This document shows positions 1 through 64,000 of a DNA stretch of 64,000 nucleotides, piece after piece. Positions within the stretch are counted from its first letter, which is position 1, and each line of letters begins with the position of its first letter. The DNA comes from Nocardia stercoris (lineage in GTDB: Bacteria; Actinomycetota; Actinomycetes; Mycobacteriales; Mycobacteriaceae), in contig NZ_RFFH01000024.1 of NCBI RefSeq assembly GCF_003696265.1, positions 1-64,000 of the forward strand, written 5' to 3'. Made by a program: the position numbers and the translations under genes. Below the pieces are notes generated by a model. It worked only from the letters and a program-made list of their open reading frames with translations, was not told the DNA's origin and made no database searches.

Positions 1-93
1 ACCACCCCCGAAATCCTGCGCTGTCTCAAACGCTATCTTGCACGAGAAGTGTTCCGCGCCTTACGCACCGACTACCGGGCGATGGCGGCTTGA
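1..93 (+). pseudogene. IS110-family transposase, C-terminal end only
   Basis: Frame 1 from the first base reads an open stretch ending at TGA 91-93. It contains RCLKRYLAREVFRAL, which resembles the RCLKR...V(Y/F)RxL tail of IS110/IS116/IS902 transposases. The gene enters from left of the window, so whether it is intact cannot be judged. A minus-strand IS3 OrfA runs into it directly, which suggests that one element inserted into or recombined with the other. Family assignment rests on about 25 residues. Confidence 0.5.
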
Positions 94-379
94 CATCTAT
101 AGGAGCGTCCTTGGCGATCTCCTTCAATGCCGCTTTCTCCAGCTCGGCTTCGGCGAGAAGCCTTTTCAGGGTGGAGTTTTCGCGTTCGAGGTCTTTCAAC
201 CGTTTGGCGTCGTCGGCCTTCAGCCCGCCGAACTGGTTTCGCCACCGGTAGTAGGTGGCTTCGGTGATTTGGAGAGTCCGGCACACGTCGGCGACGTCTT
301 TGCCCTCGCCCAACAGCCGATCAGCCTCGCCCAGTTTCCGCACGACCTGTTCAGGGGTGTGCCTCTTGCGTGTCGCCAT
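26..379 (-). pseudogene. IS3-family transposase OrfA, 3'-truncated
   Basis: The first ~90 residues form a typical IS3 OrfA: an N-terminal helix-turn-helix (TPEQVVRKLGEAD, then ITEATYYRWRNQFGG), followed by the leucine-zipper region (LERENSTLKRLLAEAELEK). OrfA gives DNA binding and multimerisation of the OrfAB transposase. Intact relatives end just after KEIAKGN; here similarity stops at KEIAK (about base 110) and the frame continues through the antisense of the adjoining IS110 tail. OrfB, the DDE catalytic part, is absent. It is therefore a decayed element. Confidence 0.75.
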
Positions 380-756
380 GGTCTTCGAGCCTTCCTGCCC
401 ACTTCGTGGGCCGCAAGGCTCTCACAGTCGCCGGACCGAAATCACGGGGTCAGGTCAGTGGCTCGGCTGCGACGGCCGAGGGCTGGGGCGCGAGTCTCGC
501 GTATCTGAACGAGTCAGGTTGTGGGACAGTCGATTTCGTATCGGCGCGATGTCGTGGGTGCCCTTCGAGGTGGGCGGACCGGCTGCCCCTACGATCCGCA
601 CCCGGCGTGCTGGCCGGTACGAGCAGAGGGCGGGCCGAGGAAGCGTCGGGCCCTCCCTCCGTCGAGTCAGGCGGTCTTGCCCGAAAGGCTGCCGAACACC
701 ATCTTCTGTACCCGGCCGAGCAGGGCCTGCACGATGAATTGTTCAGCGGACCCCAA
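380..756. other. Gene-less stretch upstream of the IS3 fragment
   Basis: Several overlapping open frames exist on both strands, but none has recognisable domains, a plausible ribosome-binding site or protein-like composition. The stretch looks like decayed or mobile-element-derived DNA. Confidence 0.4.
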
Positions 757-936
757 TATTTCTTGCCTTCCTTCCATCGAGACCGGTGCGCCTCGCGACG
801 AGCATCGGGTTGCGGGACACGAGGCACGCCGGGTGTGAACATCGTTGCTCTCGTAGAAGACCTTATGGGTAGCCGAGAGTTAACAGAAACCAATTTTTTG
901 CGATGCCCCGACAACAAAAAATTGTGCGGTTCCGGC
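757..936. repeat. Dispersed repeat B, copy 1
   Basis: About 180 bp closely resembles 32160-32340, and its right end resembles 8179-8245. Shared blocks include CGCCGGGTGTGA, GTTGCTCTCG, GAAGACCTTA, GAAACCA and a terminal dyad. Here the dyad is ACAAC-N5-ATTGT, followed by TTCCGG. Copy 3 lies immediately upstream of a LysR remnant, so the unit may be a promoter/operator region carried with gene fragments rather than an autonomous element. Confidence 0.55.
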
Positions 937-1364
937 CACAGCCGGCACCGGGCGACATCCAACGCGCCGCGTACCGAACCCCGCAAGACAAAGTCAGCCC
1001 ACAGACCACCACGCCCCGCTCGACAGGGACCGAGCTGACCACCATCCGATCCGGCCGGCGCGTCGTCATCGCCACACCCCCGTCCTGAATATGAGGCCCC
1101 ACGCCCCGGCACATCCGACGTGGGCACCACCGTGCCGACACGATCATCGGTCGCAGCCACCCGCGAGATTCTCGACCAGACTCTGGCTGCGAGGCACCCC
1201 AGCCCTGATTACCTAATGGGATGGCCGGCCGCGCAAGGCGATCGAGTACTGCCAGTCCGAAGCCACATACGTGCCGGAGTCCCGCTGGGGGCCGTGGCCG
1301 GTCTGATCGCAACAGCCGGTGCCGCGAATGTCGGCGGCGCCCATGTCGGGCCCGGCTTGCACAG
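937..1364. other. Gene-less stretch
   Basis: Only short low-quality frames are seen. The right end leads into a cation/proton antiporter remnant, so part of this stretch may be the eroded 5' portion of that gene, but no segment could be aligned with confidence. Confidence 0.35.
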
Positions 1365-1542
1365 ATGTCCCACCGCGAAAGCCTCACGACAGCAGCCGGA
1401 CTCAACGCCCGAGGCATCGTTCAGATCGTCATCGCATCGATCGGACTCCGGATGGCTGTATTCGGGCCGGCCACCTAAACAGCCCTCGTGCTCGTTGCCG
1501 TCATCACCTCAGTAATGACCGCCCTGCAGTACGCATCCTGAT
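1365..1542 (+). pseudogene. Cation/proton antiporter (CPA2/KefB-like) C-terminal remnant
   Basis: The frame contains AAGLNARGIVQIVIASIGLR, the GLNARG motif found in late membrane helices of CPA2 Na+(K+)/H+ antiporters. It is followed by TAA at 1477-1479 and then, in the same frame, ALVLVAVITSVM and a final TGA at 1540-1542. The internal stop and lack of the preceding ~350 residues mark it as a pseudogene. An unrelated full-length CPA2 antiporter lies at 36979-38571. Confidence 0.55.
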
Positions 1543-1831
1543 CAAGAGGATTCCGGAAACCACTGCGGAGGGGCTTCATGGAACCCTGTATCCGACGTAA
1601 TAGGACTGGCACCGGCGCAGATATCCAGCACAGAAGGCTAGACCACTGGCCGACCGCTTGCCCTGCTCAAGATCGGCTGGCTTCTGAAACCGCTACAGTC
1701 CAGTCTTTCGGCTCCGTCACGGCCCGATTCGTGAAGTACACAGTGCCGCAACAGCTTCCCACGTCCCTGTCGTGCCCGCTTGCTACCGTTCAGAACGATC
1801 ACAATGAGCACTGTCCGGGGAGGGCGAGCTA

Positions 1832-2845
1832 GTGCAAGCAATCGTGGGCCTGATAATCATCGGGCTGATCCTGTTGGTCATCATCGTGGCGGCAGCGAAC
1901 TGGGTGCTGATCGCATCGGTCGCCGGTGTCGTGCTCGGGGCGTGGGGTCTGGTCCTGTTGATCCGGCACATACTCATGAGGCAGTACTTCGCTAGCGAAG
2001 AGTTCCTCGCTCACAAGGCGGCGATCGCCTCGTTCGTCACTGACCACAACGAACTCGCCCGCTACGTCGCCGAGATCCGCAGCCGGGGCACGTTCACCCT
2101 CGGCGGGTCCTCCAGTGGCGCGCAGGCGCATCTCGCGTCGTTCCAGAACACCAGCCGGCACAAGTACCGGCGCGACCGCAACATCGCCACCTATCAGACG
2201 CCGTTCGTGCACCATTGCTCGTTACAGGTGGTCCGCAACGCCAGCCGCGAACCGATCAAGTACCTCATGAAGTACTTCAACATCAAGGCCACCGAGACCG
2301 ACCTGGCCGCCGTGGAGAGCCTCGGCGATGCCATCACCCGCCTCGAGGATGCCGTCACCAGCCTTCGGCAGCGCGAGGCCAGCATCACCCAGGCGATCAA
2401 CCCTCCCAAGTTCATCAGGAAGTACTACGCCGGCGAGTTCATGAGGCATGTCGGGGTCGAGTTGTCGCCGATCACGGTGCCGTACCCGATGTACGTCTTC
2501 GAGTACGTCAGTGCCGGCGGGAACAGCTCTCAACGCGCGCCCGTCACGCTCAATCGAGAAGCGATCGACGCGCTGATCGAGACGATGTCGGCGAAGATCA
2601 AGTTCCGCAAGAGCGCGGAAGGGCAGCGGGCGCTGATGACCACGAGGCTGCGGACGATGATCAAGGAACGCGACTGGTACACCTGCAGGTACTGCTCTGT
2701 CTCGCTCGCTGACGAGCCTCACCTGCTGCTCGAGGTGGACCACATCATTCCGGTGTCCAGGGGCGGGCTGACCACTCCTGACAACCTTCAGACATTGTGC
2801 TGGCGGTGCAACCGCACCAAATCGAACAAGATCATAGCCGGGTAG
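1832..2845 (+). CDS. Membrane-anchored HNH endonuclease-domain protein
   Basis: This 337-aa protein starts at GTG 1832 with GGGGAGGG upstream. Residues ~1-50 form two hydrophobic helices, so the protein is probably anchored in the membrane. The middle (about 50-270) is a soluble region with a coiled-coil-like stretch near 165-190 and no recognised domain. The C-terminus is an HNH nuclease fold: CRYC zinc pair, EVDHIIPVSRGG catalytic core, then NLQTLCWRCN second zinc pair. HNH domains of this type cut DNA. A membrane anchor fused to HNH is unusual and could suit a defence or conjugation-control role, but that is inference. It is flanked by pseudogenes, so it looks like the surviving cargo of an island. 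Confidence 0.8.
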   Translation: MQAIVGLIIIGLILLVIIVAAANWVLIASVAGVVLGAWGLVLLIRHILMRQYFASEEFLAHKAAIASFVTDHNELARYVAEIRSRGTFTLGGSSSGAQAHLASFQNTSRHKYRRDRNIATYQTPFVHHCSLQVVRNASREPIKYLMKYFNIKATETDLAAVESLGDAITRLEDAVTSLRQREASITQAINPPKFIRKYYAGEFMRHVGVELSPITVPYPMYVFEYVSAGGNSSQRAPVTLNREAIDALIETMSAKIKFRKSAEGQRALMTTRLRTMIKERDWYTCRYCSVSLADEPHLLLEVDHIIPVSRGGLTTPDNLQTLCWRCNRTKSNKIIAG

Positions 2846-3082
2846 CGGATCCGCGGCTCCCGAGCTTCCACACAGTCGGGAGGCAGGCCCCTCGCTGACA
2901 GCGGGTCAATCCGCTCGTGGATAGGCGAATTCCGCGTCAATCGTCAGCGTTCCCCAGGAAAACTGCTCGTCGACCCCGTTCCCATCCTTCTAGCGCCCCA
3001 CCGGGTGTGTGGTTTCAGGGCATAGGAAACCCATGTCTCGCGACATCGGAAACACCCACCGAACCGAAAACGGTTGCCAGGC

Positions 3083-4131
3083 ATGCCGACCGCCCGCCTG
3101 GTCATCACCGCCGTCATCATCGAACACCGCACCCAGGCCGAGGTCGCCCGCACCTACGTGCATCTCACCGGGCTGGGTCTCCAAACTCGTCGCCCGCTAC
3201 CACGCCGAAGACGACACCGCCCTCGAGCCCCGCTCGCGGCGCCCCCACACCAGCCCGAACGCCACACCACCACACGTCGTGGACCTGATCATCGGGCTGC
3301 GCCGCGACCTCGCCGCCCGCGGGCTCGACGCCGGCCCCCACACCATCGCCTGGCACCTGCGTCACCACCACGGCCACACCGTGTCCCCGGCGACGATCTC
3401 CCGCACCTGACCCGCAACGGCCTGGTCGAGCCCCAGCCCCGGAAACGCCCGCGCTCCTCCTACATCCGGTTCCAGGCCGACCTGCCCAACGAAACCTGGC
3501 AATCCGACTACACCCACTACCGGCTGGCAGGCGGCCGTGACACCGAGATCATCACCTTCCTCGACGACCACTCCCGCTACGCCCTGTCAGTCACCGCCCA
3601 CCCGCGTGTCACCGGCCTGACCGTGGTCGAGCAGTTCGGCAAAACCACTGCAGCCCACGGAATCCCGGCCTCCACACTCACCGACAACGGACTCGTCTAC
3701 ACCACCCGCTTCGCCGGCGGCGGCACCGGCGGCCGCAACGGCTTCGAAACCGAACTCGCCGCACTCGGCGTCACCCAGAAGAACTCCCGGCCCAACCACC
3801 CCACGACCTGCGGCAAGGTCGAACGGTTCCAGCAGACCATGAAGAAGTGGCTGAAAACCCAGACCCCGCAACCACGTTCACTACCTGAGTTGCAGGCCTG
3901 CTCGACGAATTCACCGACCACTACAACAACCACCGGCCCCACCGGTCCTTGCCCCACCACAGCACCCCAGCCACCGCCTACCGAGCCCGGCCCAAGGCAA
4001 CACCAGGCCCAGGCACCGGCGCGGGAGACCACTTCCGGGTCCGCCACGACACCGTCGACACCGCGGGTGTCGTCACGCTGCGTCATAACGGGCGCCTGCA
4101 CCACATCGGGATCGGCCGAACCTACACCTAG
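3083..4131 (+). pseudogene. IS481-family transposase, broken by frameshifts
   Basis: The reading of an IS481 (rve-fold DDE) transposase is spread over several frames. The N-terminal helix-turn-helix starts at ATG 3083 (PTARLVITAV, QAEVARTY). The frame shifts near 3165 to continue as SKLVARYHAEDDTALEPR, shifts back near 3410 into the catalytic core (QSDYTHY; LTDNGLVY; GKVERFQQTMKKW, the D-D-E residues), and shifts again near 3895 into YNNHRPHRSLPH and the C-terminal tail ending at 4131. Three shifts mean no active transposase. Terminal inverted repeats were not resolved. Confidence 0.8.
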
Positions 4132-4384
4132 CGCCCCGCCGGGGAATCGAACCTGCGACGGTCATCCGCCGGTCGCTCCATCAGGTTGGGCATAACACAG
4201 CAACCTCGAAGACCCGCATTCGGGGCGACGCCGCGAAAGCCAAGGGCCGACCATACAGACGGATACAACCGAAGTGCAGTGCGCGGCAACGAAACCCGAA
4301 GCGGTCTCAGCGAAGCGGACAGCAGGCGGTGTTCCAGATCCTTCACCGAAACCCGCGGATGGCCGCGATACCTCCAGACTTGGA

Positions 4385-7300
4385 CTACTCAGCTGTGCCG
4401 TGGGCCTGGGCTACGACCCAGGCCGCGATCTGGGCTCGTGAGGTGAAACCCAGTTTGGTCAGAATGTGTTCGACATGCCCCTGCACGGTCCGTTGCGAGA
4501 CGACCAGACGATCGGCGATCGCCCAGTTGGTCAGCCCCTCCGCGACGAGGCCGGCAACCTCACGTTCGCGCGCGGTGAGGCCCCCGCACGAACGATCGGC
4601 AGACGAGGTCCCTCGGGGTTGCTCGCCGAGCGCGAAAGCAACCGCGGCATCGAGACTCATCGCGGCTCCCTCCTGCCGGGCCGCATCGAATGCGCGTACA
4701 CCCAGTACCCGGCGGCTGCGCTGCTCGCATTCGTCACGAAAGGGGCGATGATGGCGAAGAATTGTGGAGCTGCCGGCCAGTCGTCCCAAGGCGTCCGACG
4801 CGCCCATGAGGACAGCCGCACGCCGGACATCACCCTGCTCCGCGGCGATCCAGGCCAGCGTCTCCAGGCAGCCGGTGGCGACGAGCGGATCGGCGACCGT
4901 GCGAGCCAATCGAATTCCCGACGCAAGCGAGCGTGTGGCCCGATCGGGCTCACCGCGTCGCCATTCGGCGAATCCAGCTGACCACAGTGTCCACGACCGA
5001 TAGAGCGTTTCACCCGCGGATTCGGTGAGGTCGATTGCTTTCTGCAGGCAGGCGAGGGCTCGGACGGTATCACCTTGTAGTGCGTAGGCCCATCCCAGCG
5101 AGATCCGGGCGTCCAACTGCATCCTGACATCACCGCAGAGCTCATAGGTTCGTAGCGCGTGTTCCAGATCGGCGACCGCCTGGGACGGATCACCCTCGCC
5201 ACTGGTGAGTGCGTAGTCCGCCTGGATGTTCGCGAGCAATGCTGGGACCATCGGGTCGGCCGTTTGCTCGATCAGGCCGGCCAGTTCCGTGACGTGGCCG
5301 ACGGCGGACCGCAGGTCACCCTGAAGCCCTGCCATCAACGTGGCGGCGTGGAGCGCCTTGGCCCGGTCCACCGTCGAGCCTGCGGACGGGCGGGCGAGAA
5401 CCCGTTCGTACCATCGACGTCCCTCGCTGATCCTGCCCCGCGACATCCAGAACATTTGCAGCGTGACAGCGATGCGCAGCCCGCTGTCCTCGGCATCGGT
5501 GAGGCTGAACTCCAGCGCCTCGGAGATATTCGGGAGCTCTCGTTCCAGCCGGTCGACCCAGTACATCTGCTGCGGTCCGATCCAGCTGGCACCCGCCTGC
5601 GCTACCAGACGCTCGCACCATTGCCGATGCCGTCGACGCAGCAGATGATCCTCACCGGACTCCTCGGCCTTCTCCTGACCGAACGCACGGACCGTCTCGA
5701 GCATCTGGAACCGCACCGACCCGGCCACTTCCTTGCGGACGAGGATCGACTTGTCCACCAGACCCGACAACGTATCGAGCAGTTCCGTCTCGGTCGTGTC
5801 CGCAGAACACACCTGCAGGACCGCGTCGAGTTCGACCCCGCCGGTGAACACCGACAACCGGCGCCACAGCCGCTGTTCGTCCGGCGTGCACAGGTCATGA
5901 CTCCAGTCCATGCAGAAGTGCATCGTCTGCTGTCGCCTGGGTGCGCTGCGGCTGCCCCGAGTCAGGAGAGCGAACCGGTCGTCGAGCCGGGTCAGGATCT
6001 GTTCGACCGACATCGTCCGCGTCCGCGCCGCAGCCAGTTCTATCGCCAGCGGCAGGCCCTCCAGGCGCGCACAGACTCTGGCGACGGGCAACCGGTTATC
6101 GCCGTCGACTTCGAATCCGGGCACGGCCGCAGCGGCCCGCTCCTCGAACAGTGTGACCGCGTCGGAGCGTTGCGCCGCGCCCCCCAGCGGCGGCTCGGCG
6201 GACGTATCGGGTATCTCCAGCGGCGACAGCGGATAGACGACCTCCCCTCCGATATCGAGGGGCTCCCGGCTGGTGGCCAGGATCCGCACGCCCGGGCAGG
6301 CGCGTATCAGCGATTCGGCCAGCTGGGCGACCGCCACGATCATGTGTTCGCAGTTGTCGAGTACCAGGAGCACATCCTGGTGGGCCAGTAGCTCGATCAG
6401 TGTGTCGAGTGGCGGTCCACCGCCGTGGTCGAACACCCCGAGAGTGGCAGCCAGCACGTTCGGTAGTGATTCGTCGGCACGCAGGTTGCCCAGCTCGATC
6501 AGCCAGGTCCCGTTCGCGTACTTCTGCCGCAGGTTGTGCGCGACCCGCAAGGCCAAACGTGACTTGCCCACGCCCCCGATCCCGGTCAGCGTCACCAAAT
6601 GCGAGCCGGACAACAGGTTCTTGACCTCGGACTGCGGGGTCCTGCGATCGACGAAGCTGGAAAGCTCCACAGGGAGATTTCCGGTCCCCGCCCGCAATCC
6701 ATCGGCCCGGAAACGCGTCACCCTGCGCGGCACGGCATCTTTCGAAGTGGCGGCAAGCTCCTGTGCTGCGCCCGACTCGGCAGGCAGCGCCATCTGGTCG
6801 ACCGAGAAACCGTGATGTCGCTGGAGCTGCCGCAGCTGTTCACCCAACTCCACGACGGTGGGCCGGTCGTGCGGGTCACGAGCCATCGCCGCCTCGATGG
6901 CCGCGCACACATCGTCGGGGATGCCGGATTCGCGCAGGTCCGGGATCGAATGGGTGGTAATCCGCACGAATTGATCCACAACTTTCTCGCCGGTGCGGCG
7001 TTCGAATGCGGCGTGCCCGGCGAGTGCCGAGAACAGTGTGGCGCTCAGCCCGTACACATCCGAGGCGGGAGTCTGTGCTCGGCCGCCGAGTACTTCGGGT
7101 GCGGTGTAGGCGGGTGTGCCCGCGATCGACCCGGATGCGGTCTCGTAACCGCCGGTGAGGTGGGCGATCCCGAAGTCCGTCAACGCGGGTTCGCCGTAGT
7201 CGGTCAGCAGGATATTGGCCGGTTTGACGTCACGATGCACGACTCCCATCCGGTGGGCCGTCTCCAGTGCCCCGGCCGTCTTCACCGCGAGGTGGAGGGC

Positions 7301-7672
7301 CTCGTCCAGCGGCAGCGGACCGTCGCGCCGGATGTGGTCGTCCAGGGAGCCTCGGGAGTAATAGGGCATCACCAGGTAGGGATGCCCGGTGGCGGTCTCG
7401 CCGATCTCGAGCATTCCGGCGATATTCGGGTGACCGGTGAGCCGGCCCATCGCGCGCTGCTCACGCAGGAAACGCACCCGATTCTCCGGGAGCTCACCGG
7501 TAAGAACCTTGACCGCCACCGTGCGGTCGGCACTGGCCTGGCGGCATCGGTACACCACGCCGAAGCCGCCCCGCCCGATTTCCTCGGCATCGTCGAATCC
7601 GGCAGCGCTCAATTCCGTGATGACATCAGCACCGACATCACGCTGCGTCGAGAGGGGATCGCCGTCAACCAC
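4385..7672 (-). CDS. PknK-like Ser/Thr kinase with AAA/STAND ATPase and LuxR HTH
   Basis: About 1,095 aa, the length of M. tuberculosis PknK. An N-terminal Hanks kinase carries GRGGFG (33-38), the invariant Lys in AVK (55), HRDVKPAN (146-153) and DFG (166-168), so it should be active. A nucleotide-binding ATPase follows (GIGGVGKS Walker A ~364-371; LLVLDN Walker B), then a long TPR-like region and a C-terminal LuxR helix-turn-helix (LTAREREVAGLVAEGLTN). It should be a cytosolic kinase-regulated transcription factor. GTG at 7672 gives an N-terminus like PknK; another GTG lies at 7696. A truncated close paralogue is at 36049-37222. Confidence 0.9.
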   Translation of the reverse strand: MVDGDPLSTQRDVGADVITELSAAGFDDAEEIGRGGFGVVYRCRQASADRTVAVKVLTGELPENRVRFLREQRAMGRLTGHPNIAGMLEIGETATGHPYLVMPYYSRGSLDDHIRRDGPLPLDEALHLAVKTAGALETAHRMGVVHRDVKPANILLTDYGEPALTDFGIAHLTGGYETASGSIAGTPAYTAPEVLGGRAQTPASDVYGLSATLFSALAGHAAFERRTGEKVVDQFVRITTHSIPDLRESGIPDDVCAAIEAAMARDPHDRPTVVELGEQLRQLQRHHGFSVDQMALPAESGAAQELAATSKDAVPRRVTRFRADGLRAGTGNLPVELSSFVDRRTPQSEVKNLLSGSHLVTLTGIGGVGKSRLALRVAHNLRQKYANGTWLIELGNLRADESLPNVLAATLGVFDHGGGPPLDTLIELLAHQDVLLVLDNCEHMIVAVAQLAESLIRACPGVRILATSREPLDIGGEVVYPLSPLEIPDTSAEPPLGGAAQRSDAVTLFEERAAAAVPGFEVDGDNRLPVARVCARLEGLPLAIELAAARTRTMSVEQILTRLDDRFALLTRGSRSAPRRQQTMHFCMDWSHDLCTPDEQRLWRRLSVFTGGVELDAVLQVCSADTTETELLDTLSGLVDKSILVRKEVAGSVRFQMLETVRAFGQEKAEESGEDHLLRRRHRQWCERLVAQAGASWIGPQQMYWVDRLERELPNISEALEFSLTDAEDSGLRIAVTLQMFWMSRGRISEGRRWYERVLARPSAGSTVDRAKALHAATLMAGLQGDLRSAVGHVTELAGLIEQTADPMVPALLANIQADYALTSGEGDPSQAVADLEHALRTYELCGDVRMQLDARISLGWAYALQGDTVRALACLQKAIDLTESAGETLYRSWTLWSAGFAEWRRGEPDRATRSLASGIRLARTVADPLVATGCLETLAWIAAEQGDVRRAAVLMGASDALGRLAGSSTILRHHRPFRDECEQRSRRVLGVRAFDAARQEGAAMSLDAAVAFALGEQPRGTSSADRSCGGLTAREREVAGLVAEGLTNWAIADRLVVSQRTVQGHVEHILTKLGFTSRAQIAAWVVAQAHGTAE

Positions 7673-7831
7673 CGGTCGCTCGCAACAGTGGCACACAGTC
7701 AGCCTATCCCCGCTGTCGTGAACATGCGTTCGGTCGATCGCGAGTTCCGGGCCGACCGACCCGGCCTCCCCATTCTCCGAGCCCCCGTAACTGTTGCTGA
7801 CGACCTTGGCGCCCCGCTCTGTCGGCGGAAT

Positions 7832-8107
7832 CTACTTGCCGGCGCTGACGCTGCCGAACAAGCCCTGCAGGGCACCAGGGAGCAGCGATTGCAGGGCACT
7901 ACCGGTCGATCCGGCGGCCGTGACGCTGACCGTGCTCGCGGTCGTCGCACCGCCGTAGTTCGCGGTGATGGAGTGGCTGCCGGCCACGGCCGGAATCCAC
8001 GAGAAGGCGGCCTCGCCGTTGCTGTCCACGGTGCCGCCGGTCAGCGTGGTGACCTGGCCCACCGTGGCGCCGGTCACATGCGAGTCGAGATTCGGCTCGT
8101 CTCGCAC
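7832..8107 (-). pseudogene. C-terminal fragment of an Ig-like-domain secreted protein
   Basis: Residues ~12-65 match bacterial Ig-like (Big) repeat units: TGTVDSNGEAAFSW-type strand pattern, then GSHSITANYGGATTAST and SVTA. The last 25 residues form a tail typical of such secreted actinobacterial proteins. There is no signal peptide or sensible start, so only the 3' end of a longer gene remains. A second, even shorter Ig-like fragment is at 18484-18590. Confidence 0.5.
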
Positions 8108-8178
8108 CGCATCATGCGTAATACGGTGCGAGACGAACCATTGGAGCGAGTTTCATACTCCACCACAGACGTTTTCGG

Positions 8179-8245
8179 CGAAGACCACGGAAGGGAAACC
8201 ACTGTTCATGGATTGCCGACAACGAACCGTTGTGCAATCCCTGGC
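8179..8245. repeat. Dispersed repeat B, copy 2 (right part only)
   Basis: The segment shares GAAGACC, GGAAACCACT and the dyad ACAAC-N5-GTTGT with repeat B copies at 757-936 and 32160-32340. Here the dyad arms are a perfect 5-bp inverted repeat. The left part of the repeat is much less conserved in this copy. Confidence 0.45.
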
Positions 8246-8804
8246 ATGTCAGCGGCGGGATTCACCTTGTCCGCGCTGCTGGCATCACCGATGCTGCACC
8301 CTGGTTCGACGATGTCCTACTCGATTTCTGCATGTCCGATCCATTGATCCAGACGATCCGGCGAAGCTGGTAGGCAGCCCGGCCAAACAAGGCGGTTGCG
8401 CAGGATCTACGCGCAGGCCCGCCTGTCACCGGCCGTCTACTCGGCCGTGTCGTGGACCGGGCGCGGCGACTGGCTCCTGGCGGTGAGCAGTGCCTATCCC
8501 CCGGTCAGTACTAGCTGACAGCGCTGTCAGGCGACAGGTAGGTGTCCAGTTCGGGGACACCGTGCCGAGAACCATACTGGGCCACAGCTTCCCGCGACGA
8601 GCCGGTGGCGGGCGCCGAGCAGGGAACCGGCGATCGCGCCGGCGCCCGTCCAGATGCGCAAGAGCAACATCGCCACCGACAGCGCAAGCCCAAGGCTCGC
8701 AACGACACTCGCCGCCGACGCCCTGCGCACCTCGCTCGGTCTGATGGAAGATCAGCCAGTTTCCGCTACGCCGGCCGCCACCACTGGGACCGGATCAGCA
8801 GGAC
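8246..8804. other. Gene-less stretch, possible membrane-protein remnant
   Basis: A minus-strand frame at about 8570-8730 encodes a hydrophobic run (VVASLGLALSVAMLLLRIW) that looks like a single membrane helix, but it has no identifiable family and then degenerates. Nothing else is recognisable. Confidence 0.3.
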
Positions 8805-9029
8805 CTCGAGCCGGTCTACACGGCACCGACCGAAGCCGCGGCGAAGGAACGGTCCACCGAGTTCGCCGCGGCCCAGGGCGGGCAGTATCCGGCGATCGTG
8901 CGGCTCGGGGAGAACTCGTGGGCCGAGTTCGTGCCCTTCCTGGCCTACGACATCGAGATCCGGAAGGTCATCTGCTCGACCAACGCGATCGAGTCGTAGA
9001 ACACTCGCTACCGGCGGCCGGTCCGGACT
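8805..9029 (+). pseudogene. IS256-family transposase fragment
   Basis: Sixty-four in-frame codons match the C-terminal catalytic half of IS256/Mutator transposases: APTEAAAKERSTEF, YPAIVRL, WAEFVPFLAYDIEIRKVICS and TNAIES. An in-frame TAG at 8997-8999 replaces the next residue and the reading continues as NTRYRRPVR. The remaining C-terminus is missing because dispersed repeat A starts at about 9030. Both ends are lost, so the fragment is inactive. Confidence 0.75.
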
Positions 9030-9200
9030 AGCTAACGCTCCACAACGCGAACACCCTGACAGCGGTCGGGCCGCAGATCCGGGTCCAACCGGTCGGCACC
9101 CGCGCGGCAAGCGGGGTGCTATAGCGGCAGCCGCCGCGCGGAAGACCCCTGTCATGCGAGCGACTGTGGATCGCCCGCTCGCAGCCAATAGCGGACATCC
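9030..9200 (+). repeat. Dispersed repeat A, copy 1
   Basis: The core (about 75 bp) contains CCACAACGCGAACACC, then GGTCGGGCCGCAGATCC and GGTCCAACCGGTCGG. It recurs at 10036, 18952 and 30638 in the same orientation. Copies 1 and 2 stay similar for another ~80 bp (ATAGCGGC, TGCGGATCG/TGTGGATCG). The CCGG-N6-CCGG hairpin inside it is conserved in copies 1 and 2. This copy truncates the IS256 fragment. Confidence 0.65.
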
Positions 9201-9272
9201 ATCAGGGCGGCCGTCGCGGTCGGCCCGAACGACCGGAATGCGGCATGAGCGGATGTCGCCGAGAAGCGCCGA

Positions 9273-9758
9273 TCAGTTCTCGGCGTCGACGATGAACCTC
9301 ACCGATACCGTCGGCAGATCCAGCTCGCGCCGCGCTGCGTGAATGAAGCGTTCGAACGCCTCCCGAACCGGAAGCCGTGCATCGTTCCATTCGGCGACCG
9401 TCAACATACGTTCCTGCGCAGCTGCGGCGAGTTCAGTCATCGCACGATCCACGTCCGATGTCGCTTCGACGACACCGACCGCTCCATGTAGCCACACAGC
9501 TGTGCAGGCACTGTCCCACGGCTGGAAACTGCTGGTGCGAGCCTCACGGACCATGTCCGTGGTTGCCGACTCTTTGGGGTCGGCAAGAGCAATCGCACGA
9601 ATAGTCTCGTACGTGATCCGGAACTGCTCGGCGAGACGTTGGTAGCTCGCGGTCTTCTGGTCACGACGCCACCGGGAGGACTCCGCCCGCGAGTCCCAGA
9701 GCCGACCGACCCCGATGCCGACAAGCCCCGCCACGGCCGCCAATATCGCCGAAGTCAT
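9273..9758 (-). CDS. Hypothetical protein with N-terminal membrane helix
   Basis: This 161-aa protein begins MTSAILAAVAGLVGIGVGRL, a single membrane anchor. A mostly helical, charged domain follows with no recognised family. Short anchored proteins of this build are common near mobile regions of actinobacterial genomes. Composition and length support a real gene, though both neighbours are copies of repeat A and there is no operon partner. The function is unknown. Confidence 0.6.
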   Translation of the reverse strand: MTSAILAAVAGLVGIGVGRLWDSRAESSRWRRDQKTASYQRLAEQFRITYETIRAIALADPKESATTDMVREARTSSFQPWDSACTAVWLHGAVGVVEATSDVDRAMTELAAAAQERMLTVAEWNDARLPVREAFERFIHAARRELDLPTVSVRFIVDAEN

Positions 9759-10035
9759 CCGCGCTCCCCCGTAGTCGTAGCGGCGAGCTTACCGGCTGAA
9801 CACCCTTGCAGCGCAGCAGAATATGCGGCACCCGGCACGTGCGACCGCGCGTGATGTCCACGGAACTCCTTGTGCTGGTAGGCCACAATCAAGACGAGCC
9901 CAACGGCATCACAGAATTCGACACGAGCGGACGCCGACGGACGGCGCAGGGACACCCTGACATAGGGGACGCATACCTCGCCGGATCGACGGAGCAGACA
10001 GGTTGCTCGATCGGGTGTTCGCGCACTGTGGGCTT

Positions 10036-10195
10036 GTGGGCCTAACGTGCCACAACGCGAACACCCTGACGGCGGTCGGGCCGCAGGTCCGGGTTCGACC
10101 GGTCGGTAACCGTGCGGCGAGCGGAGGTCGATAGCGGCGGCACGCTGCTGTCGTTCGACTGCGGATCGGCCCGCTCAGCGGCAGAAGCGGATGCT
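10036..10195 (+). repeat. Dispersed repeat A, copy 2
   Basis: Same core as the copy at 9030, preceded by GTGGGCCTAACG as in copies 3 and 4. It carries a CCGG-GTTCGA-CCGG hairpin and the longer 3' extension shared with copy 1. The 240 bases to its right hold only a short unrecognised minus-strand coding-like tail ending at 10213. Confidence 0.65.
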
Positions 10196-10431
10196 CAGAC
10201 CGCGAGTTGCGGTCAGCGGTCAACGTCGTCCTCGAGCGCTGCCCAGGTCTTGAAGAATTCACACAGGGGTTCTCGAGTTCGTTGGCGGTTGAGCCTCGAG
10301 TTGCGTCAGCCCACTCCGGGAAGACCCGCTCAGCGATCCGATCACACGATCCGCCTGCGGACAGAACTCGAGGCATGCCCGACAACGTCAAACCTGACGG
10401 CCAACGTCCCACCGAACACGATCAGAGCGGT

Positions 10432-10911
10432 TCATGATTGCTGCTGGTCGGCGCCGGCGCTCACCGCGTTGCGCATCTGCGTGTGGGCGTGGTCGGCGGC
10501 GGTGGCTGGGTTGATCACCAGCAATCGAAGTCGCCGATCGCGTGGGCCGAAGACATCCATCACCTGGGGTGGCTGGTCCGGAAGCGGTCCGGTGACCTCG
10601 ATCCCGTCGGGGGTGTCGATGCGGCGTTGGGAAAGGCTCAGCGCATTCCAGTCGAAACTGATCCGGACGGTCGCGCCCAGTCGCGGGGTGAGTGCGGTGA
10701 CCAGGTCGTGCAGTTCGCTGGTGAGGTTGTCGGTTCTGGGCCACCAGGCGCCGTCGATGCCGCCGGATTCCTCGTCCGGCTCGCGCAGCAGCAGCCGAGG
10801 TGTGCGGGTCGGCGTGTCGAATGGTTGCCCACCGTCGGCGCCGGCCTGAAATCGGCCAAGACCGCGGTCGGCGGCGACACCACCTCCGCGCTGCGGCGGG
10901 TGCTGTGTCAT
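10432..10911 (-). CDS. DUF5994-type protein (paralogue 1)
   Basis: This 159-aa protein has the DUF5994-like core: GAWWPRTDNLTSELHDLV, then a Trp-containing strand (WNALSLSQRRI) and a C-terminal beta/hydrophobic segment (RRLRLLVINPATAADHAH). Its ATG at 10909-10911 overlaps the TGA of the upstream paralogue (10908-10910), so the two are co-translated. Function is unknown. Family members cluster with anti-sigma factors in Nocardia-like genomes, and an RsbW-like gene lies 5 kb away. Confidence 0.75.
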   Translation of the reverse strand: MTQHPPQRGGGVAADRGLGRFQAGADGGQPFDTPTRTPRLLLREPDEESGGIDGAWWPRTDNLTSELHDLVTALTPRLGATVRISFDWNALSLSQRRIDTPDGIEVTGPLPDQPPQVMDVFGPRDRRLRLLVINPATAADHAHTQMRNAVSAGADQQQS

Positions 10912-11504
10912 ATCAGGCCTCCGGCCAGGGCCGGGGATCCTGATGCGCGCCGGTTTGCCGGGTCCATCGGCGCGGGGTGACCGCCTTCGTCGTCCCAGCG
11001 ACGCAACGCGGCGTCGTTCTGGAGGTACTCGAGGCTGCGCCGGGTGTCGGCGGCCACGAGTTCGTCGGCGGTGAGTTGATTGCCCGGTCGGGATGCGGCC
11101 GACAGCAAGGCCTGGGCGGTGGCGTTCGGGGTGCCCGCGGGGATCACCAGCAGGACCAGACGGGTGCGGTCCAGGCCCAGAACGCAGAGTGTGTGGGCAG
11201 GCAGGTGCCGGTATCCGTCCAGGTGAATCGACCGCCCGCCGATCGTCGTGCGCCTCGGTGCCGGCTGCCAGGCGTCCACGTTGTACATGATTCGGTCGAT
11301 GCTGTCTGCCCGCCGACCCAGCAGCACTGCCAGATCGGAAAGCTCGGCGACCAAGTCGGTCGTGCGGGGCCACCAGGCCCCATCCACCGCCGCCGGGCGG
11401 GGTGCTCGCCGTGCCGGTGACCGCCGTGACGACGGCGGGTCGCTGCAGAGGGCAAAGCGCGAAGAGCGGTCCAGCAGGACCGGCTCGTGTTGTAGCGTCA
11501 TCAT
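10908..11504 (-). CDS. DUF5994-type protein (paralogue 2)
   Basis: About 198 aa from ATG 11502-11504, with AGGAG four bases upstream (a second ATG follows directly). The DUF5994-like core is clear: DGAWWPRTTDLVAEL, YNVDAWQPAPRR, IHLDGYRHLPAHTL and RLVLLVIPAGT. A C-terminal extension (ADTRRSLEYLQNDAALRRW) resembles that of full-length family members. It is the first gene of a two-gene unit with the paralogue at 10432 (4-base overlap). Confidence 0.8.
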   Translation of the reverse strand: MMTLQHEPVLLDRSSRFALCSDPPSSRRSPARRAPRPAAVDGAWWPRTTDLVAELSDLAVLLGRRADSIDRIMYNVDAWQPAPRRTTIGGRSIHLDGYRHLPAHTLCVLGLDRTRLVLLVIPAGTPNATAQALLSAASRPGNQLTADELVAADTRRSLEYLQNDAALRRWDDEGGHPAPMDPANRRASGSPALAGGLI

Positions 11505-11815
11505 GACGCTCCTGACCGGGGCCGCGTGGCGGCCCCTGTTCATTCGCCGGGCGACGACCAGACCAGGGGTGGTCTCGTACGAAAAGCCCCCGACACCTCC
11601 ATGCTACCCGGGTATGTACCGGCCTGAGGTGCACGCATGCACGGTGACGTGCGCTCTTTCTACCGAGTTTGTCTGCGTCGGTGGTGTCGTGGGGAGGACA
11701 CTCGAGACATGGAAGGCAACGATCGTCGGCGCCCGCGCCGGTCCGGCCAACCCACTGACACGCAGTCGGACACCGCCCCGATTCGCTGCTGTTCAGCAGG
11801 GTCCGGTGCGGGTCG
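11505..11815. promoter_or_regulatory. Divergent intergenic region
   Basis: This gap separates the minus-strand DUF5994 pair from the plus-strand acyltransferase and must hold both promoters. AGGAG for the minus-strand gene lies beside 11505-11512. No clear -35/-10 pair or dyad was found, and no gene is seen. Confidence 0.4.
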
Positions 11816-12721
11816 GTGACCCTGACCGCTCGCGCGTGGGATCTCGGGTACGCGGCCGGCTGGCGCCTGGTGCGGGCCCTGCCACAGCAGTGGGCGATGC
11901 GATCGTTCGAGGTCGCGGCCGATCGCGCGTCCCAGCGAGGTGGACCGGTTCAGCTACGCCGAAATCTGGCCCGGGTGCTGTCCACCACCCCGGCGCAGGT
12001 GCCCGACGAACTCGTGCGCGCGAGCATGCGCTCCTACGCACGCTACTGGTGCGAAGTATTCCGGCTGCCGTCGATGGATCCGGTGTGGCTGGCCGAGCAC
12101 ATCGAAACCGCGGCCACCGGGCTCGAACACATCCACGAGTCAGTCCGGGGCGGGAGCGGGGCCGTGCTGGCACTGCCGCACAGCGGCAACTGGGACCTGG
12201 CGGGAGTGTGGTTGGTACAGCGGGTCGGCACTCCGACCGTCGTCACCGAGCGGCTGCGACCGGAGTCGTTGTTCCGGCGTTTCGTCCGGTTCCGCGAGCG
12301 GCTGGGATTCGAGATCATCCCGCTCACCGGCGGCGCCGTACCGCCATTCGAGGAGCTGACCTCGCGGCTGCGGCAGGGACGGATCGTCGGACTGCTCGCC
12401 GACCGGGACCTGACCGATGCGGGTGTTCCGGTCACTTTTTTCGGCGAACCGGCCCGCATGCCGGCAGGCCCAGCCCGGCTGGCGATCGACACCGGTGCAC
12501 CGCTGCTGCCGGTGCACTGCTGGTTCACCCCCGACGGCTGGGGATTTCACGTCGACGCGCCGATCGACACCGTCGGCGGCGTGCAGCCCACGGCTCAGAT
12601 CCTGGCCGACCGGTTCGCCACCGGAATCGCCGCGCATCCCGCCGACTGGCATATGCTGCGATCGGTGTGGACCGCCGACCAGCTCATCCGCCGGCAGGCG
12701 CGCGGTAATCCGCGCCACTGA
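11816..12721 (+). CDS. PatA-like phosphatidylinositol mannoside acyltransferase (LpxL/HtrB fold)
   Basis: This 301-aa protein starts at GTG 11816. It shows the family layout of PatA, the mycobacterial enzyme that acylates phosphatidylinositol mannosides at the membrane: the HSGNWD catalytic HX4D motif at about 119-124, LADRDLTDAGV, MPAGPARLAIDTGAPLLPV and ADWHMLRSVW. The usual patA sits in the pgsA-pimA locus; here it is alone, so this is probably an extra copy. A truncated second copy is at 17257-17550, again next to DUF5994-type sequence, implying a segmental duplication. Confidence 0.8.
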   Translation: MTLTARAWDLGYAAGWRLVRALPQQWAMRSFEVAADRASQRGGPVQLRRNLARVLSTTPAQVPDELVRASMRSYARYWCEVFRLPSMDPVWLAEHIETAATGLEHIHESVRGGSGAVLALPHSGNWDLAGVWLVQRVGTPTVVTERLRPESLFRRFVRFRERLGFEIIPLTGGAVPPFEELTSRLRQGRIVGLLADRDLTDAGVPVTFFGEPARMPAGPARLAIDTGAPLLPVHCWFTPDGWGFHVDAPIDTVGGVQPTAQILADRFATGIAAHPADWHMLRSVWTADQLIRRQARGNPRH

Positions 12722-12908
12722 TCCGGAACAACCGTTCATCAGCGCGCACCGCGTCCCGGTCCCGCTGACACCGCCTGCCCCAGACGGCCACCTCCGGGGC
12801 GTAAGCTCGACAGTATCCGGCGGCAACACGCGCGCTGACCAGCAGAGGTTGCGTCGTCACCGGATTCGACGATCCGGCCTTCCGACAAGGCTGTGACAGG
12901 AGCGTCCG

Positions 12909-13373
12909 ATGACGCCATCACCACTACCCCTACCACCGCAACCTCTCGCGTCGACATCGCGCCTGCATCTTCATGCGGATCCGAAGGACTACATCGACGC
13001 CACCTGGCGGCCACGATCGAGCAACCTCGACACCGAGCTCCCCGATCTGCTCACCGCACTCCAGTTACGTACCGGTCCGATATCCCGCGTGGTGTACGAC
13101 CCGACCGTCTGGTCACCCGCCGGCTCGCATCTGCTCATGAACGAGCGTGAGATCCGACTCGATCCATACCCGTTCGAGCTGTTCAACACCATTTACGTGT
13201 ACGGAACCAACGGCACCGTGATCGTCCTGCAGGTCGTCCACCCGAGCACCGACCCCATGCCCCCAGCGCCCGGCGAACCATCCCGATCCACAGCACCGAA
13301 CATGGCGAGCGGGAGCCACGAACCCCGCCCCATCACCAACCACGCTGCGATGGGCACCTGCGCCGATCAGTGA
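12909..13373 (+). CDS. DUF5994-type protein (paralogue 3)
   Basis: 154 aa from ATG 12909, with ACAGGAGC just upstream. It has the family core: TWRPRSSNLDTELPDLLTAL, SRVVYDPTVWSPAG, EIRLDPYPFELFNTIYVYG and TVIVLQVV. The ~110 bp leader (12800-12908) resembles the leader of the copy at 15144: TATCCGG(C/A)GGCA, GCTGCGACAGGAGC-type blocks. This suggests common regulation. Function unknown. Confidence 0.75.
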   Translation: MTPSPLPLPPQPLASTSRLHLHADPKDYIDATWRPRSSNLDTELPDLLTALQLRTGPISRVVYDPTVWSPAGSHLLMNEREIRLDPYPFELFNTIYVYGTNGTVIVLQVVHPSTDPMPPAPGEPSRSTAPNMASGSHEPRPITNHAAMGTCADQ

Positions 13374-13374
13374 C

Positions 13375-14117
13375 TCAGCCCGCCTCGGCGTCGGGTGTGG
13401 CGGCACCCGAGCCGGGATGCGCCATGGTGGCTGTGAGGCCGGCCAGCAGGATGTCGAGCCCACGCTCCAACACGGCCTCGCCGTCGTAATCGGCCAGCAG
13501 CGGGGCGAGTTGTCGCAGTAACGGGAATTCGGTGACCGGTAGCCGATACAGACCGAGGCGCAGCACTTCGTCGGTCTCTTCCGGATGCTCCACCAATTCC
13601 TGCACTTCATTGAGCACATGGCCGTAGAGGAAACCGAACAGCGCGCGACAGATGCGCAGCGCGTCGGCTGCGGGAAACCGGCGCGGGTGAGCAAAGTCAG
13701 TATGTCCTCCAGCGGGCGCACGACCGCTCGGGGACGTTGCCCGAGCCGTGTCGCCAGTGGTCACGTCACCAGGAGCGGCACCACCCGCGGATGCGCCAAC
13801 GCCAGTGCGCGGAAATCACGGGCGACCGTCCGCAACCGGCCGGCCCAGTCCGGGTCGGCGCTGTCCACTTTCAGCTGCCCGAAGACGATCTCGGCGACAC
13901 CGTCGAGCACCGCCGCCTTGTTCGGTACACGCCGGTAGATCACCATCGGGTCCCGGCCCACGGCCTCGGCCAGACGGCGCATCGACAACCCCTCCACGCC
14001 CTCACGATCGATGATCGCCAGTGCCGCCGCCAGCACTCTCGCGCGCGTGACCTGGCCGACCACACCGCCGATCGCGGCGCGACCAATGTCGGCACTGGAG
14101 GTCACCAAACTGGTCAT
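13375..14117 (-). pseudogene. TetR-family regulator, broken by a nonsense codon and a frameshift
   Basis: The DNA-binding half is intact near the start: RARVLAAALAIIDREGVEGL, MRRLAEAVGRDPMVIYRRV. After PRVVPLLVT an in-frame TGA at 13761-13763 interrupts. The same frame resumes (PLATRLGQRPRAVV, EDILTLLTRAGFP), then a frameshift near 13690 leads into the C-terminal ligand-binding half (AADALRICRALFGFLYGHV, LERGLDILLAGL) ending at 13375. ATG 14115-14117 is a plausible start. No functional regulator is expected. Confidence 0.7.
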
Positions 14118-14960
14118 CACGCAGTGGGCTGGAGCAGGCGCGCAACGCGGGCCGCGGATCCTGGTCACCGGCACGGTGGCCGAGGTGTTCCGCGGCAGAG
14201 CCTCGGTCACCGTGCCCGGTATCGATGACGACGTCACCCTATTCGGGGATGGTCCGATGCTGGTGCTGCCGTGCGTACCGGAACTACCGTTCTCGGTGTG
14301 CTGATGGCCACCCGCAGCGGCGGGCAACCGCCCTATCCCGGCGAGATCGCCGAACTGTGTGGAGGGTTCACCGGACAGGCCGCGCTGGGGTTGCACCTGG
14401 CCCGGACCCAGCAGCGGCTGCGGGAACTGGCCGTGTTCGCCGACCGCGATCGCATCGCCCACGACCTGAACGATCACGTAACCCAGCGAGTCGTCGCGAT
14501 CGGGCTTTCGCTACAAGGAACCATCGGGCGCACCCACCACGCCGACATGCGCCAACGACTCTGCAGCGCGGTGGACGGCCTGCAAGAGGTGGTCACAGAC
14601 ATCCGTGACAGCGTCTACGACCTGCACGCCGACCCGCACCGCACCCGGCTGCGCCAGCACCTCGCCGACATCGTGCGCCAGCACACCGAGCACTCCGACA
14701 TACAGGTCACGACCGAGTTCTCCGGGCCACTGGACGCGGTGCCGGCCGAGCTGGCCGACCATGCCGAAGCCGTCGTCCATGAAACCGTCAGCAACGCTGT
14801 GCGCCACTCCCATGCCGACGCCCTGACCATCGCCGTCATCGTCGACGACGCCCTCACCATCACCGTCGAAGACAACGGCATCGGTATCCCCGCCGACCCC
14901 ACCCCCAGCGGCTTGTCCAACCTGGCCACCCGCCGGCACCTCGCTGATCGTGATCAGCGC
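14100..14960 (+). pseudogene. DevS/DosT-like sensor histidine kinase remnant
   Basis: The fragment covers the end of a GAF domain (MLVLPCVPE in one frame, then a shift near 14275 into TTVLGVLMATRSGG), a HisKA_3 dimerisation/phosphoacceptor box (DRDRIAHDLNDHVTQRVV) and part of the HATPase (VVHETVSNAVRHSHAD; VEDNGIGIP). The N-terminal sensory region and the last part of the ATPase after SGLSNLATR are missing. The left end meets the TetR pseudogene on the other strand, marking a recombination joint. DevS-type kinases sense redox or gases through haem GAF domains, which are lost here. Confidence 0.65.
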
Positions 14961-15143
14961 AAGCGCGGATCCGGCACGGACAGCGCGGCATGCACACCAC
15001 CCCTGCATCCATTTGCGCAGCTCGCTGGGTGTCAGCGAGTAGGCTGAACAATATCCGGAGGCACCTCGCACGCCGACCAGCCAAGGTCGCGTCGTTTCCG
15101 ATTCGAATTCCGGCCCCGGCGGGGGCTGCGACAGGAGCCTCTC

Positions 15144-15626
15144 ATGGCGCCACGATCGACGAGTTTGCCCCCCGCACCACCTCGTCGCCTACCGCCTCAT
15201 ACACCACGATTGCGATTGCGAGTGCGTCCGCGCGGCGATGGCACCGGATATGTCGACGGCATCTGGTGGCCGCGCACGCAGCACCTCGCCGCCGAACTCC
15301 CCGGACTGATCACCGTCCTCCGGCCGCGTCTGGGACCGGTATGGCGGGTCGTCTACGACCCCACCGGATGGTCAGCCTCCGCTCGGCGCCTCCAGCTCGG
15401 CAGTCGTCGGATCCGCTTGGACCCCTATCCTTTCGTGCTGTTCAACACGATGTACGTCTGCAGTGCGCACGGCATCGTCGTCGTGCTACAGGTCATTCCC
15501 TCCACCACCGACGGTAATGTGGCTGATGCGGCGCTGGCAGCCGACAACGCCTACCAGGACATCGACCAGACCAGCGCTCAACTGGCGACATGGGGTCCCG
15601 ACAGCAAGCACTTCATCCAAAGATAA
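15144..15626 (+). CDS. DUF5994-type protein (paralogue 4)
   Basis: 160 aa from ATG 15144, with ACAGGAGC upstream. Strong family core: DGIWWPRTQHLAAELPGLI, VWRVVYDPTGWSASARR, RIRLDPYPFVLFNTMYVC and IVVVLQVI. It is closest to the copy at 12909, both in the protein (YPF(E/V)LFNT(I/M)YV) and in the untranslated leader. Stand-alone gene, function unknown. Confidence 0.8.
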   Translation: MAPRSTSLPPAPPRRLPPHTPRLRLRVRPRGDGTGYVDGIWWPRTQHLAAELPGLITVLRPRLGPVWRVVYDPTGWSASARRLQLGSRRIRLDPYPFVLFNTMYVCSAHGIVVVLQVIPSTTDGNVADAALAADNAYQDIDQTSAQLATWGPDSKHFIQR

Positions 15627-15744
15627 GGCGTGTCACCGCGCGAACCCAGACCGGTGACGGCTGCGTCGCGAACGGCCGGCCCAGTGGTCGTTCGTCGGCT
15701 GACGCTCAATCGCCGCTGTCGCAGCATATTTCGCGAGAACGCCG

Positions 15745-16003
15745 GTGGCTGCGGCGGTGCGCCCGCATCGGGTCGACGGGCCGTTCCGGTTCGATACCGC
15801 GACGCAACTGGCTGCCGCGGCCGATGCGGCCGTAATCGCGACGACATCCAGTGCGGCCAAGGCGGACAGGTTACGGAAGCTGGGCGTCCACCGCTGGCGT
15901 CCGGTGATCGACCGCATGTTCATCCTGCGGTCAGCTCCCGCAGGCGCTGACCTACGTCGAATCCGGTGGCGGTATCGGCAAGGCCATCCTCAGCCACAAC
16001 TGA
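15745..16003 (+). pseudogene. Zinc-type alcohol dehydrogenase/quinone reductase remnant
   Basis: The first part reads AADAAVIATTSSAAKADRL RKLG-like sequence, matching the nucleotide-binding region of medium-chain dehydrogenases. It then jumps to RPVIDRMF, and after a frameshift to QALTYVESGGGIGKAILS with TGA at 16001-16003, matching the family's C-terminus. The ~60 residues normally between these parts are missing. It is an internally deleted relic. Confidence 0.5.
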
Positions 16004-16220
16004 CCGCCAGCACCAAAACGGAGGTCACCGGTGATTGCCGGTTCTGTCCGAACTATCGCGATCCGGAGTTTCATCCCTACCATTCAGGGTAAGCCGACAC
16101 CAGAAGCGCAATTTCGCGGCATTGCCGCTCATGCTCGCCGAGGGTATTTGCCCGAATCCTGCGGGAGTCTCACACCCAGATGAGGCTCACCGATTCGACC
16201 TTTGGGGTGAGACTTCTGCC

Positions 16221-16706
16221 ATGATTTCCCGACGCCACGGCGTAGCCGCAGTGCGGGGTTGGGGCGCGGAAACAACCGCACCGCCATATCCCCCGGCAAC
16301 CTGGCACGCCCGCACGATCGGCGTGCGAATCGCGGCCCGCTCTCAGGACCTGCCGACACTGCGATGCCTTACCGAAACAGTCTGCTACATAGCCGATTTC
16401 AGAGTCGACGAAGTGTGCGACCTGGCGATCGCCGTGGATGAGGTCGCAGCCGCACTGATCAGCCAGGCCGTGGAAAGCGCCGTGCTGGCCTGCGATTTCG
16501 ATTACGACTCGGCGCGCATGCACGTCACGGTCACGACAGATGTCACTGCCCCTGACGCGGTGGACGAGCATAGCTTCGGCTGGTATGCGGTGTCCGCGAT
16601 CACCGACTTCTTGTCGGCAACAGTCGACCCGTACGACCCCCTCGTCGGCGGGTATCGCGTTGCCGTCGAGTTCAGCCGATCCCGAGGTGAGATCGATGAC
16701 GACTGA
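16221..16706 (+). CDS. RsbW-like anti-sigma factor (HATPase)
   Basis: About 161 aa from ATG 16221; the frame is open further upstream (ATG 16131 is an alternative). The protein resembles RsbW/UsfX-type serine kinases: RIAARSQDLPTLR start of the fold, then FRVDEVCDLAIAVDEVAAAL, the helix with the N-box region, and later DEHSFGWYAVSAITD and GGYRVAVEFSRS. Such proteins bind and inhibit SigF/SigB-type sigma factors. The canonical Asn of the N-box is not clear, so kinase activity is uncertain. The downstream sigma gene seems reduced to a 20-codon stub. Confidence 0.65.
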   Translation: MISRRHGVAAVRGWGAETTAPPYPPATWHARTIGVRIAARSQDLPTLRCLTETVCYIADFRVDEVCDLAIAVDEVAAALISQAVESAVLACDFDYDSARMHVTVTTDVTAPDAVDEHSFGWYAVSAITDFLSATVDPYDPLVGGYRVAVEFSRSRGEIDDD

Positions 16707-16758
16707 TCGAGATCGAAGCGCCGCGGCACCGACGGCTACGGATCGGAAACGTGCGTAG
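16696..16758 (+). pseudogene. Possible 5' stub of a sigma-factor gene
   Basis: An ATG at 16696 overlaps the end of the anti-sigma gene and opens a 20-codon frame (TTDRDRSAAAPTATDRKRA) ended by TAG. In rsbW-sigF operons the sigma gene overlaps the anti-sigma gene in just this way, and SigF proteins start with a similar Ser/Thr/Ala-rich tail. No sigma domain follows. The assignment rests on position alone. Confidence 0.25.
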
Positions 16759-17256
16759 CCTCGCGCCCAGCGGCCCGATTCGGGAGGAGTTGTGCGCGCA
16801 CCGCGAGCACTGCTGGTCCCCGCCGACTGCGATCGCCGAGCAGGCAGCCCGCACGTCGACAGGAATCGCTGCTCCTCGAGGCACTTCGCATGCTCGATGC
16901 AACCTGCCTGCTCGCCGCCAGCCTATTCGGCGAGTCGGACAACCGTATGTGCCGCAAATCTCGCGATACCGGCCCGCTCGGGCCCATAGCCGAACCACCC
17001 GCCATATGCTCAGCTGCGCAACGGCTTTCGGAGTTTCCGAACAGAATTGCCCACGCTGCTCAGAGCTACCGGCCTATCGCTCGTCGAGGGACGGACAACC
17101 GGAAATGGCGCTTTCGCCTGCGCAACCTCGACGGACAGACGCTCGCTGCGGGATCCCGACGCCCACGCCGACAACTGAACCGTCTACTTTCGGTGCCGCG
17201 ATCGAGGAACCTACCATCGGACAGCGGCGGGGCGGCCGCAGGCGGTTCATTATCGA
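16759..17256. other. Gene-less stretch
   Basis: Open frames run through on both strands but none shows a domain, and codon usage is not gene-like. It separates the anti-sigma gene from the broken second PatA-like copy and probably represents decayed sequence at a duplication joint. Confidence 0.35.
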
Positions 17257-17550
17257 GTGCCGGTCACCCTCTTCGGCGATTGGGCCTGCATGCCGGCCGG
17301 TCCGGCCCAGCTGCCGATCGACACCGGTGCACCACTGCTGCCGGTGCACCGCTGGCTCACCCCAGACGGCTGGGGCTTCCACGTCAGCGCGCCGATCGGC
17401 ACCACCGATGGCGTGCAGGCCACGACCCAAGCCTTGGCCGACCGGTTCGCCATCGGCATCGCCGCGCACCCGGCCGACTGGCACATGCTGCAACCGGTGT
17501 GGAACGCCGACCATCGTGCCCGCGAGCAGGCGCGAAGTAGTCCGCACCAC
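17257..17550 (+). pseudogene. Second PatA-like acyltransferase, 3' third only
   Basis: The frame matches the last ~100 residues of the acyltransferase at 11816: VPVTLFGDWACMPAGPAQL, IDTGAPLLPVHRWLTPDGWG, and HPADWHMLQPVWNAD. The catalytic HX4D region is absent. The position of the original TGA reads CGA here, so the frame runs on beyond the ancestral stop. It is a truncated duplicate. Confidence 0.7.
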
Positions 17551-17589
17551 CGATCCGGCCGCGATCGAGCAACCTCGTCGCCGAGCTCC

Positions 17590-17808
17590 CGTCGTGTTCC
17601 GCAACTGGAACCGGTAGGGCGCGAGGCTGATCGAACGAACTCCCACCGTCATCTGCCGCGGCGGCGGAGACCAGCTGTCAGGGTCGTAGACGATCCGATC
17701 GACCGGCCCGATCCGTACGGTCGACACAGTCGACAAATCTGGGAGCTCAGTAGCCAGATCGGTGGATATGGGCCACCACACGCCATGTCGAAGTAGCGTC
17801 GATACCAC
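17590..17808 (-). pseudogene. DUF5994-type fragment (paralogue 5)
   Basis: The minus-strand frame reads GVWWPISTDLATELPDLS, GPVDRIVYDPDSWSPPPRQM and RSISLAPYRFQLRNTT, the DUF5994-like core, and then runs into the antisense of the PatA-like fragment. A plus-strand scrap of the same family (SSNLVAELPS) sits at about 17560-17590. This indicates an inverted recombination between paralogues. Confidence 0.6.
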
Positions 17809-17919
17809 CGGCGACGATCTTGGGTGTCGGCGTCGAGGACGTCGGGACGGATCGCGCGTCGGCCTCGGGTGGAGGCATCAGGCATCCAGTTGAGGACTAC
17901 CCGCAAGGAGTCTTGATAC

Positions 17920-18114
17920 GTGATGACCTCGATCCGAAACACCCGTCTTGTCGATGACCAGAGCGCTTTCGCGAACATGCGGGCGGCCGAGAAGGCGTTC
18001 CGTGTCCAGCAGGATGTTCTGGCAGCGAAAATAGTTGCGGGACATTCGCGAAACACCGCCGACTGCGCGCAACTGCTGGCCATGCTCGGCCTCGATCTCT
18101 CCGAATTGAGCTGA
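17920..18114 (+). CDS. Small hypothetical protein (64 aa)
   Basis: GTG 17920 (or the adjacent ATG 17923) is preceded by AAGGAG at 17905-17910, a good ribosome-binding site. The product is a soluble, mostly helical protein (DDQSAFANMRAAEKAFRVQQ, AAKIVAGHSRNTADCAQLLA). Well-placed start signal and coherent sequence argue for a real gene. It has no known domain; the neighbours are DUF5994-type remnants. Confidence 0.6.
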   Translation: MMTSIRNTRLVDDQSAFANMRAAEKAFRVQQDVLAAKIVAGHSRNTADCAQLLAMLGLDLSELS

Positions 18115-18483
18115 CACCTAGCCAGAACCCGGCCACAGCGCGGCATCGTCGCCACCGGGACCCGGACGAGGTCGACCCGCAGTTCCGGACGCCGTCGATG
18201 CCGGGATACTCATGCGCGAAAAGGACCACATAGAGCTGATGCGGTAGACGGTTGCGCTACGGCAGTCCCAACCGTCTACCGGGGACTGCGTCGAACTCGA
18301 CCGTTTCGTACACGAGCACGAAGAAGAGTTGCGCCGCCGCGACCACCACACCCGCTGACTCGTCACACGCGCCACTGCCGGAGATCGAACCCGCGAAGCG
18401 GTGGCCTGCCCCGCTGCGCGCCATCTGGGCGGTCATTTCCGCCCGTTCGGCTTCGCCCGTCGTCGTCGAAGCGCGGCGCTTGG
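18115..18483. other. Gene-less stretch
   Basis: No coding frame with recognisable content. It lies between the 64-aa gene and a joint of two gene fragments, and may be partly the extension of the minus-strand Ig-like remnant. Confidence 0.35.
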
Positions 18484-18590
18484 TCAGCCGCTGGCCGATC
18501 CCGTTGCGCCACCGGTCAATCCGGCGGCGGCGACATCGGCCGTGCCGGCAGTCGTCGCGGTACCCGTGCCCGAGTAGTCGGCGGTGATCG
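18484..18590 (-). pseudogene. Ig-like domain fragment
   Basis: The minus-strand frame reads PITADYSGTGTATTAGTADV, the end of a bacterial Ig-like repeat comparable to ITANYGGATTASTVSV in the fragment at 7832-8107. Only about one strand pair remains. It abuts the plus-strand HisC remnant at about 18,585. Confidence 0.4.
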
Positions 18591-18804
18591 GCTGGCAGCC
18601 GCGCTGCGCGGCTACGGGTACGCGGTCCCACCGAATTCGGCGAACTTCTCGTTCATACCCTGCGATACCGAACACATGGCGCGCCTCGCCGCCATACTGA
18701 GCCGTTCCGGCATCTCGGTCAAATCCTTCGATGGCGCGGAGATTCGCACCACCGTCGCCGACCGATCGGCGTCCGACGCAGTAATGCAGCTTCTCGCCAG
18801 ATAG
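18580..18804 (+). pseudogene. Histidinol-phosphate aminotransferase-like C-terminal remnant
   Basis: The frame reads DRLAAALRGYGYAVPPNSAN, then LAAILSRSGISVKSFDGAEI, RTTVADRSASDAVMQLLAR and TAG at 18802-18804. This matches the last ~70 residues of HisC/aromatic aminotransferases (fold type I PLP enzymes), where the G(Y)xVPPSxAN and GISVRPFxGxGVRxT segments are conserved. The PLP lysine region is absent. Confidence 0.6.
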
Positions 18805-18911
18805 AAGATCGGCATAGACGGACCACAGGTACCGAACCGCCCGACACCATGGAACGATGACAACTGAATCTAATCCGTGGGGTAAACGCGGGGTCGGTGA
18901 AATAAAACAGG

Positions 18912-18938
18912 TCAGGCCCGGATTGAATCCGGGCCTGA
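18912..18938. terminator. GC-rich hairpin, terminator-like
   Basis: TCAGGCCCGGATT and AATCCGGGCCTGA form a near-continuous 13-bp inverted repeat around a single G. There is no strong T run, as is usual in actinobacteria. It resembles the larger hairpin at 35797-35841 in sequence as well as shape. Confidence 0.5.
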
Positions 18939-18951
18939 ACTGCATAAATGA

Positions 18952-19045
18952 GTGGGCCTAACGTGCCACAACGCGAACACCTTGACGGCGGTCGGGCCGC
19001 AGATCCAGGTCCAACCGGTCGGCACCCGCGCCGCGAGCAGTGTTC
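18952..19045 (+). repeat. Dispersed repeat A, copy 3
   Basis: GTGGGCCTAACGTGCC, ACGCGAACACC, GGTCGGGCCGCAGATCC and GGTCCAACCGGTCGGC match copies at 9030, 10036 and 30638. The 3' extension seen in copies 1 and 2 is lost after about 19045. The 225 bases to its right before the next gene hold nothing recognisable. Confidence 0.65.
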
Positions 19046-19270
19046 ACTGACAAGAGGTCATCGTAGGCATGTACCAGGTATCCGCCTGCGGCACTCGGGG
19101 CTGCTGACGGAGGTGTCGCACCTGCGACCTCCCTGAGACGGTCGGCGCGAACGCCGGATAAGCGGCATGCTCCGGTTTCGATAGCGGCGCAATCAACAAG
19201 CCCACACGAAGGCATCCGCCGACGACCCCACAGCACATCGGGCAGGTGGGGTGGTCGGCGTATCGCGGGT

Positions 19271-20026
19271 TCAGTGGTGTGCGGAGCCTGCGGACGATCC
19301 GGATTTGAGGCCGGCGGCCGATCCGCTGGGCAGGCGGAGGTGGGCGTCAGGGATGCCGGTGCCGTCCGGGTCGTTGAGGTCGCCGCCTGTGTCGGGGCTC
19401 CGGCCGGGGTCGACGTTGCGGATGGTGAGATATTTCCACAGTCCGCCGACCGCGCCCGTGCCGCCACCGGCGATAGTGCCGGTGATACCGCCGCCGCTGG
19501 CGAACGCGGCGACCGCGGCCGGCACGGTGGCCAGGCATCCTGGGCCGACGACGAGACAGGAGGCCAGGCCGACGGCGCCGCCGACGAGAGCTCCCGCGAC
19601 AGTGCCGATGACCAGCCCGGCGAGGGTGTTGCGGGTCAAGCCGCTGGCCAGGTCGTCGAGGGCGCGTTGTTCTTCCAGCGGGGAGGCGATCTCGGTGGCG
19701 GTTGCCGGGCGCAGGCTCGTCAGGTCCGGAGTGAGGGTCACGGTGCGGGCGTCATCGGAGAGGCTGTAGCCGAGGTCGCCGCGCTGGTCGTCGAGCAGGA
19801 ACCCCAGCGGCAAGGCAGCCAGCCGGGCGCCGGAGAGGTCGCTGATCTGCAGGGTCCGGTCAGGGCCCGCGGCGATGGTGGCGCGGTCGACGGTGAGGAC
19901 GACCGCACCGCCGGTGAGGGTGGCGTGGTAGGCCGGGTCCGCTGGTTGAGCGTCGGCGGTGGTGGCGGCGGCCAGCACGAGCGAGGCGGCGGCGGCGCCG
20001 GCGAGGCCGAGAGAGCCGATTTTCAC
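19271..20026 (-). CDS. Secreted protein with glycine-zipper hydrophobic segment (paralogue A)
   Basis: 251 aa from GTG 20024-20026, with GGAGA four bases upstream. It has a signal peptide (KIGSLGLAGAAAASLVLAAA then ADAQP), a beta-rich central domain (YHATLTGGAVVLTVDRATI, DARTVTLTPDL, EIASPLEEQRALDDLASG) and a glycine-rich hydrophobic segment (GLVIGTVAGALVGGAVGLAS and more) able to insert in membranes. A polar Gly/Asp/Ser tail ends it. No family function is known. A tandem paralogue lies 25 bp upstream. Confidence 0.75.
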   Translation of the reverse strand: MKIGSLGLAGAAAASLVLAAATTADAQPADPAYHATLTGGAVVLTVDRATIAAGPDRTLQISDLSGARLAALPLGFLLDDQRGDLGYSLSDDARTVTLTPDLTSLRPATATEIASPLEEQRALDDLASGLTRNTLAGLVIGTVAGALVGGAVGLASCLVVGPGCLATVPAAVAAFASGGGITGTIAGGGTGAVGGLWKYLTIRNVDPGRSPDTGGDLNDPDGTGIPDAHLRLPSGSAAGLKSGSSAGSAHH

Positions 20027-20051
20027 GAGGTCTCCTGAAAGAGGGTGCTGT

Positions 20052-20774
20052 CTAGCGGGATTCGTCGGCGGCGGAGGTCTGCTGCCGACGGTTGTTGTAG
20101 TAGTCGCCGTACTGGGAGGTGCCCGGCGGGGCCTGCAGAGTCTGCATGTACTGATAGAGGGAATAGGCGGCGATCGGGCCGCCCCCGACGGCGAGTCCGG
20201 CGATACCACCGATGCCGCCGACCAAGGCGACGACCGGCAGGACCGCGACGACGCAGCCCAGCGACAGCACCAGGCACGATGCCCCGGCGACGGCGAAGCC
20301 GACCCCGATACCGGCGGTGGCACCGATGACGGTGCCGACAAGGCTGCCTAGGGAGGTGCCGATGCTGACACTGTTGATCAGGTCGTTCATCGCGAGCTGG
20401 TTCTCCACCGGCGAGGCGATCGATTCCAGCGTGGTCGCCTCGACTCCGCTGGTGTCCGGAGTCAGGCGCAGCGTGCGGCCGTCGGCGGAGATCTCGTGGC
20501 GGATCGCATGCGCGACGTCGGCGAGGGTGTAGGACAAGGGGATCGCGTCGAGTGGCTGCGCTGCGGCGTCGCGCACCGTCACGGCGCGGCCGTCACCGGA
20601 ATCGGTGAAACTGCCCTGATCCAGGGTCGCGACGATGTCCGTGCCGTCCACGCTCGCGTGGTAGTGCACCGGAACGGGTGCGGGCGCGGTGTCGGCGTGG
20701 ACGACGGTGGCGGTGGCGACTTCGATGCTCGCGGCCGCCATCAGCGCGGTCAGGACGTGTCGGCTGTTTCTCAT
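20052..20774 (-). CDS. Secreted protein with glycine-zipper hydrophobic segment (paralogue B)
   Basis: 240 aa from ATG 20774, chosen because GAGG lies six bases upstream; an in-frame ATG at 20786 lacks one. Signal peptide ends near VVHADTA. The central part (YHASVDGTDIVATLDQGSF, GRTLRLTPDTS, ESIASPVENQLAMNDLI) aligns with the downstream paralogue, as does the glycine-zipper stretch (GTSLGSLVGTVIGATAGIG). It is first in a two-gene unit. A cell-envelope role is likely from the architecture; the exact function is unknown. Confidence 0.75.
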   Translation of the reverse strand: MRNSRHVLTALMAAASIEVATATVVHADTAPAPVPVHYHASVDGTDIVATLDQGSFTDSGDGRAVTVRDAAAQPLDAIPLSYTLADVAHAIRHEISADGRTLRLTPDTSGVEATTLESIASPVENQLAMNDLINSVSIGTSLGSLVGTVIGATAGIGVGFAVAGASCLVLSLGCVVAVLPVVALVGGIGGIAGLAVGGGPIAAYSLYQYMQTLQAPPGTSQYGDYYNNRRQQTSAADESR

Positions 20775-20979
20775 CGGTTTCCTCATTCACGGTGTGGGCG
20801 GGCGCGGCGGTCGCTCACCGGGAAGCGTCTGGGCCGCAAGGTCAGAGGATGCGTCCCTTGCGCCGTCGAGCGCAGCGCGCATCCTCCTGCCCGGCTGAAT
20901 GCCCTGAGTCACAACCATGCGAGAGAGTGACGTGTATCTCAGGTGCGGGTCCGAAGCTAACACGTTTCACTACACTGTG

Positions 20980-20991
20980 TCTACTAGTAGA
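20980..20991. promoter_or_regulatory. 12-bp perfect palindrome upstream of the secreted pair
   Basis: TCTACTAGTAGA is its own reverse complement. It sits in an AT-richer patch (about 20960-21010) of the 412-bp gap between the secreted-protein pair and the divergent TetR gene, about 205 bp from the former's start. It is a candidate operator or promoter-region dyad. Confidence 0.35.
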
Positions 20992-21105
20992 TTCACTGTT
21001 GATTAACGCGGATGTCACCTGAACCCTTGGGCACCCCCCAATGTCGGTGTGCGTCAATGCGCTCCGCTCACGCCGGTCGTGGTCCGCCGGTCTGATGGCT
21101 ACTAT

Positions 21106-21139
21106 TGGACACATCGTCTGTATTCATCCTTCGTGTCCA
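21106..21139. promoter_or_regulatory. Inverted repeat upstream of the TetR gene
   Basis: TGGACAC, 20 bases, GTGTCCA: perfect 7-bp arms ending 47 bases before the TetR GTG. The left arm with its continuation (TGGACACATCGTCTGT) resembles TGGACATCATGTCTGT at 22386-22401 before the downstream operon. That would fit autoregulation by the TetR protein. Confidence 0.45.
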
Positions 21140-21186
21140 TTTTCGATAGGATGTCGACCATCGTTGAGTAGCCGGAAGGGGCCCTG

Positions 21187-21795
21187 GTGGTATCCGAAGA
21201 TCGCCGCAGCCGCCGCAGCCGCCGCCTGTTGCGGGAGGCGTTCGTGTCATTGACCCTCGAACGCGGCTACGCGTCGGTGACCGTGGAGGACATCACCGAA
21301 CGCGCTGATCTGAGCCGGGCCACCTTCTACGGCCACTACACCGACAAGGACGCCCTCCTGGACGCGGTCGTCACCGAACTGATCGAGGAGATGCAGCGGC
21401 GATTGCAGCCCCTTGTCGCGAACTCCGTGAAGGGGTTCACCGGCAAACCGGTCTTGGAGTTGTTCCGGCACGCTGCCGAGGAACGCGACGCCTACCGGGT
21501 CGTGCTCCGCGGCGAAGGCGACGGACGCGCGCTGCGCCGCTTCGTCGAGGACCGCGCCGCCGCCACCGCGACCGTGTTCGCCGACCGCGCCGCCGCCGCG
21601 GGCGTCGAGCTGCGGATCCCCGCGGACATGCTCGCCCGCGCCTGGGTCGGAGAAATGGTGCAGGTGATGGCCTGGTGGCTCGAGCAGGGCATGCCCCAGT
21701 CGGCCGAGCAGATCACCGACGAGCTGCTCAACCTGTCCTTGCGCGGCCGCTACTGGGCCTCGGGCTTCGGAGACATCCCGCCCGCACGCCCCTGA
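21187..21795 (+). CDS. TetR-family transcriptional regulator
   Basis: 202 aa from GTG 21187, with GGAAGGGG upstream. Residues ~5-60 form the TetR helix-turn-helix: RLLREAFVSLTLERGYASVT, VEDITERADLSRATFYGHYT, DKDALLDAVV. The C-terminal helical domain binds an unknown ligand; AWVGEMVQVMAWWLEQGMP is the usual end region of the family. It is the only regulator next to the sulfatase operon and is its likely controller; see the shared upstream motif. Confidence 0.85.
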   Translation: MVSEDRRSRRSRRLLREAFVSLTLERGYASVTVEDITERADLSRATFYGHYTDKDALLDAVVTELIEEMQRRLQPLVANSVKGFTGKPVLELFRHAAEERDAYRVVLRGEGDGRALRRFVEDRAAATATVFADRAAAAGVELRIPADMLARAWVGEMVQVMAWWLEQGMPQSAEQITDELLNLSLRGRYWASGFGDIPPARP

Positions 21796-22388
21796 CCGGC
21801 CCACCGGTCGCCGATCGGCCACCGGGTCCGACCGGTTCCCGGGCCCCGCCCTCGCCGCCATTTCACAGCAGGCGGGGTTTGTTGCCTGGGCGGATCCCAT
21901 CGGCGACCGGGGGCCCAGGCCCGGACAACGTGGCCGCCGAATTGCCAGTGCACGGCTGCGCTGATCACCTGCACCCGTTTCCCCGCGCCAGCCCGCGGCA
22001 GTGTCCGGCAGGAGCCGGCTCCGGCTCCGGACCTCCTTCATCGCACGCTTCGCTGGCCGCCGGGGCCAAAGCCCTCGGCGTCGATCCCGAACCGCGCAGG
22101 CCTCCGCCGCGCCGTTCGCGCCGGCTTCAGCCCGGGCGGCCGCCGATAGCTGTTGCGTCACTTCATGGTCGGGAGTGAGACCTGCGACCGAATTCGGGCG
22201 GTTCGACCAGCACCGAGGACATCGCCGGACCGCTGTTGGCGTTGCCGCTGTCACCGTCAGGCCTCGAGCCTCGATTCTCCAAGCCCTTGTCCACGGCCTC
22301 TGGATGATGTTTCGCCTTCACACGCGAGTTAGCCGTTGCAGCTTCCCGACCACACCTGCCATTCCTGTGAACTTCCACAGGTTTCTGG
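21796..22388. other. Intergenic region before the sulfatase operon
   Basis: About 590 bases with no recognisable gene. GC-rich inverted sequences just after the TetR stop (around 21800-21850) could terminate that gene. The right end becomes AT-rich and leads into the operator at 22389. Confidence 0.4.
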
Positions 22389-22416
22389 ACATCATGTCTG
22401 TTTCTAGTCATGATGT
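22389..22416. promoter_or_regulatory. Candidate operator of the sulfatase operon
   Basis: ACATCATG, 12 bases, CATGATGT: perfect 8-bp arms, ending 15 bases before the first start codon. Size and placement suit a TetR-type repressor that would block transcription or initiation. CAGGGGG at 22421-22427 is the ribosome-binding site. Confidence 0.55.
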
Positions 22417-22431
22417 TTAACAGGGGGTTGA

Positions 22432-22863
22432 GTGTTGGATCGCGACAGATCAAGGACGAACGACGTGTGCAGCCCCACCAGCGAACAGGCCACCGAGGTC
22501 TCCGGCCCCCACCCGGCCGAAAGTGGCCAGAGGGATGCCGGGCCGATCGACTACCGGTTCAGCCTGGCCAACGAGCGCACTTTCCTGGCGTGGATCCGTA
22601 CGGCGCTCGGATTGCTGGCCGGTGCGGTGGCGGTGCAGACCCTGGCCGAGCAGTTCTCGACCTCGGGCTTCCGGCGCGCCGTCGCCGCGGTGTGTGCCGG
22701 TTTGGCAGTCGCGATCGCGGCGTACGCGCACCGGCAGTGGAAAAGCGTCGAGTCCGCCATGACCCGTGGCGAGCATCTACCGGGATCGGCGCTCGTGCCG
22801 GTGCTCGCGATCGGAGTCGGCGCGGTCGCGCTGGCAGCGGACGTCGCAGTGCTGGCGTCGTGA
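22432..22863 (+). CDS. DUF202/YidH-family membrane protein
   Basis: 143 aa from GTG 22432. After a polar N-terminus comes the DUF202 signature (DYRFSLANERTFLAWIRTAL) and three membrane helices (LLAGAVAVQTLAEQF; VAAVCAGLAVAIAAYAH; LVPVLAIGVGAVALAADVAV). Family function is unclear. It overlaps the next gene by four bases (GTGA), so the two probably act together. Confidence 0.8.
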   Translation: MLDRDRSRTNDVCSPTSEQATEVSGPHPAESGQRDAGPIDYRFSLANERTFLAWIRTALGLLAGAVAVQTLAEQFSTSGFRRAVAAVCAGLAVAIAAYAHRQWKSVESAMTRGEHLPGSALVPVLAIGVGAVALAADVAVLAS

Positions 22864-23177
22864 GCGTGGCAGTGCCATGGCCGGCGGATACAGGTCTAGC
22901 GGTCGAACGGACCGCATTGGCCTGGCGGCGCACCGCGCTGTCGTCGGTGCTCGCCGCGTCGGTGCTCACCCACGCCGCGATCAACGCCACAACGGTCGCG
23001 TTCGCTGTGACAGCCGCGGCGGCAGTCGCCGCGCTCGCCGTCACCGCAGCCTGCTGCTACCGCCGAAACCTCACACTGCGGGCACGGCGCCCACACCGGA
23101 TCAGCCCGGTGATCGCGACCGTCGCGGCCGCGGCGACTCTCGCCGCAGCCACCGCGACCCTCGGCCTCGGCCTGTGA
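22860..23177 (+). CDS. Second DUF202-family membrane protein
   Basis: 105 aa from GTG 22860, overlapping the previous stop. It has the shorter DUF202 core (LAVERTALAWRRTALSSVLA) and three predicted helices with a CCYRR turn. Paired long and short DUF202 genes are common in actinobacteria, often as a two-subunit membrane unit; the role here is unknown. Confidence 0.8.
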   Translation: MSVAVPWPADTGLAVERTALAWRRTALSSVLAASVLTHAAINATTVAFAVTAAAAVAALAVTAACCYRRNLTLRARRPHRISPVIATVAAAATLAAATATLGLGL

Positions 23178-23206
23178 ACAGCAACTCTCTGGAAGGAGAA
23201 CCCGCC

Positions 23207-24220
23207 ATGCACCCACCCACACCCGGCCACGAGCCGAACCGCGAGCCGACCGGCGGATGCTGTTGCGCCCCGGCACGTCCGGGCTCCAGCCCGACCGGCG
23301 AGAATCCCGCGCCATCACGCCCCAGCACCGCCCTCGGCGCTCCCGAGCCGCTCACCGCGCTGCCGGCCGCCACTGCGGCCTCGGCACTGGTCCGGCTCCC
23401 GGGCGGCCAGTTCTGGATGGGCAGCGAGGACCCCTACTGTTATGCGGCCGATGGAGAGGGACCGGTGCGGCCGGTCCGGGTTTCGGAGTTCGCCATCGCC
23501 GCGCACACGGTCACCAACGCCGAGTTCGCCCGCTTCGTCAGTGCGACCGGGTATCTCAGCGACGCCGAACGTTTCGGCTGGTCATACGTGTTCGCCGGAT
23601 TCCTGCCGGCGACGCTGCGCCGCAACGCCCGCCGCCCCGACCACACCCCATGGTGGTGCGCGGTACCCGGGGCCAGCTGGAACGCACCGGAAGGCCCCGG
23701 CAGCAACGCCGACGACCGCGCCGACCACCCCGTCGTGCACGTGTCCTGGCACGACGCGCAGGCCTTCTGTGCGTGGGCGGGAGCGCGACTGCCCAGCGAG
23801 GCCGAATGGGAGTACGCCGCACGCGGCGGCCTCGAGCACGCCCGCTACCCGTGGGGCGACGAACCAGAGGACGAAGGCCGCTACCGCGCCAACATCTTCC
23901 GCGGCCGATTCCCCGCCCACAACACCGCCGCCGACGGCTACCCCGGCACCGCGCCGGTGAAGGCGTTCGCACCCAACGCCTTCGGCCTGTACCAGATGGT
24001 CGGCAACGTGTGGGAATGGTGCGCTGACAACTGGTCCAGCGAGCACACCGACGGCCCGGCTGTCGATCCGCGCGGGCCCGCCCACGGTGAGACCCGTGTG
24101 CTGCGCGGCGGGTCGTATCTGTGCCACGACAGCTACTGCAACCGCTACCGCGTCGCGGCCCGCATCCACAACTCACCCGATTCCTCCAGCGGCAACACCG
24201 GATTCCGCGTCGCCGCCTGA
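23207..24220 (+). CDS. Formylglycine-generating enzyme (sulfatase-modifying factor)
   Basis: 337 aa from ATG 23207, with GGAAGGAG upstream. It matches actinobacterial FGE: FWMGSEDPYCYAADGEGPVR near the fold start, WHDAQAFCAWAGARLPSEAE, GNVWEWCADNW, and the copper-binding active-site pair C306-x4-C311 (SYLCHDSYCNRY). FGE uses O2 to oxidise a sulfatase Cys to formylglycine. The N-terminal ~70 residues are Pro/Ser-rich with a CCC cluster and look disordered. It directly precedes its evident client, the sulfatase. Confidence 0.93.
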   Translation: MHPPTPGHEPNREPTGGCCCAPARPGSSPTGENPAPSRPSTALGAPEPLTALPAATAASALVRLPGGQFWMGSEDPYCYAADGEGPVRPVRVSEFAIAAHTVTNAEFARFVSATGYLSDAERFGWSYVFAGFLPATLRRNARRPDHTPWWCAVPGASWNAPEGPGSNADDRADHPVVHVSWHDAQAFCAWAGARLPSEAEWEYAARGGLEHARYPWGDEPEDEGRYRANIFRGRFPAHNTAADGYPGTAPVKAFAPNAFGLYQMVGNVWEWCADNWSSEHTDGPAVDPRGPAHGETRVLRGGSYLCHDSYCNRYRVAARIHNSPDSSSGNTGFRVAA

Positions 24221-24287
24221 GCACCCATCCACCTCCGGGCCTTGCGTCACCCGTTACGGCCCGGCCGCACCGAAAGGGGACATCACC

Positions 24288-25733
24288 ATGTCCGAACAAC
24301 CGATGAACGTACTGGTCGTCATGTCCGACCAGCACAATCCGAAAATCCTCGGCGCCGCAGGCAATCCGATCATCTCGACCCCGAACATGGACGCGCTGGC
24401 CGCGCGCGGCACCCGTTTCTCCAACGCGTATTGCCCGAGCCCGATCTGCGTGCCGTCACGGGCGTCCTTCGCGACCGGGCTCTATCCGCATCAGACCGGG
24501 TACTGGGACAACGCGATGGGCTACGACGGCGCCGTCGAGGGCTGGGGCCATCAGCTTCAGCGTGCGGGCCGCCGGGTCGAGTCGATCGGGAAGCTGCACT
24601 ACCGCAACGCTTCCGACCCGACCGGGTTCGATGTCCAGCATCTGCCGATGCACCTCGCGGGCGGGATCGGGCAGGTGTGGGGGTCGGTGCGCGACCCGCT
24701 GCCGCGCCGCGACAACGCCCCGCTCATGGTGTCGATCTCCGGTGGCGCGGAATCGGACTACACCCGTTACGACGGCGCGGTCACCGACCGCACCTGCGAG
24801 TGGCTGACGCACGACGCCGGCGCGGAGCCGTGGGTGCTCTACACCGGGCTGTTGGCCCCGCACTTCCCCTACCTCGCGCCACCGGAATACTTCGAAATGT
24901 ACGACCCCGCGCAGATGCCGGTCCCGACGATGCGGCCCGAGCACGGCCACACCCGCCACCCGTGGGTCGAGACATTCGCCGGAGTCCTACCGGGCCTGGA
25001 CCACTCGAACACAGAGGAGGAGCGCCGCCGCGCCGCGGCCGCCTACTACGGGCTGGTGTCCTACCTCGACCACAATCTCGGCCGTATCCTGGCCGCCCTC
25101 GAAGAGTCCGGCCAGGCCGACAACACCCTGGTCGTGTACACCAGCGACCACGGCGACATGGTCGGCAGCCGAGGCCTGTGGGGCAAATCGCTGATGTACA
25201 CCGAATCCTCCGGTGTCCCACTGATCATGGCCGGGCCCGGCGTGCCGACCGGGCAGGTATGCGACACCCCGGCCAGCCTCGTCGACCTGTATCCCACGAT
25301 CCTCGACGCCGCCGACGTCGTCCCGTCCGGTCCCGCCCGGCCGGGCCGGTCACTGCGCGAACTCGCGACCGGCCCCACCGATCCGCAGCGAGTGGTGTTC
25401 AGCGAGTACCACGCCATGGGCGCGCCGAGCGCGGCGTTCCTCATCCGCAAGGGCGACTACGCGCTGCACCACTACGTCGGCTACGGCCCCGAGCTCTACA
25501 ACGTGGCGGGCGACCCGGACCAGACCCGCGACCTGGCCGCCGATCCCGACCATGCAGGGATGGTCGCCGAGCTGACCTCGGAACTCACCCGGATTCTCGA
25601 CCCGGAGACCAGCGAGGGTGTCGACAAGCAAGCCAAGGCCGATCAGGCGGCTCTGGTGGACCGCTTCGGCGGGCCCGAAGCGGCCGCAGCCTTGGGCACC
25701 CCCGGCGAGACCCCGCCCCCGGCCGTTGGCTAA
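24288..25733 (+). CDS. Type I sulfatase (FGly-dependent)
   Basis: 481 aa from ATG 24288, with AAAGGGG upstream. The metal site begins MSDQHN; the modification motif is C54-V-P-S-R58, where C54 becomes formylglycine, followed by ASFATGLYPHQTG. A second metal/active-site block is YTSDHGDMVGSRGLWGK. There is no signal peptide, so it acts in the cytosol. It resembles choline-sulfatase/alkyl-sulfatase relatives, but the substrate cannot be read from sequence. With FGE upstream and a flavin dehydrogenase downstream, desulfation of an imported sulfate ester is likely. Confidence 0.92.
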   Translation: MSEQPMNVLVVMSDQHNPKILGAAGNPIISTPNMDALAARGTRFSNAYCPSPICVPSRASFATGLYPHQTGYWDNAMGYDGAVEGWGHQLQRAGRRVESIGKLHYRNASDPTGFDVQHLPMHLAGGIGQVWGSVRDPLPRRDNAPLMVSISGGAESDYTRYDGAVTDRTCEWLTHDAGAEPWVLYTGLLAPHFPYLAPPEYFEMYDPAQMPVPTMRPEHGHTRHPWVETFAGVLPGLDHSNTEEERRRAAAAYYGLVSYLDHNLGRILAALEESGQADNTLVVYTSDHGDMVGSRGLWGKSLMYTESSGVPLIMAGPGVPTGQVCDTPASLVDLYPTILDAADVVPSGPARPGRSLRELATGPTDPQRVVFSEYHAMGAPSAAFLIRKGDYALHHYVGYGPELYNVAGDPDQTRDLAADPDHAGMVAELTSELTRILDPETSEGVDKQAKADQAALVDRFGGPEAAAALGTPGETPPPAVG

Positions 25734-25821
25734 CGCCCCACGCGCAGCCCTCGGCGCACCTCCGCACGGCACGTCGAGCGCGCCGAGGCCTGCGTTCCCC
25801 CTTATCAGAGAGGATTTCACA

Positions 25822-27483
25822 TTGTCGACTGCACAGGTCGCCGACGTCATCATCGTCGGCACCGGATTGGCCGGCCTGGCCGCGGCCGCGGAGTTGGCCG
25901 ACGCCGGCCGCCGGGTCCTGTTCGTCGAACAGGAGAACGCCGAAAATGTCGGCGGGCAAGCATATTGGTCGTTCGGCGGCCTGTTCTTCGTCGACAGCCC
26001 CGAACAACGCCGCGCCGGAATCCGTGACTCGCACGAACTGGCATGGCGCGACTGGCAGGCCACCGCCGGGTTCGACCGCGACCGCGACGATCACTGGCCC
26101 CGCCAATGGGCCGAGGCATATGTGGACTTCGCGGCCGGGGAGAAACGCGCCTGGCTCGGTCGCATGGGCTTGAAAGTTTTCCCGGCGGTGGGTTGGGCCG
26201 AGCGTGGTGGGGCGGGCGCGGACGCGCCCGGTAACTCGGTGCCGCGGTTCCACATCACCTGGGGCACCGGGCCCGCATTGGTTGAACTGTTCACTCGGCG
26301 CCTAGCCCCGGCCGTGGCGGCCGGGCGGGTGCGATTCGCGCACCGCCACCGCGTCGACGAACTGATCGTCGAGGCCGGCGCGGTGGCCGGGGTGCGCGGG
26401 TCGGTCCTGGAACCCAGTGATGCCGCGCGCGGCGTCGCATCATCGCGAACTACAGTGGGAGACTTCGAGTTCCGCGCCCAAGCGGTGGTGGTCGCCTCCG
26501 GCGGCATCGGCGGCGATCCGGCCTTGGTTCGCCGGTTCTGGCCGGCGCGGCTGGGGACTCCGCCCCGGCACATGCTGACCGGGGTGCCCGCCCATGTCGA
26601 CGGCCGCATGCTCGCCGTCAGTGAGACCGCGGGCGCGAATCTGGTGAACCGCGACCGCATGTGGCACTACACCGAGGGCATCACCAACTACGACCCGATC
26701 TGGCCCAACCACGGCATCCGCATCCTGCCCGGGCCTTCCTCGCTGTGGCTCGATGCCACCGGTACCCGGCTGCCCGCCCCGCTGTTCCCCGGTTACGACA
26801 CCCTCGCCACCACCGAGCACATTCTGTCCACCGGCCACGATCACACCTGGTTCATCGCGACCCAGAAGATCATCGAGAAGGAATTCGGGCTCTCCGGGCA
26901 GGAACAGAACCCCGACCTCACCGGCCGCGACCTGCGCAAACTACTGCAACGCGCCAAAGGTGGGGCGCCCGGTCCGGTCGACGCGTTCACCCGGCGCGGG
27001 GTCGACTTCATCGTCCGCGACACCCTGCCCGAGCTCGTGGCGGCGATGAACGCGCTGACCGGGGAGAATCTGCTCGACTACGAGCGCGTCCACGCGCAGG
27101 TCGCGGCTCGCGACGCGCAGCTGGCCAACCCGTACGGCAAGGACCCGCAACTCGCCGCGATCACGGTGGCGCGCAAGTACCTGCCCGACCGGATCATTCG
27201 CGTCGCCGCGCCGCACCGGCTGCTCGATCCCGCCGCCGGCCCGCTGATCGCGGTGCGGCTGCACCTGCTGACCCGAAAGACGCTCGGCGGCATCGAAACC
27301 GACCTCGGCGCACGTGTCATCGCTCCCGACGGAGGAGTGCTGCCCGGCCTGTACGCGGTCGGAGAGGTCGCCGGATTCGGCGGCGGCGGTATGCACGGCT
27401 ACCGCGCCCTGGAGGGCAGCTTCCTCGGCGGTTGCCTGTTCTCCGGCCGCACCGCCGGCCGCGCCCTGCACGCCACCCTCTGA
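25822..27483 (+). CDS. FAD-dependent dehydrogenase, KstD/fumarate-reductase-like
   Basis: 553 aa from TTG 25822, with GAGAGGA upstream. The FAD fold is at the N-terminus (ADVIIVGTGLAGLAAAAELA, then VLFVEQE; GGQAYWSFGG) and the C-terminal FAD part reads GVLPGLYAVGEVAGFGGGG. The middle contains conserved family blocks (WHYTEGITNYDPIW; HTWFIATQKIIEKEFGLSG). Relatives are annotated as FAD-binding dehydrogenases near 3-ketosteroid delta-1-dehydrogenases. It probably desaturates a ring or chain of the desulfated substrate; identity is uncertain. Confidence 0.85.
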   Translation: MSTAQVADVIIVGTGLAGLAAAAELADAGRRVLFVEQENAENVGGQAYWSFGGLFFVDSPEQRRAGIRDSHELAWRDWQATAGFDRDRDDHWPRQWAEAYVDFAAGEKRAWLGRMGLKVFPAVGWAERGGAGADAPGNSVPRFHITWGTGPALVELFTRRLAPAVAAGRVRFAHRHRVDELIVEAGAVAGVRGSVLEPSDAARGVASSRTTVGDFEFRAQAVVVASGGIGGDPALVRRFWPARLGTPPRHMLTGVPAHVDGRMLAVSETAGANLVNRDRMWHYTEGITNYDPIWPNHGIRILPGPSSLWLDATGTRLPAPLFPGYDTLATTEHILSTGHDHTWFIATQKIIEKEFGLSGQEQNPDLTGRDLRKLLQRAKGGAPGPVDAFTRRGVDFIVRDTLPELVAAMNALTGENLLDYERVHAQVAARDAQLANPYGKDPQLAAITVARKYLPDRIIRVAAPHRLLDPAAGPLIAVRLHLLTRKTLGGIETDLGARVIAPDGGVLPGLYAVGEVAGFGGGGMHGYRALEGSFLGGCLFSGRTAGRALHATL

Positions 27484-27513
27484 CTTCCCGACGTATCGAA
27501 GGCGTTGACTCGC

Positions 27514-28188
27514 ATGACAATTCCCCCCGAACCCAGCACCCCGGCCCCACCCGGCCCTGGCACCACGTCCGCCGCGGTGCCGGGAATGCGGGCGTTGTGG
27601 TCGAAGGTCCGTGAGATGGGCGGTGCCCGCCACCTCGTCGACGGCGCCGCACCCGTCCTGGGCTACGTGGCCGGCTTCTCGATGGCCGGCATCGTGGCCG
27701 GGATCACCGCCGCCGTCGGGACAGCTCTGATCGTGGGGGTGGTGCGGCTGCGGCACGGCGACCGCCCCAAGGTCGTGGCCGTCTCCACCGCGATCGTGCT
27801 GGTGTTCTCGGCCTTGGCCGCCACCACCGGCCAAGGCCGCGACTTCTTCCTACCGCCGCTGATCCTCTACGCCGCACTCACGGTCGCGTTCGCGCTCAGC
27901 CTCGCCGCCACCCCGCTCACGCTGCCGATCTGCCGCAAGCTCCGGATCGAACCCATCGAGACGTCCGATCCGGCCGCGCGGGCGCGGTTGCACCGGCGCC
28001 TGACCGCCGCCTGGGCGGTGTTCTGTGCCGCGCACGTGCTGATCATGACCCCGGTGTACCTGGCCGACAACGTGGTACTGCTGGGGACCCTCGCGCTGAT
28101 CCTCAACAAACCCGCCCTGCTCACCGCCTCCGCCGGCACCTGGGTCTGGGTCCGTGGCAGCGGCCGCCGCAGCTCGGCTCACACCTGA
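27514..28188 (+). CDS. DUF3159-family membrane protein
   Basis: 224 aa from ATG 27514, with GAAGG about 10 bases upstream; an in-frame TTG lies at 27505. After a Pro-rich start come paired helices with the family pattern: GAAPVLGYVAGFSMAG, AVGTALIVGVVRLRHGD, QGRDFFLPPLILYAALTVAF and VFCAAHVLIMTPVYLADN. DUF3159 proteins are intracellular-membrane proteins of actinobacteria with no proven activity. Its place in the operon suggests transport or membrane support for the pathway. Confidence 0.8.
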   Translation: MTIPPEPSTPAPPGPGTTSAAVPGMRALWSKVREMGGARHLVDGAAPVLGYVAGFSMAGIVAGITAAVGTALIVGVVRLRHGDRPKVVAVSTAIVLVFSALAATTGQGRDFFLPPLILYAALTVAFALSLAATPLTLPICRKLRIEPIETSDPAARARLHRRLTAAWAVFCAAHVLIMTPVYLADNVVLLGTLALILNKPALLTASAGTWVWVRGSGRRSSAHT

Positions 28189-28249
28189 ACCACCCGCCCG
28201 GCCCTGGCACACCACTCCGTGAAAACGAGACAGCCACAAGGAGATCCCG

Positions 28250-29161
28250 ATGACCCTCCAGCACGACAACCTCTCGCCCACGCTGCTCGCCTGGGCCGAG
28301 CAGGGCCGCGTCGTCAACCCCAACGGCATGGACATCTTCGTCACCGAACACGGCCCCCGCCAGGCTCCCACCTTGCTGTTCATCCACGGGTTCCCCACCT
28401 CCAGCCACGACTGGCGGCACCCCGTCGCGTTGCTGGCCGCCGACTACCATTGCGTCGCCCTGGACCTGCCCGGATTCGGGCTGTCCGACAAGCCGATCGC
28501 CTACAGCTATTCGCTGTTCCAGCAGGCCGACACGGTCGAAGCCGTCGCCGCCGCCCTCGACCTCGCCGATGTCCACGTGATCTCCCACGACATGGGCACG
28601 AGCCTGCACACCGAACTGCTGGCCCGTAAACACCGCGGGACCCTCACCTTCACGCTGGCGTCCTCGACCTTCCTCAACGGCAGCATCCTGAAAACCCACG
28701 CCCAGCTGACCGAATTCCAGAAGATGCTCGAAACCCCCTCCCGCATCCCCGAAGCCGTGCAGGTGTGCGCGCAGATGCTGCCCGACTACGTGCCCGGCCT
28801 GAAGCAGATCATGACCCGCCCCGACCGGATCAGCGACGACGACGCCCAGGTCATGACCGAACTCATGGCCTACCGCGGCGGCAACGCCCGCTTGCCCAAC
28901 GCATACGGCTACGTCCGTGAGCGCTACCTGCACCAGCAGCGCTGGCTCGAAGCCCTCATCCACGAATCCGAGACCGCGCCCGTGCAATTGGTGTGGGCGA
29001 TCGACGACCCCGTCGCCGTGATCGCCATGGGCCGCTCGCTGGCCGAGATGGCACCCAACGCCTGTTACACGGAAGTCCCGGACAGCGGCCACTTCCTGCC
29101 CTTCGAAAACCCGCAAGCCGTCGCCGCCGCCGTCACCGCGTTCGTGCCCATCAGCCACTGA
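28250..29161 (+). CDS. Alpha/beta hydrolase, haloalkane-dehalogenase/epoxide-hydrolase-like
   Basis: 303 aa from ATG 28250, with CAAGGAG upstream. The oxyanion region is FIHGFPTSSHDW; the nucleophile elbow is SHDMGTS, with Asp rather than Ser, as in haloalkane dehalogenases and epoxide hydrolases; the acid lies in WAIDDPV and the His in DSGHFLPFENP. Asp nucleophiles attack C-halogen or epoxide carbons, though some relatives have other substrates. Likely a hydrolytic step of the same pathway. Confidence 0.85.
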   Translation: MTLQHDNLSPTLLAWAEQGRVVNPNGMDIFVTEHGPRQAPTLLFIHGFPTSSHDWRHPVALLAADYHCVALDLPGFGLSDKPIAYSYSLFQQADTVEAVAAALDLADVHVISHDMGTSLHTELLARKHRGTLTFTLASSTFLNGSILKTHAQLTEFQKMLETPSRIPEAVQVCAQMLPDYVPGLKQIMTRPDRISDDDAQVMTELMAYRGGNARLPNAYGYVRERYLHQQRWLEALIHESETAPVQLVWAIDDPVAVIAMGRSLAEMAPNACYTEVPDSGHFLPFENPQAVAAAVTAFVPISH

Positions 29162-29237
29162 TCGCCCGGCCACCTCCGAACACTCTGTCCCACAACCAGA
29201 TCCACACCGATCCCCGCACTCTGGAGAACCGATCCCT

Positions 29238-30371
29238 ATGTCCGCATTCTGGCCGCTGTCGGCAACCGTGCTCGCCTGCCTGGCCGCGCTCCCCGCCGTG
29301 CCCGCCGCCGCTGCTCCCACACCCAGCACCGGCGTCATCGAATCGATCGAACCCCTGCCCACAGCGGCGACACCACCCGGCTCGGTCGACGCTGCCCGCA
29401 TCATCTATTCGACCACCACCGCGGGTGGAGCGCCCGCCACCTCCAGCGGCGCGGTCTACTTCCCACCGGGCCAGCCACCAGCAGGCGGCTGGCCGATCAT
29501 CGCCTGGGCACACGGCACACTCGGCTTGGCCGACGAATGCGCCTACTCCGTGCGCGGACCCGCCGAGGTCGACCGGGACTGGGCCTACCTCGGCGCCTGG
29601 CTCAACCAGGGCTACGCCGTTGTCGCCTCCGACTACGCGGGCCTCGGCACCCCCGGCGGGCAGCCCTACCTCAACGGCAAAGTCGAAGCCGCCAATATCG
29701 TCGACGGCGTCAAAGCCGCCACCCGCCACTACCAGAACTTGTCCAACAAATGGGTTGTAGTCGGCCAATCCCAAGGCGGAGAAGCCGCCATGTTCACCGC
29801 CCGCTATGCCACCGAATTCGGCGGCGGCGAACTGGACTACCGCGGCGCGGTCGGCACCGGGGTCCCCGCCTACAACGAAGAACTCATCGGTCTGACCGGA
29901 CCGGCGTTCCCGCCGATCAAACTCAGCGGCTACAACACCCGCGCCACTCTCTACGTCCTGAACGGACTGGCCACCAGCCACCCCGACCTCGACATCGACT
30001 CCTACCTCACTGACGCAGGCCGCTACTGGTTCACCCGCGCCCAACAGATCTGCGGAGACGACATGTACACCGAACTCACCGATGCCGGAGTCTCGCTGAA
30101 AGACCTGCTGGCCCGCCCGCTGGCCGATCTTCCGCCCGGGGTGCTGCACGACGACCTCGCCCTGCCCGAAACCGGTTTCGACAAGCCGATATTCATCGGT
30201 CAAGGCCTGCGCGACACCAACATCATCATGCCCAACACCCTGCGCTACGCGGCCACCCTGACCGCCAACCATCAACCCCTGACCCTGCACACCTACCCCA
30301 CCGACCACCCCGGCACCGTCAACGCTTCCCTGGTCGACTCGATCCCCTTCGTCGCCAAAGCCTTCGCCTGA
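29238..30371 (+). CDS. Secreted lipase (LIP family)
   Basis: 377 aa from ATG 29238. A signal peptide (ATVLACLAALPAVPAAAA) is followed by the secretory-lipase fold: WAHGTLGLADECA oxyanion region, GYAVVASDYAGLG, the serine elbow GQSQGGEAAM, and the late acid/His region (GLRDTNIIMPNTLRYA; TYPTDHPGTV). It probably releases the operon's substrate from an ester outside the cell. It is last in the operon; no clear terminator was found in the ~265 bases that follow. Confidence 0.9.
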   Translation: MSAFWPLSATVLACLAALPAVPAAAAPTPSTGVIESIEPLPTAATPPGSVDAARIIYSTTTAGGAPATSSGAVYFPPGQPPAGGWPIIAWAHGTLGLADECAYSVRGPAEVDRDWAYLGAWLNQGYAVVASDYAGLGTPGGQPYLNGKVEAANIVDGVKAATRHYQNLSNKWVVVGQSQGGEAAMFTARYATEFGGGELDYRGAVGTGVPAYNEELIGLTGPAFPPIKLSGYNTRATLYVLNGLATSHPDLDIDSYLTDAGRYWFTRAQQICGDDMYTELTDAGVSLKDLLARPLADLPPGVLHDDLALPETGFDKPIFIGQGLRDTNIIMPNTLRYAATLTANHQPLTLHTYPTDHPGTVNASLVDSIPFVAKAFA

Positions 30372-30637
30372 CCCCATCACCAGCGGCGGGCCGGACCACC
30401 ACCGGCCTGCCGCCGGACCCGGCCATTGACCGCGGCTCACCATCCGGCCGACGCCGACAGGCAATCTCAGCATCGCCCCTGTATCGGTTCCCAACCACTC
30501 CTTGCGGCCGCCCGCACCTAGCTTCCCCGGCGTGGCCAGGTTGCCGAGGAGATGAAACGTCGCCACCCAATCCAAGTGTTCGCACACTGAACAGAGGACT
30601 CAAGCTGCGTGCCCCTGACCTGCGACTTCGTCTTCAA

Positions 30638-30708
30638 GTGGGCCTAACGCTCCACAACGCGAACACCCTGACAGCGGTCGGGCCGCAGATCCGAGTCCAA
30701 CCAGTAGA
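30638..30708 (+). repeat. Dispersed repeat A, copy 4
   Basis: GTGGGCCTAACGCTCC, ACGCGAACACCCTGAC, GGTCGGGCCGCAGATCC and GTCCAACC match the other copies. It supplies the first ~23 codons of the methyltransferase frame that follows, so it has replaced or abuts that gene's natural 5' end. Confidence 0.65.
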
Positions 30709-31423
30709 GGGCGACGCATTCGGGGACATGCTGATCGACGAGCTCGGGGCGCCAGGGGTAGCGGAGATCGTCGAGCGTGACGACGGCCACATCTTCGCAA
30801 CACCTGCCGCTCGCTACGTCGCCGTCGGCGAAGAGTGGCCAGAGCTGGACCGGGCGGCGGTCGCGGCGTGTGCGGGACGTGTTCTCGACGTCGGTGCCGG
30901 CGCAGGTCGGGCGAGCCTGGCCTTACAGCAGGCCGGTGTTCCAGTGCTGGCGCTGGACACCTCGGCGGGCGCGATCGCGGTGTGCGGCAGCAGGGGCGTA
31001 TCCGACACCTTCCACGGCGAAGTCGGTGAACTGGCGAATCAGGACCAGCCGGTGTGGGACTCGGTATTGTTGCTGGGCAACAACCTCGGCCTGCTTGCAT
31101 CACCGAAGCAGGCGCCGCAGTTTCTGGATGCGCTCGCGGCGGTGACCAGCCACGGCGCGCGGATCTACGGTCGTGGCACCGACCCGTACCGGACCAGCGA
31201 CCCACTGCACCTGGAATATCACGACCGCAACCGGACCGCAGGCCGACCAGGAGGGCAACTACGGTTGCGTGTGCGGCACCGCCGCACCGCCACCGGGTGG
31301 TTTGATTACTGGCTAACCTCGGCCGATGAACTCGTCGAAGTGTTGGCGGCGACACCATGGCGGCTCGAAGACCTGCACCACAGCGACCAGCAGGATTACC
31401 TCGCCGTCCTGGTCAAGCGGTAG
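30638..31423 (+). CDS. Class I SAM-dependent methyltransferase
   Basis: 261 aa if read from GTG 30638. Family similarity starts only near DAFGDMLIDELG, then IVERDDGHIFATPAARY, and the SAM site RVLDVGAGAGRASLALQQAG with LALDTSAGAIAVC. The first ~23 residues come from dispersed repeat A, so the native start is lost or disguised; ATG 30728 is an alternative. The C-terminus (YWLTSADELVEVL, LAVLVKR) looks complete. Substrate unknown. It stands alone. Confidence 0.7.
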   Translation: MGLTLHNANTLTAVGPQIRVQPVEGDAFGDMLIDELGAPGVAEIVERDDGHIFATPAARYVAVGEEWPELDRAAVAACAGRVLDVGAGAGRASLALQQAGVPVLALDTSAGAIAVCGSRGVSDTFHGEVGELANQDQPVWDSVLLLGNNLGLLASPKQAPQFLDALAAVTSHGARIYGRGTDPYRTSDPLHLEYHDRNRTAGRPGGQLRLRVRHRRTATGWFDYWLTSADELVEVLAATPWRLEDLHHSDQQDYLAVLVKR

Positions 31424-31503
31424 ACGGTACGGCCGAGTGGCGGACCGCTTCATGGCATGGGAATTCGGTTGCCGACGGCCAAGTTGGCGCGTTTGCTGAG
31501 GTG

Positions 31504-31735
31504 ATGACACGGCGATTCCCAGACTGTGTACCACTTCTCCGGGATGGGCGGCTACTGCTGCGCGAGCACCGCGCCGACGACCTGCCGGCGATCGTCGAGC
31601 AGTGTAATGACGCGGGCATGCTCCGGTACACCACAGTGCCCAGGCCCTACGGTCCAGACCAAGCCGCCGAATTCCTGGCACGCGTCAAGTCAGCATGGGG
31701 CCGGGAATCCCGAATTGTGCGTGCGATATCGACGA
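31504..31735 (+). pseudogene. GNAT acetyltransferase, N-terminal part
   Basis: ATG 31504 (GTG 31501 is also possible) opens CVPLLRDGRLLLREHRADDL, MLRYTTVPRPYGPDQAAEF and VKSAWGRESRIVRAI, the start of a RimJ/RimL-like acetyltransferase. The acetyl-CoA binding region is missing: the frame runs into the antisense of a LysR gene at about 31,715-31,735. Confidence 0.6.
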
Positions 31736-32160
31736 ACGATCGGACCAGAGCGCTTTCTCGGCAGCCGCGCCAGCCGACCGCCACCTCGTTCGGCGGCACA
31801 TCGACGATCGGGATCAGCCGCACGCCGGGAAACGGGATCCACCGCGCGTACGCCACCGTGATCACCACTCCGGCTCCGGTGGCGACCTTGGGCAGCTCCT
31901 CGAGCAGTGAATTCGAACGCGAGACCACAGGCGCGGCGCCTCCGCCGCGATGAGCCCGCAGCTCCCAGAATGCATTCCAGACCGGGTCGCCGGTGGTCGC
32001 GCCGAGCAGTGGCTCGTCCAGCAGTTCCCTGGCGCGGACCGAGGTGCGGCCGGCCAGGCGGTGCCGCGCGGGAACCATCACCATCAGCGGCTCGGCGAAC
32101 AGTGTGTCGAATCAGACCCCGTCGTCGGCGAACGGCCTGCGGGCGAAGGCCACGTTCATA
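31715..32160 (-). pseudogene. LysR-family regulator, substrate-binding-domain fragment
   Basis: From 32160 the minus strand reads NVAFARRPFADDGV, an in-frame TGA, then FDTLFAEPLMVMVPARHRLA and RLIPIVDVPPNEVAVGWRG, followed by VRSFVDIAR. This is the second half of a LysR effector domain. The helix-turn-helix half and the natural stop are missing. Repeat B copy 3 lies directly at its 5' side. Confidence 0.65.
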
Positions 32161-32340
32161 GAATTTCTCCTTTCCTTCAACGAGATCGGTGCGTCTCATC
32201 ACGTGCATGGGATTGCGGGGATGCACGGCGCGCCGGGTGTGAGCGTCGTTGCTCTCGGGGAAGACCTTAAGCGGGGAGAAGGGCGAACGGAAACCACTCT
32301 TCGTAGTGCCTCGACAATGAACTGTTGTCTAATTCCGGTT
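32160..32340. repeat. Dispersed repeat B, copy 3
   Basis: About 180 bp aligned with 757-936: CCTTC-AACGAGA-CGGTGCG, CGCCGGGTGTGAGC, GTTGCTCTCG, GAAGACCTTAA, GGAAACCACTCTTC and the dyad ACAAT-N5-GTTGT followed by TTCCGG. One arm differs by a single base from copy 2. Confidence 0.55.
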
Positions 32341-32905
32341 ACCGGCCAGTCCGCCGAACCCCAGGCCGACCCGACCCCGGCCGCCGCCGGGGCAGTTCCG
32401 GTTCGACACGCCCACCGGCCGACGCGATCCCACGATGCTGCTCCAATTCCAGCAACCGACGCACTCGCTCCACTACATCACCTTCGCAGTCGATTCACTG
32501 CTCCATCAGCTGGGCATGAACCCCGCCCCTTGCCGACCGGCTCACACCATTGCGGAACGGCGCCGCACCACCGGAAACAGCCCCGCAACCACTGATTCAA
32601 GGGCCTCTTCGCGGCGGACTATTGTGTTCGATGAGGCCCGACTCGCGCCTAAACCACAGTAATTTCTTGTGACCTATCCGGAAACTGCGGTTTCTCTTGC
32701 GCTCCGTCGAATTTTAGTATTTCCCGATGTGAGCGGAACGGCTCACGGTCGCATGTAGTTCGACGTCACTCGAGGAAAATCCCCTCCCCTATGCATGCGC
32801 CTCCGAGCTCGAATAATCGGTCACTGACCGAGTCGATACCCGCCGGCCGCCCTACACGGCGGCCGATGACATGCCCACCACTCAGCCAGCATTCGAAGGA
32901 AAGCG
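32341..32905. other. Gene-less stretch before the acyltransferase
   Basis: About 560 bases. A short frame near 32435-32530 (LLQFQQPTHSLHYITFAVDS) looks protein-like but could not be assigned. The AT-rich patch 32640-32730 probably holds the acyltransferase promoter; AAGGAAA at 32896-32902 is its ribosome-binding site. Confidence 0.4.
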
Positions 32906-34192
32906 ATGACTCAGACCGTCGCGACGCACCACGCCGCGCAGCGGGGCCGGCCCCGGCCGCCCACGGAGGAGATCGATCGGCGCCGGCCTGCGCTGCCGTC
33001 GCTGACCGGAGCCCGATGGTGGGCGGCGTTCGCCGTATTCCTCCTGCACGCCATGGTGTTCCTGCCGGTCTACCCGTTCCAATGGTCGGCCCTGTTCCGC
33101 CGGATCGACTGGTTCGCGCCCATGCAGCTGGGCGCGTGCGGAGTCACCTTCTTCTTCGTGCTGTCCGGCTTCATCATCTACTGGTCGTTCAAACCCGGCA
33201 CCGACGTGCGCGCGTTCTACCGGCGGCGGGTCCTGAAGATCTATCCGTCGCATCTGGTCGGTATGGCGGCCTTCATCCTCGCCGCCGGTGGCATTCCGTG
33301 GTCACACCTGCACGTGTGGCTGCCGAACCTGCTGCTGGTGCACACCTGGGTGCCGACCTGGACCCTGGTCGGCGGACTGAACGTGCCGTCGTGGTCGCTG
33401 GGCGCGGAAATGCTCTTCTATCTGACCTTCCCGTTGTTTCTGCCGGTACTGCGGCGGATCCCGTCCCACCACCTGTGGCTGGCCGCCGCAGTGATCTTCG
33501 TCCTCATCGTCGCCCTGCACACCTCCTACTACCTGTGGGTGGACGGCCCGAAGGGCATCACCAACGAATTCGCACCCCGACTGCGGGCACCGCACGACGT
33601 CTCACCGCACTTCGAACCGCACGCCGACCCGCGCTGGTTCACCCTCGACACGATGGCGCCGCCGCGCTCCTACTGGCTGAGCTACACCTTCCCGCTCACC
33701 CGGCTGCCCGAATTCCTGCTCGGCGTGCTCACAGCGCGGATGGTGCTCGAGGGCAAGTGGCGCAACACCCGGATCTGGCCGCCGTTGATCGCGCTGGCCG
33801 CCTCGTTCGTGGCGACCTGGTTCGTGCCGGTGAACTACAAGATGGGCGTGCTGCTACTGGTTCCGACGACCGCGGTGATCGCCACGATGGCAGCCCGGGA
33901 CCTGGCCGGCGTCCGGGGACTGAACGCATCACCACCAATGGTGTGGCTGGGCAATGTGTCCTTCGCCTTCTACCTGATCCAGTACCCGGTCATGGCCGCG
34001 GTCACGCGCTTCCTGATCGGCGGCCACTCGTTCGGGTTCCTGGGCTGGCTCGGCTTCGCGGCGCTGTGCCTGGCGCTGTCGGTCGGCGCCGGCGCGCTCA
34101 TCTACCACTGGGTCGATTTGCCGATCATGCGGAATCTCGCGCGCGGCAAAGAGAGGCCGAGGGCGGCCGCGGCTGCTGTACACGCCGCATAG
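32906..34192 (+). CDS. Acyltransferase-3 family (OafA/YrhL-like) membrane acyltransferase
   Basis: 428 aa from ATG 32906. About ten membrane helices follow a polar N-terminus. Family marks are LTGARWWAAFAVFLLHAM with the conserved His, GVTFFFVLSGFIIYWSF, FYRRRVLKIYPSHLVGM (R/K-rich loop) and SWSLGAEMLFYLTFPLF. Such enzymes O-acylate cell-surface glycans or metabolites. An SGNH hydrolase follows 65 bp downstream; in many bacteria these two activities are fused or paired. Confidence 0.88.
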   Translation: MTQTVATHHAAQRGRPRPPTEEIDRRRPALPSLTGARWWAAFAVFLLHAMVFLPVYPFQWSALFRRIDWFAPMQLGACGVTFFFVLSGFIIYWSFKPGTDVRAFYRRRVLKIYPSHLVGMAAFILAAGGIPWSHLHVWLPNLLLVHTWVPTWTLVGGLNVPSWSLGAEMLFYLTFPLFLPVLRRIPSHHLWLAAAVIFVLIVALHTSYYLWVDGPKGITNEFAPRLRAPHDVSPHFEPHADPRWFTLDTMAPPRSYWLSYTFPLTRLPEFLLGVLTARMVLEGKWRNTRIWPPLIALAASFVATWFVPVNYKMGVLLLVPTTAVIATMAARDLAGVRGLNASPPMVWLGNVSFAFYLIQYPVMAAVTRFLIGGHSFGFLGWLGFAALCLALSVGAGALIYHWVDLPIMRNLARGKERPRAAAAAVHAA

Positions 34193-34256
34193 GAACCCAC
34201 ACGATTCCCCCTGCCCCACAGCCAATACAGATACATCACTTGTCGATTGAAGAACC

Positions 34257-35162
34257 ATGAACAAACCCGGTAAGCGGCTCCTGTGGATCGGTCTCGCGGT
34301 CGTTGCCGCTGCTGCACAGCTCGGGGCGGCAGGGGCGGCCCATGCCGACGATGCCGCCACACCCGGCAAGTCCCTTGTCGTCCTGGGTGATTCGATGGCC
34401 GCGAACGTGCCCTACGAGTGGCACACCGGCGGGACGATCTGCAACCACGGGGCGACGTCGTGGCCGAATCAGCTCAGTACGCGGCTGGGGACGGGTCCCG
34501 ACGACTTCGTCGACGAATCCTGCACCGGCGCGACGATCGACAGCGGACAGGACTACACACTGACGGTCCAGGCCCGCGCGGCGGCGGCCGCCGACGCGTT
34601 CGGTCCGCAGACGAAGATGGTCGCGCTCCAGTTCGGGCTCAACGACACCTGGCGTGACGGTGAACCCAACCCGTACTCCCAGGTCTTCGTGAACTGTGCG
34701 ATCACCGCCGGGCTGCTGTGCAGCAACGACGATCAATCCTGGGTGACCGACGACCACGGTCTCAACGGCAGCCACTACGCCGACAAAGTGCGAAAGGTGG
34801 TGCAGTACATGCGCTACTACGCGCCCGCCGCCAAGATCGTCCTGGTCGGCTATCCGCAGGAGTTCGTCCCTGGGCAGAACACGCTGTGCGTGGACCTCGG
34901 CCCGGTCCAGATCCAGGAGCACAACGGCGCGGTGGCGGGATACTTCGACCGCTTGGAGGCCGCCCAGCGCGACGCCGCTCAGCTGCTCGGCGTCGAATAC
35001 CTCGATGTGCGCGCACTCAACGCCGGTCACGAGGAATGCGCCACCGATCCATGGGTGCAGACCTTCGACCTGCCCGACGTCGGGCTGCCGCTCGTGTTGC
35101 ATCCGCGACCGCAGCTCGAGACCGCGGTGAGTGAGGCGCTGGCCGCCGAGGTCGCCGGCTGA
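34257..35162 (+). CDS. Secreted SGNH/GDSL hydrolase
   Basis: 301 aa from ATG 34257. Signal peptide (LLWIGLAVVAAAAQLGAAGA, cut near AHADD). Block I is VLGDSMAANVP (nucleophile Ser), block III is FGLNDTW, and the C-terminal His appears in LVLHPRPQLE. Several Cys pairs suggest an exported, disulfide-bonded enzyme. It probably transfers or removes acyl groups outside the cell, working with the upstream acyltransferase. Confidence 0.88.
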   Translation: MNKPGKRLLWIGLAVVAAAAQLGAAGAAHADDAATPGKSLVVLGDSMAANVPYEWHTGGTICNHGATSWPNQLSTRLGTGPDDFVDESCTGATIDSGQDYTLTVQARAAAAADAFGPQTKMVALQFGLNDTWRDGEPNPYSQVFVNCAITAGLLCSNDDQSWVTDDHGLNGSHYADKVRKVVQYMRYYAPAAKIVLVGYPQEFVPGQNTLCVDLGPVQIQEHNGAVAGYFDRLEAAQRDAAQLLGVEYLDVRALNAGHEECATDPWVQTFDLPDVGLPLVLHPRPQLETAVSEALAAEVAG

Positions 35163-35188
35163 CACCCCGCGCTTCTCGGTGAGACAGT

Positions 35189-35350
35189 CAGCAGTGGCTC
35201 GTCGTGAAGGTGGCCGGGTCGATCGTGTCGGCCATGCGCCGGTAGCCCGCCGGGCTCGGATGCAGGCCGTCGGGCTCGCGTACGGCGCGAGCAGTGCCGC
35301 CGGATTCGCTGGATCCCTGAGTACGGCATCGAAACTGAAGCTGAGACCGT
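35189..35350 (-). pseudogene. GDSL/SGNH hydrolase C-terminal remnant
   Basis: The minus strand reads GLSFSFDAVLRDPANPAALL then, after a frameshift near 35280, DGLHPSPAGYRRMADTIDPA and TGA at 35189-35191. The DGxHP motif carries the catalytic Asp/His of SGNH hydrolases. Only the last ~50 residues remain. Confidence 0.55.
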
Positions 35351-35717
35351 TCACTACACCAGGATCGAGACGACGCCGGATGGTGGTTCGAGGTTCACAG
35401 ACGAGCAGCTCCCGCTGTCGGTGCGTCCTGTGGCGGCTGGAGTGGAACCCATGGCAACCGGCGAATTGGCCACTGCGGGAGTGGTGTTCGTGCGCAGCGG
35501 TGGATTCGACAGCGCACCCCATACGGCACCGGCGCGGCAATCGGTGGTGATGACTCGCGGCACGATCGAGGTTACCGTCACCTCAGGACAGACGCACGTG
35601 TTCGGTCTGGGAGATCTCTTGCTGGCCGCCGATGTCGATGGGCTCGGGCACAGCACGGTCACATTCGGCGATCCGCCGTTCGAAGCTCTGTTCATCGCAG
35701 CGCGCGAAGATGCATGA
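35349..35717 (+). CDS. Cupin-domain protein, 5' end uncertain
   Basis: The frame reads VHYTRIETTPDGGSRFTDEQ, then GVVFVRSGGFDSAPHTAPAR and RGTIEVTVTSGQTHVFGLGD, a small single-domain cupin. No start codon lies just before the conserved beginning because the sequence joins the GDSL remnant on the other strand at about 35,350; GTG 35421 is the first in-frame candidate. It is probably a truncated, non-expressed gene, although the cupin core itself is uninterrupted to the stop at 35715-35717. Confidence 0.5.
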   Translation, partial: VHYTRIETTPDGGSRFTDEQLPLSVRPVAAGVEPMATGELATAGVVFVRSGGFDSAPHTAPARQSVVMTRGTIEVTVTSGQTHVFGLGDLLLAADVDGLGHSTVTFGDPPFEALFIAAREDA

Positions 35718-35796
35718 ACCAGGCGAGCACTCGCAATTCGGTATGAGCGCGCCCTGCCGGCGGGCGGGAGTCGTTCGGGCGCGGGGGTGGTGGAAC

Positions 35797-35841
35797 AAAT
35801 GCAGGTCGGGCCCGGCATCAAGCCGGGCCCGACCTGCATTT
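35797..35841. terminator. Strong GC-rich hairpin (20-bp stem), likely bidirectional terminator
   Basis: A perfect 20-bp stem (35797-35816 with 35822-35841) encloses the 5-base loop ATCAA. The outer AAAT/ATTT pairs give a T run on both strands. It lies between the cupin fragment and the PknK remnant and can stop transcription from both sides. Confidence 0.8.
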
Positions 35842-36048
35842 GATGGGTGGGCACAGCCTGCTGGCGCTGGAGATCTGACGTCCATTCGCGGGCGTAGGGA
35901 GTGAGTTGGCGCTTCACATCCTGCCGCTGAAAAAACCGCCTCTTTCAGCTCACCCCGCGCCCCGCGTCACCAACGTCACGACCCGCAACAACTAGGGCCC
36001 GCAGGCGCTTGTGCGGGAAATACGCACAGACCTGCCCACAACGACCGT

Positions 36049-37222
36049 CTACTCGGCCGCGTCATCAACGTGTGCAACAGCCCATGCCGCGATCTGAGCG
36101 CGTGAGGTGAAGCCCAGTTTGGTGAGAATATGCTCGACGTGCCCCTGCGCGGCCGCAGGGAAATGACCAGGCGATCGGCGATCGCCCTGTTTGTCAGTCC
36201 CTCGGCGACGAGACCGGCGACCTGGCGCTCGCGCGCGGTGAGACTCCCGAGCCGACTATCCGACGACGAGGTGGCACAGGATCGCTCGCTGAGTGCGAAA
36301 GCGACCGCGGCATCGAGACCCATCGCGGCGCCCTCGTGGCGTGCCGCGGCGAACGTGCGCGCACCGAGCGCCCGGCTGCTGCGCTGCTCGCATTCCTCAC
36401 GTAGGCAGAGCAGAGTGCGAAGAATGGTGGAGCTACCGACCAGGCGTCCCAAGGCATCCGACGCGCCCATGAGGACAGCCGCACGCCGAGCATCGTGCTG
36501 CTCCCCCGCAGTCCAGGCCAGCATCTCGAGACACCCGGTCGCGACGAGCGGATCGGTGACCCTGCGGGCCAATCGAATTCCGTCCGCGAGCGAGCGTGCG
36601 GCACGGTCGGGTTCACCGCCGCGCCACGCGGCGAAGCCCGCTGTCCACAGTGCATGCGACCGGTAGATCGTTTCACCGGCGGATTCGGTGAGATCGACTG
36701 CCTTCTCCAGACAGCCGAGGGCCCTGTCGGTTTCGCCCAGTAGGCCGTAGGCCCATCCCAGCGAGATCCGAGCGTCCAGCTGCATCTTGCCGTCACCGCA
36801 GAGCATGTAGGTGCGCAGCGCGCATTCCAGATCGGCAAGGGTCCGGGACGGATCACCCTCGCCACCGGTGAGAACGTAATTTGCCCGGGTGTGCGCGAGC
36901 AGCGCCGGGACCATCGGGTCGGTGGTCTGCTCGGCCAAGCCGGCCAGTTCCGTTACGTGGCCGGCGGCGGTCTGCAGGTCATCCTGAAGCCCGGCCATCA
37001 AGGTGGCGGCGAAGAGCGCCTTGGCCCGGTCCACCGTCGGGCCGCCGGACGGGCGGGCGAGAATCCGCTCGTACCACCGGCGCCCCTCGCTGATCCGGCC
37101 CCGTAACATCCAGAACACGTACAGGGCGGTGACGATCCGCAGCCCGCTGTCCTCGGACTCGGTCAGGCTGAACTCCAACGCCTTCGAGATGCTCGGTAGC
37201 TCGCGCTCCAGCCGTCGGGCTC
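36049..37222 (-). pseudogene. PknK-like regulator, 3' remnant
   Basis: The sequence matches the TPR-like and LuxR parts of the gene at 4385-7672 closely: RLERELPSISKALEFSLTES, WYERILARPSGGPTVDRAKA, LMGASDALGRLVGSSTIL, LTARERQVAGLVAEGLTNRA. A frameshift at about 36,155 falls inside the LuxR helix-turn-helix (RLVIS); the ancestral frame resumes as AQGHVEHILTKLGFTSR and ends at TAG 36049-36051. The kinase and ATPase parts are absent. Its left-hand partner at 37,222 is the antiporter gene of the metallophore cluster. Confidence 0.8.
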
Positions 37223-38571
37223 CGGTTGGCCGCTGGATCCGATTCGGGTGCGGGCTTCCCGCTCACCGCGATAGAGCCCGGTTCTCGTTTTCGCGCACGT
37301 GCCTCGATGAAACGGAAGGCGGGGGTGGCAGTGAACGTGGTGACCAGCGCCATCACGGTAAGGATGGTGTACAGGGCGGGGGTGATAATGCCTTGGGTCA
37401 GGCCGATGTTCACCAGCACCAGCTCCATCAGGCCGCGGGCGTTGGCCAGGGCGCCGATGGAACTCGCTTCCCGCCAGTTCATTCCGTTGGCACGCGCGGC
37501 GAGCGTGATCGCGCCGAACTTGCCGCCGAACGAGACCACGAGCACCACCAGAGCAACGACCAGTACCGACGGCTCGAAAACCAAGCTCAGTCGGGTGTTC
37601 AGGCCGGAGAAGACGAAATAGGCGGGCAGCAGCAGGTACGAAACCAGCGGTTCGAGTCGGGTGCGCATCATGTCCACGAAGCGGTCGCGCGGTACCACCA
37701 CGCCGGCCAAGAACGCCCCGAACACCGAGGAGGCTCCCACGAAATCGGTGAACCACGCACTCACCAGACCGAGGACCAGGATCACGACGAACGGACCGAT
37801 CGGCAGGCCGCCGACGAGGGCTTCGGGTCGGTCCCAATAGTCGAGTCTGCGCAGCACCGGTCGCGCGATCAGGATCATCACGAGGGTGAACCCCACACCA
37901 CCGGCGAGCGCCAGAATCGCGTCGGCTGGATTGTGCCGGGCGAACGCGATGACGACGGCGAGCAGTATCCAGGCGCACGCGTCATCGATGGCGGCGCACG
38001 ACAGCGCCATCGTGCCCAGCCGGGTTCGGCCGAGACCGGAATCCTGAATGATCCACGCCAACACGGGAAACGACGTGACGGCCACGGCGGCGGCCAGGAA
38101 CAGTGCGGCTTCCCACGGCGTGACCTTGCCGGTGAAATAGCCTCCCCGGACGGCTAAAACCAAGCCGGTTGCGCCACCCAGCAGCATCGGCACGACGACA
38201 CCGGTCGTCGCCGTGATCCCGGCCGTGCGCAGATGTGAGGTGAAAATGCTTGTGTCGAACGATGTTCCGACCAGAAACATGTAGAGCACGAGGCCGAGTT
38301 GGCCGACCGCATAGAGCACGGTGAGCGTCGGATGGGGGACGGCCGCGTCGGCGATCCGGAGCGTGGCGGGGAACAGCCAATTCTGAGCTGCCGGCCAGGC
38401 AGCACCCAGAACCGAGGGGCCGAGCAGAAACCCGGCGGCCATGATCGCGACCACCTCCACTTGGCCCATCCGCCGGAATACTGACCACAGCAGCCGGTAG
38501 GCGACCAGGATCGCCGCCATCTGCAGGAAGAAGTGCGTAGATACATCGGGTAGCGACGGATAGACGTTCAC
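36979..38571 (-). CDS. CPA2-type cation/proton antiporter with aberrant fused tail
   Basis: GTG 38569-38571 overlaps the preceding methyltransferase stop by four bases. Residues ~1-430 are a normal 12-13 helix Na+(K+)/H+ exchanger: GFLLGPSVLGAAWP, GLVLYMFLVGTSFD, SCAAIDDACAWILLAVVIAF (ion-binding DD pair) and ANARGLMELVLVNIGLTQGI. After ESDPAANRSPT (about 37,222) the frame continues for ~80 residues through the PknK remnant out of frame, so the natural end is missing. It ends the biosynthetic operon and may drive or balance export; an iron- or zinc-specific role is not shown. Confidence 0.8.
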   Translation of the reverse strand: MNVYPSLPDVSTHFFLQMAAILVAYRLLWSVFRRMGQVEVVAIMAAGFLLGPSVLGAAWPAAQNWLFPATLRIADAAVPHPTLTVLYAVGQLGLVLYMFLVGTSFDTSIFTSHLRTAGITATTGVVVPMLLGGATGLVLAVRGGYFTGKVTPWEAALFLAAAVAVTSFPVLAWIIQDSGLGRTRLGTMALSCAAIDDACAWILLAVVIAFARHNPADAILALAGGVGFTLVMILIARPVLRRLDYWDRPEALVGGLPIGPFVVILVLGLVSAWFTDFVGASSVFGAFLAGVVVPRDRFVDMMRTRLEPLVSYLLLPAYFVFSGLNTRLSLVFEPSVLVVALVVLVVSFGGKFGAITLAARANGMNWREASSIGALANARGLMELVLVNIGLTQGIITPALYTILTVMALVTTFTATPAFRFIEARARKREPGSIAVSGKPAPESDPAANRSPTAGARATEHLEGVGVQPDRVRGQRAADRHRPVRVLDVTGPDQRGAPVVRADSRPPVRRPDGGPGQGALRRHLDGRASG

Positions 38572-39293
38572 CGGCGCAGCACACCCACGTTCGAGCTCAA
38601 TGCCAGCCCGCTCCATCCGGTCTCCGCGATCAAGTCCTGGACGCCGACGGTGTACCAGTCGTTGACGTACTCGACGGTACGCAGAATCCGCTGCTGCCGG
38701 GAGACGGTCCACCGGGTGCGCCACCGCATCAGATCAGGTCCGGCGGGTTCACCGGATATCCAGCCCTCGTAGTCGTCCTCGCCGACCGACTCGCGGGCGA
38801 AGCGCATCTCCGGCATCGAGGCGGGGGCGGGCAACGGGATCACTTCGACGATGACCGGTGCACCCGCTGGAAGGCGGTCTGCGAGTCGCTGCCACAACGC
38901 CGTTCGCTCTTGTCGGTCGAGATGGCCGACCATGCCCAAGAGCACGACGGCGGACAGGCGGTCCGGCAGTGGTGCGTTCTGGGCGGTGTCGGCCAGGACT
39001 GTGACCCGGCGGCGCAGATCATCGTCGGACACGACCCGGCTGAGCAACACCGCCCGCATAGCGGTCGCCGGCTCGACGGCGAGGATACGGGCATCGGGCA
39101 GCGCGGCGGCGATGGTCTCGACGGCACGCCCGGTGCCCGCACCCAAATCGAGTACCGGGCCGTAGCCGGTGTCGACGTCGGCGAGCGTTTCGGTGAGCAG
39201 CCTCGCCGTTTCGGTCTGCGTGCGGGCAGCCAAGTCGTAGAACTCGGCTACGGGTGAATACGATTCGGACATCATGTCTTTCGGTCTCGTCAC
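38568..39293 (-). CDS. SAM-dependent methyltransferase of the metallophore operon
   Basis: 241 aa from GTG 39291-39293, overlapping the thioesterase stop; ATG codons at 39275 and 39272 are alternatives. SAM site: GPVLDLGAGTGRAVETIAAA, then RILAVEPATAMRAVL and LLGMVGHLDRQER. It is a free-standing enzyme, in addition to the methyltransferase domain inside NRPS2, so the product may carry a second methyl group (for example on a phenol, carboxylate or ring). The target is unknown. Confidence 0.8.
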   Translation of the reverse strand: MTRPKDMMSESYSPVAEFYDLAARTQTETARLLTETLADVDTGYGPVLDLGAGTGRAVETIAAALPDARILAVEPATAMRAVLLSRVVSDDDLRRRVTVLADTAQNAPLPDRLSAVVLLGMVGHLDRQERTALWQRLADRLPAGAPVIVEVIPLPAPASMPEMRFARESVGEDDYEGWISGEPAGPDLMRWRTRWTVSRQQRILRTVEYVNDWYTVGVQDLIAETGWSGLALSSNVGVLRR

Positions 39294-40030
39294 GGGGTGG
39301 ATGGCTGCGGCAGAACAGCAGCCAGCAGGGCCGCCACCACGCGGGCGCGATGCGGCACGAGGTAGAAGTGGTCGCCCGGGAACCGGCGCACTGCGAAGGC
39401 GCCGGTTGTCTCGGTTCGCCAGTCCCCGGCTTCGGCTTCGGTGAGTTCCCTGTCCTCTTCGCCGAGGAACACCGTTACCGGACAGCGCAATACGGTGCTC
39501 GGCACCGCTCGATAGGTCTCGACGAGGCGGTAGTCAGCCCGGATCGCCGGCGTCATTACGTCGAGGAGCGCGGGGTTGTCCACCAGCGGGCGGTTCGCCG
39601 CGCTGAGGCGCAGTAGCTCGGCACGCAATCCCTCGGAGTCGGCGCGGTGGACCTGTCCCGCGCGATGGTGCGCTGGAGGCTGCCGGCCGGAGACCACCAG
39701 GTGAGCCACCGGGCGGACGCCGGCCAACCGTTTGGCCACCTCGTGGGCCACCGCGCCACCCATGCTGTGCCCGAACAACACGGTCGGCCGATCAGCCAGC
39801 GTGCGCACCGCTTCGGCAGCCTGATCGGCAAGGTCGGACAGGTCGGCCGGAAACGGCTCGCCGAACCGGTCCTCGCGACCCGGATACTGCACTGCGACCA
39901 GGTCTACCGTGGTCGGGAGATACGGCACCCAACTCCGGTAAGCGCTGGCCGCGCCGCCGGCATGCGGGAAGCACACCAGGCGAATGACGGCGTGAGGATA
40001 CCGGGTGAACGGCCGCAGCCACGTATTCAT
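39290..40030 (-). CDS. Type II thioesterase (YbtT/PchC-like)
   Basis: 246 aa from ATG 40028-40030. Alpha/beta hydrolase with LVCFPHAGGAASAYRSW, the serine elbow GHSMGG (S89), Asp in VFLGEEDREL, and His in FPGDHFYLV. Type II thioesterases clear misprimed or stalled residues from NRPS carrier proteins. The gene begins two bases after the imide reductase stop and overlaps the methyltransferase. Confidence 0.92.
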   Translation of the reverse strand: MNTWLRPFTRYPHAVIRLVCFPHAGGAASAYRSWVPYLPTTVDLVAVQYPGREDRFGEPFPADLSDLADQAAEAVRTLADRPTVLFGHSMGGAVAHEVAKRLAGVRPVAHLVVSGRQPPAHHRAGQVHRADSEGLRAELLRLSAANRPLVDNPALLDVMTPAIRADYRLVETYRAVPSTVLRCPVTVFLGEEDRELTEAEAGDWRTETTGAFAVRRFPGDHFYLVPHRARVVAALLAAVLPQPSTP

Positions 40031-40032
40031 GG

Positions 40033-41145
40033 TCACGATGGGAGCCTTTCGTTGCGCTCGGCGCCGGCCAGCAGTTCCGGCAACGCCAAGGGCCGCGGTT
40101 CGGACGGCCGGATGATGTCGGGCGGGCCCAGGCCCGTGAGGATCTCGTGCCACAACTGCGTAGTGGTCAGATCGCGCTGGGTCTTGGCGAGCGAATCGGC
40201 CCGGCCGCCGATCACGTCGGCCAGCCCGCGCAGCGCATCGATCACCGCCTGCGGCCACAGCCGGGTGAAGACCTCGCGGAACGTGGGATATGCGGTGGGG
40301 CCGAGGATCCGGGTGCTCGGCGCGTCGAGCCGTTCGGTGCCCGCGCCGTCGACCACCAGTCTCCCCTCCGGTCCCTTCTCGGCGTGGATGCGTGGACTCC
40401 ACAGCACCGGTCCGTGTGTGTCGGCGAGCGTGAGGACTCCGCCCTCGCACCCGATGCTGACCCGATGTAGCAGATGAGCGTGGTTGTCGGGGTTGCCCGG
40501 ATCGACTTGGTGCTGCACCCGGAGCTGCACCGGAACCCCAGCAAGGACACCGGCCACCGACCGGAACGGCACGCCGCGAGACGGTGCGGGCGGCTCCCAT
40601 GTCCAGGGCCGCAGCCCGCCGACAGCGGCGCCGATGATATCGGCCGTCGAATGCAGGACTTGGCTGGCGCACACGGCGTCGACGAACAACGGCGGCTGGT
40701 GCGCGGACATGGCCCGCGCGGCGCCGAGAAACCTTCGTACCGGCTCCACGTGCGGGTAGAAGGTGTTCAGGTGGTAGTAGACCCCGTGCCGCCGGGCAGC
40801 ACGCACACACGCCGCGAGTTCATCCGGATGCAGCGAGTGTTCTTGCAGCACATGAATTCCCCTGGCCAGTAGGGCCTGGGCGAGTTCCGCACCTGAACCA
40901 CCCGCCACGCCCGCCCGTACGACGACGCAGGCGATGTCGACGTCCGCTGGAAGCTGCTCGACGTCGGTGTACAACGGAACACCGTGCTCCCGTGCGCAAT
41001 CCGCGGAGAAGGCGCTGCCCCGCGCCACGATCCCGACGAGCTGGAACTCCGGGTCCCGGCTCCGGAGCGCACGCAGATAGAACCGTCCGAAACCGGTGCC
41101 GCACACCACCACCCGCAGCGGACGCTCAGCGGCGGCGGCCATCAC
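40033..41145 (-). CDS. Thiazolinyl imide reductase (YbtU/Irp3/PchG-like)
   Basis: 370 aa, close to Irp3 (~365). GTG 41143-41145 or the next ATG is the start, overlapping the upstream stop. N-terminal Rossmann motif with the family variation GTGFGRFYLRALRS, then IACVVVRAGVAGGSGAELAQ and HSLHPDELAACVRAA. In yersiniabactin and pyochelin biosynthesis this NADPH enzyme reduces a carrier-bound thiazoline to thiazolidine. Here one of four rings should be reduced. C-terminus (GPPDIIRPSEPRPLAL) is complete. Confidence 0.92.
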   Translation of the reverse strand: MMAAAAERPLRVVVCGTGFGRFYLRALRSRDPEFQLVGIVARGSAFSADCAREHGVPLYTDVEQLPADVDIACVVVRAGVAGGSGAELAQALLARGIHVLQEHSLHPDELAACVRAARRHGVYYHLNTFYPHVEPVRRFLGAARAMSAHQPPLFVDAVCASQVLHSTADIIGAAVGGLRPWTWEPPAPSRGVPFRSVAGVLAGVPVQLRVQHQVDPGNPDNHAHLLHRVSIGCEGGVLTLADTHGPVLWSPRIHAEKGPEGRLVVDGAGTERLDAPSTRILGPTAYPTFREVFTRLWPQAVIDALRGLADVIGGRADSLAKTQRDLTTTQLWHEILTGLGPPDIIRPSEPRPLALPELLAGAERNERLPS

Positions 41146-42269
41146 AGGACCCCCTCCTCGACGACGCCAGGTGCGCCGTCGACTAGGTGCACGAAGTCGA
41201 TCGCTCCCAGACGCTCCAGTCCCGCCACGAACCAGGCGGGGTCGAGGACGGTGTCGATGAAATGGACACCGGGCCCGATTGTTTCGTCGATCAGGGCACG
41301 TACCGCGAGCGCGGCGGTGGCCGAGGTGAGCCGGTAACTGTCGGAAGCCCGCAGGACTGCTGTGCGCTCGGTTGCGTGCCCGTCGCGCTCCCCCGCGAGG
41401 TGAAAGACCAGCAGGTGATACGGATCGCGGCCGGCCAGATCGAGTTCGGCCGCCGCACGGATCTCCTGCGCGGCCGCGGTCAGCGCAGGGCGTTGCGCCG
41501 CCGGGAGTCCGCGCTGTGTACTCAGCGCCGTACTCAGCCGCGTCCCACCGGACACCGTGTACCAGTCCAGCTCGGTGAGATCGAGGACCGCACCGACTCG
41601 TTCACAACCGGTGCTCAAGTACGGTTGCAGGCTGACTGTGCCGGGAAAATACGGCACTCCGACGCCGCTCACCGGCAACAGGGCGCGGGAGGCGCGGCGG
41701 CCACCCCGCCACGCCGCCAACGACTCGCCATACCAGGCACCGTCCGGTACGTCGAATACCGACAACACCAGGTCCTGCGCCGCGATCGGAGTGAACCGCT
41801 CGAGACCTCCGACCTGGGCGACCAGCCGAAAGACCCGGTCGAAGGCCAGGCCGGCCGCCCAGCGCACAACCAGATTGGCTGCGCCGGGCAGCATCCCGGC
41901 CGAGAGCACCGCCGCAGTGCCGAGGTCCAGGCCCGCCAGCGCTGCGTAGGCGGGGTCGTCCCCGGACACGTCCACATAGTCCGCGCCGACCGCGACGGCC
42001 GCGAGTGCGACGCGTTCCTTGAACAGGTACGACGGTCCGGCGCAGTTGAGCACCACACGCGCGCCCCGGCAGAATTCCGCCAGGGCCGGCGGGTCGTCGA
42101 TATCGACATGCCTGACCTCGGCGCCGAGCTCGCCGGCCGTGGCGGCGAGCAGCTCGGGGTTCCGTCCGCCGAGTCGCAGCCGCACCCCGCCGAGCTCGGC
42201 GAGCATCTCGACCGCGGCTCGGCCCACCCGGCCGGAGGCACCGACCACTGCGACCAGTGGCGCGGTCAT
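41142..42269 (-). CDS. Saccharopine-dehydrogenase-like NAD(P)-dependent oxidoreductase
   Basis: 375 aa from ATG 42267-42269, overlapping the NRPS2 stop. Rossmann start VAVVGASGRVGRAAVEMLA, then LRLGGRNPELLAAT, RVVLNCAGPSYLF and GADYVDVSGDDPAYAAL, typical of the saccharopine dehydrogenase/trans-enoyl-reductase superfamily. It lies inside the operon, so it should act on the product or an intermediate, perhaps as a second imine/ring reductase. No pyochelin or yersiniabactin gene has this role, so the step is unassigned. Confidence 0.8.
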   Translation of the reverse strand: MTAPLVAVVGASGRVGRAAVEMLAELGGVRLRLGGRNPELLAATAGELGAEVRHVDIDDPPALAEFCRGARVVLNCAGPSYLFKERVALAAVAVGADYVDVSGDDPAYAALAGLDLGTAAVLSAGMLPGAANLVVRWAAGLAFDRVFRLVAQVGGLERFTPIAAQDLVLSVFDVPDGAWYGESLAAWRGGRRASRALLPVSGVGVPYFPGTVSLQPYLSTGCERVGAVLDLTELDWYTVSGGTRLSTALSTQRGLPAAQRPALTAAAQEIRAAAELDLAGRDPYHLLVFHLAGERDGHATERTAVLRASDSYRLTSATAALAVRALIDETIGPGVHFIDTVLDPAWFVAGLERLGAIDFVHLVDGAPGVVEEGVL

Positions 42270-45200
42270 CGGCCGCCGCCCGGCAGCAGATCGCAGACGG
42301 AGCCGGCGTGCGAGGCGGACAGGCAGTCGAAATGGTCACCGGGGACGTCAGCCACCCGCAGGTCGCCGAGACAGACCTGCTGCCAGTAGGCGGCGACGTC
42401 GGAACGCATGCCCGGGAGCAGCATGTAGCCGCTGTGCCGCAACAGGGAGATGTCGGCCGCGTATGTCCGCGGTCGGTAGCGGGTGACGGCGAAGACGCTC
42501 TGCCGGAAGATGTGGAACAGTTCGGTGAACTTCTCCAGGGTGTAGCCGTGCTCCTCCTCGGCGCTGGGCAGTGTGGCGTGCAGTGCGGCCAGGCGGTCGG
42601 CGCGGCCGCGTTGGGCGAGAGCCCGGAATTGCGCTGCGATGCCGCTGAACTCGCCGTCCAGGGTGGCGAAGCAGCCGTCTGCCAGCCGGTCCGGCGTGCG
42701 ATCCAGCACCGCCCGGACTGCTCGTCCGAAGACATTCGTTTCGGCCGGAAATCCGATGTCACCCGGATGCGCGCCCATGGCGAGTCCGAACGAGAACTCC
42801 ACCAGCAGTTCGTCGTCCACCCGGAACGGAGGATGGTAGGAGCTGATCGCTGTGAGGCTCTCCACCGTGGCACCCGCCTCGGTGAGCGCGGACGCGACCT
42901 CGGTGGCGATCAGGCCGCCGAGGCAATAACCCACGACGTGGAAGCGCCGGGCACCGCTCTCCAGCAACTGCCGGGCGTAATCGGCCCCGAGGTGCTCGAC
43001 CAGGGTGTCCGGGTTCAACGCCAGGTACGCCTCGGCGTCGGCGACCTCCAAACCGATGAGCGAACCGATACCCGTCCACCGCTTCCGCAGTTCGGTGACC
43101 ACGAACTGGTACGGGAGCAGCGTGCCGGTTCCGGCGTGCACCAGTACGTGTACGGGATCGCTGTCTCCTTGCAGCGGAACCAGATTGGAGTGCGCGGTCG
43201 CAGCGGTGCGGGCGGCGTCGCCCGGACCTGAGCGCAGGTACGCGGCCAGCCCAGCCACCGTGGGCCGCCGCAACATCTGGCCGAGCATCACCTCCCAGTC
43301 CAGATCCGCCGCGGTGGGCTCGGTCTCGCGCAGCTTGCCGACCATGCGCGCGATCAACAGCGAATCACCGCCCAGGGCATAGAAATCCTCGTTACGGCCC
43401 ACCTGCTCGACCCGCAGGAGCTCGCCCCACAGTACGGCGAGCCGACGCTCCAGATCGTCGGCCGGCGCTTCCCGGCCGACCCGCGCCGCGCACTGGTCAG
43501 CCGCCTTCGGCAACGACGCGAGTACCGCAGCCCGGTCGAGTTTCGCGTTCACCGACCGGGGCAGGGCGTCGGTCAGCCGAATCTGTTTGGGCACCATGTA
43601 CTCCGGCAACAGCCCGGCGAGGTGCGTGCTCAGCTCGCCGGGGGTCACCCGACTGCGGTCGGACTTGAACTGGGCGAAGAACACCTGCTGACCGGCCTCG
43701 GACAAGGCGTTCGCGGTATCGGGTACACACTCGACCGGATCCGCGCCCGCCTCCGCGAGCAGGGTGAGCCACTGAGCACGGGTAAGGAAGGTCTGGTCCG
43801 TGGCCTGACGCAGGTCGGTGAACCCGGTGAGCTCCTCGAAGAACTCCATCGATACCAACAGCGGATAGTTGTGCACCCGGGTGGGCTCGATGAAGACCAA
43901 CCAGCCCCCGGGAGCAAGGATTTCGCGGAACCGGTCGAGCACGCGCGGCAGGTCCCGGCCGTTGTGCAGGACGTTCGAGCAGAGGATGACGTCGGCGGAG
44001 TGCGGCGCGATGCCCTGCGGTTGCGCGTCCGCGTTGAGGTCGAACAGTCCGTAACGCACGAAGGGGTAGTCGGTGAAGCGTTCCTGCGCGGCGGTGAGGA
44101 AGTAGGTGGAGATATCGGTGTAGAGATAGTCGACGGCGGCCGCGGCCTCGGCCAGCGCCGGTACCAGGTCGCGGCTGGTGCCGCCGACTCCGGCGCCGAC
44201 TTCCAGAATCCGCAGCGGACCGTCACCTCGATGCTGCGCGGCGATCCGGCCCACACCGCCGACAACGATCCGGTTCATGCCCTGGCTGACCAGGTTGGCG
44301 CCGTAGGCGGCGTGCGCGGTGTACTGCTCCCCGTCCGGGAACAGCAGCGTGCGCACATCGATCTCGCCGCGCAGGAGTTCACCGAGCCGCTCGCTACAGT
44401 CGCGGGTGTAACGCAGCGTTTCGGCACCGTATCCGATTGCGGCATCGAGCTTCTCGACCTGTTGCCACTCCCGCGCCGCATCTTCGGGGGTCGCGTCGGC
44501 CAAGCCGAAGTAGGGGCCACCCGGCCGGTCCTGCGCGAGTGCGCCCGCGGCGACGAGGCCGGACAGCCAGCGCCGCAGCAGTCTGCGATGCACGTCGGCC
44601 ACCTGTAGCGATCGCACGATGTCGGTCTCGGTGTGCTTGCGGTCCGCGCCGGCGAACAAGCCACCGTCGCGCAGCGCGCACACCATCGCGAGCACGGATG
44701 CCCGTTCGGCGTGGCGGATCATCTCGGTGAACGCGGCACCGTCGAGCGGCGCGGCGGCCGCCGCGGCCGCGTGCACCCCGGCCGCCACCACTACCTCGGC
44801 GGTGGCCGCCACGAGAGCCGGATCGTCGATCCGCTGGCTCTCCACGACGGCGACGAGCCGGCGGTCGCTACCTGTACCGTCCACGACGACGGCGGCGTCA
44901 CCGACGCCGGGGTGGGCGCGCAGCGCCGCCTCGATCTCGCCCAGCTCGATACGGTGACCTCGGATCTTGACCTGATGATCCTCGCGGCCCAGGAATTCGA
45001 TGGAGCCATCCGGGAGATAGCGACCCAGGTCGCCGGTGCGGTACAGCCGCTCGCCGGTCAGCGGGTGCGGGATGAACCGCTTTGCGGTGGTGGCCTCGTC
45101 ACCGAGATAGCCGAGGGCCAAGCCGACACCGCCGATATAGAGTTCCCCCGGAATCCATTCCGGTGCCGGCCGGTACGCGGCATCGAGCACGTGGAACTGC

Positions 45201-47713
45201 TGGTTGGCCAGCGGAGTGCCGTACGGAATGCTGCGCCACTGCGGCTGCACCGACCGGATCGGATGGAAGATCGACCAGATCGAGACCTCGGTCGCGCCCC
45301 CGAGACCGACCAGTTCGACGGCGGGCAGCACGCGCCACACTTGATCCGGCAGGCTCAACGGAATCCAGTCACCCGACAGCAGCGCTACCCGCAGCGAACC
45401 CAGGTCCTCCGGTGCGCCGTCCAGGTACTCCTGCAGCATCTGCAGTTGCGCCGGAACGGAATTCCACACCGTCACCCGGTGACCGGCCACCAGGTCGGCC
45501 CAGTGCGACGGGTCGGTCCGCCGACCGGGGCTGGGCAGCACCACGGTTCCGCCCGCACCGAGCAGTCCGAAGATGTCGTACACCGAAAGATCGAAGCCCA
45601 GGTTGGCGATACTGAGTACTCGGTCCGACGCGCCGACACCGAACCGGTGATTGATATCGATGATGGTGTTGAGGGCACCCCGATGGCTGATCATCACGCC
45701 CTTCGGGGTACCGGTTGACCCGGAGGTGTAGATGACGTAGGCGAGATCGTCCGGCAGGCGCGGGGGCTTCGGTGGTTCGGTGACATCGGCGCCGCGCGGT
45801 AGCAGGTCGACCGCGATCCATTCCGGCCCGACAGTTTCCGGTGGCAGCCATGATTGGGTCAGTACGAGGTCGGCGCCGGCGGCGGCGAGCATGCGGTTGC
45901 GGCGTTCGGTGGGCTGTGACGTGTCGATCGGCAGATAGGCGCCGCCGGCCAACAGGATTCCGAGCACGCCGACGATCTGTTCCCAGCCCTTGTCCATCAC
46001 GAGCGCGACCACCGAACCGGGTTCGGCACCGCGTGAGCTCAGTGTCTCGGCGACCGTGGCCGCGCGGGCCAGCAGCTCGCCGTAGTCGAGCGTGGCCCGC
46101 TCGTCGATCACCGCCGGTGCCGCCGGATCGTGGAACGCCTGTGCGACAACGGCATCGGTGAGCAGACCATCGGGCTGCGGTGCGGCCGTGTCGTTGGCGG
46201 ATTCCCGGCGCACCCGCTGATGGGTGGGGAGTTCGACGGGCGACTCCGCGGCCCAAGCCGCGTCGTCGGCGACCAGCCGCCGGACCAGGCCGACGAAGGC
46301 CGCGAACGCGTCCTCGGCCAGGCCGGACGGAAACGCGTCCTCGCGAACATCCCAGCCAAGCAGGAGTCCGCCGTTGTGCTCGAGCACCTGACAGTCGATC
46401 CACACCTGCGGAGTTCGGGTCAGTCCGTGGACGATGCGGCCCACCACCGGATTCGCGGCCCCGAGCGTGCTGGTGAAGACCACCGGCATGATCGCCGCGT
46501 CCGGCCCCTGCCGCCGGCGCAGTTCGGCGAGCACGTCGAGACCGGTGTACGTACGGTGGTCGAGATCCTCGAACAGCCTGCCGGACAACGCCCGCACATG
46601 CTCGATGAAGCTCGTCGACGCCGTCGGATCGACCTCGAGCAGTTCCATCGAGGTGAAGTCCCCGACCAGATTCGGCACATCGGGATGCAACGGGATCCGG
46701 TTGAATGTCGGCAGGTTGAGGGTGAACCGGGGTCGGCGACTCCACCGTCCGATCACTTCCGCGAAGGCGGTCAGCAGGACGGCCGAAGCTGTCACGCCAC
46801 GAGCCCGGGCCCGCTCGTCGAGCACGGCGAACTCCGCCACACTCAGATCGGCCTGGAGGCGATGGAATCGCCCCACTTCCTGGGCGGCACCGTTGAGCAC
46901 CGGCAGGTCGGGACCCGGTGGCAGCTCATCGATCCGGTCCATCCAGTAGACCCGGTCACGATGGAATCGAGCGGTTTCACGGAGCCGGTTCTCGGCGAGG
47001 ACGTAGTCCCGGAAGCCGAGCTGCAACGGCGGCAGGTCCGCGCTCTCGTCGTTCAGCAACACGGCCAGTTCGCCGAGCAGGATCTGGATGCCCGCCGAAT
47101 CGGTGACGAGCAGATCGATGGCCAGGTGCAGCAGCAGCCCGTCGTCGGTGTGGGTGGCGCGAAGTCCGAACAACGGCCACCGGTCGGGCGACCGGTCGGC
47201 GCCGAGTACGTTGCGAACGGTCTCGATCGCGGTCCGTACGGCTTCGGCATCGGCACCCCGGACGTCGCCTACCTCGAGCTGATAGCCGGGTACCTCAGGC
47301 AGCACCCGCTGGCTGCCCTGTTCGATGTCGACCACGGTGCGCAGCGCGTCGTGTCGCGTCACCAGGGTCCGCCACGCGGTCGCGACCTGTTCGGGCTCGG
47401 CACCCGGGAACAGCACTTCGAGATAGGCCGAGGCGGCGGTGCCGCCGTAGGCGAAGGCGGAGCTGCGGCCCAGCGCGTAGGCCTGTTGCACACCCGTCAG
47501 CGGGAAGGGCGCATATCGATTGTCCGGGTCCGGGATCAGGGTGTCCGGTTGCCGCGTCAGGTGTTCGACCAGTGCGTCCCGGCGCTCACGCAGCGTCTCC
47601 CGGCGCCGGTCGTCCATGACGCCCTGCGGCGCCCGGAATCGGAGCTGTCCGGACTCGACCCACAATGCGATACCTGCCCGCGACATCTCGTCGACGAGTT
47701 CACGAACGTTCAT
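42266..47713 (-). CDS. NRPS, PchF-like: docking-Cy-A[MT]-PCP-TE
   Basis: 1815 aa from ATG 47711-47713, overlapping the NRPS1 stop; PchF is ~1809 aa. Order: TubC-like docking domain (1-52); cyclisation domain (~65-500) with D200-LLVT-D205-SAG208 in place of DxxxxDxxS; adenylation domain from ~530 (YTSGSTGTPKG 662-672), binding-pocket residues read D-L-Y-N-L-S-L-I-W(-K), the cysteine code; methyltransferase domain inserted after the A8 motif (LEVGAGVGGTS 1170-1180, NVLH 1247-1250); PCP with S1451; thioesterase with GYCLGG, i.e. Cys1597 where Ser is usual, and H1794. It adds the last, methylated thiazoli(di)ne and releases the chain. Confidence 0.95.
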   Translation of the reverse strand: MNVRELVDEMSRAGIALWVESGQLRFRAPQGVMDDRRRETLRERRDALVEHLTRQPDTLIPDPDNRYAPFPLTGVQQAYALGRSSAFAYGGTAASAYLEVLFPGAEPEQVATAWRTLVTRHDALRTVVDIEQGSQRVLPEVPGYQLEVGDVRGADAEAVRTAIETVRNVLGADRSPDRWPLFGLRATHTDDGLLLHLAIDLLVTDSAGIQILLGELAVLLNDESADLPPLQLGFRDYVLAENRLRETARFHRDRVYWMDRIDELPPGPDLPVLNGAAQEVGRFHRLQADLSVAEFAVLDERARARGVTASAVLLTAFAEVIGRWSRRPRFTLNLPTFNRIPLHPDVPNLVGDFTSMELLEVDPTASTSFIEHVRALSGRLFEDLDHRTYTGLDVLAELRRRQGPDAAIMPVVFTSTLGAANPVVGRIVHGLTRTPQVWIDCQVLEHNGGLLLGWDVREDAFPSGLAEDAFAAFVGLVRRLVADDAAWAAESPVELPTHQRVRRESANDTAAPQPDGLLTDAVVAQAFHDPAAPAVIDERATLDYGELLARAATVAETLSSRGAEPGSVVALVMDKGWEQIVGVLGILLAGGAYLPIDTSQPTERRNRMLAAAGADLVLTQSWLPPETVGPEWIAVDLLPRGADVTEPPKPPRLPDDLAYVIYTSGSTGTPKGVMISHRGALNTIIDINHRFGVGASDRVLSIANLGFDLSVYDIFGLLGAGGTVVLPSPGRRTDPSHWADLVAGHRVTVWNSVPAQLQMLQEYLDGAPEDLGSLRVALLSGDWIPLSLPDQVWRVLPAVELVGLGGATEVSIWSIFHPIRSVQPQWRSIPYGTPLANQQFHVLDAAYRPAPEWIPGELYIGGVGLALGYLGDEATTAKRFIPHPLTGERLYRTGDLGRYLPDGSIEFLGREDHQVKIRGHRIELGEIEAALRAHPGVGDAAVVVDGTGSDRRLVAVVESQRIDDPALVAATAEVVVAAGVHAAAAAAAPLDGAAFTEMIRHAERASVLAMVCALRDGGLFAGADRKHTETDIVRSLQVADVHRRLLRRWLSGLVAAGALAQDRPGGPYFGLADATPEDAAREWQQVEKLDAAIGYGAETLRYTRDCSERLGELLRGEIDVRTLLFPDGEQYTAHAAYGANLVSQGMNRIVVGGVGRIAAQHRGDGPLRILEVGAGVGGTSRDLVPALAEAAAAVDYLYTDISTYFLTAAQERFTDYPFVRYGLFDLNADAQPQGIAPHSADVILCSNVLHNGRDLPRVLDRFREILAPGGWLVFIEPTRVHNYPLLVSMEFFEELTGFTDLRQATDQTFLTRAQWLTLLAEAGADPVECVPDTANALSEAGQQVFFAQFKSDRSRVTPGELSTHLAGLLPEYMVPKQIRLTDALPRSVNAKLDRAAVLASLPKAADQCAARVGREAPADDLERRLAVLWGELLRVEQVGRNEDFYALGGDSLLIARMVGKLRETEPTAADLDWEVMLGQMLRRPTVAGLAAYLRSGPGDAARTAATAHSNLVPLQGDSDPVHVLVHAGTGTLLPYQFVVTELRKRWTGIGSLIGLEVADAEAYLALNPDTLVEHLGADYARQLLESGARRFHVVGYCLGGLIATEVASALTEAGATVESLTAISSYHPPFRVDDELLVEFSFGLAMGAHPGDIGFPAETNVFGRAVRAVLDRTPDRLADGCFATLDGEFSGIAAQFRALAQRGRADRLAALHATLPSAEEEHGYTLEKFTELFHIFRQSVFAVTRYRPRTYAADISLLRHSGYMLLPGMRSDVAAYWQQVCLGDLRVADVPGDHFDCLSASHAGSVCDLLPGGGR

Positions 47714-50700
47714 ATGACGCCTTCTTCCGAAATCTGAGTGCTGCGGTGGCGTTCGATCACGCGACCGAGGGCCGCCACCGTGGGAGTGGTGAAGAATTCA
47801 CGCAGCGACAGCTCGACACCGAAACTGCGCTGCACCCGCTGAGCCAGCCGGGTGGCCAGCAGGCTGTTGCCGCCGGCGGTGAAAAAGTTGTCGTGCCTGC
47901 CGATGTCGGCCGTACCCAACAGCTCGGCGCACAGCCGGGCCAGCGTGGTCTCGACCTCGCCCGCGGGCGGTTCGCCGGCCCCGGCCGGGCGGGCGGGTGC
48001 GCGCTCCCGCAGGGCGTTCCGGTCGAGCTTGCCGTTCGCGGTCAGGGGAAACGCGTCGACCACCGTGACGCGGACCGGCACGGCGTAACCCGGCACCAGG
48101 CCGGCGACGTGATCCAGCACGTCCTGCTCGGCAAACAGCTCGGCGCCCGGGACGACCCAGGCATGCAGCGCCAGGCCGTCGATCGCCACGACCACCGCGG
48201 CGGCGACGTCGGGATGGCTGCGCAGGGCGGCCTCGACCTCACCGAGTTCCACTCTGTGGCCGCGGACCTTCACCTGGTCGTCGAGCCGGCCCAGCAGTTC
48301 GATGTTCCCGCCGGGCAGATAGCGCGCCCGGTCGCCGGTGCGATACCACCGCGTGCCCGCGCGGACCACGAAGCGTTCGGCGGTCCGCGCCGCGTCGGCT
48401 CGGTACCCGGTGGCCAAACCCGCTCCGCCGATCCATAGTTCGCCCGCCACCCAGTCCGGGCAGTCCGCTTCCCACTCGTCGACGACGCGGAAGTACTGTC
48501 CGCGCAGCGGCGGTCCGTACGGGATCGTGGTCCATCGCGGGTCCACCGGCGTCGGCTCAAGCGCGGTCGACCAGATCGCCGCCTCGGTGGCACCGCCCAG
48601 CGCGAGCAGCCGGCAACGGCCGTCGCTCGCCCGGGCCAGCCGGTCGGGCAGATCGATATCGACGCGATCACCGGAGACCAGCGCGACCCGCAGCCGGTCC
48701 GGCAGCTGCTCGGGCTCGGCCCCGGCGAGCAGCATCTCCAGCAGCATGGGAACCGAATTCCAGACCGAAACACCATGCAGTCGAATCGAATTCAGCCACG
48801 CGGCCGGGTCGCGACGCGCGCCGTCGTCGAGCAGCACTACCGCGCCGCCGACCGACAGCGGGCCGAACAGGTCGTAGACCGACAGGTCGAAGTCGAGCGC
48901 CGACACCGCGAGCACGCGATCGCCACTGCCCAGTCCGATCCGGGCGCTGACGTCGCCCACGGTGTTCGACGCCGCGCGGTGGGAGATCTCCACACCCTTG
49001 GGCGCACCCGTGGTTCCCGACGTGAAGATCACATAGGCCGGGCCGTCGCAGTGGACCGCGAGCGGCTCGTCCAACGGGACCGCGTGTGTGGCGGCAGCGA
49101 GATCCGTTATCACGTAACGGATTCCGGCCGCGTCGCGGATGCGGCGCCGTCGGGACACCGGCTGATCGGTCCCGACCGGTACGTACACCGCGCCGGCGGC
49201 GAGCACACCCAGCACCGCGATCACCTGTTCCGGACCGCGCGGCATGGTGACCACGACCAGATCACCCGGCACCACCCCGGCATCCCGCAACCAGGACGCG
49301 ACCCGCAGGGCCGCATCGGCGAGCTCGCCGTAGGACAGGCGCAAGTCCTCGCCCCAGCACACGGCAGGACGGTCCGGGCGGGTGGCAGCGAGCGCGAAGA
49401 ACGGTGCGTGCAACAGAATTTCGCCGTCCGGCGCACTACCTGTCGCGTTGACCGCGTCCCGGACCTCGCGTTGCCGGGCGGGCAGTCCCGGCGTTACCGC
49501 GTCCGCGAGCCCGGTTGTGGCCAACCCGCAGAGCAGCTCGCGGTAGGCGGCGAACATATCGTCGAGAACGGCCGGTTCGACCAGATCCGCCACGGCGTCC
49601 CAGGCCACGTGCAGGCCGTCGGCGCACTCCACGACCTGGTTGTCCAGCCAGACCTGGGGGGTCTGAGAGATGCCCCAGGTAGGCCAGCGCAGGGCTTGCG
49701 ATACCCCGCCCCCGACGCCGACCATGCTGGTGAACACCACCGGCGAGGCCGTACCGGACCCGCCGGTCTGCTGGGCGAGTTCGCGGGCGGCCCAGATCCC
49801 GGAGACCTGTGCGTGGTCGAGATCGCGGCCGAGCTGTACCTGTAGTCGCCGCACGCTGTCGAGCCACGGCTCGCCTGCGATGGGGGCGTAGCCCACCGGC
49901 AGGACCGAGGTGAAGTCGCCGATCACCCGGTGTACGTCGGGATGTACGTCCTGCCGGTCGAACAGTGTCACTGTGACCGACAGGTCGCGGCGGCCGCTCC
50001 ACCGGCCGAGCACCTCGGCGTACGCGGCGAGCAACGGTACCGACGGTGTCAGGCCGGCCGCCCGCGCGACCCGTTCGAGCTCGGCCCAGACCTCCGTGGC
50101 GATCACGGTGTGGCGACGCACGAAACGCGGCACCGACATCGCAGTGGGTTCGGTCACCAACGGCAACGTCGGCGGTGGCGGCAACTCGCGCACCCTCACC
50201 CGCCAGTAGTCCTCGGCGGCGGCCAGCGCTTCCGGATCCGGGGCGCGCTGCAGCAGATAGTCGCGGAACGACAGATCCAGCTGCGGCAGTTCCACATCCG
50301 GCTCGTGGTAGAGCCGGTCCAGCTCGGTGAGCAGGATCATCATGCTGATGCCGTCGAGGACGAGATTGTCCAGGCTCACCCCGACCCGAGCGCGCGGCCC
50401 GGTCTCCGAGTCGTAGCGGACGGCCCGCACGTCCAGAACCGGCCAGCGCGTCGGGTCGAGCACCTGGTGTGACAGCTCCGCGCGCAGTGCCGTCAGTGCG
50501 GTCTCGGGGTCGCCGTGCGCTTCGACCACTCGAATGGACAGCGGCGGGACGTCGGGCAGGATCCGCTGCATGCCATCGGTATCGATGACGGCGCGCAGCA
50601 TCTCGTGCCGTGCGATGAGCCGGTTCCAGGCCCGCCCCAGCCTCTCCAGATCGACATCGGGGTCGTCGTACTCGAGGTAATAGTGGGAGCCGACGCCGCC

Positions 50701-53700
50701 CAGGACGAGTCCGCGAGTGCGTCCGATCAGGTACGCCTGCTGGACGTCGGTGAGTTCGAACGGCTCGTGGCGTGCCGCGGGCGCGGGGATGATCGGCTTC
50801 GATGTGATGGCTTGTCCGGTACGCAGACCGGCCGCGAAGGTGGCGAGATCGCGTGCGGCGAACAGATTCGCCAGCTCCACTCCAGCCAGGCCGGCCGCCC
50901 GCAAGCGCGGGATGAGCCGGGTCGCCAGCAGGCTGTCGCCGCCCAGCGTGAAGAAGTTGTCGTGTCTGCCGACTGCGGCTACCCCGAGCAGGTCCGACCA
51001 CGACTCGGCCACCGTGCTCTCGATGAGTCCGCGCGGCGGCTCGCTGCCGGTCTCGACCTCGGCCGCCGCGGCCTGTGCTTCCAGCGCCCGCCGATCGACT
51101 TTCCCGTTGGCGGTCAGCGGTAGTGCGCCCACGATGACGACAGTGGTAGGCACGGCGTAGGGAGGCAGGCTGGTGGACAGGTAGTCCGTGATCTCGTCCG
51201 GCTCCAATGCATCCGCCACGACGAAGCCCACCAGCCGCCTGCGGTTGCGCTCGCCCGGCGCGACCACGACGGCGCGGTCGACCCTTGGGTGGGTGCGCAG
51301 TGCGGTCTCGATCTCGCCCAGGTCGATCCGGTGTCCCCGGACCTTCACCTGACTGTCGCGGCGGCCGAGGAACTCGAGCACACCACCCGGCCGATATCGG
51401 CCGAAATCGCCTGTGCGATACCATCGTTGGCCATCTACCAGAGGGAAGGCGCGGGCGGTCGTCTCGGCGTCGGCATGGTAACCGCGGGCGATCCCCGCGC
51501 CGCCGATCCACAGCTCCCCCGCCACCCACTCCGGGCAGTCCGCGCCCAGCGGATCGACCACGCGGAAATGCTGACCGCGCAGGGGGAATCCGTACGGAAT
51601 CGACGTCCAGCCCTCCAGCTCGCCGGCCGTGTCGGCGGGAAAGGCGTTGGACCAGATGCCCGCCTCGGTGGCACCGCCGAGGGCGACCGTACGGCAGCCC
51701 CCATCGCTGTGCCGGGCCACCCGTGCGGGCAGGTCGACGCCGACCCAGTCGCCCGAGACCAGCGCCAGCCGCAGGGACGCGGGGAAACCGTCGTGTTCGG
51801 CGGCGACCAGCAACATGTCCAGCAAGGTGGGGACGGTGTTCCAGATGGTGACGCCGAATCGTCGGGCCGACCGGATCCAGGCCGCCGCGTCGCGGCGCTG
51901 CTCGTCCGCGACGAGTACCAGCGCACCACCGACCGACAGCAGGCCGAAGATGTCGTACACCGAGAGGTCGAAATCCAAGGCGGACACCGCTAGTACCCGA
52001 TCGCGACCGGTCACCTGGTAGCGGGCGTTGATATCGCTCACCGTGTTCATGGCCGCGGCGTGGGTCATGCAGACGCCCTTCGGCTCGCCTGTCGAACCCG
52101 ATGTGAAGATGACATAGCCGAGCTCGTCGGCACCCACGTCGACCGGCGCGGCGAGCGGTTCGACCTGCGTGGTGTCGGCCAGATCGACCAGTACTGCCCG
52201 GGGGTCGACTGCGCGCAGGATGCGGTCGCGGCGGGCGGCCGGCTGGTCGAGACCGATCGGGACGTACGCAGCGCCTGCGGCGAGCACGCCCAGTACCGCG
52301 GCGATCTGCTCCGGACCTCGGGGCATCGACACGGCGACGAGATCCCCGGGCCGGGTTCCGGTACGGACCAGACCGGCCGCTACGCGTAGCGCCCGATCGG
52401 CGAGTTCGCCGTAGCTGTACCGCCCGCCGTCCCACAGCAACGCCGTCCGGTCGGGTTCGCGTCGCGCGGTGGCGAAGAACGCGGCGTGCAGGGTTGCCGG
52501 AGCGGCGGGCTGCCCTGTGTCGTTGATCTGCTGCCGGACCGCGCGCTGCGTGTCGGGAATCAGATCCGGTACCGGGGCCGACCAGTCGCCGTCGGCCAGG
52601 CGGCCGATCAGGAAGAGGTAGGCCTCGAACATCGCGTCCAGGACACCCGGTGGGAACAGCTCCGTGACCGCGTCCCACTCCACCACCAGGCCGCCGTCGG
52701 ACTCGTACACCTTGCAGTCCAACCAGGTCTGCGGCGTCTGCATCACACCCCAGACCCGCTCGCCGTAGGCGGTGGACTGCACCAATCCGCTTTCCTCGGG
52801 AAGACCCAGCACGCTGGTGAACACCACCGGCATGGCCGTCTCGTTGGCACCCGAGCTGCGGGCGAGCTCTCGCAGGACCCACACCGCCGAGACTTCGCGG
52901 TGGCTCAGGTCGCGACCCAATTGGTCCTGGACCCGCCGCACTCCGGCCACGAACGGCTCGTCCGCATTCCGTCGGCAGGCGACCAGCAGCAGGGAGGTGA
53001 AATCACCGACTACGCGGTTGATGTCGGGGTGCACCTCCTGGCGGTCGAACACGGTGAGGTTGACGGTGAGGTCGCGCTGGCCGCTCCACACCCCCAGCAC
53101 CTCCGCGTAACAGGTCAGCAGGGTGGTCGCCGCGGTGACTCCGTGGGCGCGGGCCGCGGCTCCGATCGCCCGCCACTGCCCGGCGTCGATCCGCCGGACG
53201 CGCCGTTCGAAGCGCGGCGCGCGCAGTGTCGCCGGATCGACCGCCAACGGCAGTGCCGGCGCGGGCGGGAGGTCCACCAGCCGGTCCTGCCAATACGCGC
53301 GCGCCCGGTCGACGGCGTCGGGTTCGGGTGCCACCTGCTGGACGTAGTCCCGGAACGCCAGGGTGACGGGCGGCAGCTCGACTTCCGGGTCGCGGTAGAG
53401 CCGGTCGAGTTCCGCCAGCACGATCATGATGCTGAGACCGTCGAGCACGAGGTTGTTCATGCTCACCCCGATCCGCATCCGCGGCCGGCCGTCGAGCCGG
53501 TAGCGGACGGCCCGCACGTCGCACAACGGCCAGTGCCGTGGGTCGCGCACCTGATGCGACATCCGCGCGCGCAGATCCGCAAGGGCGCCTCGGTATTCCG
53601 TGGGCGCTTCGGCCACGGGGATGCGGCACCAGGGCACCTCGGACCGCACCCGCTGCCGGCCGTCGGCGTCGATCACCGCCCGCAGCATCGGATGGCGCGC

Positions 53701-56700
53701 GATCAGCCGGTTCCAGGCGGCCTCCAACCGGGTTGCATCGACATCGGCACCGTCGAACTCCGTGTAGAAATGCGCGTCGACACCACCGAGCGTCAAACCC
53801 GCATCGCGGCCGATCCAGTACGCGCGCTGCACATCCGAGAGCGGAAACGGTTCGAACCAGGAGCCCGGATCGGCCACGATCTCGGTGTCGCTCGCCCCGA
53901 TTCGCGCTGCGGGCACGCTGCTCGCCGGCAGCGCGGACGCGAATTCCGCCAGCGTGCGATGGTCGTAGAGGTCGGCCAGTGTCGTCCCAGGGAACCTGCC
54001 GATCATCCTGGTGGCGAGCATCGAATCCCCGCCGAGGACGAAGAAGTCGTGCTCGCGGCCGATCTCGACCACGCCGAGCAGCTGTGACCACACAGCCGCC
54101 ACCTGGCATTCGACGAGCGTGGCGGGCGGTGTCGACACGGTCTCGGCGGCACGGGGTTCGGCGAGCGACTGCCGCAACGCCGCACGGTCGATCTTGCCGT
54201 TCGGCGACAGGGGCAGCCGCTCGAGCACCCGAATATGGCTCGGCAGCATGGCTTCCGGCAGCAGGTCCTTCACGAACGCCGTCACCTCCGTGGTGTCGAC
54301 GTCCGCACCTGATGCCGCAGTGACGGCGGCGGCCGTCCGGTTGCCGATCACAACCGCGACCGCACTGCTGACAGCCGGATGCGCGGTGAGTGCGGACTCG
54401 ATCTCGCCGAGGTCGACGCGGTGGCCGCGGATCTTCACCTGATGGTCGGTGCGGCCGAGGAATTCCACTGTCCCGTCGGGCCAATAGCGTGCGAGGTCGC
54501 CGGTGCGGTACCAGTCCGAGTCGAACTTGGCCCGGGTCCGGTCCGGGTCGCCGAGGTATCCCCGGGCCACGCCCGCACCACCGATGTGCAGTTCGCCGGG
54601 AACCCAGTCCGGTCGGTCACGATCGAGCGCATCGACGACCCGGCATCGGACGTTGTCCAGCGGAACGCCGTAGGGCACCGAACGCCAGTGCGGCGCAACG
54701 CTGTCCACGAGCTGGATAGTCGAGTGGATCGCGGTCTCGGTGGTTCCGCCCAGGGCCGCGAACACGCAGTCCGCCGCCACATCGCGTAGCCGGCCGGGTA
54801 GATCGGGCCCGACCCGGTCGCCACCGACCAGCACTACTCGCAACGGCAGCTCTGCCCGAGGGGTGCGATCGGTGAGCAGCAGGTCGAGCACGGCCGGCAC
54901 GCAATTGAGCACCGTGGCGTGGTGGGTCACCATGAGGTCGGCCCAAACCGCCGGATCCCGGCGCTCGTGTTCGCCCATCAGCACAACGGCGCCGCCGGTG
55001 GACAGTGGCGCGAAGATATCGAAGACGGAGAGGTCGAAGTCGAGTGCCGAGACCGCCAATGTCCGGTCGCCGGAAGATATCTCGAACCTGGCGGTGAGGT
55101 CGTCGATGGTGTTGACGGCAGCCGAGTGCGGGATCTGCACGCCCTTGGGTTCTCCGGTGGAACCGGAGGTGAACAGCACGTAGGCCAGGTCGCGATCGGC
55201 CTCGGGAAGAGGTCCGGCGTTAGCGAGGATGCGGTCGCGACGATGCGGCGGTTGGTCGATCCCAACCGGCAGATACGCCGATCCGGCGGCGAGAATGCCC
55301 AGCACCCGGACGATCTGCTCCGGCCCCTTCGGAAGGTGTACCGGAATCAGCTGTCCCGCAGGCAATGTCGCGGCAAGCTCCCGCGCCCGCCGCGCCAGCT
55401 CACCGTAGCTGAGACGGCCGTCCGTGCCCCACAACACGGCGGGCGCCTCCGGCGCCGCCTCGGCGAGCGCGAAGAACCGCTCGTGCAGGGCAGCGCCCGA
55501 TCGCGGTGCCGCCGTGGCGTTCACCTCCGCGCGGACAGCCCGCTGCGCCGCGGGAAGCAGGGCGGGCACCGGCTCGTCCCAGGCGGTCTCGGTGGCACAC
55601 AATCGGTCGAGCAGCCTGGTATACGCCTCAAACATGGCTTCCAAGGCGCCGGGCGGCAGTGCATCACGGCGAACGTCCCAGTTCACCAGCAGACCACCGT
55701 CGAACTCAGTGACCTGCGCGTCCAGCAGGACCTGCGGACCTTGGGACACGATCCACACCGGGTCGCCGAAACATTCGCGCACGAGCGGATCGAACAGTTC
55801 GCCCAGACCCAGAGCGCTGGTGTAGACGATGGGCGCCAGCACGGTCTCACCGTGGTGGCGGCTCAGGTCGCGCAGTACCTCCACGCCCGGGTAGGCAGCG
55901 TGGGCGACATCGGCGCGAAACCGCGCCTGTACCGCGCGGGCCCGCTCGGTGAACGTGCCCGGCACCGTCGCGTCGACGGCCACCAGCACCGAGGAGGTGA
56001 AGTCGCCCACCAGCGCCGCCACGTCGGGGTGTACCGGTTCCCGGTCGAACAGTGGGAGGTTCAGCAGGAACTTCTGCTCGGAACTCCAGGCCGCGATCAC
56101 CTCGGCGAACACCGCGGCAACGGCGACGGCCGGGGTCAGTCCCCTACCGCGCGCCCGGCGTTCCAGCTCGCGGCGCGCATCAGGGGCGAGCCAGTGATGC
56201 TTGCGAATCACCCGAGAGTCCACTGCGACAGTCGATTTCGGCAGATCCGGAGCGCCGGGCAGCTCCGCCAGCCGAGCACGCCAGTATGACCGGGCCGCGT
56301 CGTACTCAGCCGAGTCGGACACCCGGCGCGCGTGGTCGGCCAGATAGCGGGCATAGCCGTAGCCCAAGTCGGGAAGCCGGACCTGCGGATCCCGGTACAG
56401 TGCGGCCAGATCGGCGAACAGGATCCGCAGGCTCTGCGCATCCGCGGCAAGCATGTCGAGGTTGACGTGCACCCTGGTGGTGCCCGCGGGGGTCAGTGAC
56501 AGCTGAACGTCGAACACCTCACCCCGGGCGACATCCAGCTGCCGATGCGACAATTCGGCGCGCAGCCGGGCCGGCCCGTCGGGATCGTGTCGCAGGTCGT
56601 GCACGCGCAGGCCCGGCCAGGGGCTGTCGGCCAGAATCCGTTGCTTGCCATCGGTTTCGAAGGTGGCCCGCAGCATCTCGTGGCGGCGCAGCAGCGCCCG

Positions 56701-57114
56701 CACCGCCGCCTCCAGCCGGTCGGGTTCGATGTCGCGGCCGTCGAACTCGTTGTAGAACTGCGCGGCCACACCACCGAGACGCCGGGTGTCCTGACGGCCC
56801 GCCCAGTACGCGTGCTGCATCGTGGCCAGGTCGAACGGCTGTTCCGGCGAGAAGGCTTGGGGCGTACCGTTGTTCGCCGATTCGATGGCGGGCGCCTCGC
56901 CGACCAGCGCGATCCAGTCCGACAGTGTCGGCCGCTCGAGCAGATCCACGAAGCGGACGGCGGCTCCCGCGCGGCGCCACTGTCCGGCCAGGCGCATCGC
57001 GCTGATGGAGTCGAGTCCGCGCAGCGTCAGGTCCTCGTGCGGATCGAGCGCTGCGGCGGGGACGCCGAGAATGTCTGCGACGCAGGTGATTACCGCGTGA
57101 GGGGCGATCGACAC
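47710..57114 (-). CDS. NRPS: ArCP-(Cy-A-PCP)x3, pyochelin/yersiniabactin type
   Basis: 3134 aa from GTG 57112-57114, AGGAGG six bases upstream. Order: aryl carrier protein (S36 in LDSIS); Cy1 (~95-520, D220-x4-D225-x2-S228), A1 (~545-985), PCP1 (S1031); Cy2 (~1090-1520, N1220-x4-D1225-x2-S1228), A2 (~1545-2015), PCP2 (S2061); Cy3 (~2120-2545, D2249-x4-D2254-x2-S2257), A3 (~2570-3035), PCP3 (GGNS, S3084). A2 and A3 pockets read DLYNLSLIW, the cysteine code. A1 reads D-L-F-N-L-G-L-I-H, nearer to threonine/serine codes at three positions. Salicylate is loaded on the ArCP and three rings are built. No epimerase or methyltransferase insert fits in these modules. Confidence 0.95.
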   Translation of the reverse strand: MSIAPHAVITCVADILGVPAAALDPHEDLTLRGLDSISAMRLAGQWRRAGAAVRFVDLLERPTLSDWIALVGEAPAIESANNGTPQAFSPEQPFDLATMQHAYWAGRQDTRRLGGVAAQFYNEFDGRDIEPDRLEAAVRALLRRHEMLRATFETDGKQRILADSPWPGLRVHDLRHDPDGPARLRAELSHRQLDVARGEVFDVQLSLTPAGTTRVHVNLDMLAADAQSLRILFADLAALYRDPQVRLPDLGYGYARYLADHARRVSDSAEYDAARSYWRARLAELPGAPDLPKSTVAVDSRVIRKHHWLAPDARRELERRARGRGLTPAVAVAAVFAEVIAAWSSEQKFLLNLPLFDREPVHPDVAALVGDFTSSVLVAVDATVPGTFTERARAVQARFRADVAHAAYPGVEVLRDLSRHHGETVLAPIVYTSALGLGELFDPLVRECFGDPVWIVSQGPQVLLDAQVTEFDGGLLVNWDVRRDALPPGALEAMFEAYTRLLDRLCATETAWDEPVPALLPAAQRAVRAEVNATAAPRSGAALHERFFALAEAAPEAPAVLWGTDGRLSYGELARRARELAATLPAGQLIPVHLPKGPEQIVRVLGILAAGSAYLPVGIDQPPHRRDRILANAGPLPEADRDLAYVLFTSGSTGEPKGVQIPHSAAVNTIDDLTARFEISSGDRTLAVSALDFDLSVFDIFAPLSTGGAVVLMGEHERRDPAVWADLMVTHHATVLNCVPAVLDLLLTDRTPRAELPLRVVLVGGDRVGPDLPGRLRDVAADCVFAALGGTTETAIHSTIQLVDSVAPHWRSVPYGVPLDNVRCRVVDALDRDRPDWVPGELHIGGAGVARGYLGDPDRTRAKFDSDWYRTGDLARYWPDGTVEFLGRTDHQVKIRGHRVDLGEIESALTAHPAVSSAVAVVIGNRTAAAVTAASGADVDTTEVTAFVKDLLPEAMLPSHIRVLERLPLSPNGKIDRAALRQSLAEPRAAETVSTPPATLVECQVAAVWSQLLGVVEIGREHDFFVLGGDSMLATRMIGRFPGTTLADLYDHRTLAEFASALPASSVPAARIGASDTEIVADPGSWFEPFPLSDVQRAYWIGRDAGLTLGGVDAHFYTEFDGADVDATRLEAAWNRLIARHPMLRAVIDADGRQRVRSEVPWCRIPVAEAPTEYRGALADLRARMSHQVRDPRHWPLCDVRAVRYRLDGRPRMRIGVSMNNLVLDGLSIMIVLAELDRLYRDPEVELPPVTLAFRDYVQQVAPEPDAVDRARAYWQDRLVDLPPAPALPLAVDPATLRAPRFERRVRRIDAGQWRAIGAAARAHGVTAATTLLTCYAEVLGVWSGQRDLTVNLTVFDRQEVHPDINRVVGDFTSLLLVACRRNADEPFVAGVRRVQDQLGRDLSHREVSAVWVLRELARSSGANETAMPVVFTSVLGLPEESGLVQSTAYGERVWGVMQTPQTWLDCKVYESDGGLVVEWDAVTELFPPGVLDAMFEAYLFLIGRLADGDWSAPVPDLIPDTQRAVRQQINDTGQPAAPATLHAAFFATARREPDRTALLWDGGRYSYGELADRALRVAAGLVRTGTRPGDLVAVSMPRGPEQIAAVLGVLAAGAAYVPIGLDQPAARRDRILRAVDPRAVLVDLADTTQVEPLAAPVDVGADELGYVIFTSGSTGEPKGVCMTHAAAMNTVSDINARYQVTGRDRVLAVSALDFDLSVYDIFGLLSVGGALVLVADEQRRDAAAWIRSARRFGVTIWNTVPTLLDMLLVAAEHDGFPASLRLALVSGDWVGVDLPARVARHSDGGCRTVALGGATEAGIWSNAFPADTAGELEGWTSIPYGFPLRGQHFRVVDPLGADCPEWVAGELWIGGAGIARGYHADAETTARAFPLVDGQRWYRTGDFGRYRPGGVLEFLGRRDSQVKVRGHRIDLGEIETALRTHPRVDRAVVVAPGERNRRRLVGFVVADALEPDEITDYLSTSLPPYAVPTTVVIVGALPLTANGKVDRRALEAQAAAAEVETGSEPPRGLIESTVAESWSDLLGVAAVGRHDNFFTLGGDSLLATRLIPRLRAAGLAGVELANLFAARDLATFAAGLRTGQAITSKPIIPAPAARHEPFELTDVQQAYLIGRTRGLVLGGVGSHYYLEYDDPDVDLERLGRAWNRLIARHEMLRAVIDTDGMQRILPDVPPLSIRVVEAHGDPETALTALRAELSHQVLDPTRWPVLDVRAVRYDSETGPRARVGVSLDNLVLDGISMMILLTELDRLYHEPDVELPQLDLSFRDYLLQRAPDPEALAAAEDYWRVRVRELPPPPTLPLVTEPTAMSVPRFVRRHTVIATEVWAELERVARAAGLTPSVPLLAAYAEVLGRWSGRRDLSVTVTLFDRQDVHPDVHRVIGDFTSVLPVGYAPIAGEPWLDSVRRLQVQLGRDLDHAQVSGIWAARELAQQTGGSGTASPVVFTSMVGVGGGVSQALRWPTWGISQTPQVWLDNQVVECADGLHVAWDAVADLVEPAVLDDMFAAYRELLCGLATTGLADAVTPGLPARQREVRDAVNATGSAPDGEILLHAPFFALAATRPDRPAVCWGEDLRLSYGELADAALRVASWLRDAGVVPGDLVVVTMPRGPEQVIAVLGVLAAGAVYVPVGTDQPVSRRRRIRDAAGIRYVITDLAAATHAVPLDEPLAVHCDGPAYVIFTSGTTGAPKGVEISHRAASNTVGDVSARIGLGSGDRVLAVSALDFDLSVYDLFGPLSVGGAVVLLDDGARRDPAAWLNSIRLHGVSVWNSVPMLLEMLLAGAEPEQLPDRLRVALVSGDRVDIDLPDRLARASDGRCRLLALGGATEAAIWSTALEPTPVDPRWTTIPYGPPLRGQYFRVVDEWEADCPDWVAGELWIGGAGLATGYRADAARTAERFVVRAGTRWYRTGDRARYLPGGNIELLGRLDDQVKVRGHRVELGEVEAALRSHPDVAAAVVVAIDGLALHAWVVPGAELFAEQDVLDHVAGLVPGYAVPVRVTVVDAFPLTANGKLDRNALRERAPARPAGAGEPPAGEVETTLARLCAELLGTADIGRHDNFFTAGGNSLLATRLAQRVQRSFGVELSLREFFTTPTVAALGRVIERHRSTQISEEGVI

Positions 57115-57278
57115 CCATTACCTCCTGTGGGAACTCTGTCCGATGTACGGTACATTATTGAAAATGATTTTCATATGCAACAGAGCGGTGGTGGCTGCGT
57201 GACGGTTCGAGCTAGCCGCGAATTCGGCTGGTGGCCAACAGGGGCGGCACCGACTCGGGCAGTGCCAGGAGGACATGG
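57115..57278. promoter_or_regulatory. Divergent promoter of the two metallophore operons
   Basis: The 164-bp gap holds both operon promoters. The minus-strand ribosome-binding site is AGGAGG (57121-57126) and the plus-strand one AGGAGGA (57267-57273). An AT-rich centre (57150-57182) contains the Zur-like dyad. No sequence like the IdeR box TTAGGTTAGGCTAACCT was seen. Confidence 0.8.
57159..57173. promoter_or_regulatory. Zur-box-like 7-1-7 operator
   Basis: TGAAAATGATTTTCA is a perfect 7-bp inverted repeat around one G. This is the form bound by Zur (FurB) in Streptomyces and mycobacteria, where zinc-loaded Zur represses zinc-uptake genes; the coelibactin NRPS cluster of S. coelicolor is under such control. 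It lies 45 bases from the NRPS1 start and 106 from the first ABC gene, so one operator could silence both operons. A related Fur-family repressor is the main alternative. Confidence 0.75.
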
Positions 57279-58961
57279 ATGGGTGAGTTGACACGGGCGG
57301 GCCGGGGACGGTTGGCGACCGCACTGGTCTGCCAAGCCCTGGCCGCGGTAACGGGGGTGCTGCCGTTCGCGGCCGTCGCCGAGCTGGGCCGCAGGTTGCT
57401 GCGCCACGACGACCCATGGCCCGCGGTCGTCGTAGCGGTCGCGGCCCTCGTCGTCCGGCTCGCGTTGTCACTGGCGGCCGCAACGCTGACGCACTACGCC
57501 GACAACGACATTCAGTTGTCGGTGCGCCGTTCGATCGCCGCGCGGGTGGGGCGGGTGCCGCTCGGCTGGTACGACGATCGCGGGTCCGGAGCGGTCCGCA
57601 AGGCGGTCGGCGACGATGTGGCGGCGATGCACCAGGTCATCGCGCACTCCTCCCTCGATATCACCGATGCTGTGGTGACTCCGCTGGTGTGCCTGGCTTA
57701 TCTGTTCTGGGTGGACTGGCGGATGGCGCTGATCACGATGATTCCGCTGGCGGCCGGGATAGAGCTGTTCCGGCGCGCGATGGCGGGCTATGGCGCGGGC
57801 ATGCGGGACTACACCACGGCGATGACCGAGATCAGCACGAGCGCAGTCGAATTCATGCACGGCATCGCAGTGGTGAAGACATTCGGGCAGACCGGCCGCG
57901 CACACCGGCGGTATCTCGACGCGGCCGACGAGTTCAGCGACTTCTTCGTGGGCTGGATCCGCCGCACCAGCGCCCTGTCGGCCGCCGCCCAGCTCGCGCT
58001 GTCACCGGTGTCGATGCTCGCGGCCGTGCTCCTCGGCGGGGCCGCGCTAGTGCCGACCGGCCACCTCACCGCCGTCGACCTGCTGCCGTTCGCCCTGCTC
58101 GGACTGGCGCTGTCGGCGCCGGTGCAGACCCTGGCGCAGTCCGGCCAAGCGATGCAGGCGAGCATGCGGGCGGCCGGCGACATTCGCGTGCTCCTCGACA
58201 CTGCGGAGCTGCCCTACGGGAGCGCGGAACGCCCGGAGACCGGGACTGTCCGATTGGAGAACGTCCGCTTCAGCTACGACGGTGACACCGACGCCCTCAC
58301 CGATATCGATCTGGAGCTGCGGCCGGGGACGCTCACCGCGCTGGTCGGGCCGTCCGGTTCGGGCAAGAGCACCCTGGCGTCGCTGCTCCCACGATTCCAC
58401 GACCCGAGCGACGGGCGCATCACCATCGGCGGCGTGGACGTGCGCGACCTCTCCGAAGCGGCCCTGTACCGCAGCGTGGGTTTCGTCTTCCAGGACGTGC
58501 GATTGCTGCGAATGAGCGTGCGAGACAACATCGCCCTGCCGAAGCCCGATGCCCTGGCCGCCGAGATCGTGGCAGCCGCCCGGGCTGCCGCCATCGACGA
58601 CCGGATCAGGGCCCTGCCCGACGGGTACGGCACCGTCGCGCCGGCCTTGTCGGGTGGCGAGGCACAGCGGGTGTCCATCGCCCGCGCGGTACTCGCCGAC
58701 GCGCCGGTACTGGTGCTCGACGAGGCCACGGCTTTCGCCGATCCGGCCGCCGAGGCCGCCGTCCAGACCGGGCTGTCCCGGCTTGCGGCGGGCAAGACGG
58801 TCCTCGTGGTGGCGCACCGCCTGGCCACGATCGTCGACGCTGACCAGATCGTCGTGCTGGATCGCGGCCGGATCGTGGAACGCGGGACACACACCGAATT
58901 GCTGTCCCGTGGTGGCCGGTACGCGGCCATGTGGGCGGCGTGGGAAGGAGCTGCCGCGTGA
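57279..58961 (+). CDS. ABC transporter, IrtA/YbtP-like half (membrane-ATPase fusion)
   Basis: 560 aa from ATG 57279, chosen for AGGAGGA five bases upstream; the frame is open from 57231. Six membrane helices (exporter fold; ALVCQALAAVTGVLPFAAVA first) are followed by an ATPase: GPSGSGKST Walker A, LSGGEAQRVSIARA signature, VLVLDEATAF Walker B. The YbtP/YbtQ and IrtA/IrtB pairs use this exporter-like fold to import metal-siderophore complexes. It lacks the SIP-type reductase domain that IrtA carries. It overlaps its partner by four bases. Confidence 0.9.
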   Translation: MGELTRAGRGRLATALVCQALAAVTGVLPFAAVAELGRRLLRHDDPWPAVVVAVAALVVRLALSLAAATLTHYADNDIQLSVRRSIAARVGRVPLGWYDDRGSGAVRKAVGDDVAAMHQVIAHSSLDITDAVVTPLVCLAYLFWVDWRMALITMIPLAAGIELFRRAMAGYGAGMRDYTTAMTEISTSAVEFMHGIAVVKTFGQTGRAHRRYLDAADEFSDFFVGWIRRTSALSAAAQLALSPVSMLAAVLLGGAALVPTGHLTAVDLLPFALLGLALSAPVQTLAQSGQAMQASMRAAGDIRVLLDTAELPYGSAERPETGTVRLENVRFSYDGDTDALTDIDLELRPGTLTALVGPSGSGKSTLASLLPRFHDPSDGRITIGGVDVRDLSEAALYRSVGFVFQDVRLLRMSVRDNIALPKPDALAAEIVAAARAAAIDDRIRALPDGYGTVAPALSGGEAQRVSIARAVLADAPVLVLDEATAFADPAAEAAVQTGLSRLAAGKTVLVVAHRLATIVDADQIVVLDRGRIVERGTHTELLSRGGRYAAMWAAWEGAAA

Positions 58962-60751
58962 TTCGCGTGCTGTTGAAGATCACCGACAAACCCGGCTCAC
59001 CGAGCAGCGCTCGCACCGGCCTGCGGACCGTCCTCGCGCTCACCGTAGCGACGGCCGTAGCCCAGGGCGTGGCCTTCGCGCTCCTCGTACCGGTATTGCG
59101 CGCCTTGCTCGGGCCGACGCCCGGAGCGTGCGGGCCGTGGCTGGGTGGCTTCGTGGGCGCTGTCGTGGTGTTCGGGGCGCTGTTGCTGCGCACCACGCTC
59201 GCCGGATACGAGCTGGGTGGATCGATCCTGCGGACGTTGCATCACCGGATGGGTGATCACATCGCCGCACTCCCCCTGGGCTGGTTCGGCGGTGAACGCG
59301 TCGGAGAGCTGAGCAGCCTCGCTGGCGAGGGCATCATGCAGGTGGCCAACGCGGTGGCGAATCTGCTGCGGCCGATCGTGTCCGCGGTGGTCACGCCGGC
59401 CATCGTGGTGCTGCTCATGTTCCTCTTCGATTGGCGCATCGCCCTGGTGATGCTTGCGACGACCCCCGTGATCGCCGCGACGTTCCGATTGACCGGCCTG
59501 CTGGTGGCGCGTGCCGAACACGGCACACACGCCACGGCCACAGCCGCAGGCGCGCGGGTGGTGGAATTCGCACAGGCACAGCGGATTCTGCGGTCCAGCG
59601 GTCAGATCACGCGCGGCTACGCCGCGTTCGACGCGGCCTTGCTGGCCCAGCGCGACGCAGGGCGGCGTCTGGTGACCGCCGTCGTTCCGGGCCTGGTCAC
59701 GTTCAGCTTCGTCGTGCAGGCGGCGTTCACCGCAATCCTGTGGTACGGCACATATCTGGCGGTGAACGGCTCGCTGGACACCCCGACCCTGCTGGCGTTG
59801 CTGGTGCTCGCGGTCCGATTCGTCGAACCACTGATCGCGGCCAGCGGGCTCGGTGCCGCGGTGAAAGTGGCCCGCAACCACCTGCTCCGCGTGCAGGAAA
59901 TCCTCGACACCCCACCGCTTCCGGAAGCCACCGAGCCGGTGGAACCGGGTGGTGCGCAGATCGAATTCGATACCGTCACCTTCGGATACGGCGACCGGCC
60001 GGTCCTGGACGGGGTCTCCTTCACCGCGGCAGAAGGCAGCCTGACCGCGCTCGCCGGCGCCTCCGGCGCGGGTAAGACCACTATCACCCGGCTGATCGCC
60101 CGGTTCTACGACACCGATTCCGGCACCGTCCGGGTGGGTGGACAGGACGTGCGCGACATGCGGCCCGAGGTGCTGATGTCGATGCTGTCGCTGGTGTTCC
60201 AGGACGTGTATCTCTTCGATGTCTCCATCCTCGACAACATCCGTCTGGCCCGTCCGAGCGCTTCCGAGGAGGAGGTACGGCAGGCGGCCGCGGCGGCTCG
60301 GGTGGACGAGATCGTCGCGCGGTTGCCGCAGGGCTGGCACACCCGCGTCGGCGAGGGTGGCACCATCTTGTCCGGCGGTGAGCGGCAACGGGTCTCGATC
60401 GCCCGGGCGATGTTGAAGGACGCGCCGATCGTGCTTGCCGACGAGCCCACCTCGGCGCTCGACGCGGAGAACGAGGTCGCGATCCGTGACGGGCTACGCG
60501 CACTGGCGCGGCAGCGGACCGTCATCGTGATCGCGCACCGGCCGGCCACCCTCGCCGACGCCGACCAGGTGTTGTTCCTGGCGGACGGCACGATCGCCGA
60601 ACGCGGTCGCCACGACGATCTGCTCGAGGCCGACGGCCGCTATGCGGGGTTCTGGCGCGACCGCGAACGCGCCGCCGGCTGGCGGCTCGGCTCCGAAACC
60701 CCCAGTGCCGAAACCGATCTCACCGCAATCACGCAGGGAGCCGCACAGTGA
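58958..60751 (+). CDS. ABC transporter, IrtB/YbtQ-like half (membrane-ATPase fusion)
   Basis: 597 aa from GTG 58958, overlapping the previous stop, with GGAAGG upstream. Six helices (TVATAVAQGVAFALLVPVLR; PAIVVLLMFLFDWRIALVML) precede the ATPase: GASGAGKTT Walker A, LSGGERQRVSIARA signature, IVLADEPTSALD Walker B, then HRPATL switch His. It should form a heterodimer with the preceding gene for uptake of the metal-loaded product. The long polar tail after the ATPase is unremarkable. Confidence 0.9.
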   Translation: MIRVLLKITDKPGSPSSARTGLRTVLALTVATAVAQGVAFALLVPVLRALLGPTPGACGPWLGGFVGAVVVFGALLLRTTLAGYELGGSILRTLHHRMGDHIAALPLGWFGGERVGELSSLAGEGIMQVANAVANLLRPIVSAVVTPAIVVLLMFLFDWRIALVMLATTPVIAATFRLTGLLVARAEHGTHATATAAGARVVEFAQAQRILRSSGQITRGYAAFDAALLAQRDAGRRLVTAVVPGLVTFSFVVQAAFTAILWYGTYLAVNGSLDTPTLLALLVLAVRFVEPLIAASGLGAAVKVARNHLLRVQEILDTPPLPEATEPVEPGGAQIEFDTVTFGYGDRPVLDGVSFTAAEGSLTALAGASGAGKTTITRLIARFYDTDSGTVRVGGQDVRDMRPEVLMSMLSLVFQDVYLFDVSILDNIRLARPSASEEEVRQAAAAARVDEIVARLPQGWHTRVGEGGTILSGGERQRVSIARAMLKDAPIVLADEPTSALDAENEVAIRDGLRALARQRTVIVIAHRPATLADADQVLFLADGTIAERGRHDDLLEADGRYAGFWRDRERAAGWRLGSETPSAETDLTAITQGAAQ

Positions 60752-62331
60752 CACCAACGGACAGCAAATTCGAGGTCGCCGTCCTCGGCGCGGGTATCGC
60801 GGGCAGCACGCTCGCCGCGATTCTCGCCCGGCACGAGGTCAAGGTGCTGCTCATCGACTCCGGAACACACCCACGGTTCGCGATCGGGGAATCCACTATT
60901 CCGTATGCGACGTCCACGATGCACGTTCTGGCCGAACGGTACCGGGTCCCGGAGCTGGCGCCGCTGTCCAACTTCAAGGACACCGCCACCCACGTGAGCA
61001 CGATGTGCGGACAGAAGCAGAACTTCGGATTTGTCTACCACGAGCCGGACGCGCCCCCGGCCGCGGAGAAGGCCAATCAGGTGATGGTGCCGATCTGGTG
61101 GCGCACCGAAGCTCATTGGTTCCGGCAGGACATCGACACCTACGTGTTCAATCAAGCGGTCCGTTACGGTGCTGTGCCACGACTGAATACATGTATCAGT
61201 GACATCGGCGTAGACCCGCACAGTGGTGCCGAACTGCGCACATCGTCCGGCGAAACGTTCACCGCGGAGTACCTGGTCGACGCGACGGGCTTCCGCTCGG
61301 TCCTCGCCGAGCGGTTCGGGCTGCGCGAGGTGCCGACCCGCGCTCGCACTCACTCTCGATCGCTGTTCACCCACATGATCGGCGTCGAACCCTATGACGA
61401 CGTGGCGCCGCTGCGGTACGGCCAGCCCAGCCGGTGGCACGACGGCACCCTGCACCACGTCTTCGACGGCGGCTGGCTGTGGGTGATCCCGTTCGACAAT
61501 CACGACAGCTCGAAGAACCCGTTGTGCAGCGTGGGGCTGACCCTTACCGGAGCGGCCGCGCTCGCTGACCGCGAAGCGCCGGACAAGGAGTTCGCCGACT
61601 TCCTGCGCCGGTTCCCGGCGGTGGCCGAGCAGTTCCGTACCGCGAAGGCGGTCCGCCCCTGGGTGAGCACCGGGCGATTGCAGTACTCCGCCACCGACAC
61701 CGTCGGCGACCGGTTCTGTCTCACCGCGCAGTCGGCGGGTGCGGTCGACGCGCTGTTCTCGCGAGGACTGGCCAATTCCTTCCAGACCGTGAATGCCCTG
61801 GCGTGGCGCCTCATCGCGGCGGCGCGGGAGAAGGATTGGTCGACGGAGCGGTTCGTCGGGGTCGACGCGATCCAGCAGCGGATGTTCGACATGCACGACG
61901 ATCTGGCCTACTCGTCGTATGTGGCGTTCCGCGACTACGACCTGTGGAACGTGATGATCCGGGTCTGGGACACCTTCAACTTCTACACCGAAGCCGCTCT
62001 CGCACATACGTTTTCTCGCTATCAGACTACCGGCGACGACGAGCTCTTCCGGACACACGAACGACTCGACTCCGGACTCGCGGCCATGATGCGGGAACTG
62101 CTCGCGACCGCGCGCACGACGTGCGAAGCGGTGGACCGAGGCGAGCTGACGCCGGGAGACGCCGCGGCCACGCTGCGTGCGCACCTCGAGCAGGGTCGGT
62201 TCTGGCCGACGTACATGCCTCAAGGCAAGCCGGATACCCGATACTTCTACACCAACCCGGATCTCACGACGCAGTTCATGTACTGGACCCGCACCGAGGC
62301 TCCACAGCGCATCCGCGAGTACTTCGCATGA
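60748..62331 (+). CDS. Flavin-dependent halogenase
   Basis: 527 aa from GTG 60748, overlapping the ABC stop. FAD site AVLGAGIAGSTLAAILA (11-27); the halogenase signature W-x-W-x-I-P is present as W243-L-W245-V-I-P248; the late flavin block reads SAGAVDALFSRGL. Lys77 or Lys90 (FKDTATH; GQKQNFGF) could be the catalytic lysine. Such enzymes use FADH2, O2 and chloride or bromide to halogenate activated aromatic rings. Placed directly before salicylate synthase, the likely target is salicylate, free or on the ArCP. A non-halogenating flavoprotein is the alternative. Confidence 0.85.
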   Translation: MTPTDSKFEVAVLGAGIAGSTLAAILARHEVKVLLIDSGTHPRFAIGESTIPYATSTMHVLAERYRVPELAPLSNFKDTATHVSTMCGQKQNFGFVYHEPDAPPAAEKANQVMVPIWWRTEAHWFRQDIDTYVFNQAVRYGAVPRLNTCISDIGVDPHSGAELRTSSGETFTAEYLVDATGFRSVLAERFGLREVPTRARTHSRSLFTHMIGVEPYDDVAPLRYGQPSRWHDGTLHHVFDGGWLWVIPFDNHDSSKNPLCSVGLTLTGAAALADREAPDKEFADFLRRFPAVAEQFRTAKAVRPWVSTGRLQYSATDTVGDRFCLTAQSAGAVDALFSRGLANSFQTVNALAWRLIAAAREKDWSTERFVGVDAIQQRMFDMHDDLAYSSYVAFRDYDLWNVMIRVWDTFNFYTEAALAHTFSRYQTTGDDELFRTHERLDSGLAAMMRELLATARTTCEAVDRGELTPGDAAATLRAHLEQGRFWPTYMPQGKPDTRYFYTNPDLTTQFMYWTRTEAPQRIREYFA

Positions 62332-63731
62332 CGGGGGCCGTGCGTACGACAGGAGAGAACGAGAGCCCGGTGACCCGAGAGCTCGGGCCGGCAACCGAAT
62401 TCGATCGGACCGTCCCGACCCCGAGGGCGGACCCGATCGAGGTGGTCACCTCCGTGGTCCGCTCCGGGCTGCTGTCCGACTACCTGGTGTACGAGCGATC
62501 CCAGCGCTGGTACCTCGCAAGTAATCCGCTCGGCGAGGTCACCGTCGGCCGGGATTGGATTCGCTCGACGCTCGGAGGCGAGCACGCCGAGAACTGGGTG
62601 GGCAGCCCGTGGCCGAGGGTGCACGCCGCATTGCGGCGGACGCCGGCCGACAGCTGGCGCGCTTACGGGTGGGCATGCTTCGAACTGTGTCGCCCCGACC
62701 GGGCGGCACCCTCGGAGGTACTCGCGCACATCATGGTGCCCACCGTGGAGCTGGAAATCGCCGACGGATCGACCCGCATACGGTCGACGAGTCCTGCCCT
62801 CGGTGCCGACCTGGCGAGGGTCATCACGAATATCGGCGCAGGCGAACCGAATCCGGAATCCTCTCCCGTTCGAAGCGACGAACTCGACCGGCATTACCTC
62901 GGCCTGGTCGAGTCGGCCGTCGGGCGGATCCGGAGCGGCCTCCTGCAGAAGGTGATCGTGTCGCGCACCGTGGACATACCGTTCGAGGTGGATATGCCCG
63001 CGACCTACGCGGCGGGACGCCGGGCGAACACGCCGGCCCGCTCCTTTCTGCTGGATCTCGGCGGATGGCAGGCAGCCGGGTTCAGCCCGGAGACTGTGCT
63101 GGAGGCAGACGCGTCCGGGTCGGTCGCGACCCAGCCGCTGGCCGGCACCAGGGCGCGCACTGGGGACCACGCAACCGACCATGCGCTGCGCACGGAACTG
63201 CTCACCGATACCAAGGAGATCTACGAGCACGCCACCTCGGTGAAACTGGCCTTCGACGAACTGAACACCGTCGGTCAGGCCGGAACCACTCGGGTGAGCG
63301 AATTCCTCACGATCAAGGACCGCGGAAGCGTGCAACATCTGGGTTCGCGGGTCGAAACCTCGCTGACGCAGGCGCGTACGTCATGGGATGCACTGGCTGC
63401 TGTCTTCCCCGCGGTCACGGCCTCCGGAATCCCGAAGACTGTGGCCTGCGAGACGATCGGCGCTCTCGAATCCGAACCACGCGGCCTCTACAGCGGTGCC
63501 GTGCTGATGGCGGACAGTACGGGCGCACTGGATGCCGCGCTCGTGCTGCGCGCGGTGTACCAGCACGAGGGGCGGGCATGGCTGCGCGCCGGCGCCGGGG
63601 TCGTCGCGGCGTCCGATCCCACACGTGAGCACGAGGAGACCTGCGAGAAATTGACCAGTGTCGCGCCGTATGTCGTTCCTGCGGTAGGCGCTTGGTCCAC
63701 CTTCGACCGGAAGGACGGGCATCGGCGATGA
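62328..63731 (+). CDS. Salicylate synthase (MbtI/Irp9/YbtS type)
   Basis: 467 aa from ATG 62328, overlapping the halogenase stop; GTG 62370 with AGGAGAG is an alternative. Chorismate-binding fold with the direct isochorismate/pyruvate-lyase type marks: LLQKVIVSRTVDIPF (K208, the general-base lysine equivalent of MbtI Lys205), ATQPLAGTRAR, DTKEIYEHATSVKLAF, IKDRGSVQHLGSRV and RGLYSGAV. It converts chorismate to salicylate without a separate lyase. It provides the aryl cap of the NRPS product. Confidence 0.95.
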   Translation: MTGAVRTTGENESPVTRELGPATEFDRTVPTPRADPIEVVTSVVRSGLLSDYLVYERSQRWYLASNPLGEVTVGRDWIRSTLGGEHAENWVGSPWPRVHAALRRTPADSWRAYGWACFELCRPDRAAPSEVLAHIMVPTVELEIADGSTRIRSTSPALGADLARVITNIGAGEPNPESSPVRSDELDRHYLGLVESAVGRIRSGLLQKVIVSRTVDIPFEVDMPATYAAGRRANTPARSFLLDLGGWQAAGFSPETVLEADASGSVATQPLAGTRARTGDHATDHALRTELLTDTKEIYEHATSVKLAFDELNTVGQAGTTRVSEFLTIKDRGSVQHLGSRVETSLTQARTSWDALAAVFPAVTASGIPKTVACETIGALESEPRGLYSGAVLMADSTGALDAALVLRAVYQHEGRAWLRAGAGVVAASDPTREHEETCEKLTSVAPYVVPAVGAWSTFDRKDGHRR

Positions 63732-64000
63732 CCGAGACGACCGACCCCCTCGACACAGCCCGAAACCGGCGCTGGACCGCCATCGTCGCGGCCTCAGCCG
63801 CGACCGTGATGACGTTGGACATCACCGTTGTCAACATCGCGCTCCCCCGGATCGGATCCGATCTGCACTCAGGGCTCGACGGACTGCAATGGGTGGTGAA
63901 CGCCTATACGCTCACCTTCGCGGCGCTGCTGCTCATTGCGGGCGCGCTGTCCGACCGCTTCGGCCGCCGCCGGATCTTCACGTTGGGCACCGTCGTGTTC
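63728..64000 (+). CDS. MFS transporter (DHA2, EmrB/QacA-like), 5' part
   Basis: The first 91 residues are visible from ATG 63728, which overlaps the salicylate synthase stop. The first helix carries MTLDITVVNIALPRI (the 14-helix family motif), followed by LQWVVNAYTLTFAALLL and motif A (SDRFGRRR). It is a drug/metabolite proton antiporter and the likely exporter of the metallophore. The gene leaves the window. Confidence 0.9.
   Translation, partial: MTETTDPLDTARNRRWTAIVAASAATVMTLDITVVNIALPRIGSDLHSGLDGLQWVVNAYTLTFAALLLIAGALSDRFGRRRIFTLGTVVF

Follow-up and report, generated by a model that had tools for sequence, protein, structure and literature searches.

The gene cluster around a sulfatase in the stretch of DNA analysed here (the window, 64 kb) raises the question of which of its genes belong together, and on what kind of sulfate ester they act. 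The six genes named in the original prediction, for a TetR regulator, formylglycine-generating enzyme (FGE), sulfatase, flavoprotein, hydrolase and lipase, are all present on the plus strand in the order given (Table 1). The run of short gaps described there holds for the operon, in which successive gaps from 22432 to 30371 measure -4, 29, 67, 88, 30, 61 and 76 bp, but tetR is set apart from the first operon gene by 636 bp. The named genes are real, but a pair of DUF202 genes (22432-22863 and 22860-23177), which overlap each other, and a DUF3159 gene between the flavoprotein and hydrolase genes had been overlooked. We conclude with moderate confidence that the locus is a TetR-repressed sulfate-ester utilisation cassette operating by the mechanism proposed below. 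This is supported by the core synteny at eight Nocardia loci, by the operator, by the related operons, the L026 gene set and the proteobacterial loci described below, by the match of DUF202 to Vtc1, and by the intact catalytic residues of the FGE and the sulfatase. No megablast match that would indicate phage origin was found for 20800-31500 in the phage collection. On the strand opposite tetR, a second secreted hypothetical protein is encoded within 19271-20341, and one or two homologues of these secreted proteins occur at six of the eight Nocardia loci.

Table 1. Features of the sulfatase locus, with positions in the window
Feature	Position	Strand	Score or remark
Secreted hypothetical protein, strand opposite tetR	20052..20786	-	without Pfam match
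tetR-promoter operator, two-box, 5' of tetR	21104..21139	+	PWM 28.9; leave-one-out 29.4
TetR/AcrR-family repressor	21187..21795	+	PF00440 44.6 bits
Operon operator, two-box, 36 bp	22384..22419	+	leave-one-out PWM 44.6
Sigma-70-like promoter match	22386-22414		overlaps operon operator 22384..22419
DUF202a membrane protein, YidH-like, ANERTFLAW motif	22432..22863	+	PF02656 66.5 bits
DUF202b membrane protein, YidG-like	22860..23177	+	PF02656 30.9 bits, cut-off 23.4
FGE, aerobic type	23207..24220	+	PF03781 269 bits
Type I sulfatase, C54-V-P-S-R, non-choline clade	24288..25733	+	PF00884 172.8 bits
FAD-binding dehydrogenase, PRK12834 family; accessory	25822..27483	+	NF009472 950 bits
DUF3159 membrane protein	27514..28188	+	PF11361 88.7 bits
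Alpha/beta hydrolase, Asp nucleophile (SHDMG); accessory	28250..29161	+	PF00561 96.1 bits
Secreted LIP-family lipase; accessory	29238..30371	+	PF03583 35.3 bits, cut-off 23

The operon operator, directly 5' of DUF202a, is the best-scoring site of the window, and a second site, with 0 mismatches to the search pattern, lies 47-83 bp 5' of tetR. Beyond these two, no position in the window scores above 11.2, and no third site was found at up to two mismatches in the 7.5 Mb genome, which has exactly two. The only promoter-like match in 20800-31000 is at the operon operator (0.6 expected by chance). A TetR homologue is encoded at all eight Nocardia sulfatase loci and the operon-promoter operator is present at seven, with leave-one-locus-out scores of 36.5-49.3, whereas none of 59 other actinobacterial loci scores above 13.1. 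The sites at tetR promoters score lower, 15.6-37.1 with the full matrix; at L011 the score (15.6) is close to background, and this locus has a further operator-like site (20.8) by an unrelated gene. At L027 the TetR is 42% identical and there is no comparable operator by the sulfatase, the scores being 14.1 near DUF3159 and 25.2 about 8 kb away. The operator was also recovered beside six TetR orthologues outside the training set of the matrix (24.0-36.3). At two mismatches, the pattern has 12 matches in 119 genomes, as many as the reversed control (12), and six of them sit at a TetR gene or the present operon. From the positions of the operators, the operon is probably a single transcript under TetR, and these sites support the original idea of a controlled unit for sulfate-ester hydrolysis that includes its own maturase.

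Gene content was compared between the window and the examined stretches of seven other Nocardia loci with an orthologous sulfatase. Besides TetR, FGE and sulfatase recur at 8/8 loci, DUF3159, beside or near the sulfatase, at 7/8 and the DUF202 pair at 5/8, the latter being missing from the examined stretches of L024, L025 and L026. No canonical transporter is conserved among these loci. Six Nocardia genomes that lack the sulfatase have a TetR orthologue (64-69% identical) and the same operator beside another operon (L202-L207), which has ACS, ACAD, a DUF202 pair, a beta-lactamase-fold serine hydrolase and an MFS protein in all six cases. This sister operon thus has acyl-CoA enzymes in place of the FGE-sulfatase-DUF3159 set of the window. 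L026 joins FGE, sulfatase and hydrolase to an MFS protein 63-67% identical to three of those of the sister operons; that no homologue of it was matched in the genome of the window at E 1e-40 is a weak null result. TetR, operator and DUF202 pair appear to form a chassis that carries one catabolic cargo or another. Because the orthologous TetR, together with this operator and a DUF202 pair, accompanies an acyl-CoA ligase/dehydrogenase/hydrolase operon in Nocardia that lack the sulfatase, the neighbouring genes suggest that the substrate of the cassette would most likely be an organic acid or ester in sulfated form.

Sulfur or sulfate scavenging, by an arylsulfatase of broad range that has many aryl sulfates as inducers and with the DUF202 pair playing no part in the chemistry, would agree with FGE and sulfatase being among the most constant parts of the locus and with the absence of DUF202 at three loci. 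It would also agree with the two further FGE/sulfatase-like pairs in the genome: of its four PF03781 genes, those at C8 and C12 each have a sulfatase-like gene beside them (custom profile), while for the one at C1 none was found within the 18 kb examined. The fourth adjoins the window sulfatase, which makes the earlier description of a dedicated FGE reasonable. However, a local TetR with just two genomic sites does not suit scavenging, nor does the association of orthologous TetR and the same operator with carbon-catabolic genes elsewhere, and we regard this explanation as possible but unlikely.

The original prediction envisaged a stepwise pathway of ester release, desulfation, dehydrogenation and hydrolysis, in which the products of all genes would act in turn, with sulfated steroids, bile acids or sulfolipids as the substrate. 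This would be in line with the co-directional genes, the gaps below 90 bp and the one operator, as well as with the acyl-CoA ligase and dehydrogenase of the sister operon and its surroundings in L207, which encode an HsaB-like reductase (177 bits, cut-off 230) as well as a homologue of old yellow enzyme. The flavoprotein, however, is not KstD-like as supposed but a PRK12834 FAD-binding dehydrogenase (NF009472 cut-off 476); it scores 54.7, 47.4 and 40.6 bits with three KstD models (cut-offs 789, 788 and 793) and matches solved KstD only at E 4e-5 over ~50 residues. We know of no substrate for the PRK12834 family. Of 36 Nocardia genomes, 35 have a member, usually a single copy and usually without the sulfatase. 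The genome of the window has a paralogue at C19 (63% identical), and in a tree of 10 rows, with four Nocardia genomes besides its own, a 100/100 branch parts the window flavoprotein from the Nocardia rows. It is a second copy in this genome, probably acquired. The synteny check proposed earlier, FGE-sulfatase-FAD dehydrogenase, found the flavoprotein only in the window; neither it nor the lipase occurs in the examined stretches of the seven other loci. We therefore reject the flavoprotein as a core member, given also its place outside the Nocardia tree group, and both genes are strain-specific additions. The lipase, which passes the PF03583 gathering score and has a signal peptide as judged by eye, has two paralogues in the genome, at C56 and C55. 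No steroid or bile-acid model exceeded its cut-off among the proteins scanned, which include 10 scanned for a steroid reading of the sister operon, a reading we likewise reject; the models that matched at all scored 177/230 for HsaB, 149.7/825 for BaiCD, 299/750 for CasG and 36.5/400 for HsaD. The sequential pathway is thus very unlikely. A catabolic role as such is plausible, since the related operons that share the operator suggest breakdown of organic acids or esters. The alpha/beta hydrolase recurs once, as a 67% homologue directly 3' of the sulfatase in L026; both proteins have the SHDMG nucleophile elbow, with an Asp nucleophile as in haloalkane dehalogenases and epoxide hydrolases, and the window hydrolase stays below the cut-off for haloalkane dehalogenase PRK03592 (86.8 bits, cut-off 241). 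It plausibly takes part in the chemistry of the cassette.

The FGE has the PF03781 domain and the paired active-site cysteines of aerobic FGEs. It aligns with the solved FGE 6s07 at E 4.5e-114, CHDSYCNRYR with CHESYCNRYR, the Cys pair being matched. The sulfatase is of type I (formylglycine), with C54-V-P-S-R58 and the alkaline-phosphatase-superfamily active site; D14, Q15, K102, H104, H192, D287, H288 and K300 are invariant across four Nocardia orthologues. It has no evident signal peptide and is therefore probably cytosolic. Its AF2 model (pLDDT 86.5) and its sequence (6fny, E 7.7e-55) both have choline sulfatases as the closest solved structures. Relatives 46-54% identical are encoded at eight proteobacterial loci, near a GlcD-family flavoprotein in four (that of L022 being closest to solved D-lactate dehydrogenase) and near a TTT-type substrate-binding protein in five. 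Since fold and formylglycine serve both chemistries, the enzyme might mainly be a phosphonate-monoester or phosphodiester hydrolase (PMH); PMHs rank among its better matches in both sequence and structure, and they have in common with it the Gln-Lys pair described in PMC5870055. The predicted fold is nevertheless closer to choline sulfatase (TM 0.82-0.86) than to PMHs (0.70-0.73) and the PehA model gives 159.7 bits (cut-off 900), which makes a PMH highly improbable. Hydrolysis of choline-O-sulfate for osmolyte or choline supply, suggested by these closest structures, is hardly credible, as the choline sulfatase equivalog TIGR03417 gives 273.5 bits (cut-off 433.45) and Glu386, which recognises the choline quaternary ammonium in SmCS (PMC5870055), aligns to Met377 (position counted by hand), and each of the 10 aligned members of the sulfatase clade has M, A, V, I or S there. 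Among the outgroup rows, L043 and L060 have Glu in this column, L046 has Asn and L037 has His.

In the proposed cassette, TetR would occupy both two-box sites, the one at the tetR promoter and the one at the operon promoter, and a small organic ligand would release it. FGE would convert Cys54 of the sulfatase to formylglycine, and the sulfatase would strip sulfate from an imported ester other than choline-O-sulfate. The DUF202 pair and DUF3159 would be partners in the membrane, in the simplest case a conduit for anions that serves ester import or the release of sulfate or acid; we propose a conduit because of the kinship of DUF202 with the VTC polyphosphate channel.

DUF202 is a domain of unknown function that is found from E. 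coli to yeast. Both window proteins (143 and 105 aa) pass the PF02656 gathering score, and the DUF202 profile matches Vtc1 at E 0.0024. DUF202 R42 and R49 align, by eye at the ANERTF motif, to K24 and R31 of Vtc1, described as channel residues of the VTC polyphosphate polymerase (PMC9911596). The structure model is weak (pLDDT 60.7; VTC match E 0.66). We rejected the channel residues as a sign of a sulfatase link, since DUF202 genes without such a link often have the same Arg/Asp pattern. We likewise rejected a general partnership of DUF202 with sulfatases: among the best 40 DUF202 loci by score, some of which end at contig ends and which leave out the known positives L107 and L108, a sulfatase-like gene was found at L144 only, and a search of this gene found no C/S-x-P/A-S/A/T-R motif. 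In the same set, L113 has an FGE ~8 kb off; neither kind of gene turned up in 19 control stretches. DUF202 lies within 10 kb of FGE in at least six cases outside the genome of the window (seven with it), versus 0.47 expected (P ~1e-5), among 129 same-genome combinations of the matches listed, this genome included, with second members of DUF202 pairs left out and genomes taken to average 5.5 Mb. At L106, one of the six outside cases, the 18 kb examined contain no sulfatase. DUF202-FGE closeness elsewhere in actinobacteria is above chance but rare. The absence of DUF202 from three of the eight sulfatase loci and its presence in the sulfatase-free sister operon count against a direct DUF202-sulfatase link. 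A bolder extension, quite unlikely as a whole, is that the TetR-operator-DUF202 chassis swaps its cargo between acyl-CoA enzymes and FGE-sulfatase, with DUF202 as a VTC-like anion channel coupling cytosolic ester hydrolysis to membrane passage of the ester or its products. If true, this would give a metabolic role to bacterial DUF202 proteins, including YidG and YidH of E. coli.

In the open-licence literature, mostly as titles and abstracts, we found no paper that links DUF202 with sulfatases or describes the cassette; co-mentions of 'DUF202' and 'sulfatase' in these partial texts were false matches to DUF2023, DUF2027 or DUF2029. FGE-sulfatase pairs are already known; what our comparisons would add is a conserved candidate operator, a putative local repressor and recurrent membrane partners. 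The candidate operator could serve as a direct route to the inducer, and hence to the substrate. A DUF202 pair that shares regulator and operator with a sulfatase or acyl-CoA enzymes, together with its closeness to FGE, offers an entry into DUF202 function.

Among known systems, BetC of Sinorhizobium meliloti (6fny; described in PMC5870055) shares with the window sulfatase the predicted fold (TM 0.85) and the positions of the formylglycine Cys, Asp14, Gln15, Lys102, His104 and Lys300, and differs in its choline-binding Glu386. The window FGE resembles the aerobic FGEs 6s07, 5nxl and 6muj (E 7e-98 or better), from Thermomonospora and Streptomyces, and differs in ~56 unaligned, Cys-containing N-terminal residues. 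The VTC complex has TTM polymerase and SPX domains, whereas the window DUF202 proteins have neither, and the comparison is one of working principle only, the Arg/Asp pattern being general to DUF202 and not specific to sulfatase loci. E. coli YidH, to which DUF202a is 39% identical, had been considered as a possible exporter of D-alanine, a role that the transport assay did not support (PMC10299036). In the E. coli yid region no FGE is annotated, the transporter gene yidK adjoins yidJ, and YidF (165 aa) is without Pfam match, but the DUF202 pair of yidH-yidG-yidF lies ~0.6 kb from the sulfatase-like gene yidJ.

The sulfatase cassette of Nocardia stercoris is, by its sequence, an assembly of ordinary parts (an FGE, a type I sulfatase and a TetR regulator) in a conserved arrangement, for which no published description was found in the open-licence literature searched. 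All six genes that the original prediction assigned to a sulfate-ester catabolic operon were found at the positions it gave; it had overlooked three others, namely two DUF202 genes that overlap by 4 bp and a gene for a DUF3159 membrane protein. Between 20800 and 31000 the plus strand has a single terminator-like site, located within the flavoprotein gene, and both strands of this region together hold three such sites vs 3.2 expected by chance. The cassette genes are presumably co-transcribed. Sequence comparison shows which genes are present, their synteny, the catalytic residues, the conserved operator and a shared chassis. The contig (C17) measures 71,171 bp, of which the window covers the first 64,000 bases, in a genome of 7.55 Mb whose closest named relatives belong to Nocardia.

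Coordinates of the cassette, its surroundings and features of the loci compared
Feature	Locus	Coordinates	Strand	Remark
Integrase-core (rve) gene	window	3074-4195		upstream of cassette
tRNA-Ser gene	window	12469-12543		upstream of cassette
Secreted hypothetical pair	window	19271-20786	-	opposite strand to tetR; without Pfam match
Candidate operator	window	21104-21139		before tetR
tetR	window	21187-21795	+	
Candidate operator	window	22384-22419		before operon
Eight same-strand genes	window	22432-30371	+	gaps -4 to 88 bp
Acyltransferase-3 membrane protein	window	32906-34192	+	downstream of cassette
GDSL-type esterase	window	34257-35162	+	follows acyltransferase-3
NRPS gene cluster, first part	window	39290-57114	-	
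NRPS gene cluster, second part	window	57231-62331	+	
Operator-like site (20.8)	L011	969-1004		~7 kb from cassette; upstream of next entry
Predicted secreted protein	L011	1132-2040		GDS motif
Weaker operator-like site (22.3)	L020			start of secreted hypothetical pair
Second sulfatase copy	L028	8817-10448		Nocardia sp. SYP-A9097; split over two frames; remaining cassette present
Sulfatase relative beside/near GlcD/D-lactate-dehydrogenase-type flavoprotein	L022	7995-10828		Rhodobacterales, Paraburkholderia; also L021, L023, L030

The orthologous sulfatase is rare. At E 1e-30 it had matches in 6 of 119 genomes, and identity exceeded 37% in only three, namely its own, G010 (85%) and G012 (69%). Scans of GTDB contigs (at least 439 confirmed loci, 80 of them kept) and of PLSDB (623 records, one with >60% identity) added Nocardia loci with 68–86% identity. 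Eight Nocardia loci were compared: the window, L011 (the G010 locus), L020 (carried by Nocardia sp. NBC_00511 on a 329-kb plasmid), L024, L025, L026, L027 (taken as the G012 locus) and L028. Gene presence in the stretches compared was assessed with tblastn, profile searches and clustering. TetR, FGE and sulfatase occur in all eight, DUF3159 in seven (absent from the L026 stretch) and the DUF202 pair in five (absent from those of L024, L025 and L026), while one or two secreted hypothetical proteins lie on the strand opposite tetR in six (not L025 or L026). The alpha/beta hydrolase is confined to the window and L026, and the flavoprotein and lipase to the window alone. Cassette gene order is altered in L027, and the sulfatase reading frame of L028 is broken into two.

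Comparing upstream regions for palindromes and k-mers led to the candidate operator, a 36-bp two-box site. Scored with leave-one-locus-out matrices, the site at the operon promoter was the top match of the locus in seven of the eight loci (36.5–49.3), and the maximum over 59 other actinobacterial loci was 13.1. The tetR-upstream sites of the same seven loci were weaker (15.6–37.1 with the full matrix, which was built with two of them). L027 had no comparable operator by the sulfatase (14.1), and a score of 25.2 was found ~8 kb away. Allowing at most two mismatches, an IUPAC pattern retrieved exactly the two expected sites from the own genome (control 0); over the 119 genomes it is not specific alone, because the reversed control yielded as many matches (12 each). 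Three of the nine matches outside G000 and G010 directly precede a TetR orthologue (G013, G030 and G053). We infer that TetR represses the cassette; this regulator and its candidate operator are open to direct testing.

TetR orthologues (64–81%) were found in G004, G010, G013, G029, G030, G053 and G057, and the sulfatase is absent from all of these except G010. Each of the six sulfatase-less TetR loci (L202–L207) carries the operator (24.0–36.3), none of these sites having been used in building the matrix, together with an acyl-CoA synthetase, an acyl-CoA dehydrogenase, the DUF202 pair, a beta-lactamase-fold hydrolase and an MFS transporter. Solved relatives of this hydrolase from L207 are named 6-aminohexanoate-dimer hydrolase. 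The MFS gene of L203, L204 and L207 has an operator-like site upstream of it as well. L026 is intermediate, combining FGE, sulfatase and hydrolase with TetR and an MFS transporter 63–67% identical to three of those in the sister operons. A tree of the TetR proteins places six sulfatase-type rows in one supported group (100/98), with L026, L027 and the acyl type outside. The simplest reading would be a reuse of TetR, its operator and the DUF202 pair with differing catabolic enzymes, and hence with chemically related inducers.

Among the accessory genes, the flavoprotein, predicted to be KstD-like, is not a KstD. Its family (E 1e-80) was matched in 48 of 60 relatives, including 35 of 36 Nocardia genomes, mostly as a single copy per genome and mostly where the sulfatase is absent. 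The own genome also has the common copy, on contig C19 (63% to the window copy), which groups with four other Nocardia rows in a 10-row tree. The window copy was probably acquired, because it groups in this tree with four rows from other families (support 100/100). The lipase family was found in 34 of 60 genomes at E 1e-60, with three matches in the own genome. At E 1e-50, none of the 59 remaining genomes has a match to the alpha/beta hydrolase; in L026, a 67% homologue lies directly 3' of the sulfatase and keeps the SHDMG nucleophile motif. Of the accessory genes, this hydrolase is therefore the likeliest functional member of the cassette. The rve and tRNA-Ser genes are possible traces of a mobile region. 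The NRPS cluster encodes synthetases of 3134 aa and 1815 aa with five AMP-binding stretches altogether, the latter with methyltransferase and thioesterase domains, and also a separate thioesterase, an ABC transporter and a Trp-halogenase-like flavoprotein.

The sulfatase clade takes in proteobacterial enzymes (46–54% identity), eight loci of which were compared (L021–L023 and L030–L034), several ending early at contig ends. A GlcD-family flavoprotein lies near the sulfatase relative in four (L021, L022, L023 and L030), in each case under the GlcD cut-off, and that of L022 has D-lactate dehydrogenase as its nearest solved relative (E 6e-140). A TTT-type substrate-binding protein is near in five (L021, L022, L031, L032 and L033). 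These neighbours point weakly to sulfate esters of hydroxy-carboxylates as the presumed substrate class.

The FGE resembles aerobic FGEs of solved structure, matching 6s07 at E 4.5e-114, and its Cys pair falls in register with theirs. Inspection of the sulfatase by eye revealed no evident signal peptide, and its score is below the TIGR03417 (choline sulfatase) cut-off. The AlphaFold2 model of the sulfatase (pLDDT 86.5) shares its closest fold with choline sulfatase 6fny (TM 0.85), but Glu386, which recognises choline in that enzyme (PMC5870055), corresponds to Met377 here and is non-Glu in all 10 clade members aligned.

The cassette membrane proteins presumably function in the membrane, and a channel role of DUF202 is our hypothesis. 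Among the matches listed, DUF202 lies within 10 kb of an FGE at six loci beyond the own genome in the Actinomycetes sampled, vs 0.47 expected, and five of these six also have a sulfatase-like gene; most DUF202 loci compared, again among the matches listed, have neither nearby, and the sister operons carry the pair without a sulfatase. For DUF202a the structure model is of poor quality and matches VTC weakly; the DUF202 profile finds Vtc1, from the VTC complex, at E 0.0024. In Escherichia coli, yidGH is located ~0.6 kb from yidJ. The TM1 residues K24 and R31 of Vtc1, which line the polyphosphate channel (PMC9911596), correspond to R42 and R49 of DUF202a in an ANERTF motif that both share (matched by eye), a pattern common among DUF202 genes generally.
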